Shown in pieces: positions 1 through 41,682 of a stretch of DNA of 41,682 nucleotides (its first letter is position 1; each line of letters starts with the position of its first letter). A model generated the notes under the pieces. That model had not been told where the DNA came from. It made no database searches and was given only the letters and a program-made list of their open reading frames with translations. Origin of the DNA: a virus; the IMG/VR virus record IMGVR_UViG_3300042397_000091, positions 1 through 41,682 of that record. One strand, given 5' to 3'. The position numbers and the translations under genes are program-made.

Positions 1-2
1 CA

Positions 3-608
3 GACGATGTATCTGAAGGCACAAACCTTTACTTTACCAACCAACGTGCTCTAGATGCAACTTCTGCAGCGTACGATCCTGCTGGTTCAGCAGCATCTGC
101 ACAAACTGCTGCAGAATCTTATGCAGACGGTCTTGCTGTTAACTACGAGCCAGCAGGTGCTTCTCAAAGTGCAGTTGATGCCCTAGATACAGATGACATT
201 GAAGAAGGGGCAACTAACCTATACTTCACAGACACAAGAGCAGTAGATGCACTTGAAGCAGTGGTACCAAACTTTACAGCAGTAGAGGTAAACTCTCTTG
301 CAAAGCAGGTAGCAGCAACATCATCATCTCTAGGAAGCGTTGTGGTTACCGCATACTCATTTAACAAGTCGGAATATAAGACAGCAAAGTTTATCGTTAA
401 GATTGACAATGGCACCGAAAATGAGGTAACAGAAGTGCTTCTAACACTAGATTCAGGAGACAATATTGCTATTACAGAATATGCAATTGTTGGAACAAAT
501 GGCTCTAGAGGAACCATTACGGCAGACGTAGTTCTTTCAGATGTTAGACTACGAGTTAACCCAGTAAATGATTCAACGATTAACGTTGTTGGAACATTGC
601 TTGCTTAA
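3..608 (+). CDS. Tail fiber protein, C-terminal part (truncated by window edge)
   Basis: The frame is open from the first bases to a TAA at 606-608, so the gene begins left of the window. Two copies of a fiber motif are visible: EGTNLYFTNQRA near the left edge and EGATNLYFTDTRA about 65 residues later. Alanine-rich segments separate them (AAYDPAGSAASAQTAAESYADG). This motif is common in long trimeric tail fibers of marine and T4-like phages (family knowledge). The last ~100 residues are beta-rich, with a K-F-I-V-K-I-D-N-G-T pattern and a teYaivgTnG-like stretch, resembling the C-terminal domain of many phage fibers. A strong terminator follows. The role as a host-binding fiber is inferred from motif and context. 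Confidence 0.8.
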   Translation, partial: DDVSEGTNLYFTNQRALDATSAAYDPAGSAASAQTAAESYADGLAVNYEPAGASQSAVDALDTDDIEEGATNLYFTDTRAVDALEAVVPNFTAVEVNSLAKQVAATSSSLGSVVVTAYSFNKSEYKTAKFIVKIDNGTENEVTEVLLTLDSGDNIAITEYAIVGTNGSRGTITADVVLSDVRLRVNPVNDSTINVVGTLLA

Positions 609-621
609 TAGGCATTAATAG

Positions 622-655
622 AAGTACCCCCCATGAAATATTGGGGGGTATTTTT
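622..655 (+). terminator. Rho-independent terminator after fiber gene
   Basis: TACCCCCC (625-632) pairs with GGGGGGTA (643-650) around a 10-base loop. Weaker A-T and G-T pairs extend the stem outward, and a T-run follows at 651-655. It ends the first fiber transcript just upstream of the next promoter. Confidence 0.9.
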
Positions 656-667
656 GTTTCTAATTAA

Positions 668-676
668 TGGTATAAT
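668..676 (+). promoter_or_regulatory. Extended -10 promoter TGGTATAAT
   Basis: A perfect TATAAT (671-676) is preceded by TGG. No convincing -35 lies 16-18 bases upstream, where the terminator sits. The box is about 18 bases before the TTG start of the 71-aa gene. The motif recurs in most gaps of this window. Confidence 0.7.
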
Positions 677-694
677 TAAAACTTAGGAGATGCC

Positions 695-910
695 TTGACA
701 ACAACAGACAAAGACTTTAAGGTTAAGAATGGCCTTGCTGTAAATGACGGCGGTACATTCGGTGGACCAGTCGTTGTTGGAACTCCCACAGAACCATCCC
801 ATGCAGTAACAAAAGAATATATTGATAGCGTAGCAGGTATCGGCGGTCTTGATGGCGGAACCCCAACAACAGAAGTCTACTCTGGCACCTTTGATGGTGG
901 CTCACCTTAA
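695..910 (+). CDS. 71-aa mini tail-fiber / baseplate-like protein
   Basis: The TTG start is set by AGGAG at 685-689. The product begins TTTDKDFKVKNGLAVNDG and continues with GGPVVVGTPTEPSHAVTKEYIDS. This matches the recurrent module at the N-terminal or shaft end of phage fibers (VKNGL...GGxVxVgxPTxxxHAVTKxYVD; family knowledge). Here the module is almost the whole gene. It is followed only by a glycine-rich tail with two DGG.P motifs (DGGTPTTEVYSGTFDGGSP), echoed at residues ~680-713 of the 1180-aa protein encoded at 5258-8800. It has its own promoter and lies between two fiber genes. It may be an adaptor or a remnant of a larger fiber; function is not proven. Confidence 0.72.
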   Translation: MTTTDKDFKVKNGLAVNDGGTFGGPVVVGTPTEPSHAVTKEYIDSVAGIGGLDGGTPTTEVYSGTFDGGSP

Positions 911-924
911 TCCCTATTAATATA

Positions 925-933
925 TGTTATAAT
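925..933 (+). promoter_or_regulatory. Extended -10 promoter TGTTATAAT
   Basis: TATAAT at 928-933 is preceded by TGT. It lies 43 bases before the ATG of the repeat-containing fiber gene, whose AGGAG ribosome site is at 962-966. No -35 is recognisable. Confidence 0.65.
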
Positions 934-976
934 TAACTTATATGCTTGGGCTAACCCCATTAGGAGATTTTTAAAT

Positions 977-2509
977 ATGGCAACTAGAATGCAACAGCGA
1001 AGAGGGACAGCCTCTCAGTGGGTGGCTGCAGACACAGTTCTAACCGCAGGTGAACTTGGTTATGAAACAGATACTGGTCAGTTCAAGATCGGCGACGGAA
1101 CCACTGCATGGACATCTCTTGCATATTTTAAAGATACTTTAGACCTAGATATTGCTGGAAAAGCACCAATTAACAACCCAACCTTTACTGGAACAGCAGT
1201 CCTGCCATCCACAACATCAATTGGTGACGTATCTTCTTCAGAAATTGCAGTTCTAAATGGCATAACTGCATCTACAGCCGAACTAAATATCCTAGACGGA
1301 GTTACTGCAGATGCCTCAGAACTAAACAAACTTGATGGGCTTTTGGCTACAACATCAGAGTTGAATACAATGTCTGGCATTACAGCATCAACTAGCGAAC
1401 TCAATAAACTTGATGGAGTTACCGCCTCTACCGCAGAAATTAATATCCTAGACGGAGTAACCGCATCTGCCTCAGAACTAAACCTTTTAGATGGCGTAAC
1501 CGCAAGCACCGCAGAACTAAACCTTTTGGACGGAGTCACTGCTTCAACTGTAGAACTTAACTATGTCGATGGAGTAACATCTTCAATTCAAACACAACTG
1601 GACGACAAGGCTGACCTATCTGGTGCAACATTCACAGGAGATGTCACAATAGAAACAGACCTAACGATTGACGGAAACCTTACAGTTTCTGGCACTACCA
1701 CAACAGTAGACGTTCAAGACTTGGTGGTAACAGATCCACTAATCTATATTGCAGAAGGAAACGATGCAAACCTGGTTGACATCGGTATTGTTGGATCCTT
1801 TGACGATGGAACATACCAGCACACAGGTATCGTTCGTGACGCATCTGCAAACAAATGGAAACTTTTTAAAGGCGTTACTGACGAACCTACAACTACAATT
1901 AACTTTGGTCAGGGCAGCCTTGATGTCCTAGCCGTTGGTGGCCTAGAAACTACAGACCTGACCGCAACAGGAGACGTTGACTTTACAGGTGCAACAATTA
2001 CTGGAATTGACGCACTACCAGACCAAACTGGCAACAACGGAAAATATTTAACAACAGATGGAACAGACGCTTCCTGGGCAACGATTAACGCTACCCCTGC
2101 ATTTAATGACCTAACAGATGTCACAATTACTTCAGCAGCAACAAACGACGTTATTTACTATGATGGTCTCGGCTGGGTAAATAAATATGTTGCATCTATT
2201 CCAGTCGCAACAAATTCTCAGACAGGAACTACATATACTTTAGTTCTTGGAGACGCTGGAAAGATTGTTGAAATCAATAATGCATCTGCAATTACTCTTA
2301 CAATCCCAACAAATGCTTCTGTAGCCTATCCAGTAGGAACACAGATTACTTTGCTTCAAACAGGTGCAGGACAAATTACTGTTACTGGACCTTCTGGAGG
2401 TACTCTAAATGCTACCCCTGGAACCAAACTACGTGCTCAATGGTCTTCAGCCACCCTGCTAAAACGTGCTACTGACACATGGGTGCTGATCGGAGACCTT
2501 ACAGCATAA
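977..2509 (+). CDS. Tail fiber with Mtd-like N-terminus and 13-residue repeats
   Basis: This 510-aa protein starts MATRMQQRRGTASQW and continues ...LTAGELGYETDTGQFKIGDG, the pattern of the small N-terminal module of phage tropism determinants and fibers (Mtd-N-like, residues ~1-50). Residues 86-202 are nine tandem 13-residue units of the form S-T-A-E-L-N-x-L-D-G-V-T-A, found in many fibers as a triple-helical shaft (family knowledge). Residues ~210-330 are a beta-rich segment with TIDGNLTVSGTTTTVD. The C-terminus (~370-510) is another beta-rich domain. The stop TAA overlaps the next gene's ATG (TAATG), so the two are translationally coupled. It is probably a trimeric receptor-binding fiber. 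Confidence 0.85.
   Translation: MATRMQQRRGTASQWVAADTVLTAGELGYETDTGQFKIGDGTTAWTSLAYFKDTLDLDIAGKAPINNPTFTGTAVLPSTTSIGDVSSSEIAVLNGITASTAELNILDGVTADASELNKLDGLLATTSELNTMSGITASTSELNKLDGVTASTAEINILDGVTASASELNLLDGVTASTAELNLLDGVTASTVELNYVDGVTSSIQTQLDDKADLSGATFTGDVTIETDLTIDGNLTVSGTTTTVDVQDLVVTDPLIYIAEGNDANLVDIGIVGSFDDGTYQHTGIVRDASANKWKLFKGVTDEPTTTINFGQGSLDVLAVGGLETTDLTATGDVDFTGATITGIDALPDQTGNNGKYLTTDGTDASWATINATPAFNDLTDVTITSAATNDVIYYDGLGWVNKYVASIPVATNSQTGTTYTLVLGDAGKIVEINNASAITLTIPTNASVAYPVGTQITLLQTGAGQITVTGPSGGTLNATPGTKLRAQWSSATLLKRATDTWVLIGDLTA
1232..1582 (+). repeat. Nine tandem 39-bp (13-codon) fiber repeats
   Basis: The units encode variants of STAELNILDGVTA, corresponding to residues 86-202 of the fiber. 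The DNA copies have diverged at third positions while the protein pattern E-L/I-N-x-L-D-G-V-T-A is kept. This indicates selection on the protein rather than recent duplication. Confidence 0.9.
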
Positions 2510-3495
2510 TGCCAGTATCATTTTTTAGTCAAGTAGCGTCATCAGTTAGAAAAAGATTTTTAGACACATTTTCTGCTAGATCAAACACAACTGGATCACT
2601 TGGCACCGCAACCGATGGCTCTTCATGGGATGCAGTAAACGGAACTATTCAAGTAACCACTGGTGCAGCAACAGCAACTACAACACCATCTGCTGGTTCT
2701 GCAGGAACAGCCTATCCAATGGCAACTGTTACTTTGCCAGTTCAAAATAATTCTATTTCATTGGGAGGAACAAATGAAGGATCTTCCGTTGCATTGTGGG
2801 TACAGAGCAGTTCTGACTGGTGGCTAGTTAATGTTGAAGGAACACAAACAACAAACACAAACTATGCGTCTGCTCAAAGTTATAACTATGCATTTGCACA
2901 AAACCTAACATATGGAACAAGCACAAACTATTATGGAGTTACAAACTATTATTCTGCTTCTGGCTATTATTCACAGTCTGGCGGAACTACCTATAACGTT
3001 GGATATAGAACGGTTGGTAGCCCATGGTCTTATCAGGCATTCTATTCGTCAACCGCTGGTGGAACAACTTATTATTTAGGAACAAGTTATTATGGAGCAA
3101 CATCTTACTATACAGCGACTGGGTACTCAATAACATATGGAGCATTCTACCAATATACTTCGGCAGGTGCTTTTTACACCTATGCTGCAGGATCAACAAC
3201 TGCATACAATGAGTATTTGAAAATTAGACAGTCTGTCGCCTCTACCGTGAGCATCATAGCCTCGTCCCTGATATCAACAACTCAAAGCATCAAGTCACTG
3301 ATAGTTAGCACTTCTGGAAATCAAATTACAGCAAAAGCGTTTTCAGACTCTAATTTTGTTACACAAATAGGTAGCGACTTAGTCCATACTGCTACAGGTG
3401 CTACAATTAACACAAAATACGGAATTGCCGTTTCTCCATCTGCTTACAATCAAAGTGCTATAATTGGTACATCAGTAAATATTACTCGTAACTAA
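2509..3495 (+). CDS. Probable fiber-tip protein, lectin-like domain split by Tyr-rich insert
   Basis: The start at 2509 (MPVSFFSQ) gives a TAATG overlap with the fiber stop; an upstream in-frame start at 2479 would overlap the fiber needlessly. Residues ~20-118 (FLDTFSARSNTTGSLGTATDGSSWDAVNG...) resemble the start of a concanavalin/LamG-like domain seen in phage tail proteins. Residues 119-236 are a low-complexity Y/G/S/T/A/N-rich stretch with 28 tyrosines, many as YY pairs. From EYLKIRQSV onward (~236-328) the beta-rich domain pattern resumes. The insert may be a surface loop or binding patch. Its position directly after a fiber gene supports a receptor-recognition role, which is inferred. 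Confidence 0.75.
   Translation: MPVSFFSQVASSVRKRFLDTFSARSNTTGSLGTATDGSSWDAVNGTIQVTTGAATATTTPSAGSAGTAYPMATVTLPVQNNSISLGGTNEGSSVALWVQSSSDWWLVNVEGTQTTNTNYASAQSYNYAFAQNLTYGTSTNYYGVTNYYSASGYYSQSGGTTYNVGYRTVGSPWSYQAFYSSTAGGTTYYLGTSYYGATSYYTATGYSITYGAFYQYTSAGAFYTYAAGSTTAYNEYLKIRQSVASTVSIIASSLISTTQSIKSLIVSTSGNQITAKAFSDSNFVTQIGSDLVHTATGATINTKYGIAVSPSAYNQSAIIGTSVNITRN
2863..3216 (+). other. Tyrosine-rich low-complexity segment
   Basis: It encodes residues 119-236 of the probable fiber-tip protein. It has 28 Tyr in 118 residues, with recurring short forms such as TNYYG, TSYYG, SGYYS and AFYxY. The region keeps the same reading frame and is flanked by ordinary beta-rich sequence. Confidence 0.85.
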
Positions 3496-3509
3496 TAGAT
3501 TGGAAAAAC

Positions 3510-4208
3510 ATGAAGATCATTCGATTCTTCTCAAGAAAAGAATATGAAAACTCTGGTCAGCCAGTCGCTGCCAAAAAGATGATACCAGAATGGTATAAAG
3601 AATCAGAAAATGAGTTTATGGATAATAGGCTACCAGATTCCCCATTGGCATCTGGATTAAAAAAGTGTGTGCCTTTCCTAGACTCCATGATATCTGGTTA
3701 TTTTTTAGTTACTCCAGTAGATATATTTGTTTCAAAAAACGAAGATGGAACTTTGAAGATTGGCTGGAACTCTTCAGAAATATTTAATGACTTTATAGCA
3801 GAAAGACCAAAAGAACTTGGTGAAAAAATGCCAAGACCAGCAGGGCATTATCCAAACCATCTTGCATGGAAAGGATTTTGGGGCTTCAGAACACCAAGGG
3901 GATGGAGTGTTCTTGTTACACATCCTTTAAATAGACACGATCTTCCATTCACCAGCACGTCTGGCATTATGGATGCAGACAAATACTCAACTTCAGGGAA
4001 CATTCCGTTTTTTATCAAAGAAGACTTTGTTGGCGTAATTCCAGCAGGAACACCATTTGCCCAACTAATACCAATTAAACGTGCTTCATGGAGATCAATA
4101 TCAAATGACCAAGGCCTTGTGTATCTAGATTCTTTACAAGGGCAAACGGTAAGAACACCAGGAAAAAGTTATAAAAAGTTGTTTTGGCAGCGTAAGGACT
4201 ATAACTAA
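3510..4208 (+). CDS. Conserved unknown phage protein, copy 1 of paralog pair
   Basis: 232 aa, with no function that I can assign. It begins MKIIRFFSRKEYE and shares an ordered set of motifs with the 217-aa protein encoded at 4560-5213: IPEWYKE near residue 25, KKCVPFLDSMISGY near 50-65, TPRGWSVLVTHPLNRHDLPF near 130, and a final IPAGTPFAQLIPIKR followed by W-R-S. The C-terminal G-T-P-x-A-Q-x-I-P pattern looks like a compact beta domain. It sits among receptor-binding genes, so a virion or fiber-assembly role is possible but unproven. The stop overlaps the next start (TAATG). Confidence 0.75.
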   Translation: MKIIRFFSRKEYENSGQPVAAKKMIPEWYKESENEFMDNRLPDSPLASGLKKCVPFLDSMISGYFLVTPVDIFVSKNEDGTLKIGWNSSEIFNDFIAERPKELGEKMPRPAGHYPNHLAWKGFWGFRTPRGWSVLVTHPLNRHDLPFTSTSGIMDADKYSTSGNIPFFIKEDFVGVIPAGTPFAQLIPIKRASWRSISNDQGLVYLDSLQGQTVRTPGKSYKKLFWQRKDYN

Positions 4209-4573
4209 TGGGCTTTAAAAAAGAATATAAGATTTATGGAGACCTGCTTTTTGAACACAAGCCAACCATAAGATCACTAATACTACATATTTTATATAAT
4301 AACTTTATAAAAAAGGAAAGGGCAAAACTTTCGGTCTATAGGGAAAATGCAGCATTCCAAGATCCATCAAGACAATTAGAATCAATTCCTACCAAGTATG
4401 TTGCAATGATAGTTGACGGTAGCGTAAAAGAAATGATTAGGCTACATGAAAACGCAGCAAATATTCTTTTGTCTAACAAAACAAAGTTGGTAGAGTTTGA
4501 TCCACAAAATGTTCAAGTTAAAAAAGATATGAAATACAAGAATGGGAAATTTATAACAAATGAAGAAAATTAA
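4208..4573 (+). CDS. Small unknown protein between the paralog pair
   Basis: 121 aa, Lys-rich and probably mostly helical (MGFKKEYKIYGDLLFEHK..., ...VKEMIRLHENAANILLSNK). No domain is recognised. Its start overlaps the upstream stop and its last 14 bases overlap the next gene's start, so it is in a tightly coupled three-gene unit. It may be a partner of the flanking paralogs; no function is claimed. Confidence 0.65.
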   Translation: MGFKKEYKIYGDLLFEHKPTIRSLILHILYNNFIKKERAKLSVYRENAAFQDPSRQLESIPTKYVAMIVDGSVKEMIRLHENAANILLSNKTKLVEFDPQNVQVKKDMKYKNGKFITNEEN

Positions 4574-5213
4574 GTTTGTTTCAACTAATGTGTCCTTACT
4601 TCTGGCTAAACCAAGGCCAGCATCTAAGGAGATCCCAGAGTGGTACAAAGAACTAGACGGCGTGGTTGATAAACAAGAAACAATAAAGAAATGTATGCCA
4701 ATTTTAGATGCCTTTACCGCAGGATATACTCTGGTTTTGGCTGCGGATGTTCACTTTAAAAACGGAGAATGTCAAGAAATTTCTAAGATTCCAATGGTAG
4801 CCACTCACACCAAAGAGCAGATGGGAAACTTCTCTTTGCCAAAAGAATATAGTTCCCAGCCTTTTAAGTGGTTAAATTATTTTCTTACAAAAACACCAAA
4901 AGGATACAGCAGTATGTTCATGCACCCTATAAACAGGCCAGACTTACCGTTTTATACAATGACTGGTGTGGTAGATACTGACACTTTTCCAGTTCCAGTA
5001 AATTTTCCGTTTTTTGTTAGAGAAGATTTTGACGGTATCATACCAGAAGGAACACCTATTGCCCAAGTGATTCCATTTAAAAGAACTGACTGGAGGTCAG
5101 AGGTAGACGATGAAAACCAGGCCAACCCACCACTTTGGTTTCTAAATAATGTGTTCAATCCACCTTTTAATTTCTATAAAAGAACATTCTGGAAACGCAA
5201 AAAGTATCAATAG
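4560..5213 (+). CDS. Conserved unknown phage protein, copy 2 of paralog pair
   Basis: 217 aa. It is paralogous to the 232-aa protein encoded at 3510-4208. Shared elements in order are IPEWYKELD, IKKCMPILDAFTAGY, TPKGYSSMFMHPINRPDLPF, FPFFVREDFDGIIPEGTP and IAQVIPFKRTDWRS. The most conserved parts are the HP-x-N-R-x-D-L-P-F and GTP-x-A-Q-x-IP segments, which may mark a binding or catalytic site. The middle part differs between the copies, as expected after an old duplication. Function is unknown. Confidence 0.75.
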   Translation: MKKIKFVSTNVSLLLAKPRPASKEIPEWYKELDGVVDKQETIKKCMPILDAFTAGYTLVLAADVHFKNGECQEISKIPMVATHTKEQMGNFSLPKEYSSQPFKWLNYFLTKTPKGYSSMFMHPINRPDLPFYTMTGVVDTDTFPVPVNFPFFVREDFDGIIPEGTPIAQVIPFKRTDWRSEVDDENQANPPLWFLNNVFNPPFNFYKRTFWKRKKYQ

Positions 5214-5233
5214 ATAAAATAGGCAGTTAAGTA

Positions 5234-5242
5234 TGGTAGAAT
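5234..5242 (+). promoter_or_regulatory. Extended -10 promoter TGGTAGAAT
   Basis: TAGAAT (5237-5242, one mismatch to TATAAT) is preceded by TGG. It lies 15 bases before the ATG at 5258, with AGGAG at 5248-5252 between. Confidence 0.55.
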
Positions 5243-5257
5243 GGACTAGGAGAATAA

Positions 5258-8200
5258 ATGTCTAGCCCTTCTAACCTATATGCCGAGAAAATCTTTGCCG
5301 AACATCCACTAGCCCTTTGGGCATTAGATGACAAGGCAGAGTACGCAACCCTGATCTCTGAAGCACAGAGAAATATGGACGATGCCATGCATTGGACGGT
5401 ATCCGCTAATAACGTATCCATATCAACAGAAGACTTTGATAAGCCATTTCCAAATAGTTATCAAATAAGCCTACTAGGCAATGTTCCATCTGGAGCAACA
5501 GGCTCTGTCGTCTGTACTAGCAATGAATTGTCATTCGGACTTGACGAATTAAACGAATATTTTGCAAACTTTTCGATAGCCTCTTATGTATACATAAACT
5601 CAGTTTACTTGTCTAGTTTACAGATAGGATATGAATATAACAAGGTTAGCGACAACTCTTTGGTTTCTAACTTAGTTACATATTCAGCCATAAAGCCAGA
5701 ACAATGGGTCCATGTCTCTGAAACCTTTAAGATTCCAGAATCCGACGCAGAAGAGTTTAGAATTGTTATTAAATTTAACTATATTTCTGGCGGAGCAACT
5801 CCAGCAGATTACGAATTTTTGGTAAATGGACTAACAGTTGGCCAGTGGTCCGAAGAATTTTCTGCAACATCGCTTGGTCAAACTACTCAGGCTATCACGG
5901 ACAGTATATCTTTAAACGCTTTGCACAATGCTGTGTCTGCAGACGTATATGGTTTGCAAAACAGGAATGGCTACTACCTAACAAAAGACAATGCTTTGGT
6001 AGCAAGAAATTCTGGATTGCCGATGGTTTATGGTGCAGAGTCAACTACATATATCTATCCAAATGGAAACAAGCCATCTTTAATTATTCCTGGATTTGGA
6101 TTTCTAAATAAGGTTGGAGAATATCAAACATTCACTTTCGAGACATGGCTAAGAATAAACCCTAAGAATGTTGTGCCCAGAAGAATTATAGGGCCTATTG
6201 AATCAGAAGATGGAGTCTATGTAGATCAATCATTTATTGTTTTAAAAATCGGTAATGTCGTGGCCTCTCACTCAATTGGTGAGTGGTATAGACCAATGCT
6301 TCTTGACCTTAGATATTCTAAAAACGAGGCCTCGCTACTTATAAATGGAGAGCAGATTATTTCGCTACCTCTAAGCAATGCAATAGTATCTTTTCCAGAA
6401 AAGTATAATAATGATAGTGAGGATCAGGACTGGATTGGGTTCTATTCTTATGACGACATTACTAGTTTTGAAATAGACTGTCCAGCGATTTACTCATATC
6501 AAGTGCCAAAAGTTCTTGCAAAAAGAAGGTGGGTATTTGGACAGGGCGTTGAATACCCAGAAAATATTAATGCAGCCTACGCAGGAACTTCTGTTTATGT
6601 AGACTATCCATTTTCAAACTATTCAAACAACTACAACTATCCAGACTTAGGTAGGTGGAGCCAGGGGATTGTAGAAAACTTATCTACAAACGCTAACATC
6701 TTGTCTATGCCAGACTATGAACTACCAACGCTAGTATTTGAAAATGGAACATCCTACGACTCCTGGATTTCAGAAAACAATGACCTACAAACAGACGAAC
6801 CATATTTTATTAGGATTCAGCCAGACGCAGAGGAAAGTTCAGAAGGGTACATGTACTTTGAAAAACTTAATGTTCTGACCCAACCAGTAAAAGCATTCTT
6901 TGGAGTATTTCAAGAGTACACAACTGCAACAGATCAAACACTGTTTTATATCGAAGACGAACTAACGAATAATTACTTTGAGATTAAGATAGATGGTTTA
7001 GAAATAGATTACAATTTGAAGTATGGAAACTCACTACAAACATTAGCAACAATACCAAGACCGTCAGTTGGAGAGCAGTTTGTTGTGGGCATTGACATAG
7101 ACAGTTTCTCATCTACCTTTGGTGGAAACGCTTCGTCTTTCTTTAATAGAATAAACTCTCTTAGCCTTTATGTCGGTGGTCGAAAGACATTTGAAAATAC
7201 CACAAAAGCAAACATACTAAAAGTTGGTTTCCTAAATCAAAGAAATCTTGCAAAGGTCAAAACTGCATTTTTGGATAATGGGGTTACCTATCCAACATTT
7301 ATAGACGGAGGAACACCAGCAGCAACTGGAACTACAACAGTAAATGGTGGCACACCAACAACAACAACATGGCAGAACTTCTACGATGGCGGAGGTGTTT
7401 ACGAAGAACTATTCTATCACATAGCAAGTTACACCCTAATACCAAAGATGTACCTAGACGAGTTTTCCCTAGACATTGCCATTGACGCATACTGGGAAGA
7501 CTATGTTCCGCTAAAGTATTTTGCTAGGTATGTAGACGACTCTTCAAACAACAAGGTCTACGCACTTGACTTTGTTCAGTTTAACATGCTATATCCCAAA
7601 CTAGAACTATTTACTCAGGGGATCTACGACACAACAAACTCTATCGTAAAGTCTTATATATCATTCCAGTACCTTGCAACTGGTGCAAATTATCCAGAGT
7701 CATTGTTTACTGAAAAGATTCCACTGTCAAGCACTAACGTTGTAGACCCAGGATCGTCCTGGCAATACAAGAAATATGAAGTTCTTAATGACACAGTTAT
7801 ATACCCACCGACAGGCGTAAACTTTGAAAACTTGGCAATCGTTGTTCACCTTGAAGTTGTCGTCAATGGAATGAACACATATCCACTATCAATTAAGACC
7901 TTACAGTTTGCATCGCAATCATTGAACCACACAAAGCCAACTGCTATTGGAACAAGGTTTGGAAAAGAAATCTATCAATACACAAAGAGTGGTCTATCTA
8001 CTAACTACAAGGCAAAGAACCCATATATCATTTACAAGAATTCTTCCCCATACCTATTCCTTACAAAAAACAGCGGTATTCAGCCAACAGGCACATTTAA
8101 CAACATGGTCAGTCGTGGAATAACAATACCAGTAAACACATCGCTGACTACAGACTTCACTATAATTGCTGCCCAGTTGTCAATAAGGTCTAACGCAGAG

Positions 8201-8800
8201 TCATTTAGTACAGAGCCAGTCCAAATATTTGAGATTCAGGGTAAGACCAAGTTTACGCAATTCTACATGGTTGCAACAGACAGTTCTGGCAAACGTGCAA
8301 AGATCTACGCCATTGACGCATCAACTGGTAGACAAGATCCAAATATATCGTTTTATCTAAATGGAAAATTTGTACAGAATCCAGTAATAGGCCTTAAAGA
8401 CTGGTCTGTTCTAGGCATAGCCTGTGCAGAACCAATGTCCTTTAACTCATACGTTGGTGCAGTTAGACTAACAGGACCGCTTGTCTTTAATAATATATCT
8501 TATTACGAAAAAACAGATGTTCAACAGATTACTCTGCAGGTCGGTAGGCCATGGTCAGAAGTTCTTCAACCAGTAACGTCTCCAGTAGATTGGACCTATT
8601 GGGATGAATCAACATGGAGAGAAGTTTTAAATATTAGATCGGTCACTGAATTTGACGTAGATCCAGGAAGCATCTATAAGGCGTACACTGGAACAAACAA
8701 GGTTATAGCAGAAGATGACAAAGTTCTGTCGTTCCTCACGTATGAATATCTTGCATATAAAGATGTTTCTTGGCAAACTCAAACCATCAAACCTGTATAA
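5258..8800 (+). CDS. Large minor tail / structural protein with LamG-like domains
   Basis: 1180 aa, started by ATG after AGGAG. It opens SNLYAEKIFAEHPLALWALDD, an N-terminus I recall from minor tail proteins of actinobacteriophages. Residues ~60-200 look like a carbohydrate-binding-module jelly roll. Residues ~290-375 (FTFETWLRINPKN...LLDLRYSKNEASLLINGEQ) match the LamG/concanavalin-like pattern. A glycine-rich DGGTP/NGGTP/YDGGG segment lies at ~680-713, followed by further beta-rich repeats. No enzyme motif is seen. Arginine is almost always AGA/AGG, unlike the capsid and replication genes. It probably decorates the tail tip and binds glycans. Its place upstream of the portal, far from the other minor tail genes, is unusual. 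Confidence 0.75.
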   Translation: MSSPSNLYAEKIFAEHPLALWALDDKAEYATLISEAQRNMDDAMHWTVSANNVSISTEDFDKPFPNSYQISLLGNVPSGATGSVVCTSNELSFGLDELNEYFANFSIASYVYINSVYLSSLQIGYEYNKVSDNSLVSNLVTYSAIKPEQWVHVSETFKIPESDAEEFRIVIKFNYISGGATPADYEFLVNGLTVGQWSEEFSATSLGQTTQAITDSISLNALHNAVSADVYGLQNRNGYYLTKDNALVARNSGLPMVYGAESTTYIYPNGNKPSLIIPGFGFLNKVGEYQTFTFETWLRINPKNVVPRRIIGPIESEDGVYVDQSFIVLKIGNVVASHSIGEWYRPMLLDLRYSKNEASLLINGEQIISLPLSNAIVSFPEKYNNDSEDQDWIGFYSYDDITSFEIDCPAIYSYQVPKVLAKRRWVFGQGVEYPENINAAYAGTSVYVDYPFSNYSNNYNYPDLGRWSQGIVENLSTNANILSMPDYELPTLVFENGTSYDSWISENNDLQTDEPYFIRIQPDAEESSEGYMYFEKLNVLTQPVKAFFGVFQEYTTATDQTLFYIEDELTNNYFEIKIDGLEIDYNLKYGNSLQTLATIPRPSVGEQFVVGIDIDSFSSTFGGNASSFFNRINSLSLYVGGRKTFENTTKANILKVGFLNQRNLAKVKTAFLDNGVTYPTFIDGGTPAATGTTTVNGGTPTTTTWQNFYDGGGVYEELFYHIASYTLIPKMYLDEFSLDIAIDAYWEDYVPLKYFARYVDDSSNNKVYALDFVQFNMLYPKLELFTQGIYDTTNSIVKSYISFQYLATGANYPESLFTEKIPLSSTNVVDPGSSWQYKKYEVLNDTVIYPPTGVNFENLAIVVHLEVVVNGMNTYPLSIKTLQFASQSLNHTKPTAIGTRFGKEIYQYTKSGLSTNYKAKNPYIIYKNSSPYLFLTKNSGIQPTGTFNNMVSRGITIPVNTSLTTDFTIIAAQLSIRSNAESFSTEPVQIFEIQGKTKFTQFYMVATDSSGKRAKIYAIDASTGRQDPNISFYLNGKFVQNPVIGLKDWSVLGIACAEPMSFNSYVGAVRLTGPLVFNNISYYEKTDVQQITLQVGRPWSEVLQPVTSPVDWTYWDESTWREVLNIRSVTEFDVDPGSIYKAYTGTNKVIAEDDKVLSFLTYEYLAYKDVSWQTQTIKPV

Positions 8801-8802
8801 TA

Positions 8803-8811
8803 TGGTATACT
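8803..8811 (+). promoter_or_regulatory. Extended -10 promoter TGGTATACT, leaderless spacing
   Basis: TATACT (8806-8811) is preceded by TGG and ends seven bases before ATG 8819, so transcription would begin at or next to the start codon. A second TATAAT lies at 8796-8801, overlapping the upstream stop. Confidence 0.65.
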
Positions 8812-8818
8812 ATTGGTT

Positions 8819-9196
8819 ATGAATACTGAAAAATTTACCGTGCCTGGTCAGATTGGCCAAACAAAAGTTCAGGTTTTGGACAAACAATATGACTGGGGTA
8901 TCTATATCTGGAAAAAGGCTAACGGCAAGCCATTTACAGATGGTCAAGGTAACGTATTAAACGTACCGTCTCATAGGGGTGACCAAATTCAGATTCAAAA
9001 GTTAGTAAACGAAGCAAAGGCTCTAGGTCAAGGAGACGGATCGTATGAGTTCTATCCAGGAATGGGTAGAGTATCTGACGAAGAATACTCGGAGCAGGTA
9101 GACAGAATGAAACAGGGACTTATCCCAAACCTTAACGATCTTGGTGCAGTTCAGGCAGCCAAGGACACTATCGCTATGTATGGAAGTGATGATTAA
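8819..9196 (+). CDS. Unknown protein preceding portal
   Basis: 125 aa from ATG 8819 (MNTEKFTVPGQIGQTKVQVL). A TTG at 8813 would add two residues but lies too close to the -10 box, so the ATG is preferred as a leaderless start. The N-terminal half looks like a small beta domain (VLDKQYDWGIYIWKKANGKPF). The C-terminal half is helical, with SDEEYSEQVDRMKQGLIPNL and AVQAAKDTIAMYG. The stop overlaps the portal start (TAATG), suggesting coupled expression and a head-related role. No family is recognised with confidence. Confidence 0.7.
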   Translation: MNTEKFTVPGQIGQTKVQVLDKQYDWGIYIWKKANGKPFTDGQGNVLNVPSHRGDQIQIQKLVNEAKALGQGDGSYEFYPGMGRVSDEEYSEQVDRMKQGLIPNLNDLGAVQAAKDTIAMYGSDD

Positions 9197-10857
9197 TGTC
9201 AGAAGAATATGAGTACAGAACTCCATATATCCGTGATATCGGAATGCCAGAGTTTCAAGAAGAAGTCAATGTCTTTAAGTCACATGACCCATTTGCAAAG
9301 TCATGGGACGACCTTAAGGGCTTTGCTGGTATCGAAAAGAACTTTAAGCGTAGAACAGATCGAATCGAAAAACTTAACAACGACCCAGTTGTAGAATCAA
9401 CCCTACAATACAATAACGTTGACGTAGTGTCTAGAGGGTATCAGGACAGTGCACTAGCAAACCAAACAGGCATTAATGGTGCACAGTCAAAAGAAATCAA
9501 CCCTGGAAAAGTATATAGAAACGGCTACGGACTTTTTGACGTAATCACTCCACCATGGAACCTATACGAACTATCAAACTACTACGACACCTCGTTTGCC
9601 AACCACGCAGCCATTGACGCTAAGGTTGCAAACATTGTTGGCCTTGGATATGAGTTCCACCCAACAGACAGAACCCTGATGGCTCTAGAGGCATCTGACA
9701 ACCCAACAGCAGTTGAAAAGGCACGTAAGCGTATCGAACGTGCCAAGGTAGAAGTTGGAGAATGGTTCGAATCACTAAACTCAGACGAATCTATGACATC
9801 TATTTTTATGAAGGTCTGGACAGACTATGAATCCACAGGAAACGGATACCTTGAAATTGGTAGAACCGTAAGTGGAGAGATTGGCTACGTAGGACACATT
9901 CCTGCCACAACCATGCGTGTACGCAGACTTCGTGACGGATATATCCAGATTATTGGAAACAAGGTTGTTTACTTCCGTAACTTTGGAGCAAAGAACGTTA
10001 ACCCGATTACCAATGACCCAAGACCAAACGAAATCATTCACCTAAAGCAGTATTCACCACTAAACTCATTCTATGGCGTTCCAGACATCTTGTCTGCTGT
10101 TGGTGCCCTGCAGGGAGATGCACTTGCATCACAATACAACATTGACTACTTTACCAATAAGGGTGTTCCTCGCTACATCGTTACCCTAAAGGGTGCGAAA
10201 CTTTCCGAAGAGGCTGAAGACAAGATGTTTAGATTCTTGCAGACAAGCCTAAAGGGATCGAACCACAGAACACTATACATTCCATTGCCAGGAGACACGG
10301 ACACAAACAAGGTAGAATTTAAGATGGAGCCAGTAGAAACTGGCACACAAGAGGCATCATTTAACGAATACCGCATCCGCAACCGTGATGATATTTTAGT
10401 GGCACACCAAGTCCCACTGTCTAAAATTGGTGGTGGCGACTCTGCTGCTATTGCTGCTGCACTTGCACAGGACCGTACCTTTAAGGAGCAGGTAGCCAGA
10501 CCATCTCAGAGAAATTTTGAGAAGGTTCTTAATAAGGTTATTAACGAAAAGACAGACATCATCTATCTGAAGTTTAACGAACTCACACTCACTGATGAAA
10601 TTGCACAGTCTCAAATTCTTGAACGTTATGTTCGTAACCAGATTATGGTTCCTAACGAGGCTAGGAATGTGCTTGGCCTCCCACAAGTAGAAGGCGGAGA
10701 CGAGCCCCTAGAACTAAGTCCTAGACAGGCAGCAGACGCTTCATCAAACACTAGACAGAATAGGGCAAGAGATTCTGAACGATCAAATAATTCTTCAGAC
10801 AGCCCTGCAACAATTTCTGGAAGAAATCCGCAAGGGGAGGGTAGAGCCACAACCTAA
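9196..10857 (+). CDS. Portal protein
   Basis: 553 aa. The portal forms the dodecameric ring at the packaging vertex. The sequence fits the HK97/PBSX-type phage portal family: LYELSNYYDTSFANHAAIDAKVANIVGLGYEF near residues 120-155, NEIIHLKQYSPLNSFYGVPDI near 275-295, and VPLSKIGGGDSAAIAAALAQD near 405-425, followed by FEKVLNKVI. The last ~50 residues are a Ser/Asn/Arg-rich disordered tail (SSNTRQNRARDSERSNN). The length and the following protease-capsid order are typical. Terminase is not directly upstream, where many phages have it. Confidence 0.9.
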   Translation: MSEEYEYRTPYIRDIGMPEFQEEVNVFKSHDPFAKSWDDLKGFAGIEKNFKRRTDRIEKLNNDPVVESTLQYNNVDVVSRGYQDSALANQTGINGAQSKEINPGKVYRNGYGLFDVITPPWNLYELSNYYDTSFANHAAIDAKVANIVGLGYEFHPTDRTLMALEASDNPTAVEKARKRIERAKVEVGEWFESLNSDESMTSIFMKVWTDYESTGNGYLEIGRTVSGEIGYVGHIPATTMRVRRLRDGYIQIIGNKVVYFRNFGAKNVNPITNDPRPNEIIHLKQYSPLNSFYGVPDILSAVGALQGDALASQYNIDYFTNKGVPRYIVTLKGAKLSEEAEDKMFRFLQTSLKGSNHRTLYIPLPGDTDTNKVEFKMEPVETGTQEASFNEYRIRNRDDILVAHQVPLSKIGGGDSAAIAAALAQDRTFKEQVARPSQRNFEKVLNKVINEKTDIIYLKFNELTLTDEIAQSQILERYVRNQIMVPNEARNVLGLPQVEGGDEPLELSPRQAADASSNTRQNRARDSERSNNSSDSPATISGRNPQGEGRATT

Positions 10858-10859
10858 CA

Positions 10860-10868
10860 TGTTATAAT
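10860..10868 (+). promoter_or_regulatory. Extended -10 promoter TGTTATAAT
   Basis: TATAAT (10863-10868) is preceded by TGT, just after the portal stop and 41 bases before the protease ATG. It would give a leader of roughly 35 bases. Confidence 0.55.
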
Positions 10869-10894
10869 AAAGTAACAAAGTTAAAAAAAGGCTC

Positions 10895-10900
10895 TATAAT
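10895..10900 (+). promoter_or_regulatory. Second TATAAT close to protease start
   Basis: TATAAT ends nine bases before ATG 10910, so its transcript would have almost no leader. It lacks the TGn extension. Together with 10860-10868 it gives the capsid-maturation genes two possible start sites. Neither ATG 10910 nor its surroundings show a good Shine-Dalgarno, which supports leaderless expression. Confidence 0.45.
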
Positions 10901-10909
10901 TGTACTAGT

Positions 10910-12229
10910 ATGACTATTTCAAAGGTACACTGGAACACCGAAGGCGACAACGTTCGACTTTCGATGCCGTTCAGTAAAGTAGATAAAGAACGAAGAATCG
11001 TTTCTGGTTTTGCAACGCTTGACAACGTTGACCGCCAGTCTGACATTGTCACGTCCGAAGCCTCTATGAAGGCATTCTCAAAGTTCCGTGGTAACATCCG
11101 TGAAATGCACCAGCCAATTGCTGTTGGCAAGATGGTAGCGTTCAAAGAGGACAAATATTTTGACCCTGAAACAAAGAAGTTTTATAGTGGAGTATATGTA
11201 TCTGCATATGTTTCAAAGGGTGCACAAACAACCTGGGAGAAGGTACTTGATGGTACCCTTTCAGGTTTTTCTATTGGCGGTAAAATGAACAACTGGGATG
11301 ATGCCTACGATGAGAAGATGGATTCTCAAATTCGTGTCATTAAAGACTACGATCTTTTTGAACTTTCACTAGTAGACACCCCAGCAAACCAGTTCGCAAA
11401 CATCCTATCAGTTCAAAAAGTTGATGGAGTTCAAACACTCAATGGCGAGTCTGTTGACGTAGAGATTGAAAATGTATTCTGGGATCCAGAATCGGGTGTC
11501 GTAATGATGTCTGAAAATGAAGTTGAGAATAGCCCAACATCTGGACAGCCAATGCAAAACATAGGTTTCGTTGAAAAAAATGATAACGAAAAAACAGATA
11601 TGATAAAGTTCTTAGTTGATAGTGCTAAAGGCATTAGTACATCTAAGATTAACAAGGAGGTAAGTCCTATGACTGACACAACAAATGAAGTAGTTGAAGT
11701 AGTTGCTGAAGAAGCAGTTGTCGAAGAAACTACAGTTGAAGAATCACAGGTCGCTCCAGAGGCAGAAACAAGCGAAGAAGTAACTGAAGATGCAGACGTT
11801 GAAAAGTCTGTAGAGACAACTGTTGTTCCATTGGTAGAGGCTATGCAGCCTACAGAAGATGGCGACACCAGAATGTCGGAAGAACAAGTTGTTGAGCCTG
11901 TTGCTAAGTCAGACGAGGTTCTTGAGACTGCAGTTGCAGACATCAAGGATACCGTTACAAAAGCCTTTAGCGACCTAACTGCAGTAGTTCAGGCACAAGC
12001 CGAACAAATTGCAGAACTACACAAGTCAATTGCAGCAGTAAAAGATGAGGTAACTGCTAGCAAAGACGTGTTTAACGAATTTGGAAAGAGAGTGGACGCT
12101 GTAGAGGCAGACACCGCTTTCCGCAAGTCTGGCGATCTCGGCGAGATCGTACAGGAAACTGAACCAGAACAGGTTCAGAAATCCCTATGGGGCGGTCGTT
12201 TCCTCAAAACTGCCGATTTATTCAAATAA
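10910..12229 (+). CDS. Prohead protease (XkdF/S78_2-like) with C-terminal scaffold
   Basis: 439 aa. Residues ~1-185 fit the phage serine protease family named after XkdF (Peptidase_S78_2). The candidate catalytic His is in IREMHQPIAVG (~residue 65), the candidate Ser in LSGFSIGG (~residue 120), and the characteristic LFELSLVDTPANQF follows. It would cleave scaffold and capsid delta-like peptides during maturation. Residues 254-439 are very acidic, then coiled-coil (AVVQAQAEQIAELHKSIAAV), typical of a scaffold. A perfect ribosome site and an in-frame ATG at 11669 show that this part can also be made separately. The C-terminus SLWGGRFLKTADLFK is basic and aromatic, suited to capsid binding. Confidence 0.88.
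   Translation: MTISKVHWNTEGDNVRLSMPFSKVDKERRIVSGFATLDNVDRQSDIVTSEASMKAFSKFRGNIREMHQPIAVGKMVAFKEDKYFDPETKKFYSGVYVSAYVSKGAQTTWEKVLDGTLSGFSIGGKMNNWDDAYDEKMDSQIRVIKDYDLFELSLVDTPANQFANILSVQKVDGVQTLNGESVDVEIENVFWDPESGVVMMSENEVENSPTSGQPMQNIGFVEKNDNEKTDMIKFLVDSAKGISTSKINKEVSPMTDTTNEVVEVVAEEAVVEETTVEESQVAPEAETSEEVTEDADVEKSVETTVVPLVEAMQPTEDGDTRMSEEQVVEPVAKSDEVLETAVADIKDTVTKAFSDLTAVVQAQAEQIAELHKSIAAVKDEVTASKDVFNEFGKRVDAVEADTAFRKSGDLGEIVQETEPEQVQKSLWGGRFLKTADLFK
11654..11661 (+). promoter_or_regulatory. Strong internal ribosome site AAGGAGGT
   Basis: A perfect 8-base anti-Shine-Dalgarno match lies inside the protease gene, seven bases before the in-frame ATG 11669. It is the best Shine-Dalgarno match noticed in this window and is very unlikely to be accidental at this spacing. 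Confidence 0.85.
11669..12229 (+). CDS. Nested scaffolding protein, same frame as protease C-terminus
   Basis: 186 aa, starting MTDTTNEVVEVVAEEAVVEE at residue 254 of the protease ORF and sharing its stop. It is acidic for ~100 residues, then has a coiled coil and a short basic C-terminus, the usual make-up of phage scaffolds. The arrangement matches the known lambda C/Nu3 design, in which the scaffold is an in-frame internal translation product of the protease gene. The capsid gene follows immediately. Separate production is inferred from the ribosome site at 11654-11661. Confidence 0.82.
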   Translation: MTDTTNEVVEVVAEEAVVEETTVEESQVAPEAETSEEVTEDADVEKSVETTVVPLVEAMQPTEDGDTRMSEEQVVEPVAKSDEVLETAVADIKDTVTKAFSDLTAVVQAQAEQIAELHKSIAAVKDEVTASKDVFNEFGKRVDAVEADTAFRKSGDLGEIVQETEPEQVQKSLWGGRFLKTADLFK

Positions 12230-12257
12230 ATTAAAATCACTTTAGGAGGTGAACAAT

Positions 12258-13409
12258 ATGTCGGAAAAAGAAATTATTAAAAATCAACCAGGAACTTCTG
12301 GTAACCTAGGAGGAACTGCTCCTGGTCTATACCAAGGACAGGGTGCATTTGCATCAGGTTCTGACGATGGTATCAACGTTCCAGGTAATTACGCAAATGA
12401 CGGTGCAATCGGAAACATTCCAACTGCACTGACAGGTGTGACAAATGGTGCAAACGCTGTTAACCCTTCGGGTGAAGCAGGTAGCGGTATCCTTCGTCCA
12501 GAGCAGGCAAGACGTTTCATTGATTACGTATGGGATGCTACTGTACTCGCCAAGGACGGTCGCCGTGTGACCATGAGAGCAAACACTATGGAACTTGAAA
12601 AGGTTAACGTAGGAGAGCGTGTTATTCGTGCTGCTGCACAGGCTGTTGGTGACTACACTAACGCTGGTGCATCATTCACAAAGGTAGAACTTACCACCAA
12701 GAAGATCCGTCTTGACTGGGAAGTTTCTGCTGAAGCACTAGAAGACGGTATTGAAGGAGGTGCTCTTGAAGACCACCTAGTACGTTTGATGACAAACGCT
12801 TTTGCGAATGACATCGAAGATCTAGCGATCAACGGTACTGGTGACTCAGGAGACGGAGCGTTCCTAGGAATTATGAACGGTTTCGTTAACAAGGTTACAA
12901 CCAACGGAGATGCACACGAGTCAGTTGTTACTGTAAGCGATAACGCTTGGACCCCAGAGGTCATGCAGGACATCATCTTGGCAATGCCACGTAAGTATCG
13001 TGCACTTAAGAACAACCTTAAGTTCTACGCTGGTACTGACGCATTCCAGGGAATCATCAAGCACAACGGTACACTTGCAGACGCAATTGCTGAAGCATTC
13101 GCAGGAACTCCTGCAGGTACCCCTGCTAACCGTCAGGCTTACCTAGACGGTAACGGACAGACATTCGGTGGAGCACGTACTACTCGTGTTCTCGGAATTG
13201 ATGTACAGGAAGTTCCTTACTACCCTGCAGGTTATGTAGACCTTACATTCCCTCAGAACCGTATTTGGGGTTTCCAGAGAGACATCACAGTCAACCGTGA
13301 GTACAAGCCAAAGAAGGACACAATTGAATACACAGTATTTGTCCGTTTTGGTGTACAGTGGGAAGAAGAGGATGCAATCGCATTCGCTGACGCTGGTTCA
13401 GACTCATAA
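12258..13409 (+). CDS. Major capsid protein (HK97 fold)
   Basis: 383 aa. ATG 12258 follows AGGAGGT (12244-12250) by seven bases; a GTG at 12249 overlaps that ribosome site and is rejected. Residues 1-75 are a flexible Gly/Asn-rich N-terminal arm. Then comes a typical HK97-fold pattern: ARRFIDYVWDATVLAKDGRR, KIRLDWEVSAEALEDG (E-loop/P-domain region), LVRLMTNAFANDIEDLAINGTG (spine helix), GIMNGF, and a C-terminal RIWGFQRDITVNREYKPKKD with YTVFVRFGVQWEEEDA. Arginine codons are mostly CGT, consistent with high expression. A strong terminator follows. Confidence 0.93.
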   Translation: MSEKEIIKNQPGTSGNLGGTAPGLYQGQGAFASGSDDGINVPGNYANDGAIGNIPTALTGVTNGANAVNPSGEAGSGILRPEQARRFIDYVWDATVLAKDGRRVTMRANTMELEKVNVGERVIRAAAQAVGDYTNAGASFTKVELTTKKIRLDWEVSAEALEDGIEGGALEDHLVRLMTNAFANDIEDLAINGTGDSGDGAFLGIMNGFVNKVTTNGDAHESVVTVSDNAWTPEVMQDIILAMPRKYRALKNNLKFYAGTDAFQGIIKHNGTLADAIAEAFAGTPAGTPANRQAYLDGNGQTFGGARTTRVLGIDVQEVPYYPAGYVDLTFPQNRIWGFQRDITVNREYKPKKDTIEYTVFVRFGVQWEEEDAIAFADAGSDS

Positions 13410-13423
13410 TCTGAAACACCCTT

Positions 13424-13458
13424 AAGAGGGGGCAGGGCTTAGGCTCTGCCCTCTTTTT
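13424..13458 (+). terminator. Rho-independent terminator after capsid gene
   Basis: A stem of about 15 pairs (13424-13438 with 13443-13457, including three G-T pairs) closes a TTAG loop. The descending arm runs into a T-rich tail, TCTTTTT. It ends the capsid transcript before the next promoter. Confidence 0.9.
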
Positions 13459-13468
13459 AATTTTTATC

Positions 13469-13477
13469 TGTTATAAT
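13469..13477 (+). promoter_or_regulatory. Extended -10 promoter TGTTATAAT
   Basis: TATAAT (13472-13477) is preceded by TGT and lies just after the capsid terminator. AGGAGG (13486-13491) and ATG 13497 follow. Confidence 0.7.
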
Positions 13478-13496
13478 TATTGTTTAGGAGGTTATT

Positions 13497-13946
13497 ATGT
13501 CAGAAATTAATAACAAAGAAAACCTTTTCTCATTTTTGTCAGAAGACAAGCAAGACGTAGATCTATCTTTTGCTGATGAAAGTGCTGAAGACGTATTGGT
13601 TGATCTAGACCAAGAAGAAGTCGTAGAAGAAAAGAAGGAAGAGGTTGTAACCCTTCCAGAGCCAAAGACAGAAAAGACAACTGTAGATTCAGTTGAAAAT
13701 AATGTTGTAGGAACATCTACAAAGTCATCAAAAACCACAAAGAATCCAAAACTTACCACAGTAAAGAAAGAGGGCAAGCCAGAAAAGGTTGCCATCTACT
13801 CTTCAAAGAATGCTTCTTGGAATGGTGTTGGAACTGTCTACCGTGGATACAACATTGTTTTGCCAGAACACGCAGACAAGTGGCTTACACGCACACACAT
13901 CCGACCTGCAACTCCAGAAGAAGTTGCCAAGGAGTTCGGTCTCTAA
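13497..13946 (+). CDS. Acidic head-associated protein downstream of capsid
   Basis: 149 aa with a strong AGGAGG site. Residues 1-90 are highly charged, acidic then Lys/Thr-rich, and probably disordered. Residues ~98-149 form a compact conserved-looking domain: KVAIYSSKNASWNGVGTVYRGYNI and then WLTRTHIRPATPEEVAKEFG. I recall this C-terminal domain in small proteins after the capsid gene of actinobacteriophages, but not its exact role. It could be a capsid accessory or head-tail connector component. It has its own promoter after the capsid terminator. Confidence 0.72.
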   Translation: MSEINNKENLFSFLSEDKQDVDLSFADESAEDVLVDLDQEEVVEEKKEEVVTLPEPKTEKTTVDSVENNVVGTSTKSSKTTKNPKLTTVKKEGKPEKVAIYSSKNASWNGVGTVYRGYNIVLPEHADKWLTRTHIRPATPEEVAKEFGL

Positions 13947-15071
13947 ATGGAAGTAATGAGAGTTCCACCTTATCCTCTAACAACAACCTGGAATTTGCCA
14001 GATAACAACTATGACTATATTGTCTATGTTGAGGATTTGGTGGACCACTCATTCGAACAAACAACTATCACCTCTAGTTCTACAGGTGTTGTAACATATG
14101 TAGTTCCTGCAGACAAGGTGCAGTTTGACAGACAGTTTCTAATTAGATTCTATGACGAAGAGTTTGAGCACATAATCCTAGAATCAAACCTTGACATCAT
14201 TAGACCATACACAGATCCCACGACACTAGGAACTACTGCATCAGAAATTGCGGAATACAAAAAGTGGGAACTCATAGCAAGATCACTAATTGACACATAT
14301 ACAGGCATTGGCTTCTATAACCACAAGTCTATTTTGCAGGTGCTTGGAAACGGACTAGACTATATGCCAGTATGGCGTGACGCAAATCGTGTTCTAAAGG
14401 CATATGAAAACAATGCCATGATATTCAACGGCGAAGACACAACAATCCTGATCACAGATTTTCAAACGACAGGAACAGACACTGTTATAGAAACAGATAG
14501 ATCTCACGGATATGAGGTTGGAGACTCCGTAACTCTTGCAGGATTTACTGACACAGCATATAATGCCACGTATTCAATTCAGGAGATTGTGTCTCCAACA
14601 GAGTTTAGAATTATGAACATGACAGAGCCAACTCTTAATGGCCTAGAAACTGTAAAAAGAGTTTGGGCATATAACTTTAAGGTAACTCTAGACAACTCTG
14701 CTATTGTAAAAGAATTTACAGGATATACAAACATTATCTCTACAAACTATCCAAAACTTCCAGTGGGTAGAGGAGACTATGCATATGATGATAGGAACTA
14801 TGGAACATTTGTGAATAACGCAGACTACCTATTTGTTCTTGACGAAGGCTTCCGTGCTATTCCAGCAGATATTCAGTACGCAACAGAGATGCTCATTGAC
14901 GATCTAAAATGCGGAAAACTTGATTACTATCAAAAGTACATTACATCATATAACACAGATCAGTTTAGAATTCAGTTTGACAAGAAAATGCTAGAGGGAA
15001 CAGGTAATATGGTAGTAGACAAGATACTTGATAAGTATATGAAGTCTATTACTAAAGTTGGGGTGCTATAA
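13947..15071 (+). CDS. Head-tail adaptor with inserted beta domain
   Basis: 374 aa. ATG follows the upstream TAA directly. The N-terminal ~90 residues are beta-rich. Helical parts resembling gp6/gp15-like connectors flank an insert: ASEIAEYKKWELIARSLIDTYTGIGFY (~95-120) and ATEMLIDDLKCGKLDYYQKYI (~310-335). Residues ~166-238 hold the insert, with SHGYEVGDSVTLAGFTDTAYN and an SPTEFRIMN strand. This HG-x-x-V-G-D-x-V-T-L-x-G pattern is a small beta domain common in phage fibers. The size is about twice a plain adaptor. The place after the head genes supports a portal-binding neck protein. Confidence 0.7.
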   Translation: MEVMRVPPYPLTTTWNLPDNNYDYIVYVEDLVDHSFEQTTITSSSTGVVTYVVPADKVQFDRQFLIRFYDEEFEHIILESNLDIIRPYTDPTTLGTTASEIAEYKKWELIARSLIDTYTGIGFYNHKSILQVLGNGLDYMPVWRDANRVLKAYENNAMIFNGEDTTILITDFQTTGTDTVIETDRSHGYEVGDSVTLAGFTDTAYNATYSIQEIVSPTEFRIMNMTEPTLNGLETVKRVWAYNFKVTLDNSAIVKEFTGYTNIISTNYPKLPVGRGDYAYDDRNYGTFVNNADYLFVLDEGFRAIPADIQYATEMLIDDLKCGKLDYYQKYITSYNTDQFRIQFDKKMLEGTGNMVVDKILDKYMKSITKVGVL

Positions 15072-15520
15072 TGGCTGCCTGCGAATCAACTGATTTTATT
15101 TTTCCACTGCTTGCAGACATCTACTATCCACTAACAGAGCAGGGTGCCTACGGAAACGTAAAAAAGACTTGGGTTTTGGATAGAAGCATTTGCTGCAATT
15201 TTAACGCCAGCGGTAATACAGGTGGCGAAGACGTTAAGCCAAACGTAAACATTACCAAAGAAATGATTCTTATTGGTAGAACAAAGACTGACGTTAGAAT
15301 CTCAAGCCTTGACGATAGAAACGCTATCACAAATGTAATCATTACAAACATTAGAACTTCGGATGGTGTGCATATCTATAAAGAAACTGCAGGACCACGC
15401 TCTGGAAAGTCTACAATTTTTGAAGTGGCAGCCTACGATCCCTTTGTTGGCCCATTTGGAAGAATCGAACACTACGCTCTTGTAGTCAGAAGATCGGAAA
15501 ACCAGGGGGTAGACGTATGA
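15071..15520 (+). CDS. Head closure (neck) protein candidate
   Basis: 149 aa, overlapping the adaptor stop (TAATG). It begins FIFPLLADIYYPLTEQGAYGNVKKTW. The central KEMILIGRTKTDVRISSLDDRNAITNVIITNIRTSDG fits a beta-barrel of the gp16/Hc1 head-closure type. The call rests on gene order (adaptor, closure, completion protein, terminator) and beta character rather than on a sharp motif. The stop overlaps the next start by 4 bases. Confidence 0.6.
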   Translation: MAACESTDFIFPLLADIYYPLTEQGAYGNVKKTWVLDRSICCNFNASGNTGGEDVKPNVNITKEMILIGRTKTDVRISSLDDRNAITNVIITNIRTSDGVHIYKETAGPRSGKSTIFEVAAYDPFVGPFGRIEHYALVVRRSENQGVDV

Positions 15521-16197
15521 TAAAGGTAACCTTAGACTCAAAAACATTTATGAAAGAAATGAACAATGTTATGAAATATTCCATTGGATTTCTTGAAGGT
15601 GCTCAATCTGGAAAGTCCGTGCTTCTAAAAAATATTGGAGTTCAGACTATAGAAATCTTAAAGCAGTATGTAGACTCAAACGCTAGAGCAAACCCACAAA
15701 TGCTTCACCACATGTATGAGTGGAACTCTACAGGCAGCCCACAGGCAAGACTGTTCGACTTTGACTATACCGTTAGCAATCTGGGACTATCAGTTCTTTC
15801 TTCGTTTAGACAATCAACTTCTGTTAAAGATGGGTCGAACGTTCCCTTCTATGACAAAGCAAGAATTATGGAAGAGGGAATACCAGTAACCATTGTTCCC
15901 AGAAAGTCAAACGTTCTAGTCTTTGAAAATGATGGAGATACTGTGTTCTCTAAAGGGCCAATTGAAATTGAAAGCCCTGGTGGAAGACAGGTTAACGGAT
16001 CATTTAACAGAACTGTAGATGAATTTTTCAATAGATACTTTACTCAGGCTTTTCTAAGAACTAGCGGTATTGGTCAATACCTAGAAAACCCAGTAGTCTT
16101 TAAAAACAATTTGCCAAAGGGAAAAAGGGCTGGAAGATCTCAGGGTCTTTCAACAGGCTATAGGTGGATTGCTAACGCAGGAATAGGAGCCTTGTAA
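15517..16197 (+). CDS. Neck / tail completion protein candidate
   Basis: 226 aa. The ATGA overlap couples it to the upstream gene. The N-terminus is helical (FMKEMNNVMKYSIGFLEGAQSG, KNIGVQTIEILKQYVDSNARAN) and the middle is beta-rich, resembling HK97 gp10-like tail completion proteins. The C-terminus is basic (KNNLPKGKRAGRSQG). The assignment is positional plus this general make-up. Confidence 0.6.
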   Translation: MIKVTLDSKTFMKEMNNVMKYSIGFLEGAQSGKSVLLKNIGVQTIEILKQYVDSNARANPQMLHHMYEWNSTGSPQARLFDFDYTVSNLGLSVLSSFRQSTSVKDGSNVPFYDKARIMEEGIPVTIVPRKSNVLVFENDGDTVFSKGPIEIESPGGRQVNGSFNRTVDEFFNRYFTQAFLRTSGIGQYLENPVVFKNNLPKGKRAGRSQGLSTGYRWIANAGIGAL

Positions 16198-16793
16198 TGC
16201 CAATATCATATCCACCAATCTTAATCAATAAATACCTACAGCAAAAACTTGGAACAGCAGGTTTTGGTGCTGTCCCCATGTTTCCCACATACCCATCAGA
16301 CTTTGATATTTCTGAGGGATTTACTATTGACGACCTAACAGAAGGCGGTAAGTTCTTGTTTGATGGTCAAGCAGCCGTATATGACAGAATGTTTAAATTT
16401 AGAAGAAAGCCATTTCCCCACATCAAGTGTGAACAACTCCTATACTATTTCTACGCCCTGACAGAGCAGGCGGTAGAGAACCTGATAGAGATGACCCAAA
16501 GACTATACGACCACCTAGACAGAGAAGACGAGTCTGCACAAGACCTCAATGAATGGATTCAGACTCAGGTAACAACAAATACAGATGGCGAAAGGGTCAT
16601 TGTTGACCAGACTAGTGGCAAAGAATTTTATCCAGTATTCTTCCACAACATCAAGGTCTATCAATTAGAGGAAACCAGGGATATCGTGGACTTTGGCACA
16701 GCCAGGACTTTTGCAGGAAATAAGTTAATTATTGACTACGACTACCACACAGTCGGGTATTCTGACGATAAATATAACGGAACTTCTTTATAG
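16197..16793 (+). CDS. Tail terminator candidate
   Basis: 198 aa, TAATG overlap with the upstream gene. It has short aromatic and helical segments (HIKCEQLLYYFYALTEQAVENL) and a late beta segment (FFHNIKVYQLEETRDIVDFGT). It is the last gene before the major tail protein, where the tail terminator usually lies. No diagnostic motif is seen, so the call is positional. Confidence 0.5.
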   Translation: MPISYPPILINKYLQQKLGTAGFGAVPMFPTYPSDFDISEGFTIDDLTEGGKFLFDGQAAVYDRMFKFRRKPFPHIKCEQLLYYFYALTEQAVENLIEMTQRLYDHLDREDESAQDLNEWIQTQVTTNTDGERVIVDQTSGKEFYPVFFHNIKVYQLEETRDIVDFGTARTFAGNKLIIDYDYHTVGYSDDKYNGTSL

Positions 16794-16803
16794 TTGAAAA
16801 CAG

Positions 16804-16812
16804 TGCTATACT
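16804..16812 (+). promoter_or_regulatory. Extended -10 promoter TGCTATACT for major tail gene
   Basis: TATACT (16807-16812) is preceded by TGC. A TTGAAA at 16794-16799 is only seven bases away and cannot be a normal -35. A ~45-base leader follows, with GAGGTG before ATG 16864. Confidence 0.6.
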
Positions 16813-16863
16813 ATAACTGAGGAAACACCCCCAAATAATTCATAAAAGAAGAGGTGAAAAATT

Positions 16864-17505
16864 ATGGGTACATACAGCAGAGGTACAAACGCTAACATTA
16901 TTGTTGGTGCAGCAGCCTTGTTCACATACGAAAACGGTGAACTTACAGACGCAGCACTGCCAGCATATGTTGACGGTACATCTTACAGAGACACGCTAAC
17001 TGACTACGATGGTGATGACGCAGGCTCTGGTTTCGATTTCCGTAACGTAGGTTATACTATGAACGGTCTTGAACTCCAGTTCCAGCCAGACTTCGGAGAA
17101 GTCCAGGTAGACCAGTTTCTAGACGTTGCAAAACTTTACAAGCAGGGAATGCAGGTTAACCTTAACACTACATTCGCTGAGGCAACTCTAGAAAACTTGC
17201 TATTCTCACTCGCAGGAAAGGACACAGACCTAACCACAGTGTCAGGCAATCCAACACTCAACCTGTCAGCAGGTGACATTGGAGAATGTCCAGTAGAGCG
17301 TGGTCTTATTGCAGTTGGTCCAGGTACAGGTGACTGTGCTCCGACCGAGCAAATCGAACGTGTTTACGTTGCATACCGTGCACTCTCAATTGAGAGCGTT
17401 ACAGCATCAGCGAAGCGTGACGAGGCTACTATGTTTGAAGTGTCGTTCCGACTACTTCCAAACAACGATGCGTCTTACGGAAAGATCGTAGACCGCACCG
17501 TCTAA
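16864..17505 (+). CDS. Major tail (tube) protein
   Basis: 213 aa. MGTYSRGTNANIIVGAAALFTYENG opens a beta-rich protein with NGLELQFQPDFGEVQVDQFLDVAKLYKQG and repeated strands ending ...MFEVSFRLLPNNDASYGKI. This fits tube proteins of long-tailed phages. A dedicated promoter upstream and a strong terminator directly after make it a single-gene, probably high-level unit. It lies just before the tail chaperones and tape measure, as is typical. Arginine codons are mostly CGN. Confidence 0.82.
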   Translation: MGTYSRGTNANIIVGAAALFTYENGELTDAALPAYVDGTSYRDTLTDYDGDDAGSGFDFRNVGYTMNGLELQFQPDFGEVQVDQFLDVAKLYKQGMQVNLNTTFAEATLENLLFSLAGKDTDLTTVSGNPTLNLSAGDIGECPVERGLIAVGPGTGDCAPTEQIERVYVAYRALSIESVTASAKRDEATMFEVSFRLLPNNDASYGKIVDRTV

Positions 17506-17522
17506 TAACTAAATAGTGTGAG

Positions 17523-17558
17523 ACTGCTCAGGTATTCGTACCTGGGCAGTTTCTTTTT
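17523..17558 (+). terminator. Terminator with UUCG tetraloop
   Basis: ACTGCTCAGGTA (17523-17534) pairs with TACCTGGGCAGT (17539-17550), 12 pairs with one G-T, closed by TTCG. The T-tract TTCTTTTT follows. The tail of the terminator touches the next promoter (17558-17566). Confidence 0.95.
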
Positions 17559-17566
17559 GGTACAAT
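17558..17566 (+). promoter_or_regulatory. Extended -10 promoter TGGTACAAT, leaderless spacing
   Basis: TACAAT (17561-17566) is preceded by TGG and followed by AGAGTT and ATG 17573. The six-base gap puts the transcription start at the start codon. No Shine-Dalgarno lies upstream. Confidence 0.7.
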
Positions 17567-17572
17567 AGAGTT

Positions 17573-18247
17573 ATGGCTACTACAATATATAAAAGCAAAA
17601 ACATCTACTTGGTAGATGGAACAGAGGTATACATTACCCCACTAAAAATTAAATACCTAAGACAGTTTATGGACAAGTTTGATCAAATTAAGGATGCCCA
17701 GGAAAACGGACAAGATCCAAATCAAATATTGATGGAGTCTGTTGTTATAGCAATGAAGCAATACTGTCCCCACATTAAGACGGTAGAAGACTTGGAGGAC
17801 AGCATAGATATGCTAACTCTGTATGACTTTCTAGAGGCCTCAGCAGGAATCAAGTTAAAACCATCAGAAGAAGAAAAAGAAGAACCTGTTGATGACGAAA
17901 ATACCTGGGGCAAACTAGATTTGGCAAAACTAGAAGCCGAGGTATTTTTGCTCGGCATCTGGAAAGACTACGAAGACCTAGAGTCATCTCTGTCTATGGC
18001 AGAACTAACAGAAACCCTAAATGCCAAGCGTGAGGCAGAGTATAGCGAAAAGAAGTTTCTTGCAGCAATGCAAGGTGTAGACCTAGATAAGCAATCTGGA
18101 AAAGAAGATGCTTGGGAAAAGATGAAGGCTAAAGTGTTTAGCGGAGGCCAGGCTGCAAACTCAAACGATATTCTTGCTTATCAGGGTGCCAATGCCTCAA
18201 AGGCTGGCTTTGGTATTGGTATGGGACTAACTTACGAAAAACTATAG
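17573..18247 (+). CDS. Tail assembly chaperone, long form
   Basis: 224 aa. Residues 1-105 (KNIYLVDGTEVYITPLKIKYLRQFMDKF...) are clearly paralogous to the 105-aa protein encoded at 18301-18618. Residues ~112-224 add a gpT-like extension: KLEAEVFLLGIWKDYEDLESSLSM, then KFLAAMQGVDLDKQSG and WEKMKAKVFSGGQAANSND with a glycine-rich end. In lambda-type phages such an extension is reached by programmed frameshifting. Here it is fused in a single frame. It is predicted to bind and solubilise the tape measure protein encoded downstream. It is probably leaderless. Confidence 0.82.
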   Translation: MATTIYKSKNIYLVDGTEVYITPLKIKYLRQFMDKFDQIKDAQENGQDPNQILMESVVIAMKQYCPHIKTVEDLEDSIDMLTLYDFLEASAGIKLKPSEEEKEEPVDDENTWGKLDLAKLEAEVFLLGIWKDYEDLESSLSMAELTETLNAKREAEYSEKKFLAAMQGVDLDKQSGKEDAWEKMKAKVFSGGQAANSNDILAYQGANASKAGFGIGMGLTYEKL

Positions 18248-18265
18248 AACGACAATAGCCTTTTG

Positions 18266-18274
18266 TGTTATAAT
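18266..18274 (+). promoter_or_regulatory. Extended -10 promoter TGTTATAAT
   Basis: TATAAT (18269-18274) is preceded by TGT. AAGGGAGG (18288-18295) and ATG 18301 follow, so the short chaperone has its own promoter and a good ribosome site. Confidence 0.7.
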
Positions 18275-18300
18275 AATAGAGACCTTTAAGGGAGGCAAAA

Positions 18301-18618
18301 ATGACAACTACCGTCAACGAAACCAAGACAATTAGTCTTATTGATGGAACAACTATTTCAGTTAGACCGCTGAGAATTTCACTACTCCGTGACTTCATGG
18401 ACAAGTTTGAAAAGATCGCAGAGGTTGCTGACGACAATGCAAAATCGATGAACCTTCTCATGGAATGTGTACAGATTGCTCTAAAGCAGTACAAGCCAGA
18501 GATTGCTGATGATCTAGCAAAACTGGAAGACTTGATTGATCTTCCAACCGTGTACCAGATTGTCGAAGAGGCTTCTGGTATCAGACTATCCGATGCGTCA
18601 ATCATCGGGGTCAAATAA
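18301..18618 (+). CDS. Tail assembly chaperone, short form
   Basis: 105 aa. ISLIDGTTISVRPLRISLLRDFMDKF aligns with the long chaperone's N-terminal half: both have a D-G-T, a P-L-[KR]-I, an F-M-D-K-F and later a ME-x-V-x-I-A-[ML]-K-Q-Y block. It stops where the gpG-like domain ends. It therefore looks like the gpG product supplied by a separate gene. It has a stronger ribosome site than the long form, consistent with the excess of short over long product known in frameshifting systems. The tape measure gene follows after 23 bases. Confidence 0.82.
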   Translation: MTTTVNETKTISLIDGTTISVRPLRISLLRDFMDKFEKIAEVADDNAKSMNLLMECVQIALKQYKPEIADDLAKLEDLIDLPTVYQIVEEASGIRLSDASIIGVK

Positions 18619-18641
18619 TAAAATAAAGAAGGTGTTTATAG

Positions 18642-21600
18642 ATGGCTGATATTCAGTCCAATATTAATGTTAACATTAATACGTCTGAAGCCCTAGCAAG
18701 TATTAGGACTCTGCAACGTCAGATATCGGCCTTCTATGAATCTATGGCACGTTCAGGTGCTGCAGCCAGTGCTGCAGCATCTAACATGCAGAACAACTTA
18801 ATAAACACTATCAACCAAACAGGCAAATTCTCTGCCTCAATTAAAACTATAGCAAGCACCACAGAAGCCTTTACGACTTCGCTTGAAAAGAACAAACTGT
18901 CAATGGGACAGTACTTCAAGTTTGCTGGTGGTGCCTCAAAAACTTTCGGTAAGTTCTTTAAAACCGAAATGGATACCATCGACAAGGTAGCCAGAGAACG
19001 TGTAAAGACCCTACAAACCCAATACATCAAATTGGGACGTGATGCTAGCGGTGCATTAAAGTCTATTGCAATTAGACCACTAACGCTAGACATGAAAGAT
19101 CTGGGAACTCAAACAGCAATTGCTGCCCAGAAACAACAACTTATGAACCAACTGCTAAAGCAGGGTTCTACAAATCTACTAAACTTCGGTAAGAATACCC
19201 AGTGGGCTGGTCGCCAGTTGATGGTTGGTTTCACCATTCCGTTGGCAATGGTGGGTACCGCTGCTGCTAAAACATTTATGAAGATGGAAGAGCAGGCCAT
19301 CAAGTTTAAGCGTGTATATGGCGACTCCATGACACCAGGAGCAGAAACAGATGCAATGGTCAAGCAGATTCGGGAACTTGCAACAGAGTTTACCAAGTAT
19401 GGTGTTGCTGCAGAAAAGACTATGGAACTTGCTGCTACGGCTGCTGCTGCTGGTAAGCAAGGATTGGAACTAACTGCACAGGTTAGAGAAGCAAACCGTC
19501 TAGCAGTTCTTGGTCAGGTAGAGCAGCAAGAGGCCCTTAGTACCACTATTTCTATTACAAACGCTTTTGGTGTTGCTGCTTCGGACCTTGCAAAAAAGAT
19601 TGACTTCCTAAACGCAGTAGAAAACCAAACCGTAACATCCATTGAAGACCTAACAATTGCAGTACCAAAGGCTGGTCCTGTTGTCAAGCAACTCGGTGGT
19701 GACGTAGAAGACCTAGCATTCTTCCTAACAGCAATGAAGGAAGGTGGAATTAACGCATCAGAAGGTGCTAACGCACTTAAGTCTGGTTTGGCAGCACTTA
19801 TTAACCCAACAGGAAAAGCAGCAGATATGCTTGCCAGTTTTGGAATTAACGTTAAGGGAATCGTAGAGGCTAACAAGGGAGACGTTAAGGGCCTAGTTGT
19901 AGACTTTGCAAAAGCCCTAGACACACTTGACCCACTAAGCAGAGCAAGAGCCATTGAACAACTATTTGGAAAGTTCCAGTTCTCACGTCTGTCAACACTA
20001 TTCCAAAACGTAATTGCAGAGGGAACTCAGGCATCACGTGTTCTTGAACTAACTGGAAGAAGTGCTTCAGACCTAGCAGCACTATCATCTAAAGAACTTG
20101 GAACCGTTGCTGCTTCATCAATGTTTAAATTCCAAAAAGCAGTAGAAGAACTAAAGATGGCTTTGGCCCCTATTGGAGAAATCTTCCTAAAACTTATAAC
20201 CCCACTGCTTGAGTTTGGATCAAAGGTTCTTGAAAACTTTAACAAACTTGACTCTGGAGCAAAAAACTTTATTGTTGGATTAATTGGCGTTGTTGGTGGC
20301 CTTGGCCCAGTTCTTATTATGACATTCGGTCTTCTTGCCAACGGTATTGCTAACATCATCAAGGGGTTCATGCTTGTTAGAAATATATTTACTAAATCTG
20401 GAGATTCGTCAAAGTACCTCGGAGATCAAACAGAATACATGACCCAACAACAGTTGGAGGCAGCAGGTGTTGCTGCATCTCTTGAACAGGTACACCAAAG
20501 ACTAGAGCAAAGATTTACATCAGAAGCAATAGCAGTAGATAAACTTACACAAGCATTACAACGTGCTAATAATGCAAACCTAACTTATATGGGTAGAAAT
20601 ACAGGGGCTGCTGGAGCAAAGCCAAAGAAGTATGCAAAGGGCGTTGTGTCTGTTCCTGGTCCAAAGGGTGCTGGAGATATTGTTCCTGCAATGCTCTCCC
20701 CAGGCGAAGCAGTAATTCCATCAAAACAAGCAGCAAAATATGCTGCACTAATTCAGGGCATTGTTGCAGACAACCTTCCAGGATATGAATTTAGTAACGT
20801 CGATACTTCAGATGCTAACAGGCCTAGCCAAGCAAGAAGGGCAAAATCTGGTGGAGGTCAAAGCCTAGTAATTCGTGGAGGTGCAGATCAGGCACACTTT
20901 GATACAAACGAAAACATGTCCATGACTATACGAGAGATTGAGGCTATGGCGGAAAGCATGGGTAGGGAACTATCAAGTGCTGCTAGAAGAATGTTCGAAA
21001 GACTTGCAGCCGAATCTGGACAAGGCCTAGACACAGTCATTAGGGTTTGGAGCGATAAGGTAATTATGTTGGAGGGAGAACTTCACAAGTTATTCACTTC
21101 AAATGCAGGAGAAGACAAAGGCCCAGTACCAGTTTCTGCAGTCAAGAGAGTTTTGTCAGAACAAGGTGCAGGAACTTATGCAAAAACAAGAGACACTCTG
21201 ATCAGCCAAGGAGTTTCTGAATCAGATGCAAACGAGCAAATAGGCTTAATTGAAAAGGAAGTCTCAAGACGTTTAGATGCTCTCGGGGATGAAGCAGTAA
21301 TAACTTCACAAGAGTTTAATGGATTTGTTGAAAGTGCTCACAAAGCGGTTGGAGAACTAACTAGAAAACTTGGTGAAGCAGAAAGCGATTTGGAACGAGC
21401 ATATGCTACCATGTCAGAGATTAGAACTTTTCAAGGAAAAGATTCAAAAGGAAAAGTAAATAGATTAGATATCTTTGCTAACGAACCAGGATACCAAAAT
21501 ACAAACGTAACAGCAAAAACAAGAGAATCTGCCAACAAATTATCTGATGGAAATATTCTTCGAAATAGAGGAATGAAAATTACTCAGGATATTGAGGATG

Positions 21601-24600
21601 CTGTTGGAAAATCTGAAAAAGAGATTCTAGAGGCTTGGGGTCGGATTCCATCAAGAATGCAAGACGAACTTGCAAGCATAAGAAGTAATGCAAAAGGTTT
21701 TGCTGATAGATTCCAAGAAATTCTTAAAACGCTGGGAATATCAATCAACACATCGTTACAGACTGGACTATCTGCCATACCTTCACAGGCTGGTGCAAAC
21801 GTTACCCTTGGCGGTGTAGGGCAGGGCCTGGATGAAGCAATTCAGAGAAACTCTCCTCCAAAAGAAGCAATTAAAATTGGTAGAGATTATGGCTTTGCTC
21901 TAAATGGAGCATTAAGAGAACTTATTCCAAAGGTCAGGGTAGCAGGAGAGGCATTTGGAGTAGCAGCAACTACAGGAATGACAACTGTTACCCCTGCTAT
22001 GAGACAGCATCTAATAGATCATGCTGGAAGAATCCTAAGACCATATCTTGACGCACAAGGAAGACTAGTACCAATAGCAAAGCAGAAAATTGAAATTCTT
22101 GACAGAGAAGCGATTGCTGCTAAGAAAGCAGCAGATGCCGAAAACCTAAGACTACTTGCAATGCAGAGAAACACAAACATGTCGCTTATTGCAGCAGGAG
22201 TGCCACAATCCCTGATCTCAGATGGACCTGGCAACAAAGACAACTCAGGTAATAATCAAGACAATACTCCAGGCACAGATAAAACAAATACCAAACTAAA
22301 TAGATTTAACAATAGCCTAAGAACTGGCTCATTCATGCTAACATCTCTAGCAGCAGCAGGAACAATGTCTGGTGGAGTTATTGGAGAAATGTCTACAAAA
22401 GTTATGCAATTCTCTGGAATTATTTTTGTTGCCAGCACATTAATGGATCTTTTGGTTGCAGCACAACAAAGACAAATACTTGCTCAAATAGCACACACTA
22501 AAGCAATAGAGGCAGGAACCATAGCAGCAGGAACACAAATGAAAACTGGATTTTTGACCACACTGAGCAACTTCTTAATGTTTAGTAGTGGCAAGGCTAA
22601 GGGAGGAAAGTTCCTAACAGAGTTAGCATCTAAAACTGTGCCAGTTACTGGTGCTTTTGCAAAAGCAGGCGGTGGCCTAAAGGGCTTTATTGCTGTAATT
22701 AAAAATGCTGCTATAAATGTTGGAAAATTTGTTTCTGTTGGACTTAGGTTTATTCCTGTTATTGGTTATATCATAGCAGCAGTTGGTGCCTTTATACTTA
22801 TAACAAATCTTGTTCGTGATGCAAAAGAACGTGAGCGTCTTGCAACAGAGGGTGTGTCCGACGCTATGATCAGCACAACAGAAGAGTTAAACTCAATTGC
22901 TGAAGTACTTGGAAAACAAGAAATAAAAAGTTCAGTAGATAGAATTGGAATTGGACCAGCATCAGAAGAACAGATTGGTGTAATTGACAAACTTAGGGGA
23001 AGTCAAGAATTTAAAGACAGATACAAAGCAGACATTGACGCAATGAGGACAATGTCTCAAAGAGAACTTCAGTCATATCAAAACACATTGGCAATTAGTT
23101 TACAGGCTACTAATCAATACACGAAAGAAGAAATTGAAGGAGTTATAAAAGCCTTACAACTAGAAGCAGGTAGAACAGATGTTAAACTAAATTTTGCAGC
23201 AATTGATATTACTTCAAAAGATCCAGCAATCTTCCAAAGAAGTCTGGATAAATTTGCATCAAATGCAAAGGCTTCTCAGTTAAGTTCTCTAGATGAAACT
23301 CAGTCACAAGAAGCAGAAAATGTTGCTATTGCTGGATACTATCAAACCTTTGACTCTGTTAATACTGCACTTGCAACTGGAGCAATAGGTCTAAAAGACT
23401 ACACAACAAAAATGGATGCCCTAAAGAAGTCCCTGACAGACCTAGGACAGGCAACAGAAACAACTGTTGTTCAAGGAATGATGAACAGTTTTACGGAAGC
23501 ATTGAAAAAGACTCAACCAGAATTAGCAGAAATGGCCAGCAAAGTCAAGGGTGCCAGCGGTCAATTGTTTGTAATGGATGCTCTAACTTCTGGAGCAATT
23601 ACAGACATATCACAACTTGCAGAAGTAATTAGAGCACTAAACACACTTGCTCTTGGAGAAATGAGTGTTGATGCTGACACCTGGGCTGCAGCAAATAGAG
23701 TTATTGAAGGAACTAAAAAAACTATTGCAGAGGCTACAAAAGCAACAGCAGCATATAAAGATGCTCAAGAAACAAAGGGTAGTGGTGAAAAATCAATATT
23801 CCAACAGGCAACAGAAAGTTTGTACGATAACGTAAAAGCAATCAAAGAATCAACAAAAGCATATAGTCTATTGTCCAAAGCAGGTTTGTCGGCATCGGAT
23901 GCCTTTAAAATTGCTAAAGATCCAATACTTGCAGCAGCACTAGCAACAACAAAAGTTGGAACTGCAAAATGGAAAGAACTAATTGATCGCATACAAGAAT
24001 TTTTGGCTATTACAAAAACTAGTGGTTTGTCACAAAAAATATCAGAACTTTTTGGAGAAAACCAAAAACTACAAAATATGGAAAAACTTTCAAGGTATCT
24101 TCAGCAAACAGGGCTTGACGCAGAACAACTACAAGAAGTCCTAAATGACCCAGAGTTGGCAGATCAACTTTTGTATGCTACTGGAGAAGGCAAAAAAGGA
24201 TTTGACCAGATCAAAAAAACTGTTGGCTTTATTATAAAAAATAAAGAAATAAAAATATCTCTATTGCCAATAACAGAACAGTTTAAAGAAAAAATGAGCA
24301 AAGTGACAGAAGCCTTTAATGCAAAGAAAAATGTTTTAGACATACAGTTTAGAATTGACACCAGATCAAGCCAAGATATTGTCAGGAAGGCACAAGCAGA
24401 TATTAATGCACTAAACTTCCAAGCGGATGACTACGAGGCAGGCCTTACAAGACTTGAAGATGGCGAAGAGGCTATTAATGAAAAATACGATAATCGTATT
24501 GAGGCACTAGACAAGGTGATTGCTGCAAACGATCGCATTGCAAACCAGAATAAAGAAGAACTAAATATCTTCCAGATGGTTGCCAGAGGAGACATTGCAG

Positions 24601-27600
24601 GTGCTGCAGCAGGCATTGCACAATTGCAACAACAAAAAGCCAAGGATGCTCTTGAAGCAAAGAAAGAGTCTTTGCAGGCTCAAAGAACAAATGAACTAGA
24701 GTCACTAACTGCCGAGGTAGTTGTTGATGGACAAAAGGTTCGAATGACTCGTAATCAAATTGAAGAAAACTTAAAGAACATTAAGCAACAAATCTTTAAC
24801 ATTGAGGAAAACACTCTAGAACCAGCCCAAAGACAAATTGAAAAAGCACAAGAAAAATTAGATGCAGACAATGCGTCACTAACAGTACTTGAACTCACAG
24901 AAGATGAATGGCTTAAAATTGAAGCAAATATAGACCTTGCAACAGTGTCAACAGTGGCATACGTAAAAAAACTACAAGAAGCACTTGACATTGCAAAACA
25001 AATTCCAGGAGCCCTTGACGGAACTTCCGCAAAGGGTGGAGACATTGTTGGCCAACAAGATCCAGTTTTAGAGACAGACTTTGGAAACAATGCAAAAATT
25101 AAACCGCAACCTAAGCCTGGTGGCGGTGGGCCTGGTATGCCACCTCCACCTGTTACAGAAGCAGAAAAAGATGAGGTTGCAGCAAATAGAGGATCGACAG
25201 AACTAATATGGGGAAAGGGAGCATCCTATTCACAGGTATCCTCCTACCAGAATGATCTTGCCAAGGTTAGAAGATGGGAATCAGGCGACAAATCATGGAT
25301 GAGCGAAGACAACTATAAAGAGTCTAAGAAAAAAGTCAAAGACTTTGAAATGGAATATGGCAAAAGAGATGTTGTTACTGGAGAATTTTGGTCATCACCA
25401 AGACTAAAACAAACATTACTTGATAAAAAGTTGTCAGGTACACAATGGGGAGTACCGTATGTTCCTCCAAATCCGTTTGCAGTAGGCGGTAAAGTAAAGG
25501 GCCCTGGTACTGGAACGAGCGACTCTATTCCAGCACTACTATCTAATGGAGAATATGTAATTAGAGCAAATGCTGTTAGGGCTCTTGGTACAGATACCCT
25601 GGACAAGATGAACTATGCTGATAAGAACAGATTTGCTGATGGTGGCTCTGTAGGTAGACAAGAGGCTGCTATGGCAGCAAGAGGCGGAGCAAAGCCAAAG
25701 AGCAACCCAATTGCAGACATTGCAAAGGCAATTTTCTTCGCACCTCTTGACATGGCAAAAGACTTTAACAGGTCAATAGGGAATGTTCTTACTGGTAAGG
25801 GTGATGGTCTAGACTACCTAAGTCTAGCGTCTGCTCTGCCAGCAGGTAGAATAACAAGTTCTGCATCAAAAATTCTTAAATCATTATCTACTAAAAAGGC
25901 ACCACTGGGAGTTGGCGTTAAAGAAATATCTGGAGTAGAACCCCTACTAAACCCAAATGATAGTCTTGTAAAATCACTTGTAACTGGTAATCTGCTACAC
26001 GGATCAAAAGCCCAGACAGCAAAAGAGTTTGCCATTAAGACATCTGGTGGATCTAAAGAAAACTGGTTTGGAGCAAATTTCTTTACAACTGGAAGCGAAG
26101 AGTTGGCAAATTCCTATGGTGCTGCTATTTACAGAATGCAAATGCCACTTTCTCAAGCACAGAGTTTAAAGATTCTAGACCTATACCCTGGTGCAAAGCC
26201 AATCGAGCAACAGTTTCCTGGGCTTGTGGACATTATCAAATCAACTGGTGTAAATTTAAGCAGAGTAGAAGGGCTTAAAGATATTGCTCTAGCGACTAGG
26301 TCAAAAGCAGGGGCAAAGTTTATTAATAATCCAAAAAGACATATGGCAATAGCAGATGCCATTAAGTCGTCACCAGAATTAAAGAATATATTAACTAAAA
26401 AATTCGGTATTAATGCTATAAGGCATCAATCTGGGCACAACGTTGGTATGGAACAAACTTTTTCTGAAGTTTTTGCTTTCTTTAATCCAAAAAATATAAA
26501 AGCAAAATATACTGGCAACATTGAGGCAGAAGAAGCACAGATTGCAGCCGAGGCTGCCCTAGTTCAAAAATGGCTGGATCAAGCAAGATCTGCAAGGAAA
26601 AAAGCCAAGGGAGGTCTTGTTCGTTACGCAGATGGTGGATTTGTTGATAGACAAGATACCGCTATGGCTAACAGGGGCAAAAAGTCAAACCCACTAATGG
26701 ATACCCTCAAGTCAATATTCTTTGCACCTCTTGATATGGCTAAAGAGTTTAACAACTCAATAGGTAATGTACTTACTGGCAAGGGTCAAGGCGGAGACTT
26801 CCTAAATGTAGCATCTGCATTGCCAATAGGCAAGGGGGCCAGCCTTCTTGGAAAAGGATTTGGTGCAGTTAAAAGCCTTATAAAAAACAGACCAGGTTCT
26901 ATTGAGTCTATGCTAAATCGTTCTGTAATCGCTACAAGAATGCCTCACGACACACTTTTGCAAATGCTAAGAACTGGAGATACGAAATACCGTACCGCTT
27001 TTGAAACAGGAACTGGAGCAGACTTTATAACTCAAACAGGTCACTTGGCAGGCAAGCCAGATCCATATAACAAACGCATGAGACATGCAATGGAAGAGTA
27101 TGCCTTTGCAATTGACTACAAGAAAAATACCCTTGAGCAAAGACCAACATATGGATTAATGGCAACTGTTGGTCCAATAAACAAAGCACTAAACGCAATT
27201 TCTGGCGGTAAGTATGCAAAGAGATTTAATGAACTTACAAACCCAATGAACACAAAATTAGATCTATATGGGGACATCTCGTTAATCTCTAATAAAAAGG
27301 TTCCAAAGCGTTCACAATTTTATGCTGGAGATCTTAGAAATGCGTACTATCAAAATGACGCACACTTCATGTATAGGAAAACCCAAGGAATAAACTTCCC
27401 ACCAATGCGTGGGGCAAGCCAAGCAGAAATTGCTGGAAATCCTAGTGGCTTTTTAGCCGATAAAGTTAAGCCATTAAATATAGGCGATTCGGTTCAGTTT
27501 GCACCATATATTGAGGCATATACAAGAGGCGGATTTGATCTAAGCGAAATTTCTAAAATTTTGGTTAGCAATCCAAACATTCTTAAAACATTGCCACAAG

Positions 27601-30230
27601 AATTAAAAAAGAGTGGATTAGATATTCCAGTTAAACTATACCCTGGAATAAGATCAAAAGAAATTCTTTTTAAGACTCTAGACTTCCTGGCTGATATAGA
27701 AGACAAGGTTAGAGGAAAGAACACACTCAAGTTAAATAGTCAGGATATGCCTAAGTTTGCAGATGGCGGACTTGTTGATAGACGTGATGCTGCAATGGCT
27801 GCAAGAAATCCTAACGCTGCCAGAGACAAACTGTTTAAGAAGGGCGGTATTCAGGGATTTGAGGCTGGAATCCAGGGGATGCTATCAGACTTTGGAAAAC
27901 TTGATCCAGTAAAAAACTTTGCAAATTTCCTAACAGATAAAGGCAATGCCTTAGCATTTGAAACAAGAAAAACTATGGCCTTCCTATCTACGCCAGTTGA
28001 AATTCTTGGAGGAAAAGCCAAATCATTTGCAACCATTGCAAGTCAAATATCTAAGGGAAATATTCCTGGAGCAATAGGAACAGCACTTAAATCTGGACTG
28101 GGTATTGATACCATTGAGTCTATCGGAAATGCATATTCTGGAGTTTTGGATCCATCAAAACAAAAAGCAACAATGTTTGAGCAGGCTGGTCAAACGGTAA
28201 TTAGTAACAAACTATTTGGAGCAGGGAACCCAGAATCAGACGCACTTGCTAGAGTTATTGCAGGCTCTCTAAACCTTGCTGGAGACCCACTATCTTATTT
28301 GGGTGTTGGAGCAGCAGCCAAGGGAATTAAACTTTCAGCATCTGCTGCTACCTCAGCAGCAAAAATTGGACAGATTGGCAACGTTGTAAAAAATGTAGGC
28401 AAGGCAGCAGGATATACACCAGGATTGCTCGGCCTACCAAATGCAGCAGATGTTCAGAACATAGCCTCATTGCTAAATAAGGGAAAGATTTCAGGTGGTG
28501 TGGGTAGCACAGCAAAGGCTGAAGACACTTCTTGGGCAGACTTTGACCCATTTGATGATTCATCTGTGGTCCCAACAACAGTGCCTACAATTAGTTTAGG
28601 TACATCAAGTCCACTAGATAACGTATTCACATCAGAACCAGTTAGAAAAGTAGTCGATACTGATGCTAATACATCTAACTATGAAGAACTTGCAATGAGC
28701 AAGGTAAGAAACCTATTTCACCCACTTAAAAATCCAGAAGGCTTGTCTTACACCTATAAGCCAATAGATCTTATGTTTGGAGACCCAGGCCACATAATTG
28801 AAGCAAAAACACCAACTGGAGAATCCGTTGGAAAACTAGAGTGGAAGGCTGACACTGGCGAAATTGACATGGTGTTTGTTGATAGAGACTTCCAGCGTAA
28901 AGGTGTTGCTACAGACATGTGGCACATGGCAAATATAGAGGCTTTGAAAAATCCAAACATTTTGCATCCACTACACTCTCCAGAATTATCTGCAACAGGA
29001 AGAGCATGGAGAGATTCTGTTGGCGGAGGCATGCTTGAAGACACAATCAATGCAAAGTTCAAGTTTAATAGAGAAAACTTAGTTAATCCACGAGAAGAAT
29101 ATCTAAAAACTATATCTAATAATGCAAACATAGCCGAAAAACTCAAAACCCCTGGAAAGATTATGGACATGTTTGGAATGAAGGGCAATCTTTCTGCATC
29201 TGGATTAACACCAGACGAACTTTACACTATAGAAGAATATATTGCACGTCCAGGAAGACTCCACTTTAGTACATTCAAAAACGTAAGAAAAACTGTTGAC
29301 GACATAATTTCTAAAAATAACCTAACAATTCCAAAGGGTTCAAACCTGGTTCGTGTTACTGGAAACAGAGATGCAGCACAGTTAGCCGAAATGAAGGCTG
29401 GAGACAGGTTTACCCTGGATCAGTTCTGGTCTGTAACTTCTGGAGAAGACACAGACTTTTTGGAAGGCATGGCGACTGCATCTAAAGACACAGGCGGAAG
29501 ATATTCTCTAATTGAAATGATCAATGGAAAGCCTGTTGCTAAAAAGTTCCCACTTATTAAGTTTAACGTTAGATCAGATGTTCCTGGAATTTGGAATATG
29601 AACTCTTTGCTAGAAGAGCCTGCCTCAGACGTGATTGATGGACTGCTTGCAAGAGGACAGTCTATGGAAATAGAGTCTATTACTACTGGCATTGACGGAC
29701 AAAAAATATATAACATTAACTTGGGATCTATTGCAGAAAATTCATCAATTCCAGAACTTGGGCTAAACGAATTTAGCACTAAAAAATGGTACGAACAAAT
29801 GCGTAATGATCCAAGCCTAGATCCAAAATATGCTAAAGATTGGACCGAGCAGGGCTTCATCAAAGAAATGAATAAAATTCGTATGGACGAGATGTCGCCA
29901 ATTTATCGTGCCAAGGGTGGTATTGTTGCTCCTAAGTACTTTGCCAATGGCGGAATGGTTATGCCTAAGTATTTTGCTAAGGGTGGAGATGTTGTTCCTG
30001 CTATGCTTACCCCAGGAGAATTTGTAATGACCAAACACGCTGTAGATAACTATGGGGTAGACAACCTGAGAGCCATCAATAGTGGTGCAGCACCAGGCAA
30101 CTCAGTGTATAATGGATATAACATTAATGTCAATGTCAGGTCTAACTCAAACCCAGACCAAATTGCAAATGCAGTTATGACACAGATTAGACAGGTTAAT
30201 GCACAACAAGTAAGAGGTAGTAAGTTCTAA
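18642..30230 (+). CDS. Giant tape measure protein with toxin-like cassettes
   Basis: 3862 aa. Residues ~1-170 are helical. Residues ~170-560 fit the phage tape measure core (LLNFGKNTQWAGRQLMVGF, many Ala/Gly helices). Hydrophobic stretches lie at ~541-575, 1235-1273 and 1367-1391. Glycine-rich IPA-x-LS-x-GE-x-V motifs occur at ~663-705, 2279-2325 and near the C-terminus (VVPAMLTPGEFVM). Residues ~1950-2225 are long coiled coil. Residues 2331-3700 hold successive cassettes of enzyme-like domains, annotated separately. The protein sets tail length and is expected to be ejected toward the host cell at infection (family knowledge). Arginine is mostly AGA/AGG. The start ATG follows GAAGGTG, and the stop overlaps the next start (TAATG). 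Confidence 0.92.
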   Translation: MADIQSNINVNINTSEALASIRTLQRQISAFYESMARSGAAASAAASNMQNNLINTINQTGKFSASIKTIASTTEAFTTSLEKNKLSMGQYFKFAGGASKTFGKFFKTEMDTIDKVARERVKTLQTQYIKLGRDASGALKSIAIRPLTLDMKDLGTQTAIAAQKQQLMNQLLKQGSTNLLNFGKNTQWAGRQLMVGFTIPLAMVGTAAAKTFMKMEEQAIKFKRVYGDSMTPGAETDAMVKQIRELATEFTKYGVAAEKTMELAATAAAAGKQGLELTAQVREANRLAVLGQVEQQEALSTTISITNAFGVAASDLAKKIDFLNAVENQTVTSIEDLTIAVPKAGPVVKQLGGDVEDLAFFLTAMKEGGINASEGANALKSGLAALINPTGKAADMLASFGINVKGIVEANKGDVKGLVVDFAKALDTLDPLSRARAIEQLFGKFQFSRLSTLFQNVIAEGTQASRVLELTGRSASDLAALSSKELGTVAASSMFKFQKAVEELKMALAPIGEIFLKLITPLLEFGSKVLENFNKLDSGAKNFIVGLIGVVGGLGPVLIMTFGLLANGIANIIKGFMLVRNIFTKSGDSSKYLGDQTEYMTQQQLEAAGVAASLEQVHQRLEQRFTSEAIAVDKLTQALQRANNANLTYMGRNTGAAGAKPKKYAKGVVSVPGPKGAGDIVPAMLSPGEAVIPSKQAAKYAALIQGIVADNLPGYEFSNVDTSDANRPSQARRAKSGGGQSLVIRGGADQAHFDTNENMSMTIREIEAMAESMGRELSSAARRMFERLAAESGQGLDTVIRVWSDKVIMLEGELHKLFTSNAGEDKGPVPVSAVKRVLSEQGAGTYAKTRDTLISQGVSESDANEQIGLIEKEVSRRLDALGDEAVITSQEFNGFVESAHKAVGELTRKLGEAESDLERAYATMSEIRTFQGKDSKGKVNRLDIFANEPGYQNTNVTAKTRESANKLSDGNILRNRGMKITQDIEDAVGKSEKEILEAWGRIPSRMQDELASIRSNAKGFADRFQEILKTLGISINTSLQTGLSAIPSQAGANVTLGGVGQGLDEAIQRNSPPKEAIKIGRDYGFALNGALRELIPKVRVAGEAFGVAATTGMTTVTPAMRQHLIDHAGRILRPYLDAQGRLVPIAKQKIEILDREAIAAKKAADAENLRLLAMQRNTNMSLIAAGVPQSLISDGPGNKDNSGNNQDNTPGTDKTNTKLNRFNNSLRTGSFMLTSLAAAGTMSGGVIGEMSTKVMQFSGIIFVASTLMDLLVAAQQRQILAQIAHTKAIEAGTIAAGTQMKTGFLTTLSNFLMFSSGKAKGGKFLTELASKTVPVTGAFAKAGGGLKGFIAVIKNAAINVGKFVSVGLRFIPVIGYIIAAVGAFILITNLVRDAKERERLATEGVSDAMISTTEELNSIAEVLGKQEIKSSVDRIGIGPASEEQIGVIDKLRGSQEFKDRYKADIDAMRTMSQRELQSYQNTLAISLQATNQYTKEEIEGVIKALQLEAGRTDVKLNFAAIDITSKDPAIFQRSLDKFASNAKASQLSSLDETQSQEAENVAIAGYYQTFDSVNTALATGAIGLKDYTTKMDALKKSLTDLGQATETTVVQGMMNSFTEALKKTQPELAEMASKVKGASGQLFVMDALTSGAITDISQLAEVIRALNTLALGEMSVDADTWAAANRVIEGTKKTIAEATKATAAYKDAQETKGSGEKSIFQQATESLYDNVKAIKESTKAYSLLSKAGLSASDAFKIAKDPILAAALATTKVGTAKWKELIDRIQEFLAITKTSGLSQKISELFGENQKLQNMEKLSRYLQQTGLDAEQLQEVLNDPELADQLLYATGEGKKGFDQIKKTVGFIIKNKEIKISLLPITEQFKEKMSKVTEAFNAKKNVLDIQFRIDTRSSQDIVRKAQADINALNFQADDYEAGLTRLEDGEEAINEKYDNRIEALDKVIAANDRIANQNKEELNIFQMVARGDIAGAAAGIAQLQQQKAKDALEAKKESLQAQRTNELESLTAEVVVDGQKVRMTRNQIEENLKNIKQQIFNIEENTLEPAQRQIEKAQEKLDADNASLTVLELTEDEWLKIEANIDLATVSTVAYVKKLQEALDIAKQIPGALDGTSAKGGDIVGQQDPVLETDFGNNAKIKPQPKPGGGGPGMPPPPVTEAEKDEVAANRGSTELIWGKGASYSQVSSYQNDLAKVRRWESGDKSWMSEDNYKESKKKVKDFEMEYGKRDVVTGEFWSSPRLKQTLLDKKLSGTQWGVPYVPPNPFAVGGKVKGPGTGTSDSIPALLSNGEYVIRANAVRALGTDTLDKMNYADKNRFADGGSVGRQEAAMAARGGAKPKSNPIADIAKAIFFAPLDMAKDFNRSIGNVLTGKGDGLDYLSLASALPAGRITSSASKILKSLSTKKAPLGVGVKEISGVEPLLNPNDSLVKSLVTGNLLHGSKAQTAKEFAIKTSGGSKENWFGANFFTTGSEELANSYGAAIYRMQMPLSQAQSLKILDLYPGAKPIEQQFPGLVDIIKSTGVNLSRVEGLKDIALATRSKAGAKFINNPKRHMAIADAIKSSPELKNILTKKFGINAIRHQSGHNVGMEQTFSEVFAFFNPKNIKAKYTGNIEAEEAQIAAEAALVQKWLDQARSARKKAKGGLVRYADGGFVDRQDTAMANRGKKSNPLMDTLKSIFFAPLDMAKEFNNSIGNVLTGKGQGGDFLNVASALPIGKGASLLGKGFGAVKSLIKNRPGSIESMLNRSVIATRMPHDTLLQMLRTGDTKYRTAFETGTGADFITQTGHLAGKPDPYNKRMRHAMEEYAFAIDYKKNTLEQRPTYGLMATVGPINKALNAISGGKYAKRFNELTNPMNTKLDLYGDISLISNKKVPKRSQFYAGDLRNAYYQNDAHFMYRKTQGINFPPMRGASQAEIAGNPSGFLADKVKPLNIGDSVQFAPYIEAYTRGGFDLSEISKILVSNPNILKTLPQELKKSGLDIPVKLYPGIRSKEILFKTLDFLADIEDKVRGKNTLKLNSQDMPKFADGGLVDRRDAAMAARNPNAARDKLFKKGGIQGFEAGIQGMLSDFGKLDPVKNFANFLTDKGNALAFETRKTMAFLSTPVEILGGKAKSFATIASQISKGNIPGAIGTALKSGLGIDTIESIGNAYSGVLDPSKQKATMFEQAGQTVISNKLFGAGNPESDALARVIAGSLNLAGDPLSYLGVGAAAKGIKLSASAATSAAKIGQIGNVVKNVGKAAGYTPGLLGLPNAADVQNIASLLNKGKISGGVGSTAKAEDTSWADFDPFDDSSVVPTTVPTISLGTSSPLDNVFTSEPVRKVVDTDANTSNYEELAMSKVRNLFHPLKNPEGLSYTYKPIDLMFGDPGHIIEAKTPTGESVGKLEWKADTGEIDMVFVDRDFQRKGVATDMWHMANIEALKNPNILHPLHSPELSATGRAWRDSVGGGMLEDTINAKFKFNRENLVNPREEYLKTISNNANIAEKLKTPGKIMDMFGMKGNLSASGLTPDELYTIEEYIARPGRLHFSTFKNVRKTVDDIISKNNLTIPKGSNLVRVTGNRDAAQLAEMKAGDRFTLDQFWSVTSGEDTDFLEGMATASKDTGGRYSLIEMINGKPVAKKFPLIKFNVRSDVPGIWNMNSLLEEPASDVIDGLLARGQSMEIESITTGIDGQKIYNINLGSIAENSSIPELGLNEFSTKKWYEQMRNDPSLDPKYAKDWTEQGFIKEMNKIRMDEMSPIYRAKGGIVAPKYFANGGMVMPKYFAKGGDVVPAMLTPGEFVMTKHAVDNYGVDNLRAINSGAAPGNSVYNGYNINVNVRSNSNPDQIANAVMTQIRQVNAQQVRGSKF
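25632..25850 (+). repeat. Tape-measure linker cassette A
   Basis: From residue 2331: FADGGSVGRQEAAMAARGG, then SNPIADIAKAIFFAPLDMAK, then NRSIGNVLTGKGDGLDYLSL and ASALPAGR. About two thirds of ~70 residues are identical to cassette B. Both copies precede a different domain. The LTGKG...SALP.G pattern resembles pretoxin linkers of polymorphic toxins (inference). Confidence 0.85.
25929..26525 (+). other. H-F-E type ADP-ribosyltransferase-like domain in tape measure
   Basis: Residues ~2430-2628. GNLLHGSKAQ gives a His at 2453. WFGANFFTTGSEELANSYG gives the G-x-x-F-F-T pattern at 2476-2482. FSEVFAFFNPKNIK gives Glu 2609 followed by a final strand. This order (LHG, GxxFFT...A..YG, then E-V-x-x-F-x-P-x-x-I) is that of toxin-type ADP-ribosyltransferases of the H-Y-[EDQ] class, with Phe where Tyr is usual. 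The match is by eye and activity is unproven. Confidence 0.55.
26625..26838 (+). repeat. Tape-measure linker cassette B
   Basis: From residue 2662: YADGGFVDRQDTAMANRGKK, then SNPLMDTLKSIFFAPLDMAK, then NNSIGNVLTGKGQGGDFLNV and ASALPIGK. It is a near copy of cassette A, 993 bases downstream, so everything between is one module length. Confidence 0.85.
26898..27600 (+). other. Unassigned enzyme-like domain (RPTYG ... YIEA) in tape measure
   Basis: Residues ~2753-2986. Ordered signatures are RTAFETGTGA, RPTYGLM (2834-2840), LYGDISLISNKKVPKRSQF, YAGDLRNA and PYIEAYTRGGFDLSEI with Glu 2958. The pattern recalls ADP-ribosyltransferase-like or DUF3626-like domains carried at the ends of some phage and toxin proteins, from memory only. 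It lies between linkers B and C. Confidence 0.45.
27756..28440 (+). other. Linker C and hydrophobic pretoxin-like segment
   Basis: From residue 3039: FADGGLVDRRDAAMAARNP repeats only the first ~19 residues of linkers A and B. A different ~200-residue Gly/Ala-rich segment follows (KKGGIQGFEAGIQGMLSDFG, NIPGAIGTALKSGLG, SLNLAGDPLSYLGVGAAAKG). It joins the linker to the GNAT-like domain and could interact with membrane or act as a pretoxin spacer; this is inference. Confidence 0.6.
28674..29030 (+). other. GNAT acetyltransferase-like domain in tape measure
   Basis: Residues ~3345-3463. VGKLEWKADTGEIDMVFVDRDF leads into QRKGVATDM (Q3418 to A3423), which fits the GNAT acetyl-CoA pyrophosphate loop Q/R-x-x-G-x-G/A. 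It is followed by an amphipathic helix and by HSPELSATGRAWRDSVGG, an ending I recall from GNAT-like domains in phage proteins. Substrate unknown. Confidence 0.65.
29154..29736 (+). other. R-S-E type ADP-ribosyltransferase-like domain in tape measure
   Basis: Residues ~3505-3698. NLVRVTGN supplies Arg 3571. FTLDQFWSVTSGE supplies the S-x-T-S strand (3597-3600) in place of S-T-S. The third motif is unclear: MEIES gives E3676-x-E3678, but alignment of LLARGQSMEIESI with the usual PRGTxFxVxSV places the catalytic Glu at Asp 3666. The fold call is fair, catalytic competence is uncertain. Confidence 0.6.
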
Positions 30231-30889
30231 TGTCTTCAGCAGCGTACATGTCGGGTAGAAAGAAATACCAAAGACCACAAGCAATAATGTTTGCGAACAA
30301 TCCAGGAACATTGGTCAATGGAGTATACATTCCAGATGGCTATGAGGTTGGAACAAACCCATCTGAAATCGAAGACTCATCTCTTGCTAATAGTTTTCTA
30401 ATTCTTTCTGATAATAACAGAGGAGAACTATCATTTTCAAACAATCGTATTGAAAAGCGTGAGCGTATGATCAATGGTCGTATGCGTTCATATCACATTG
30501 CAGACAAACTAAACTTGTCAGTGCAGTGGAACATGCTTCCATCTAGGGCCTATGGGGCAAACGCAAACTTTGATACCGAGACTGGAAAGTCTCCATATGT
30601 TGGCAACGCTGGAAGACCAAACTCGGCAGATCTTGAATTCACCACAGATGGTGGGGCAGGCGGTGTAGAGTTGCTAGACTGGTATAATAATAATACTGGC
30701 TCATTCTGGGTTTATCTTGCCTACGACAACTATAAAAACTTTGAAGGTGTAGAAGGAACCTACGGTCGCCTAGGACAATATAACGAAATTATTGAAGTAT
30801 TCTTTTCAGCCTTTGACTACTCTGTGCAAAAGCGTGGAGGAACTAATCACGATTTCTGGAACATCTCTTTATCTCTGGAAGAGGTATAA
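30230..30889 (+). CDS. Distal tail protein candidate (Dit-like)
   Basis: 219 aa, first gene after the tape measure, where Dit normally sits. The beta-rich body contains NRGELSFSNNRIEKRERMINGRMRSYHIADK, SVQWNMLPSRAYGANANF, and an ending FSAFDYSVQKRGGTNHDFWNISLSLEEV typical of a first tail-tip ring protein that contacts the tube. The assignment is mainly positional. It is coupled by TAATG overlaps at both ends. Confidence 0.6.
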   Translation: MSSAAYMSGRKKYQRPQAIMFANNPGTLVNGVYIPDGYEVGTNPSEIEDSSLANSFLILSDNNRGELSFSNNRIEKRERMINGRMRSYHIADKLNLSVQWNMLPSRAYGANANFDTETGKSPYVGNAGRPNSADLEFTTDGGAGGVELLDWYNNNTGSFWVYLAYDNYKNFEGVEGTYGRLGQYNEIIEVFFSAFDYSVQKRGGTNHDFWNISLSLEEV

Positions 30890-33800
30890 TGTTTTACGAC
30901 AATCAACTACAAAACCATCTAGAGACTTCATCATCGCTAAAGATTGATTCGGCAGTCATTGCTGAATGGAATATGAACTTTGCAGAAAACATTGACAAGG
31001 TTGGTAACTATCGTTTTCGACCAGGGTATGAAACCCCATCATCAGTCAAGTACGGCATTATAAATAACACCTATGACCCACAGGACAATGGATACTTCTA
31101 CACAAATGCTACAGACGCAGACGTAATGATTGACGGTGGCTATGAAGACGAAAACACCAAGGGCACACCGTTTAAGACAGTTAAAGAAAAAGAGAAGATG
31201 CTGTTCTCCCTTGAAGACTGCTTTGGAAGATTCAGACCAAGATCTGGCATCAACAAACTAAGATTCTTCAGAAACACGTATACCCATACATCAAATATCA
31301 ATATGGCTAGAAGGCCAAGGTATTACATGGCTCACAAGAATGACAAGTTCAAATACTGGTGCTCATTCAGAACAGCATCCTTAATTGGAGAACTACCTGC
31401 TGGACAAGAGATTCCATCAACCTCATATGAGCGAGGCATTGCCAATAGAACAGTAAATGGCAGGCACTACATTGATGACGCTGTACCATTCGTGGTTTAT
31501 AAAGATAGTGTGCCAGCCAACAGACTTGTTATAAAGATGCAAACACACGTTGGCGATATTGATCTAGGCTCATTCACCAACAGTTCTGGTAACTATGACG
31601 ATCCATTCTATGGAGAAGAAAACAAAAGAACTCCAGCAAGATGGAGCATTCAGTATCTAGAAGATAAGAGTTGGACAACTGCAATATCGTTTAACGAAAA
31701 TACCACAAGACCAGACGGCACACCGCTAATTGGACCAGACGGATACTTAGAATTGCAATACGGCCTGATCGTGCCAGAACAGTTGAGAGGCATCTTTCTA
31801 AACGTAGGCTCATACACCTCAGAAACATTGTTGCCAACAAGGTCAACAAATGGCTATGCCTATTTTGTTAAAAGTGATTCTGGAACTCGTGGTAAGTTCT
31901 ATGTTTGGTTAGATAACTTAGATGGCTACTACGAATTTGTTCCTCAATATGGATGGGGACTATATGAACAAGAGGTTGGAACTAACTCAAGTTTTGTAAC
32001 AGACTTTACTAACCCAGATTACTTTATAGAAAGTGGCAAGACTGTATTCCGAGAGTTTGACTATATCAATGGAGTAAGACTTGTCGTAGAAACAATGAAC
32101 AAAGAAGATGCAACGTTTGACCTTATTGAAATATCTCCAAGACTTGCTGCAGACATTACCGATAGAACAACTAGTTTTAACATTAAGAAACCAGCATCAG
32201 ACCTTGGCGTAAGCGGTATGCCAGTAGGAGACCTTCTTGTATCTACAGGAAACATAGAGATCTTTGACTTTGATGATGCCTTTAATGAGAATAGTTCTAC
32301 CAGCATTATTGGTAAATACTCAAACCACAACCTGCAAATTAAGTTTTACGAGCAGGTAAAGGATGTTCCACAAATTGACGGTAACGGAGACCTTGTTGGT
32401 TTTGCAAGTTACTTTATTCCAATGAAGACTATGTATGCTGATGGATTCCCATCTGTGAACTCAGGGGATAGAACTGTAAAAATTGAATTAAGAGATATGT
32501 TTATAAAGTTTGAATCAACCATAGCACCAGAGGTTGTTATTAGAAATGCTTCTGTAAGTTATGCAATCTCTTTACTTCTTGACAACATTGGATTCTCTAA
32601 CTATGTCTTTAAGCGAAATGCTAACGAAAAAGAAGTTACCATTCCATTCTTTTTTATTCCACCAAACACAAGCGTGGCAGAAGTTCTAAAGTCTATTGCC
32701 ATCTCAACACAGACTGCAATGTTCTTTGATGAATACAACAACTTTGTAATGATGAGCAAAAACTACATTATGCCAACAACAGAAGAAAGATCTACGGACA
32801 TGACCCTGATCGGCACAAACGACCAAGAAAAAAGTGGCATCGTAAAGAACAAGTTGATTAACGGAAGAACTAAGTTGGCAAATATTATTCAACTGGCCTC
32901 AGAAGAAAACAAAATTTATAACAATGGAAACATTACCTATACAACTAGGTATATTCAAAAAGAAAGAAACTTTTTAACCAATCCAAGCATTATGGAAAAA
33001 GATTATTCTTGGAAATACAAGCCAGTACTTCTATGGCAGGTAACCCCAGAAAACTCTAGGATATCTTACAATGACGAACTCGCAACTGAATCAAGTTATG
33101 CCCTAGCAGCAGTAGCCCTCAAGAGCAATCTTTCAGCAGAAGTTCCAACGGTAGTTAATAACGTGTTGCAAAACAACGTAATGGACCTAGGTGAATCTGT
33201 TTCCAACCTATTAAGATACTCTGGATATTTTTATGCAAATGGTGAAATTATTCGATACGATGCAATTGAATATTCAATTACAGGAAATGAAACAGGGGAC
33301 GCATCAAGGTCTCCATCATATAACGTTTGGATTACAGATGTTCAGGACTATCAAAGAGAGTTTTCAAAATTAAAGTTTAATGGCAAAATGTATCCTACAG
33401 GACTGGTAAGAATCTATGCAGAACCATTCTATGAAACAGATGCAAGTAATCCGTCAATCGTAAAACTTAAAAATGGACCAGTTGCCAAGCATGGTCGCTC
33501 TCAATTTGGAACTGGAGTCAGAGACAGTTCTGGAAATTTTGTTCCTGTAAGTCACCCAGCAGGTCTTGATCCATACTGGACAAATAGTTCAACTATGGCT
33601 GGTTGCGAAATGCAGTCACAGTATATGTTTACAGAAGCAAACTTTACTGGATCTACAATTGCTGGAGTTGCTGGTAAAGCAACCAATGGAGATAAGTTAG
33701 CCCAAAGTGCAGATAGAAAGGGAATACTTAAAAACTACCAAGGAATGTCAAAAAACCAGGTTGAAGAAAATTTATACGAACAGAACATTCCAGGATCTGG

Positions 33801-35379
33801 ATTAGTTCAGGCCTCGGCTTTTGTATTAAATTTGAAAAACTTTTCTTCTAAGGAAAATACAAACAACATTAAGCCAATTAACTTTATTTCTTATGCATAC
33901 AAAACTCTAACAAATAAGTTTACTCATTTTGGAACTAGGATTAGAATTGCTGGAACTATTGAAAATAGCACAGATAAGATTCAGACAGCAGTAGGGTCAT
34001 CTACCTACTATGATGTTCTTAATGGATCTAAACAAGAAGCCCTAAGCGTTTCTGGTGGTTCTGGTGGACTTGGAATTCTTGTAAATCCAGCAACAAACAG
34101 CGGATACTATTTTGAGTTGGTTGCTCTTTCACAAGAAAACTCACTAAAAGATGTAGATAATGAGCCAATATCTTTGTCGGACATGTTCTTCTATAAGATT
34201 AAAAAAGACTCTGCAACTGACAACGCAATTCCAGTTGTTTTATGGGAGGGCGTTGGAAACATTATTATTGGAGACGATAACTTTGTAAATGCTGGAAGAG
34301 TAACAGAAACAAGTGTTCTGCCAGACTATGACATTGCAGTAGAATATAAACAACTTGGGTCAGCACTTAGGTTTTATCTATACGTAAATGGCAGATTGCT
34401 GACTACCATTGACGATCCAAACCCAGAAACAGATGAAACTGGAAACATTAAACTATACAATAATGTTGCCATGTTTACCCGAGGCACAGCAAAATGTGTA
34501 TTCCAAAACCTATATGCATTAGGAAACAACTATAGTGACAATACCATGCAAAAGATTGATACTCCAGTAAATAGCGTATTTGGAGATACAGAAATTAACG
34601 TAAGCGAAGCACTAAGCAAATACGCTCTAAGTGGTTTTGTTCAATCGGTCTATCTATCTAGCATTAACCCAAATACGCCACCAAAAGAAAATATTTACTT
34701 TGAAGAGTTTGGAACTATTATGAGAGAGGCAGCCTACTTCGACATTAAGTATGAGAAGGCATATCCATCATTTAGGTCACTAATTCTTCCTACGTTTAAT
34801 CGTGTTAAGAGTTATGTCGCTTCAAACTTTACTCCAACAGCATATGGGGCAGAGTTTATTATTTTTAATGCAACGGATAGCACGATTAGCCTAGCAGACG
34901 ATTCTGAAAACTATCTTCAGATTTCTGGCATAACATTTACTCAGGCCACACAAAATCAACTAAGTGTTGATCAATACTTTAACAAAAAGGGCGAGTTGTC
35001 AAACCCATCATACGTCACATCAACTACGGTGGAGTCTCCATTAAAGATTAAAGAGTCATTTAATGATATTAAATTTAGTAGGCAAAAATATGGAATGCTA
35101 GAGTTTTCTCTAGATGCTCCGTACATTCAGTCACACGATGATGCATATGACCTTATGGGCTGGCTACTTTCAAAAGTAACAACTCCAAGAAAAGCAATAG
35201 GTATCGATTTGTTTGGAATGCCAACGGTTCAACTAGGAGATATTGTTGAGGTAGACTATACCAACAACGATAGTAATGAAGTAGTTTCAAGTTCTTCAAG
35301 ATTTGTTGTTTACAACATTGAGTATTCTAAAAATGCACAAGGACCGTCAATGACGGTATACCTAAGTGAGGTAATATAA
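30889..35379 (+). CDS. Large tail-tip protein (Tal / baseplate hub-like)
   Basis: 1496 aa. Residues ~390-560 (FDLIEISPRLAADITDRTTSF, KPASDLGVSGMPVGDLLVSTG, DDAFNENSSTSIIGKY) and ~590-640 (VSYAISLLLDNIGFSNYVFK, PPNTSVAEVLKSIAIST) match hub-type minor tail proteins that I recall from actinobacteriophages. Residues ~1020-1220 look like a concanavalin/LamG domain, with ALRFYLYVNGRLLTTIDD and a preceding strand array. The C-terminal ~100 residues (LMGWLLSKVTTPRKAIGIDLFGMP, DIVEVDYTNN) form another beta domain typical of tail-tip hubs. No peptidoglycan hydrolase motif is seen. TAATG overlaps join it to both neighbours. Confidence 0.78.
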   Translation: MFYDNQLQNHLETSSSLKIDSAVIAEWNMNFAENIDKVGNYRFRPGYETPSSVKYGIINNTYDPQDNGYFYTNATDADVMIDGGYEDENTKGTPFKTVKEKEKMLFSLEDCFGRFRPRSGINKLRFFRNTYTHTSNINMARRPRYYMAHKNDKFKYWCSFRTASLIGELPAGQEIPSTSYERGIANRTVNGRHYIDDAVPFVVYKDSVPANRLVIKMQTHVGDIDLGSFTNSSGNYDDPFYGEENKRTPARWSIQYLEDKSWTTAISFNENTTRPDGTPLIGPDGYLELQYGLIVPEQLRGIFLNVGSYTSETLLPTRSTNGYAYFVKSDSGTRGKFYVWLDNLDGYYEFVPQYGWGLYEQEVGTNSSFVTDFTNPDYFIESGKTVFREFDYINGVRLVVETMNKEDATFDLIEISPRLAADITDRTTSFNIKKPASDLGVSGMPVGDLLVSTGNIEIFDFDDAFNENSSTSIIGKYSNHNLQIKFYEQVKDVPQIDGNGDLVGFASYFIPMKTMYADGFPSVNSGDRTVKIELRDMFIKFESTIAPEVVIRNASVSYAISLLLDNIGFSNYVFKRNANEKEVTIPFFFIPPNTSVAEVLKSIAISTQTAMFFDEYNNFVMMSKNYIMPTTEERSTDMTLIGTNDQEKSGIVKNKLINGRTKLANIIQLASEENKIYNNGNITYTTRYIQKERNFLTNPSIMEKDYSWKYKPVLLWQVTPENSRISYNDELATESSYALAAVALKSNLSAEVPTVVNNVLQNNVMDLGESVSNLLRYSGYFYANGEIIRYDAIEYSITGNETGDASRSPSYNVWITDVQDYQREFSKLKFNGKMYPTGLVRIYAEPFYETDASNPSIVKLKNGPVAKHGRSQFGTGVRDSSGNFVPVSHPAGLDPYWTNSSTMAGCEMQSQYMFTEANFTGSTIAGVAGKATNGDKLAQSADRKGILKNYQGMSKNQVEENLYEQNIPGSGLVQASAFVLNLKNFSSKENTNNIKPINFISYAYKTLTNKFTHFGTRIRIAGTIENSTDKIQTAVGSSTYYDVLNGSKQEALSVSGGSGGLGILVNPATNSGYYFELVALSQENSLKDVDNEPISLSDMFFYKIKKDSATDNAIPVVLWEGVGNIIIGDDNFVNAGRVTETSVLPDYDIAVEYKQLGSALRFYLYVNGRLLTTIDDPNPETDETGNIKLYNNVAMFTRGTAKCVFQNLYALGNNYSDNTMQKIDTPVNSVFGDTEINVSEALSKYALSGFVQSVYLSSINPNTPPKENIYFEEFGTIMREAAYFDIKYEKAYPSFRSLILPTFNRVKSYVASNFTPTAYGAEFIIFNATDSTISLADDSENYLQISGITFTQATQNQLSVDQYFNKKGELSNPSYVTSTTVESPLKIKESFNDIKFSRQKYGMLEFSLDAPYIQSHDDAYDLMGWLLSKVTTPRKAIGIDLFGMPTVQLGDIVEVDYTNNDSNEVVSSSSRFVVYNIEYSKNAQGPSMTVYLSEVI

Positions 35380-35972
35380 TGGCGACTAAAAGACCAAAAA
35401 CTCCAGATATTTTTGTGGGAGATTCAGAAGACTGGTCTGGTGGAATTAGGATTCCATCTTTTCAAGATCAAAGACCAATAAAAGCAAAACCAGACCAAGG
35501 GTCTAATCAGCCTAATGTTTCAATTGTTTCTAGTGGCGTAAAGGTAGCAACGCCAGAAACCTATGAACTATATCCAACATCACCAGAAAAAATTGTCGCT
35601 GCACAAATCTTTTTAGAAATGCTTGGCGGTAACGAACTAATTGAGTTATCAAGACACGACCTCATTAATGGTATCAACACCAGATATCAGCCGATCAAAG
35701 ACGCACAAATTATTGCTACTCAGTTTAATGCCTTTAACATTATTCCATTGCAAGACACCCTTCCAAACTACATGGATAACTTCCCTATTAGGCTTGAAGA
35801 AAGGATACCAAACTTTGGATCTGGCGAGAGCAACGTAAATATAGATGCCAATGGTATAATTACTATTGAATTAATTAATCTTAAGCCAGATGAAACGGTA
35901 GAAGTAGAAATCCTCTACCAAGGAAAGATACTTAGTGATACAATATATAGTGATACAGGAGAAAGTTCGTGA
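35379..35972 (+). CDS. Minor tail protein, unknown function
   Basis: 197 aa. The N-terminal ~60 residues are Pro/Gln/Lys-rich and probably extended (ATKRPKTPDIFVGDSEDWSGG...). The middle is helical (SPEKIVAAQIFLEMLGGNELIELSR) and contains the only SRHDLINGI-like segment. The C-terminus is a short beta unit (ANGIITIELINLKPDETVEVE). No family is firmly recognised. Its place within a fully overlapping set of tail-tip genes supports a virion role. Confidence 0.65.
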   Translation: MATKRPKTPDIFVGDSEDWSGGIRIPSFQDQRPIKAKPDQGSNQPNVSIVSSGVKVATPETYELYPTSPEKIVAAQIFLEMLGGNELIELSRHDLINGINTRYQPIKDAQIIATQFNAFNIIPLQDTLPNYMDNFPIRLEERIPNFGSGESNVNIDANGIITIELINLKPDETVEVEILYQGKILSDTIYSDTGESS

Positions 35973-37141
35973 TTACAAATACAGGCAAAAACATTCTAAG
36001 CAAGTTTTTGATTAGCCAGGCACCAGCATACGCATCATTCATTGCCATTGGATGTGGGCCAAAGCCACTGCTTGCACCTAGAGGAGAAGACCCAGGCGAA
36101 CCATTTGAAGACTACTCGGACTACACAGAACTAGACTTTGAGATGCTAAGACTTCCAATTGTATCTAGAGGATACATTAGCGAATACAACGAGTTGACTG
36201 CAACTAACGATGAAAAAATTGTTTTTACGGCAGAACTACCAACACAAGAACGATACGAAATTACAGAGGTTGGGGTCTATTCGGCAGGAAGCAATCCAAG
36301 TGCCGTAGGGTTTGACAGTAGGATGTTGTATACATTCTCGGAAAATGAAGGATGGGAGTATGGCTCTGGATCACTACAGATACCACTTATATCAGATCTT
36401 GATCAGTCCAGCGATGATCTAGATAGCAATACAATCAATGTATCAAACGCAGCATTTTTCTTTACAAGTACAAATCGCATATTTGGTAATGCAAATAGAA
36501 CAGACAGGTATGAAAGACCGAGAATTTTAAATACCTCCTTGGCAATCGTTGGAGACAGTTCTGAACTTCCGCCACTAGGTATAACTGGAGAGGTTGTTCC
36601 AGAAGAAGGGTCTGAATACATAAAATTAACAGGAACATCTGTAAACCTAAATAAGAATGCCCCAACAGACTTGTTAAAGGTGGCATTTTCTGTAATGAAC
36701 AAAGATGGAAATGACTCTGGACAAATTCCAGACGAGGTTCACATGCTAGTACAGTTTAGGTCTTCAAGTAACGAAGACATATATGCAAACATGCAAATAA
36801 GTTTAGGTAATGGAACAGGTGCAGGCCAGCACGATTTTACAACAAATAGATATGTTGTAGTTGCCAAAGAATTACAAGACCTATACTATAAGCCTGGATT
36901 CTCCTGGGGACTTGTTGACGAGATTAGGGTTTATGCTTCTGTAGAAGAGTCTGGAACACCATCAGACAATTTTTATGCAGCACTTGATGGACTCAGGCTT
37001 GACAATAAAGCAACTCAAAACCCTCTATATGGACTAACTGGATACACTGTTTTTAAAACAGAGAATGCAGAAACAGTAATTAAAAACCAAAATACAAAAA
37101 ATTATATAGAGTTTAGGTTTGGAATTAACGTAGGAGTTTAG
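35969..37141 (+). CDS. Minor tail / tail-tip protein
   Basis: 390 aa from GTG 35969, giving a GTGA overlap with the upstream stop. The N-terminus TNTGKNILSKFLISQAPAYASFIAIGCGPKPL and the following LDFEMLRLPIVSRGYISEYN and TAELPTQERYEITEVGVYSAGSNP form a pattern I recall from minor tail proteins of actinobacteriophages. The second half (~215-390) reads as a jelly-roll domain, with FYAALDGLRLDN near the end. It probably forms part of the tail tip or a side fiber attachment; exact role unknown. Confidence 0.72.
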   Translation: MITNTGKNILSKFLISQAPAYASFIAIGCGPKPLLAPRGEDPGEPFEDYSDYTELDFEMLRLPIVSRGYISEYNELTATNDEKIVFTAELPTQERYEITEVGVYSAGSNPSAVGFDSRMLYTFSENEGWEYGSGSLQIPLISDLDQSSDDLDSNTINVSNAAFFFTSTNRIFGNANRTDRYERPRILNTSLAIVGDSSELPPLGITGEVVPEEGSEYIKLTGTSVNLNKNAPTDLLKVAFSVMNKDGNDSGQIPDEVHMLVQFRSSSNEDIYANMQISLGNGTGAGQHDFTTNRYVVVAKELQDLYYKPGFSWGLVDEIRVYASVEESGTPSDNFYAALDGLRLDNKATQNPLYGLTGYTVFKTENAETVIKNQNTKNYIEFRFGINVGV

Positions 37142-37142
37142 T

Positions 37143-37601
37143 ATGGCTGATATTGTCAAGAAGGTCGTTGTAGAAAATGTGCCAAAAATCTATGGTTCTG
37201 GATATACCATAAGGTATAGAATTATTTCAGAAGACCGCAACAGAACATCTCAATGGTCACCAATGCACACATTTGAAAAAGATGTTCCAGTAGATCCGCC
37301 AACATCAGTAGATGGAGAAATTGCTTTTATATCTGAAAGACAGGTATCAGCAACCTGGACAGAAACGAATGCAAACTCAGTTTATGAAATATTTATAAAC
37401 TGGAACGACCAAGTTGACGAAAACCTAGATCTTGTTTGGACATATGCTAGAACTGTATCTTCGCCAACATATACAACCTTAGCACCAGTTGGATCAGAGA
37501 TTGTATCAATTTGGGTACAGCAACCAACCTCAAATCAAGTCCAGGAACCACTTGCATTAATATATACAGAAAGTGCAGAAAATACCTTTACCTCTTCATA
37601 G
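37143..37601 (+). CDS. Fibronectin-III-like minor tail protein
   Basis: 152 aa with AGGAG six bases before ATG. Residues ~15-50 (YTIRYRIISEDRNRTSQWSPM) and 50-110 (PPTSVDGEIAFISERQVSATWTET...) carry the strand order, Trp and Pro positions of fibronectin type III-like domains, common on phage tails as weak glycan or surface binders. There is no signal peptide and no enzyme motif. A promoter for the next gene follows directly. Confidence 0.68.
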   Translation: MADIVKKVVVENVPKIYGSGYTIRYRIISEDRNRTSQWSPMHTFEKDVPVDPPTSVDGEIAFISERQVSATWTETNANSVYEIFINWNDQVDENLDLVWTYARTVSSPTYTTLAPVGSEIVSIWVQQPTSNQVQEPLALIYTESAENTFTSS

Positions 37602-37607
37602 GTTTGA

Positions 37608-37616
37608 TGGTATAAT
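37608..37616 (+). promoter_or_regulatory. Extended -10 promoter TGGTATAAT, leaderless spacing
   Basis: TATAAT (37611-37616) is preceded by TGG and followed by AGAGAT and ATG 37623. It has the same layout as 17558-17566, with no ribosome site possible between promoter and start. Confidence 0.75.
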
Positions 37617-37622
37617 AGAGAT

Positions 37623-38078
37623 ATGGCACAACTACAAGACCCACAACCAGGACAACCGCTAGACCTTGACTATGTATCATCATTGGTTAAGGCCGTCAAT
37701 ATAATTCTTGACAAACTGGCATCGTCTACATCAGTAGGAAACTCTACAGTGGCTACTGCATCAGGAAACGAAGCAGCCAAGACATCTGACCTAGTCTTCG
37801 TTGGTGGATATAAAGAAATTTTTGGTACAGCACAATCTGTTACTGCAGGAACTTCCAAAGACTTTTCTCTAGACTTTCCAAATGGAATTACCTTTAAAGT
37901 TCCACCTATTGTAACCGCTACGCCATATACCCTGAATTCAACTGACGCAGGTAGAAACGTAACTGTCATTCTTAAGTCTGTAACAACCAGTAAGGTAGAA
38001 GGAACAGTTATTTTTAATGCAAACGGTAACGTTTCAATTGGAGTAAACCTTATTGCTATTGGAGTACCTAGGGCATAG
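37623..38078 (+). CDS. Small structural protein, beta-sandwich C-terminus
   Basis: 151 aa, probably translated from a leaderless transcript. Residues 1-65 are helical and low-complexity (LDLDYVSSLVKAVNIILDKLASSTS). Residues ~75-151 form a beta-sandwich pattern: DFSLDFPNGITFKVPPIVTATP, NVTVILKSVTTSKVEGTVIFN, then NLIAIGVPRA. The helix-then-sandwich plan looks like a short trimeric tip or an H-type-lectin-like binding protein (inference). It is the last structural gene before the regulator. Confidence 0.65.
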   Translation: MAQLQDPQPGQPLDLDYVSSLVKAVNIILDKLASSTSVGNSTVATASGNEAAKTSDLVFVGGYKEIFGTAQSVTAGTSKDFSLDFPNGITFKVPPIVTATPYTLNSTDAGRNVTVILKSVTTSKVEGTVIFNANGNVSIGVNLIAIGVPRA

Positions 38079-38088
38079 TAGGTCTATC

Positions 38089-38634
38089 ATGGCTGCCAAT
38101 CAATCAAACTCTATTGATAAAAATAGATACAACGACAAGCCTGTAATTCCAGGTAGTAAAAGAGTCTGGTTTCTAAATGGAGATCTTGTCCGTATTCATC
38201 ACTTAAACAAGTCTAATGGTATTATGTCTGTTTATAATATTATTCAAGACAGAATCGAAAGTTGTCTTATTAATGATTTTAAAAAAAATAGAGAACGAGC
38301 CTTTACAGTTGGTGAAACAGCAGACCTTGTAAACAGACACAAGAAGTATATGCCAGACCTAATGAAGCGTGGGGTTATCCCACATCCTACAGGATCTCAA
38401 AAAGGCGGTAGCACAGGATGGCAGGTAAGAAGTTATTACTCAGAGTCGCAAGTTCGTGAGATTCGTGATATACTTGCTTCCTACCATATTGGAAGACCAA
38501 GGAAAGACAAACTCATTACCAACGATATGACCCCCACAAAACAGGAGTTGACTCGTAGGATGGGAGATGGTATACTTACATATACAAGGACCGAAGATGG
38601 ACGGTTTATCCCCATCTGGTCTGAATCGATTTAA
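38089..38634 (+). CDS. MerR-like winged-helix DNA-binding protein
   Basis: 181 aa from ATG 38089; a TTG at 38053 would overlap the upstream gene. Residues ~75-105 (AFTVGETADLVNRHKKYMPDLMKRGVIPHP) read as the first two helices of a MerR-type winged helix, and VRSYYSESQVREIRDIL (~120-136) as the wing and following helix. There is no cofactor-binding domain of classic MerR regulators. The C-terminus (TPTKQELTRRMGDG) is basic. It stands at the border between tail and replication genes and may control that switch. Other DNA-binding roles are not excluded. Confidence 0.68.
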   Translation: MAANQSNSIDKNRYNDKPVIPGSKRVWFLNGDLVRIHHLNKSNGIMSVYNIIQDRIESCLINDFKKNRERAFTVGETADLVNRHKKYMPDLMKRGVIPHPTGSQKGGSTGWQVRSYYSESQVREIRDILASYHIGRPRKDKLITNDMTPTKQELTRRMGDGILTYTRTEDGRFIPIWSESI

Positions 38635-38635
38635 T

Positions 38636-38652
38636 TGTTCTTGAAAGGAACA
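38636..38652 (+). promoter_or_regulatory. Short inverted repeat after the regulator gene
   Basis: TGTTC (38636-38640) and GAACA (38648-38652) flank a 7-base spacer, just before ATG 38657. It could be a small operator for the adjacent regulator or a leader hairpin. The spacer also contains the AAAGG-like ribosome site, so occupancy or folding could affect translation. Confidence 0.3.
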
Positions 38653-38656
38653 GGGT

Positions 38657-38866
38657 ATGAATAACGAAGAAACTAAAGTAACCGTTGGGCTAGGCTATAC
38701 GCTCAACCTGGGCAATTTCCAGTCATTGAGAATTGACATATCTGTAACAGATAACAAGCGTGATGGTGAAAACACCAACGAAGCATTCGATCGTGTGTAC
38801 TCTTTTGTTGAGGCTAAACTTCAAGAAAAGGTAACTGAAGCCAAGGGCGAGATCGAAGGCAAGTAA
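38657..38866 (+). CDS. Small conserved unknown protein of the replication block
   Basis: 69 aa. VTVGLGYTLNLGNFQSLRIDI is followed by NEAFDRVYSFVEAKLQEKV. I recall similar small proteins near helicase genes of actinobacteriophages but not a function. A beta-strand pair followed by a helix is likely. It overlaps the next start by one base (TAATG), within the helicase operon. Confidence 0.7.
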   Translation: MNNEETKVTVGLGYTLNLGNFQSLRIDISVTDNKRDGENTNEAFDRVYSFVEAKLQEKVTEAKGEIEGK

Positions 38867-39177
38867 TGGCAGAACGCAAAGACCGAATGGCTTTGCTTTC
38901 AAGATACTCTAAACTACACACCAAAAAGTTTGAGGCAAAGCCATTATTGAATTTAAACGTAGAGCAGTGGGCAGCAGATGCTCTAATCGAATCTTACACT
39001 TTACCTTTCTGCTATGACCTGCTACAATATTACTTTGATGTTGCACAAAGCCCAACATGGAAATATTTTGCAAACTATGCTCACGACATAATTACTAAAC
39101 GTGAACAACTAGAACTAGACAACAAAGAGAGAGCCGAACGCCGTAGACTGGCCAAGGAATGGTTAAACAATGAGTAA
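38866..39177 (+). CDS. Unknown helical protein before helicase (possible loader)
   Basis: 103 aa, mostly helical, with a basic charged C-terminus (KERAERRRLAKEWLNNE). The Trp/Tyr-rich centre (CYDLLQYYFDVAQSPTWKYFANY) may be a protein contact face. It overlaps the DnaB-like gene by eight bases. Phage helicase loaders often sit at this place, so loader or helicase partner is a fair guess, but no AAA+ or known loader motif is visible. Confidence 0.55.
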   Translation: MAERKDRMALLSRYSKLHTKKFEAKPLLNLNVEQWAADALIESYTLPFCYDLLQYYFDVAQSPTWKYFANYAHDIITKREQLELDNKERAERRRLAKEWLNNE

Positions 39178-40390
39178 TACAGAGGCTAGACTACTAACAG
39201 CAGTCTTACAGGACAAACAGGTTCACGTGTTGTTGCAGGCAAACGTAGAGAATCTTTTGCGTACCCACAAGGACATTTGGCAGTTCATTAGAAACTATTC
39301 AGAAGCCAACTCCTCTGTGCCACCAATATCCCTAGTGATCGAAAAGTTTCGTGACTTTACCCCAGCCGAGAACATTGGTGCTACCAAGTACCACCTAGAA
39401 GAACTTCAGAAAGAATTCCTAAACGACAGCGTTAAAGAACTTCTTCGTAATGCTGCTGCAGATGTTCAGGCTGGACACAGTTCCGATGCCCTAGAAACAA
39501 TCATTGCCAAGACTTCAGAACTCAAGAAGAACACCGCAACCATCCGTGACATTGATGCCACAGATCTTGATTCAGCGGTAGCATACTTTGAGAACCTAGC
39601 AAGACAGCAAGCACTTGGCTCAATAGGTATCAAGACTGGTTTGCCAGGCTTCGACAACTACCTACCTGCTGGAATTACTCCAGGACAGTTGGGTGTCTTC
39701 CTAGCGTATCCAGGTATCGGTAAGTCTTGGTTTGCACTTTACATGGCGGTACAGGCATGGAAGCAAGGCAGATCGCCACTCATCATCTCTCTTGAAATGA
39801 GCGAGACAGAGGTTCGTAATCGTGTGTTTGCGATTATGGGTGAGGGTCTTTGGTCACACCGTAAACTATCTAACGGTCAGGTTGAGATTGAAGACCTAAA
39901 GCGTTGGCACTCTAAGGAACTTGCTGGCAAGCCAGAGTTCCACATCATCTCAAACGATTCTGGTGGAGAAGTAAACCCATCAGTTATTCGTGGAAAGATT
40001 GACCAGTATAAGCCAGACCTAGTTATCGTAGACTACCTACAGTTGATGTCGCCTAACCAGAAGTCAGACAATGAGACGGTACGTATGAAGAACCTGTCTC
40101 GTGAACTAAAACTTATGGCTATTAGCGAAGAGATGCCTATCATTGCTATCTCGTCTGCTACTCCAGATGACGTTACTAAACTAGACACAGTTCCTACACT
40201 AGGCCAGACCGCATGGTCTCGCCAGATCGCTTACGATGCTGACTGGGTACTAGCACTGGGCCGTGCCACTAACTCAGACATCCTTGAGTGCGTCTTCCGT
40301 AAGAACCGTAATGGCTTTATGGGTGAGTTCTTGGTGCAGGTAGACTTTGACAAGGGCTGGTATAAGTACAAGGATTTTGAAGATAACTAA
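39170..40390 (+). CDS. Replicative DNA helicase, DnaB-like
   Basis: 406 aa. An N-terminal DnaB-like helical domain (NTEARLLTAVLQDKQVHVLL) is followed by a linker and a RecA-type SF4 core. Walker A is AYPGIGKSW (~178-186). The motif after it is SLEMSETEVRNRVFA, Walker B is LVIVDYLQLM (~283-292), and late motifs lie around GQTAWSRQIAYDADWVLAL. It would unwind DNA 5'-3' as a hexamer at the phage fork. It is shorter than bacterial DnaB (~470 aa), as phage homologs often are. Arginine is mainly CGT. It is coupled to the preceding small gene. Confidence 0.92.
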   Translation: MSNTEARLLTAVLQDKQVHVLLQANVENLLRTHKDIWQFIRNYSEANSSVPPISLVIEKFRDFTPAENIGATKYHLEELQKEFLNDSVKELLRNAAADVQAGHSSDALETIIAKTSELKKNTATIRDIDATDLDSAVAYFENLARQQALGSIGIKTGLPGFDNYLPAGITPGQLGVFLAYPGIGKSWFALYMAVQAWKQGRSPLIISLEMSETEVRNRVFAIMGEGLWSHRKLSNGQVEIEDLKRWHSKELAGKPEFHIISNDSGGEVNPSVIRGKIDQYKPDLVIVDYLQLMSPNQKSDNETVRMKNLSRELKLMAISEEMPIIAISSATPDDVTKLDTVPTLGQTAWSRQIAYDADWVLALGRATNSDILECVFRKNRNGFMGEFLVQVDFDKGWYKYKDFEDN

Positions 40391-40398
40391 AAGAAAGT

Positions 40399-40408
40399 TG
40401 GTTATAAT
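40399..40408 (+). promoter_or_regulatory. -10 promoter TGGTTATAAT, leaderless spacing
   Basis: TATAAT (40403-40408) ends five bases before GTG 40414, with AGAGT between, the same AGAG start as at 17567 and 37617. The TG dinucleotide is one base further away than in the other copies. Confidence 0.6.
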
Positions 40409-40413
40409 AGAGT

Positions 40414-40758
40414 GTGGAAAATTTACATCACAAGCCTATTAAGCGGTTTTCATTTAGTGGAGAGATTCACGATGACTCAGCAATTCCAAGATTAAAAACA
40501 GAATACGCTAGGTTGTTGAGACAACAAATGAGAGACTCTGGATATGCTGAAAGGCTTGACATTGACTCAGACTTCACAATCAGGTATAATAGAAAAACAG
40601 AAACCTTTATATTTAAAATATCAATATACGGAACATACATAGGAAAGAAGAAGATTGAATGCGTAGTGGGGATAGACGGCACAACAGTGATTTATACACA
40701 GCCGAACAAATCCAGCGAATCCTTGTTGGATCGGGAATCGACATTGAATCAGAAGTAG
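40414..40758 (+). CDS. Unknown protein between helicase and primase
   Basis: 114 aa from GTG 40414, chosen because the -10 box directly precedes it. The N-terminal half is helical (LKTEYARLLRQQMRDSGYAE). The middle is an antiparallel beta run: FTIRYNRKTETFIFKISIYG and KKKIECVVGIDG. The last 100 bases overlap the primase gene in another frame, so the C-terminal third is constrained by both. No family is recognised. A small DNA-binding or accessory replication protein is possible. Confidence 0.6.
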   Translation: MENLHHKPIKRFSFSGEIHDDSAIPRLKTEYARLLRQQMRDSGYAERLDIDSDFTIRYNRKTETFIFKISIYGTYIGKKKIECVVGIDGTTVIYTQPNKSSESLLDRESTLNQK

Positions 40759-41603
40759 ATTCTGATTACATTATCTTTTGCCCATACCACAACAATTACC
40801 GTTCGCCTGCTGGAGAAATCGACAAGGTAAACGGAACGTTCTTTTGCTTTTCTTGCCATCACGTCGCTAGCCTACCAGAATTCATCATGCACACATCTGG
40901 AAGATCTTACTTTGAAGCAATCCGATACATTAAATCTAAAGAAACAGAGACCAACATTGAGCAGATAGTTAGTAAGGCTCTGGTCACTAAACCAGAATAT
41001 ACGCAGTATGATCAAGTTTTAATTAAGCGTTTAAATCAGCAAGCATTAGATTCCCCACGTGCTATGCGTTACTACTCTGGCAGACTTGTATCAGAAGATT
41101 CCGTAAAGAAGTTTAGCCTAGGTTTTTCCGAAAAACAGGACATGGTGACTATCCCAGTGCACTCCCCTGACGGCACAGAGGTTGGCTTCGTTGGAAGATC
41201 AATCGAAGGCAAAGACTTTAAAAATACTCCAGGACTTCCTAAGAGCAAGGTCCTATTCAATCTACACCGTGTAAAGACATCAAGCAAGGTCTATGTTGTC
41301 GAATCATCATTCGATGCTATCCGCCTTGATCAGTGTGGCTTTCCAGCGGTAGCGACATTAGGTGCCAACGTATCTAATTTCCAAACAGACCTACTACAAA
41401 AATACTTCAATAACATTATCGTTATTGCAGACAATGATGAAGCAGGCGGTAACATGAAGACCAAGATCGTAGAGCGTCTTGGCTCACGTGTTACTGTTAT
41501 CAAACTAGATAAACAATACAAGGATATTGGCGATATGTCAGATGAAGATATTAAAAATCTTGACGAATCATTTGACAAGGCTATCGCTGCTATGCTACAA
41601 TAA
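40659..41603 (+). CDS. DNA primase, CHC2 zinc finger plus TOPRIM
   Basis: 314 aa. Zinc ligands are C41-P-Y-H44 and C63-F-S-C66, the CHC2 finger of DnaG-type primases. A core segment (MVTIPVHSPDGTEVGFVGRSI) leads to a TOPRIM domain with the Glu in VYVVESSFDAIR (~residue 214) and the DxD-like ADNDEAGG (~258-264). It synthesises RNA primers for lagging-strand replication with the DnaB-like helicase. The long C-terminal helicase-interaction domain of bacterial DnaG (~580 aa) is absent. The start ATG lies inside the upstream gene; no later in-frame ATG precedes the zinc finger. Confidence 0.9.
   Translation: MRSGDRRHNSDLYTAEQIQRILVGSGIDIESEVDSDYIIFCPYHNNYRSPAGEIDKVNGTFFCFSCHHVASLPEFIMHTSGRSYFEAIRYIKSKETETNIEQIVSKALVTKPEYTQYDQVLIKRLNQQALDSPRAMRYYSGRLVSEDSVKKFSLGFSEKQDMVTIPVHSPDGTEVGFVGRSIEGKDFKNTPGLPKSKVLFNLHRVKTSSKVYVVESSFDAIRLDQCGFPAVATLGANVSNFQTDLLQKYFNNIIVIADNDEAGGNMKTKIVERLGSRVTVIKLDKQYKDIGDMSDEDIKNLDESFDKAIAAMLQ
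41593..41601 (+). promoter_or_regulatory. Extended -10 promoter TGCTACAAT
   Basis: TACAAT (41596-41601) is preceded by TGC, within the last codons of the primase gene. AAAGGAG (41616-41622) and ATG 41629 follow. Confidence 0.6.
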
Positions 41604-41628
41604 TAAACCAATATAAAAGGAGAACAAC

Positions 41629-41682
41629 ATGAGTATCATCAGAGGGCTAAAAGATATCAACGCAATACTAGATAAGCCAAAG
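41629..41682 (+). CDS. Start of a replication-region gene (truncated by window edge)
   Basis: Only 18 codons are visible (MSIIRGLKDINAILDKPK), after a good AAAGGAG site seven bases upstream. The reading frame is open to the window edge. This N-terminus recalls single-stranded-DNA-binding or similar replication proteins of actinobacteriophages, from memory and with low confidence. Confidence 0.55.
   Translation, partial: MSIIRGLKDINAILDKPK

Follow-up and report, generated by a model that had tools for sequence, protein, structure and literature searches.

Paired Long and Short Genes for Putative Tail Assembly Chaperones in a Phage Lineage Related to One-Gene Frameshifting Phages

Organization of the Chaperone Locus

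The DNA analyzed in this study, referred to as the window, is the whole 41,682-base stretch of the virus record IMGVR_UViG_3300042397_000091, and the features of the chaperone locus described below are located on its plus strand. Two genes lie directly between those of the major tail protein and the tape measure protein, the position occupied by chaperone genes of the G/GT type. The upstream neighbour (16864–17505) encodes a major tail protein of 213 aa with matches to phrog_2175 (1.7e-30) and to the major tail protein family phrog_885 (0.0027), and tblastn shows that it is also homologous to Streptomyces phage proteins annotated as major tail proteins. The downstream neighbour (18642–30230) encodes a tape measure protein of 3862 aa (PF10145, 4.8e-26), the presumed client of both chaperones. 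The long copy comes first (17573–18247), starting with ATG and encoding a gpGT-like protein of 224 aa in a single uninterrupted frame, followed by the short copy (18301–18618), which also starts with ATG and encodes a gpG-like protein of 105 aa. An earlier note on this DNA had described a 105-aa gpG-like gene beside a 224-aa gene with a paralogous N-terminus and a gpT-like extension, and had proposed aligning the two products. The open reading frames are as described, and the two products do align, the short protein matching the long gene over residues 1–98 with 43% identity (tblastn, E=1.3e-22), a value which indicates that the paralogy of the two copies is not due to chance.

The long protein can be divided into three parts. 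A G-like N-terminal domain (residues 1–97; 17573–17863) is paralogous to the short protein, with both products matching phrog_10504 (5.5e-17 and 1e-18). It is followed by an acidic in-frame linker (17864–17899), which replaces the frameshift zone of the one-gene relatives and is devoid of any XXXYYYZ heptamer, and by a T-like C-terminal domain beginning with WGKLDLAKLEAEVFLLGIWKD (17900–18244), which matches phrog_10474 (7e-15) and is homologous to the −1-frame extension found in Streptomyces phages. AlphaFold2 models of the long and short proteins reached pLDDT values of 79 and 74, respectively, and their N-domains show the same secondary structure, consisting of two short strands followed by helices. 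For the long protein, pLDDT is mostly 88–95 over residues 11–90 and lowest at residues 103–105, where the linker is weakly modelled, the C-domain beyond it being helical.

A Foldseek search of the BFVD viral models with the predicted long structure returned viral proteins whose names identify them as tail assembly or frameshift chaperones, of which only the nearest, the tail assembly chaperone A0A6J5QVP5 (E=1e-3), is significant, the match to Kitkat A0A140G6L0 being weaker (E=0.018). No significant match was obtained when the predicted models were searched against PDB folds, and the solved HK97 chaperone 2OB9 matched the predicted structure only at E=5.2 (TM 0.32), which is not convincing and is counted against the explanation favoured below. 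Pfam matches of both proteins fell below the cut-off and were disregarded, while matches of the profiles to PDB sequences, among them prion and CsoR, had E values of roughly 0.3 or worse and were attributed to chance. Sequence homologues of both window proteins carry the annotation "tail assembly chaperone", and we infer this function for the long and short genes.

One-Gene and Two-Gene Relatives

In tblastn searches, the long protein matched 128 phage records and the short protein matched 99, nearly all of them Streptomyces phages of approximately 120–135 kb. In Emma1919, Patelgo, and Yaboi, the chaperone locus is also situated between the major tail and tape measure genes, and comprises a short CDS and a long CDS joined from two pieces, both annotated as tail assembly chaperone; in Daubenski and Coruscant, the same DNA has been annotated as two ORFs. 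In each of these five phages, it is the −1 frame to which the second half of the window long protein aligns. The same one-gene layout is present in the Rhodococcus phages NiceHouse and Trina (Trinavirus), with a G GGA AAA heptamer preceding the stop of the first frame; a scan of viral contigs with the Rhodococcus N-domain found nothing. These Streptomyces and Rhodococcus loci indicate that isolated phages possess a homologous form with a single, frameshifting gene. In Circinus, Braelyn, Tomas, Wakanda, Wofford, and Annadreamy (L181, L184–L188), the −1-frame extension is given as a separate ORF, often as "hypothetical protein", and has not been joined.

A census of 349 loci was compiled from IMG/VR scans (with both proteins and with alignments of both domains), one genome-collection hit and the phage records, and the loci were classed using profile HMMs for the N and C domains. 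The loci overlap between scans, and the window itself accounts for two of them, the distinct sequences amounting to 191 long, 187 short, and 74 one-gene. The one-gene form was detected in 98 loci, all with the C extension in the −1 frame; these comprise 93 loci, three more with an insert in the N domain, and two from Rhodococcus, which the profiles recognise through the C domain only. The two-gene form accounts for 249 loci, all with a long gene in which both domains share a single frame, followed by a second N domain, the long gene always being first. The other two (L102 and L343) contain one fused N and C domain and end soon after the first gene. In keeping with the earlier note, which had proposed mapping the genes in relatives and looking for one-gene ancestors, the pair is found together in approximately 190 distinct relatives, and one-gene frameshifting relatives occur in cultured Streptomyces and Rhodococcus phages as well as in environmental phages.

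A few loci had an unusual composition. The three with an insert (L202–L204) were considered as "N N C" intermediates and rejected as such, since each has one N-domain split by the insert; they are one-gene frameshift forms with an insert within the G-like domain. Likewise, L009 and L088 have no third domain, their apparent "N C C N" order being due to a long copy from which an internal stretch has been deleted. In L009 (4369–4947), a near relative of the window, this in-frame deletion removes approximately 32 residues of the T-like domain and is either a natural variant or an assembly error. Locus L349 (CAINGU010000031.1), the one hit from the genome collection, carries the chaperone in its one-gene frameshift form on a phage-like contig that has been assigned to an "uncultured cyanobacterium" MAG. 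This is probably a binning matter, and the MAG is not a safe guide to the host.

The Slippery Heptamer

In the 74 distinct one-gene sequences, a heptamer is found at one fixed position, as CCCAAAC/T in 54 genes, CCCGGAA in 17 and GGGAAAC in three, where it codes for Asp-Pro-Asn/Glu, or Gly-Asn, shortly before the stop. CCCGGAA is not a textbook heptamer, and its presence in these 17 genes is counted against the explanation favoured below. Beyond the shift, the −1 frame of some members encodes a Gly/Ser-rich linker and then the T-like domain, which starts with a conserved W-x-x-L-D-L.

The heptamer of the one-gene forms has no counterpart in either copy of the pair. None of the 187 distinct short genes contains CCCAAAY in frame, with the corresponding position now mostly occupied by Ser-Asp-Ala-Ser-like residues, and none of the 191 distinct long genes contains it in the linker, five of them having CCCAAAY elsewhere. 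A search of both window genes detected no slippery heptamer. The window thus has a separate in-frame long gene, which is one open frame, and a paralogous short gene, an arrangement without the programmed frameshift of the lambda type. The earlier note had named two observations that would speak against its reading, namely a copy unrelated to chaperones and frameshifting persisting in the long gene, and had suggested searching that gene for a slippery site; neither observation was made.

Promoters, Ribosome Sites and Terminator

The sequences flanking the two genes differ markedly in their predicted signals. A strong intrinsic terminator with a 15-bp stem, a 4-nt loop, and a T-run (from 17520 to 17553 or 17556; −24.4 kcal/mol) would close the major tail protein transcript, and is followed by an extended −10 box, TGGTACAAT (17558–17566), ending exactly 6 nt before the long-gene ATG, which constitutes a predicted leaderless promoter. 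Upstream of the short gene, a second extended −10 box, TGTTATAAT (18266–18274), is followed by a strong Shine-Dalgarno (SD) sequence, AAGGGAGG (18288–18295), with predicted anti-SD pairing of −11.4 kcal/mol, as opposed to −2.9 kcal/mol for the long gene.

These patterns are conserved in the relatives. The motif TGnTAnnnT, which occurs in 8–14% of shuffled sequences, was detected near the ATG in 170 of 175 long-gene upstream regions, with a spacer of exactly 6 nt in 126, and approximately 26 nt upstream of the ATG in all 174 short-gene regions; every one of the 175 long genes starts with ATG. Median anti-SD pairing is predicted at −11.1 kcal/mol for the short genes and −2.9 kcal/mol for the long genes, the latter being essentially without an SD, and the short gene has the stronger site in 127/127 loci. 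The earlier claims that each gene has its own promoter and that the short form has the stronger ribosome site are therefore borne out, the former as a prediction. The one-gene forms resemble the short gene, with the motif in 61/66 regions, approximately 25 nt upstream, and a median SD energy of −10.2 kcal/mol. Terminator-like hairpins are located upstream of 91/173 long genes, 37/67 one-gene forms, and 1/165 short genes, compared to two in shuffles of the long-gene regions.

A TANNNT motif approximately 12 bp upstream of the start has been reported in a survey as a mark of leaderless genes, which are frequent in Actinobacteria (PMC3160421). In 126/175 long genes, the 6-nt spacer puts the first T of this motif at −12, and the window box fits this leaderless placement exactly. 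The long-gene mRNA is thus probably leaderless and without a Shine-Dalgarno sequence. Considering the promoter, SD and terminator patterns together, the long gene appears to occupy its own transcription unit, with the short gene carrying what would be the ancestral start. Leaderless translation can be efficient in Actinobacteria, so that the absence of an SD does not guarantee that little of the long protein is made, a point counted against the explanation favoured below.

Two other genes of the window have an extended −10 box that is also placed for a leaderless transcript, so that such starts may be common in this phage. One box, TGGTATAAT, lies 6 nt before the ATG at 37623 (37608–37623), and the other, TGGTATACT, lies 7 nt before an ATG at 8819 (8803–8819), where the TTG at 8813 listed as the ORF start may be incorrect.

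Proposed Origin of the Pair and Alternative Explanations

It is highly probable, in our assessment, that the pair represents short gpG-like and long gpGT-like chaperones, with a frameshift gene having become two and the ratio of the products being set at initiation. The ancestor would have been one gene subject to −1 programmed frameshifting close to the 3′ end. From this gene, an upstream copy with the G and T parts fused in one frame would have arisen, always making the long form, along with a downstream copy ending after the G part, always making the short form, and the slip site would have disappeared from both. The short to long ratio, once determined by the frequency of slippage, would now be determined at initiation: the short gene would retain the ancestral promoter and strong Shine-Dalgarno, and the long gene would be isolated behind a terminator, with a promoter start coinciding with the ATG and an mRNA that is probably leaderless and has no ribosome site. 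The homology, gene order, frames, heptamer presence or absence, and conserved promoter, SD, and terminator patterns are all read directly from the sequences. The protein ratio, the transcription starts, and the host of the window phage enter this account as inferred elements. For the wider proposal, that a large environmental lineage swapped frameshifting for duplication, with a rare long form that is leaderless and an abundant short form that is SD-led, as inherited from the frameshifting ancestor, the grounds for and against appear evenly balanced.

The history of the two copies was addressed through phylogenetic trees. In a tape measure tree rooted on Rhodococcus, the two-gene phages nest within the one-gene phages, with one exception, from which the one-gene frameshifting form would be ancestral. 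The exception, L278, has a one-gene frameshift chaperone beside a tape measure of the two-gene clade, a combination which could have originated through recombination between chaperone and tape measure or through reversal, and which suggests exchange. In the N-domain tree, the long copies form one clade (99/94) located outside a group of environmental one-gene forms and short copies, which makes the short copy the nearest to the old gene. The long copy would then either have evolved faster after a local duplication, or have separated earlier or elsewhere. In accordance with the latter, the long gene may have come from another phage lineage, or the duplication may be older than the split between environmental one-gene and two-gene forms and have been followed by later loss. 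We regard such an origin as possible, though the less probable course; it would explain the separate clade of long N-domains and the mixed composition of L278, but the long C-domains fall among those of the environmental one-gene forms, a grouping of long and short N-domains as sisters is not rejected (p-AU 0.23), and faster evolution of the long copy could yield the same tree. A local duplication is accordingly a likely, though not proven, source of the extra copy, given that the N-domain tree does not show the long and short copies as sisters. The earlier note had claimed that gene duplication replaced recoding; the paralogous pair, the absence of the slip site from both copies and the one-gene relatives support this claim, but its simplest form, a local duplication, is not proven.

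It has also been considered that one copy may serve in another role, for instance with the short protein as a scaffold or regulator and the long protein alone as the chaperone, in which case no G/GT pair would exist. The modest N-domain identity would be in line with such divergence, but this is an unlikely explanation, since both copies are kept in the same order and position throughout the distinct two-gene loci and share the same predicted N-domain fold, with the short copy closest to the one-gene G proteins. Persisting recoding, whereby a non-canonical or reverse (dnaX-like) shift in the long gene would make some short product, or a shift in the short gene would add a tail, is hardly credible, given that, although 58/191 long genes hold some XXXYYYZ in codons 85–125, mostly TTTTTTR at conserved Phe-Leu codons, heptamers in long genes are fewer than synonymous shuffles predict (0.92 per gene vs. 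1.46 expected), only 14 of 115 linkers hold one (101 being heptamer-free), neither window gene has any, the −1 and +1 frames close within a few codons, the alternative frames of the short gene do not extend, and the tape measure frame, considered as the destination of a shift out of the short gene, is closed by the TAG at 18639, upstream of the tape measure ATG.

Comparison With Known Chaperone Systems

In lambda, the gpG:gpGT ratio of 30:1 and its role have been established, and the frameshifting is widely conserved (PMC5009743). The lambda proteins resemble the window pair in being short and long isoforms with a shared N-terminus and a T-like extension on the long form, encoded between the major tail protein and tape measure genes. 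The window differs from lambda in having two separate genes, no slippery heptamer and no frame overlap, with the long gene upstream of the short. In systems of the lambda type, the short product greatly outnumbers the long one, with G binding to the tape measure protein and T to the tail tube protein. The Stanwilliamsviridae (Emma1919, Yaboi, Coruscant) and the Rhodococcus Trinavirus (NiceHouse, Trina) are closer still, having direct homologues of both domains and of the neighbouring genes, but theirs is one gene, in which CCCAAAY, CCCGGAA, or GGGAAAA precedes an extension read in the −1 frame.

Two-gene chaperones are not a new idea, since pairs have already been published for phage 0305phi8-36 (PMC2147016) and for T4-like phages (PMC10885494). 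The former has paralogous short and long genes without frameshifting, and its long gene has been reported as essentially without a ribosome site. It belongs to an unrelated myophage lineage, however, and the available part of the report describes neither a frameshifting one-gene sister group nor a leaderless promoter pattern. T4-like phages, which constitute a different phage group, have one short gene and one long fusion gene, with no recoding (Vladimirov et al., 2022, as cited in PMC10885494). The one-gene sister group of the window lineage argues for an origin of its pair independent of both, as far as the published descriptions allow comparison.

The preferred reading, that a frameshifting gene became two with the ratio set at initiation, bears on a broader question. 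Few recoding events are as widely conserved as the frameshifting of tail chaperones, for which the usual explanation is the need for a fixed isoform ratio. With approximately 190 distinct two-gene loci standing beside approximately 75 distinct one-gene frameshifting relatives of the same tail-module gene order, the question of whether frameshifting itself is needed, or only the ratio, becomes directly testable, and the contrast between a leaderless and an SD-led start is a candidate means of holding the ratio without recoding. As far as the searched literature extends, the new aspects are the extent of the two-gene arrangement in the window lineage, a sister group of frameshifting phages whose slip site has been identified and has been lost by the long and short copies alike, and the conserved contrast between leaderless and SD-led starts. 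In practical terms, annotators need not expect a frameshift join in two-gene genomes.

Additional Features of the Window

Two further observations concern other virion genes of the window. The virion gene block has at its left end a gene for a 510-aa protein (977–2509) with an Mtd_N (major tropism determinant N-terminal) domain and matches to tail-fibre families. In the tape measure protein, residues 3393–3436 (28818–28949) give a weak GNAT acetyltransferase match that is below the cut-off (PF13673, 5.8e-4), and Gly-rich repeats such as KGGKVKGPGTGTSDSIPALLSNGEYVI occur near this stretch. Judging by eye, the 3862-aa protein may contain further enzyme-like inserts.

What the first reader, a model, noticed from the sequence alone, without database searches (positions are those of the whole stretch)
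25632..29990. Modular toxin-like cassettes inside a tape measure protein
The C-terminal third of the tape measure is made of successive modules that each begin with the same F/Y-A-D-G-G-x-V-x-R-x-x-A/T-A-M-A linker (residues 2331, 2662, 3039). Each module then carries a different enzyme-like domain. Linkers A and B also share ~50 more residues with a pretoxin-like look. This is the layout of polymorphic toxins, but in a virion protein expected to enter the host during DNA ejection. It could deliver host-modifying enzymes with the genome, and the linkers could allow cassette exchange by recombination.
Basis: partly seen in the sequence, partly recalled or inferred. Interest (0 to 1): 0.92.

Follow-up and report, generated by a model that had tools for sequence, protein, structure and literature searches.

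The report
Swappable enzyme cassettes in phage tape-measure
A giant protein in the tail of an uncultured bacterial virus carries interchangeable enzyme-like blocks, at least one shaped like enzymes that tag other molecules with ADP-ribose, and a close relative has different blocks joined at the same repeated linkers, which suggests a reloadable payload injected with the viral DNA.

Summary
The 3862-residue tape measure protein (TMP; window 18642-30230) has near-copies of one linker at residues 2331, 2662 and 3039. Module B has an ADP-ribosyltransferase (ART) fold: good model, best matches SopF and DarT, candidate catalytic Glu2958 invariant in 23 of 23 aligned rows. Module A may be a second ART, on weak evidence (AcrIF11 profile E 0.0064). 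Module C holds a GNAT-like domain (E 2.4e-4, below cut-off) and an unassigned domain. Contig L004, 94% identical around the array, lacks cassette A, keeps B and has another A-type cassette after it; both upstream junctions fall inside linkers. Module B relatives sit at another TMP position in 17 of 80 loci. The window's C-terminal tail is unusually long (1792 residues; median 308.5 of 56 TMPs). No pretoxin match and no cassette-linked neighbour gene were found, so it is not a polymorphic toxin system in the strict sense. Best reading: a tape measure that doubles as a polyvalent effector carrier. Injection and enzyme activity are inferred, not shown.

The parts
18642..30230 (+). Tape measure protein ORF, 3862 aa
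   Evidence: PhageMin_Tail E 2.4e-26; TMP PHROGs best E 1.1e-95
19371..19970 (+). PhageMin_Tail domain, residues 244-443
20637..20741 (+). Hook 1 (VPGPKGAGDIVPAMLSPGEAVIP), entry of the slot where relatives carry cassettes
25479..25628 (+). Hook 2 (GGKVKGPGTGTSDSIPALLSNGEYVI...), directly before linker A
25632..25846 (+). Linker A plus shared block; L004 switches from linker A to linker B at about 25737-25767
25899..26561 (+). Cassette A: ART-like on weak evidence; AcrIF11 profile at 25992-26198, DUF3990 at 25992-26126
26625..26830 (+). Linker B plus shared block (80% identical to A over 122 nt)
26901..27632 (+). Cassette B: ART fold, DUF3626-like, residues 2754-2997; candidate catalytic E2958
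27756..27800 (+). Linker C; L004 leaves the window sequence here at about 27781-27791
27819..28541 (+). Cassette C, first part: no relative among fetched TMPs and no family
28683..29135 (+). Cassette C, GNAT-like domain, residues 3348-3498
29139..29891 (+). Cassette C, unassigned domain, residues 3500-3750; one relative found, in L095
   Evidence: (model failed)
29910..30176 (+). Terminal hook (triple GG motif, VPAMLTPGEFVM), constant C-terminal end where identity with relatives resumes

Best explanation
The tape measure protein is also a carrier for a polyvalent effector payload. Its first ~2100 residues do the usual tail work (tail-length template, membrane-active segments). Between two constant hooks near the C-terminus it carries exchangeable cassettes: a possible ART (A), a DUF3626/SopF/DarT-type ART (B), and a GNAT-like plus an unassigned domain (C). 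The repeated linkers give homology at which related phages recombine, losing, gaining or replacing cassettes. At infection the TMP leaves the tail with the DNA; the cassettes reach the host membrane or cytoplasm and modify host targets (transcription or defence components, or nucleic acid) before phage genes are expressed. Shown: TMP identity, linkers, ART fold of B with an invariant candidate catalytic residue, purifying selection on B, different cassettes joined at the linkers in a close relative. Inferred: recombination as the cause, activity, delivery, targets.
For: Linkers. ART fold of B: Foldseek SopF E 4.5e-5, DarT E 1.5e-3; VIA-align Z 11.0 for SopF (193 residues, 4.2 A) and 10.1 for DarT. 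DUF3626 matched by 4 of 13 module B homologues, best E 1.8e-6. 17 columns invariant in 23 of 23 rows, R2766, R2834-P-x-Y-G, D2897 and E2958 among them. dN/dS of B between window and L004 0.089, 19 synonymous and 6 nonsynonymous changes in 305 codons. Junctions in linkers. Module B in 17 of 80 N-term-selected TMP loci at residues ~723-1012, but in the C-terminal array in window, L004 and L095. Other enzyme families in sibling cassettes: HAD acid phosphatase E 1e-10 and 7e-15, GNAT E 0.0034. Closest concept: polyvalent proteins, predicted to be injected, carry ARTs and GNATs (PMC5512222: outline, abstract, sections 6 and 9, passages; PMC7824862: passages). The lambda TMP is found beside an inner-membrane complex during genome injection (PMC13190303, passages). 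TMP-related effectors with diverse, transferable C-terminal domains are packaged and ejected by an actinobacterial contractile particle (PMC13277306: abstract, passages, section 10).
Against: No activity, delivery or virion data here. L004 and the window are metagenomic contigs; a chimeric assembly at the repeats could imitate the junctions, though L004 also holds cassette sequence that the window lacks. Large C-terminal arrays are rare: median tail 308.5 residues in 56 TMPs, and L006, 91-92% identical over the N-terminus, lacks the array, so it is not needed for tail function. Module A and the last domain of C gave no usable model. L004's A-type cassette matches neither AcrIF11 nor DUF3990, and the AcrIF11 search also gave a chance-like match in a stop-containing frame of another record at E 0.0055. 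The window's own module B does not hit DUF3626. Foldseek TM-scores for B are modest (0.40 for SopF and 0.49 for DarT by target length). GNAT is below the curated cut-off. PF03496, a classical ART family, matches 0 of 12 records. Cassettes have no strong relatives among 50,697 phage records. How folded domains of this size pass the tail lumen is unsolved.
Confidence: 0.6

Rival explanations
1. The enzyme domains act in the producing cell, late in infection, on virion or host proteins, and are merely carried in the TMP polypeptide; they may be cleaved off before or during tail assembly and never be injected.
For: TMPs are late proteins (established knowledge); removal of a TMP end during assembly is known for some phages (recalled); no delivery evidence here.
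Against: Module B relatives in other TMPs lie in an internal position at residues ~723-1012, often between hook 1 and a second hook, e.g. L063 with hooks at 685 and 992, which trimming of the C-terminus would not free; a constant terminal hook lies downstream of the window's cassettes.
Confidence: 0.17
2. The cassettes are inert spacers or decaying passengers that lengthen or pad the TMP.
For: Tail regions vary widely in length and strongly different middles are tolerated (output seen in part); active-site residues of A and C were not established.
Against: Module B is under purifying selection (dN/dS 0.089) and keeps 17 columns invariant in 23 of 23 rows, the candidate catalytic Glu among them. 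The dN/dS rests on 25 changes in one pair.
Confidence: 0.1
3. A strict polymorphic toxin system: toxins against rival cells or phages, with matching immunity genes.
For: Modular, swappable domains including an ART fold.
Against: No pretoxin family match in 7 pieces; the array is followed by a constant C-terminus; the next gene overlaps the TMP stop codon, and the same 94%-identical tail genes follow for 7.3 kb in L004 although its cassettes differ. An immunity gene elsewhere in the genome was not tested, as both records are fragments.
Confidence: 0.06

Closest known systems
Polyvalent proteins of phages and conjugative elements (Iyer et al. 2017, PMC5512222)
   Same: Several unrelated enzyme domains, ART and GNAT types among them, in one long phage polypeptide of virion context, predicted to be injected.
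   Different: The carrier here is a tape measure protein; the word 'tape' occurs 0 times in the main text of that paper. Different cassettes joined at repeated linkers are visible at DNA level. No metallopeptidase, a theme of polyvalent proteins, was matched.
Sle1-type tape-measure-related effectors of actinobacterial contractile injection systems (PMC13277306)
   Same: TMP-related coiled-coil carrier with diverse, transferable C-terminal functional domains; packaged inside a tail-like particle and ejected (abstract, passages and section 10 read).
   Different: Those belong to non-infectious bacterial particles and were described with one C-terminal functional domain; here a phage TMP carries several enzyme-like cassettes, at two places across the family.
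DUF3626 / SopF and DarT ARTs
   Same: Module B shares the fold; SopF contains DUF3626 (PMC6682159, passages). That SopF is an ART is recalled; a PDB title gives it in complex with NAD and ARF1.
   Different: Module B lies inside a phage TMP; sequence identity to SopF is 14% in the structural alignment.
MuF-VIP2 ART fusions in Microbacterium phages (PMC7302621) and T4 Alt (PMC5512222)
   Same: An ART fused to, or packaged as, a virion component (passages; section 9).
   Different: Head-associated proteins with one ART of another class; not a tape measure.
AcrIF11 anti-CRISPR ART
   Same: Best NCBIfam profile match of cassette A (library E 0.0064).
   Different: Far below the curated cut-off (17.4 against 50 bits); only profile positions 3-62 of 142 align; the L004 cassette does not match.

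Membership tests
Siphovirus tape measure protein | TMP core domain | tested here: met
   PhageMin_Tail 93.3 bits, cut-off 33.2; phrog_10030 E 1.1e-95
Siphovirus tape measure protein | Followed by tail genes | tested here: met
   minor tail protein phrog_10359 E 1.7e-49 in the ORF at 30889-35379
ADP-ribosyltransferase (module B) | ART fold | tested here: met
   model blocks 69-95 pLDDT over model residues 341-590 except one loop at 46 and 56; SopF Z 11.0, DarT Z 10.1
ADP-ribosyltransferase (module B) | Catalytic residues in place | tested here: inconclusive
   E2958, R2766, R2834, D2897 invariant in 23 of 23 rows; they were not superposed on a known active site
ADP-ribosyltransferase (module B) | NAD+-dependent activity | not testable with these tools
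   needs purified protein
DUF3626 (PF12294) | Profile score above curated cut-off | tested here: not met
   no hit for the window copy; 0 of 16 records over the cut-off; L046 21.1 against 27 bits. Four of 13 homologues match at E<=1, best 1.8e-6
ADP-ribosyltransferase (module A) | ART family profile or fold | tested here: inconclusive
   AcrIF11 E 0.0064, DUF3990 E 0.17; no match for the L004 cassette; model failed
GNAT acetyltransferase (module C) | Profile score above curated cut-off | tested here: inconclusive
   Acetyltransf_10 21.5 against 23.6 bits, E 2.4e-4; QRKGVA fits the recalled Q/RxxGxG/A motif
Polyvalent protein | Several disparate enzyme domains in one phage polypeptide of virion context | tested here: inconclusive
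   ART fold plus a GNAT-like domain below cut-off in one TMP
Polyvalent protein | Injected with DNA | not testable with these tools
   needs virion and infection experiments
Polymorphic toxin system | Immunity gene next to the cassette | tested here: not met
   no gene between TMP and next ORF; same downstream genes over 7.3 kb with different cassettes in L004; elsewhere untested
Polymorphic toxin system | Pretoxin domain | tested here: inconclusive
   0 of 7 linker or module pieces match any Pfam family at E<=10; a divergent pretoxin is not excluded
Polymorphic toxin system | Exchangeable cassettes | tested here: met

The most novel reading that the evidence does not exclude
A phage family uses its tape measure protein as a modular, reloadable magazine of injected effectors: two places flanked by constant hooks hold exchangeable ARTs, acetyltransferases, phosphatases and others; homologous linkers let phages trade payloads as hosts change; and some cassettes (the SopF/DarT-like and AcrIF11-like ARTs) disarm host defence in the first moments of infection.
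Probability: 0.4. Interest if true: 0.88.

Novelty: new variant of a known kind. Interest (0 to 1): 0.74.

Why it matters
Tape measure proteins are treated as rulers and membrane conduits. If they also carry exchangeable enzymes into the cell, siphoviruses gain a delivery route for early effectors besides head-packaged proteins, and the question of why tape measures vary so much in length and C-terminus becomes testable. It would link phage TMPs to the TMP-related effectors of actinobacterial contractile injection systems, and offer a natural platform for protein delivery.

Tried and rejected
Module C last domain (residues 3500-3750) as an ART: a by-eye impression; the AF2 model failed (mean pLDDT 38, 2-row alignment), PF03496 matched 0 of 12 records (controls 5 of 14, none over cut-off), no Pfam family at E<=10 and only an irrelevant NCBIfam match at E 0.089; left unassigned. 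Module A structure: failed (pLDDT mostly under 50, no aligned relative). Four attempts to align the L004 A-type cassette with the A+B target put all or half of it on module B, so it was left out of the final alignment. Pretoxin: no match. PDB sequence searches (A twice, B, GNAT, last C domain, two sibling cassettes) gave nothing credible. The Foldseek and VIA lists test only the module B region well. Scans of genome contigs with module B and with the TMP N-terminus confirmed no relatives, so the host is not established. The core-2 marker hit the wrong place in about half the rows; only its count of module B in slot 1 (18 of 63, a set enriched by the module B search) could be used. Of 27 module B stretches, 23 went into the final alignment; L090, L100, L017 and L102 (redundant or partial; L102 lacks the RPxYG stretch) were dropped, so 'invariant' refers to the 23. 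Of 56 C-terminal fragments, 54 were aligned and scanned; L102 and L064, with short or broken ORFs, were dropped there but stay in the 56. The list of close TMP pairs (219 pairs) was cut in output and seen in part. Single-family E-values for AcrIF11 and DUF3990 are post hoc. Pfam hits at E<=0.01 among 61 and 54 fragments include several that look like chance (e.g. HlyE, Skp1, AF-4). Kinase-, nucleotidyltransferase-, NADAR- and further ART-like readings of sibling cassettes are by eye only. Literature: eight full-text searches showed, in the listed titles and starts of abstracts (20 of 1,150, 20 of 28), no paper on an enzyme-cassette array in a phage TMP; the library holds open-licence papers only.

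Full report
What was checked. The ORF at 18642-30230 encodes 3862 residues and is a tape measure protein by Pfam (PhageMin_Tail, 93.3 bits against a cut-off of 33.2) and PHROGs (E 1.1e-95). At DNA level linkers A and B share a 122-nt stretch at 80% identity; blastn of window 26000-27000 within the record gives E 6.3e-29 and 8.4e-7 for the copies.

Module B. Thirteen homologues from related TMPs were aligned; 4 of 13 match DUF3626, best E 1.8e-6, while the window copy itself does not; no record of 16 passes the family's cut-off. An AlphaFold2 model of residues 2408-3009 with 23 rows has mean pLDDT 57.9; module B (model residues 341-590) has block means of 69-95 except one loop at 46 and 56, while module A is mostly under 50. 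Foldseek against the PDB gives two matches at E<=0.001, both SopF (best 4.5e-5), followed by DarT (from 1.5e-3). VIA-align gives Z 11.0 for SopF (193 residues, 4.2 A), 10.1-9.0 for DarT and 7.9 for DarT1; then tRNA 2'-phosphotransferase at 6.4 (an ART relative by recall) and the ART effector CteC at 5.4-5.1; other folds start at 4.5. BFVD neighbours at E<=0.001 number 7, among them a DUF3626 protein of a Nodularia phage, an 'NAT_SF' phage protein and a 'minor capsid protein'. Seventeen columns are invariant in 23 of 23 rows, among them R2766, R2834, P2835, Y2837, G2838, D2897 and E2958; that E2958 is catalytic is inferred from the fold. SopF contains DUF3626 (PMC6682159, passages); its ART activity is recalled.

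Module A. The best NCBIfam match is the AcrIF11 anti-CRISPR ART (E 0.0064, 17.4 bits against a cut-off of 50), the best Pfam match DUF3990 (E 0.17; its ART kinship is recalled). Searched alone against this record they give E 6.4e-4 (0 of 14 control genomes hit) and 3.3e-3 (5 of 14 control genomes hit, 2 over the cut-off), both starting at 25992. These values are post hoc. The AcrIF11 search also gave one match at E 0.0055 in a stop-containing frame of another record, a measure of its background. The related L004 cassette, 46-54% identical by stretch, matches neither family. A second ART is therefore only suggested.

Module C. Its GNAT-like domain (Acetyltransf_10 E 2.4e-4, just below cut-off) has relatives in L065/L066 (identical there) and L118. 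Fourteen phage records match weakly: the best, Mycobacterium phage Phabba (E 1e-3), in a 226-residue separate gene; Rhodococcus phage E3 gp70 (E 1e-2) in a gene of about 1050 residues noted as a structural protein and flagged as a pseudogene in two pieces. The last domain of C has one relative, in L095, after a module B copy, and no family.

Different cassettes at the same linkers. L004 is a contig of a close relative: 94% DNA identity over window 25328-25848, 26632-27806 and 29945-37241. It runs with the window through hook 2 into linker A, switches to linker B within about 30 nt (window 25737-25767 / 26721-26751), so cassette A is absent; it keeps module B, then leaves the window inside linker C (about 27781-27791) and continues with an A-type linker, an A-type cassette and other sequence, and rejoins at the terminal hook. 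This is what recombination between linkers would leave; a chimeric assembly at repeats is not excluded. L006, 91% identical over the TMP N-terminus, has no array; identity resumes at the terminal hook. Among TMP pairs with at least 80% N-terminal identity (219 pairs, output seen in part) several lose identity just after hook 1 (residues ~716-722) and regain it at the C-terminal end, e.g. L029/L040, 94.6% over 1-718 and 85% over the last ~260 residues; other pairs stay similar throughout, and much of the middle of these TMPs diverges too, so hooks are not the only borders of variation.

Family picture. Of 80 loci fetched by the TMP N-terminus (redundant, many truncated), 17 carry module B relatives, at residues ~723-1012. 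In the window, L004 and L095 it lies in a C-terminal array instead. The tail after the last conserved coiled-coil block is 1792 residues in the window against a median of 308.5 in 56 distinct TMPs, the window included; the set holds loci brought in by module B and GNAT searches and two short or broken ORFs, and L004 is not in it because its contig starts after that block. Sibling cassettes include a HAD acid phosphatase (2 of 61 slot fragments, best E 7e-15), GNAT (2 of 61, best 0.002), DUF3626 (3 of 61, best 5.5e-5) and glycine zippers (3 of 61); C-terminal fragments show LysM in 2 of 54. The family counts add up to 22 and 17, so at least 39 of 61 and 37 of 54 fragments match no Pfam family at E<=0.01.

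Selection. Between window and L004, module B has 19 synonymous and 6 nonsynonymous changes in 305 codons (dN/dS 0.089); two downstream tail genes give 0.022 and 0.042. B is constrained, less strictly than those two genes. Its synonymous divergence (0.090) is lower than theirs (0.225, 0.156), which would fit later exchange of B; one pair is too little to say.

Interpretation. The evidence fits a polyvalent effector payload on a tape measure. Polyvalent proteins with ARTs and GNATs are predicted to be injected (PMC5512222: outline, abstract, sections 6 and 9, passages; PMC7824862: passages), but the word 'tape' does not occur in the main text of the former. The lambda TMP was labelled beside the inner-membrane ManYZ complex during genome injection (PMC13190303, passages), and TMP-related effectors with diverse C-terminal domains exist in actinobacterial contractile systems, where a domain moved into another carrier changed the phenotype (PMC13277306: abstract, passages, section 10). 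That paper also states that C-terminal motifs of some actinophage TMPs have long been known as potential modulators of host physiology. The strict polymorphic toxin reading lacks a neighbouring immunity gene and a recognisable pretoxin. Activity, delivery and targets are not shown. The host is unknown; similarity of the TMP N-terminus to Streptomyces phages (about 31%, best E 9e-58) hints at actinobacteria.

Noticed in passing
L066 residues ~700-1690 (locus 3413-6383): Several cassettes in the first slot of the TMP: a block that looks kinase-like by eye, a HAD acid phosphatase (Pfam E 1e-10), a GNAT (E 0.0034) and an ART-like block by eye, set off by AxGG motifs.
   Followed up: partly
L118 residues ~720-1370: Same first block as L066 (54% identical) and same GNAT, but the HAD cassette between them is replaced by one with a GAHQPFTTAHE motif that looks like a nucleotidyltransferase by eye; no credible PDB match.
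   Followed up: partly
L095 residues ~1750-1965 (within locus 5095-5900): A cassette before module B that resembles NADAR-type ADP-ribose enzymes by eye only; no Pfam or NCBIfam match.
   Followed up: partly
L118 residues ~3385-3405: The window's linker motif recurs (FAIGGMADRRDAAMASRAP) before a hydrophobic C-terminal module in a TMP whose enzyme-like cassettes are in the N-terminal slot (sequence printed).
   Followed up: no
window 29910-30176: The terminal hook region matches 9 PHROGs, 5 of them labelled tape measure, and the TMP of Clavibacter phage CN1A (54% over 56 residues); I know of no function for it.
   Followed up: no
L121 8107-11266 (Rhodococcus phage E3 gp70): A gene of about 1050 residues a little upstream of the portal, noted as structural protein and flagged as a pseudogene in two pieces, contains a weak GNAT match (E 1e-2).
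   Followed up: partly
C-terminal TMP fragments of alignment A14: Two of 54 TMP C-terminal fragments carry LysM domains (best E 2.3e-14), a possible cell-wall-binding cassette in the same region.
   Followed up: no
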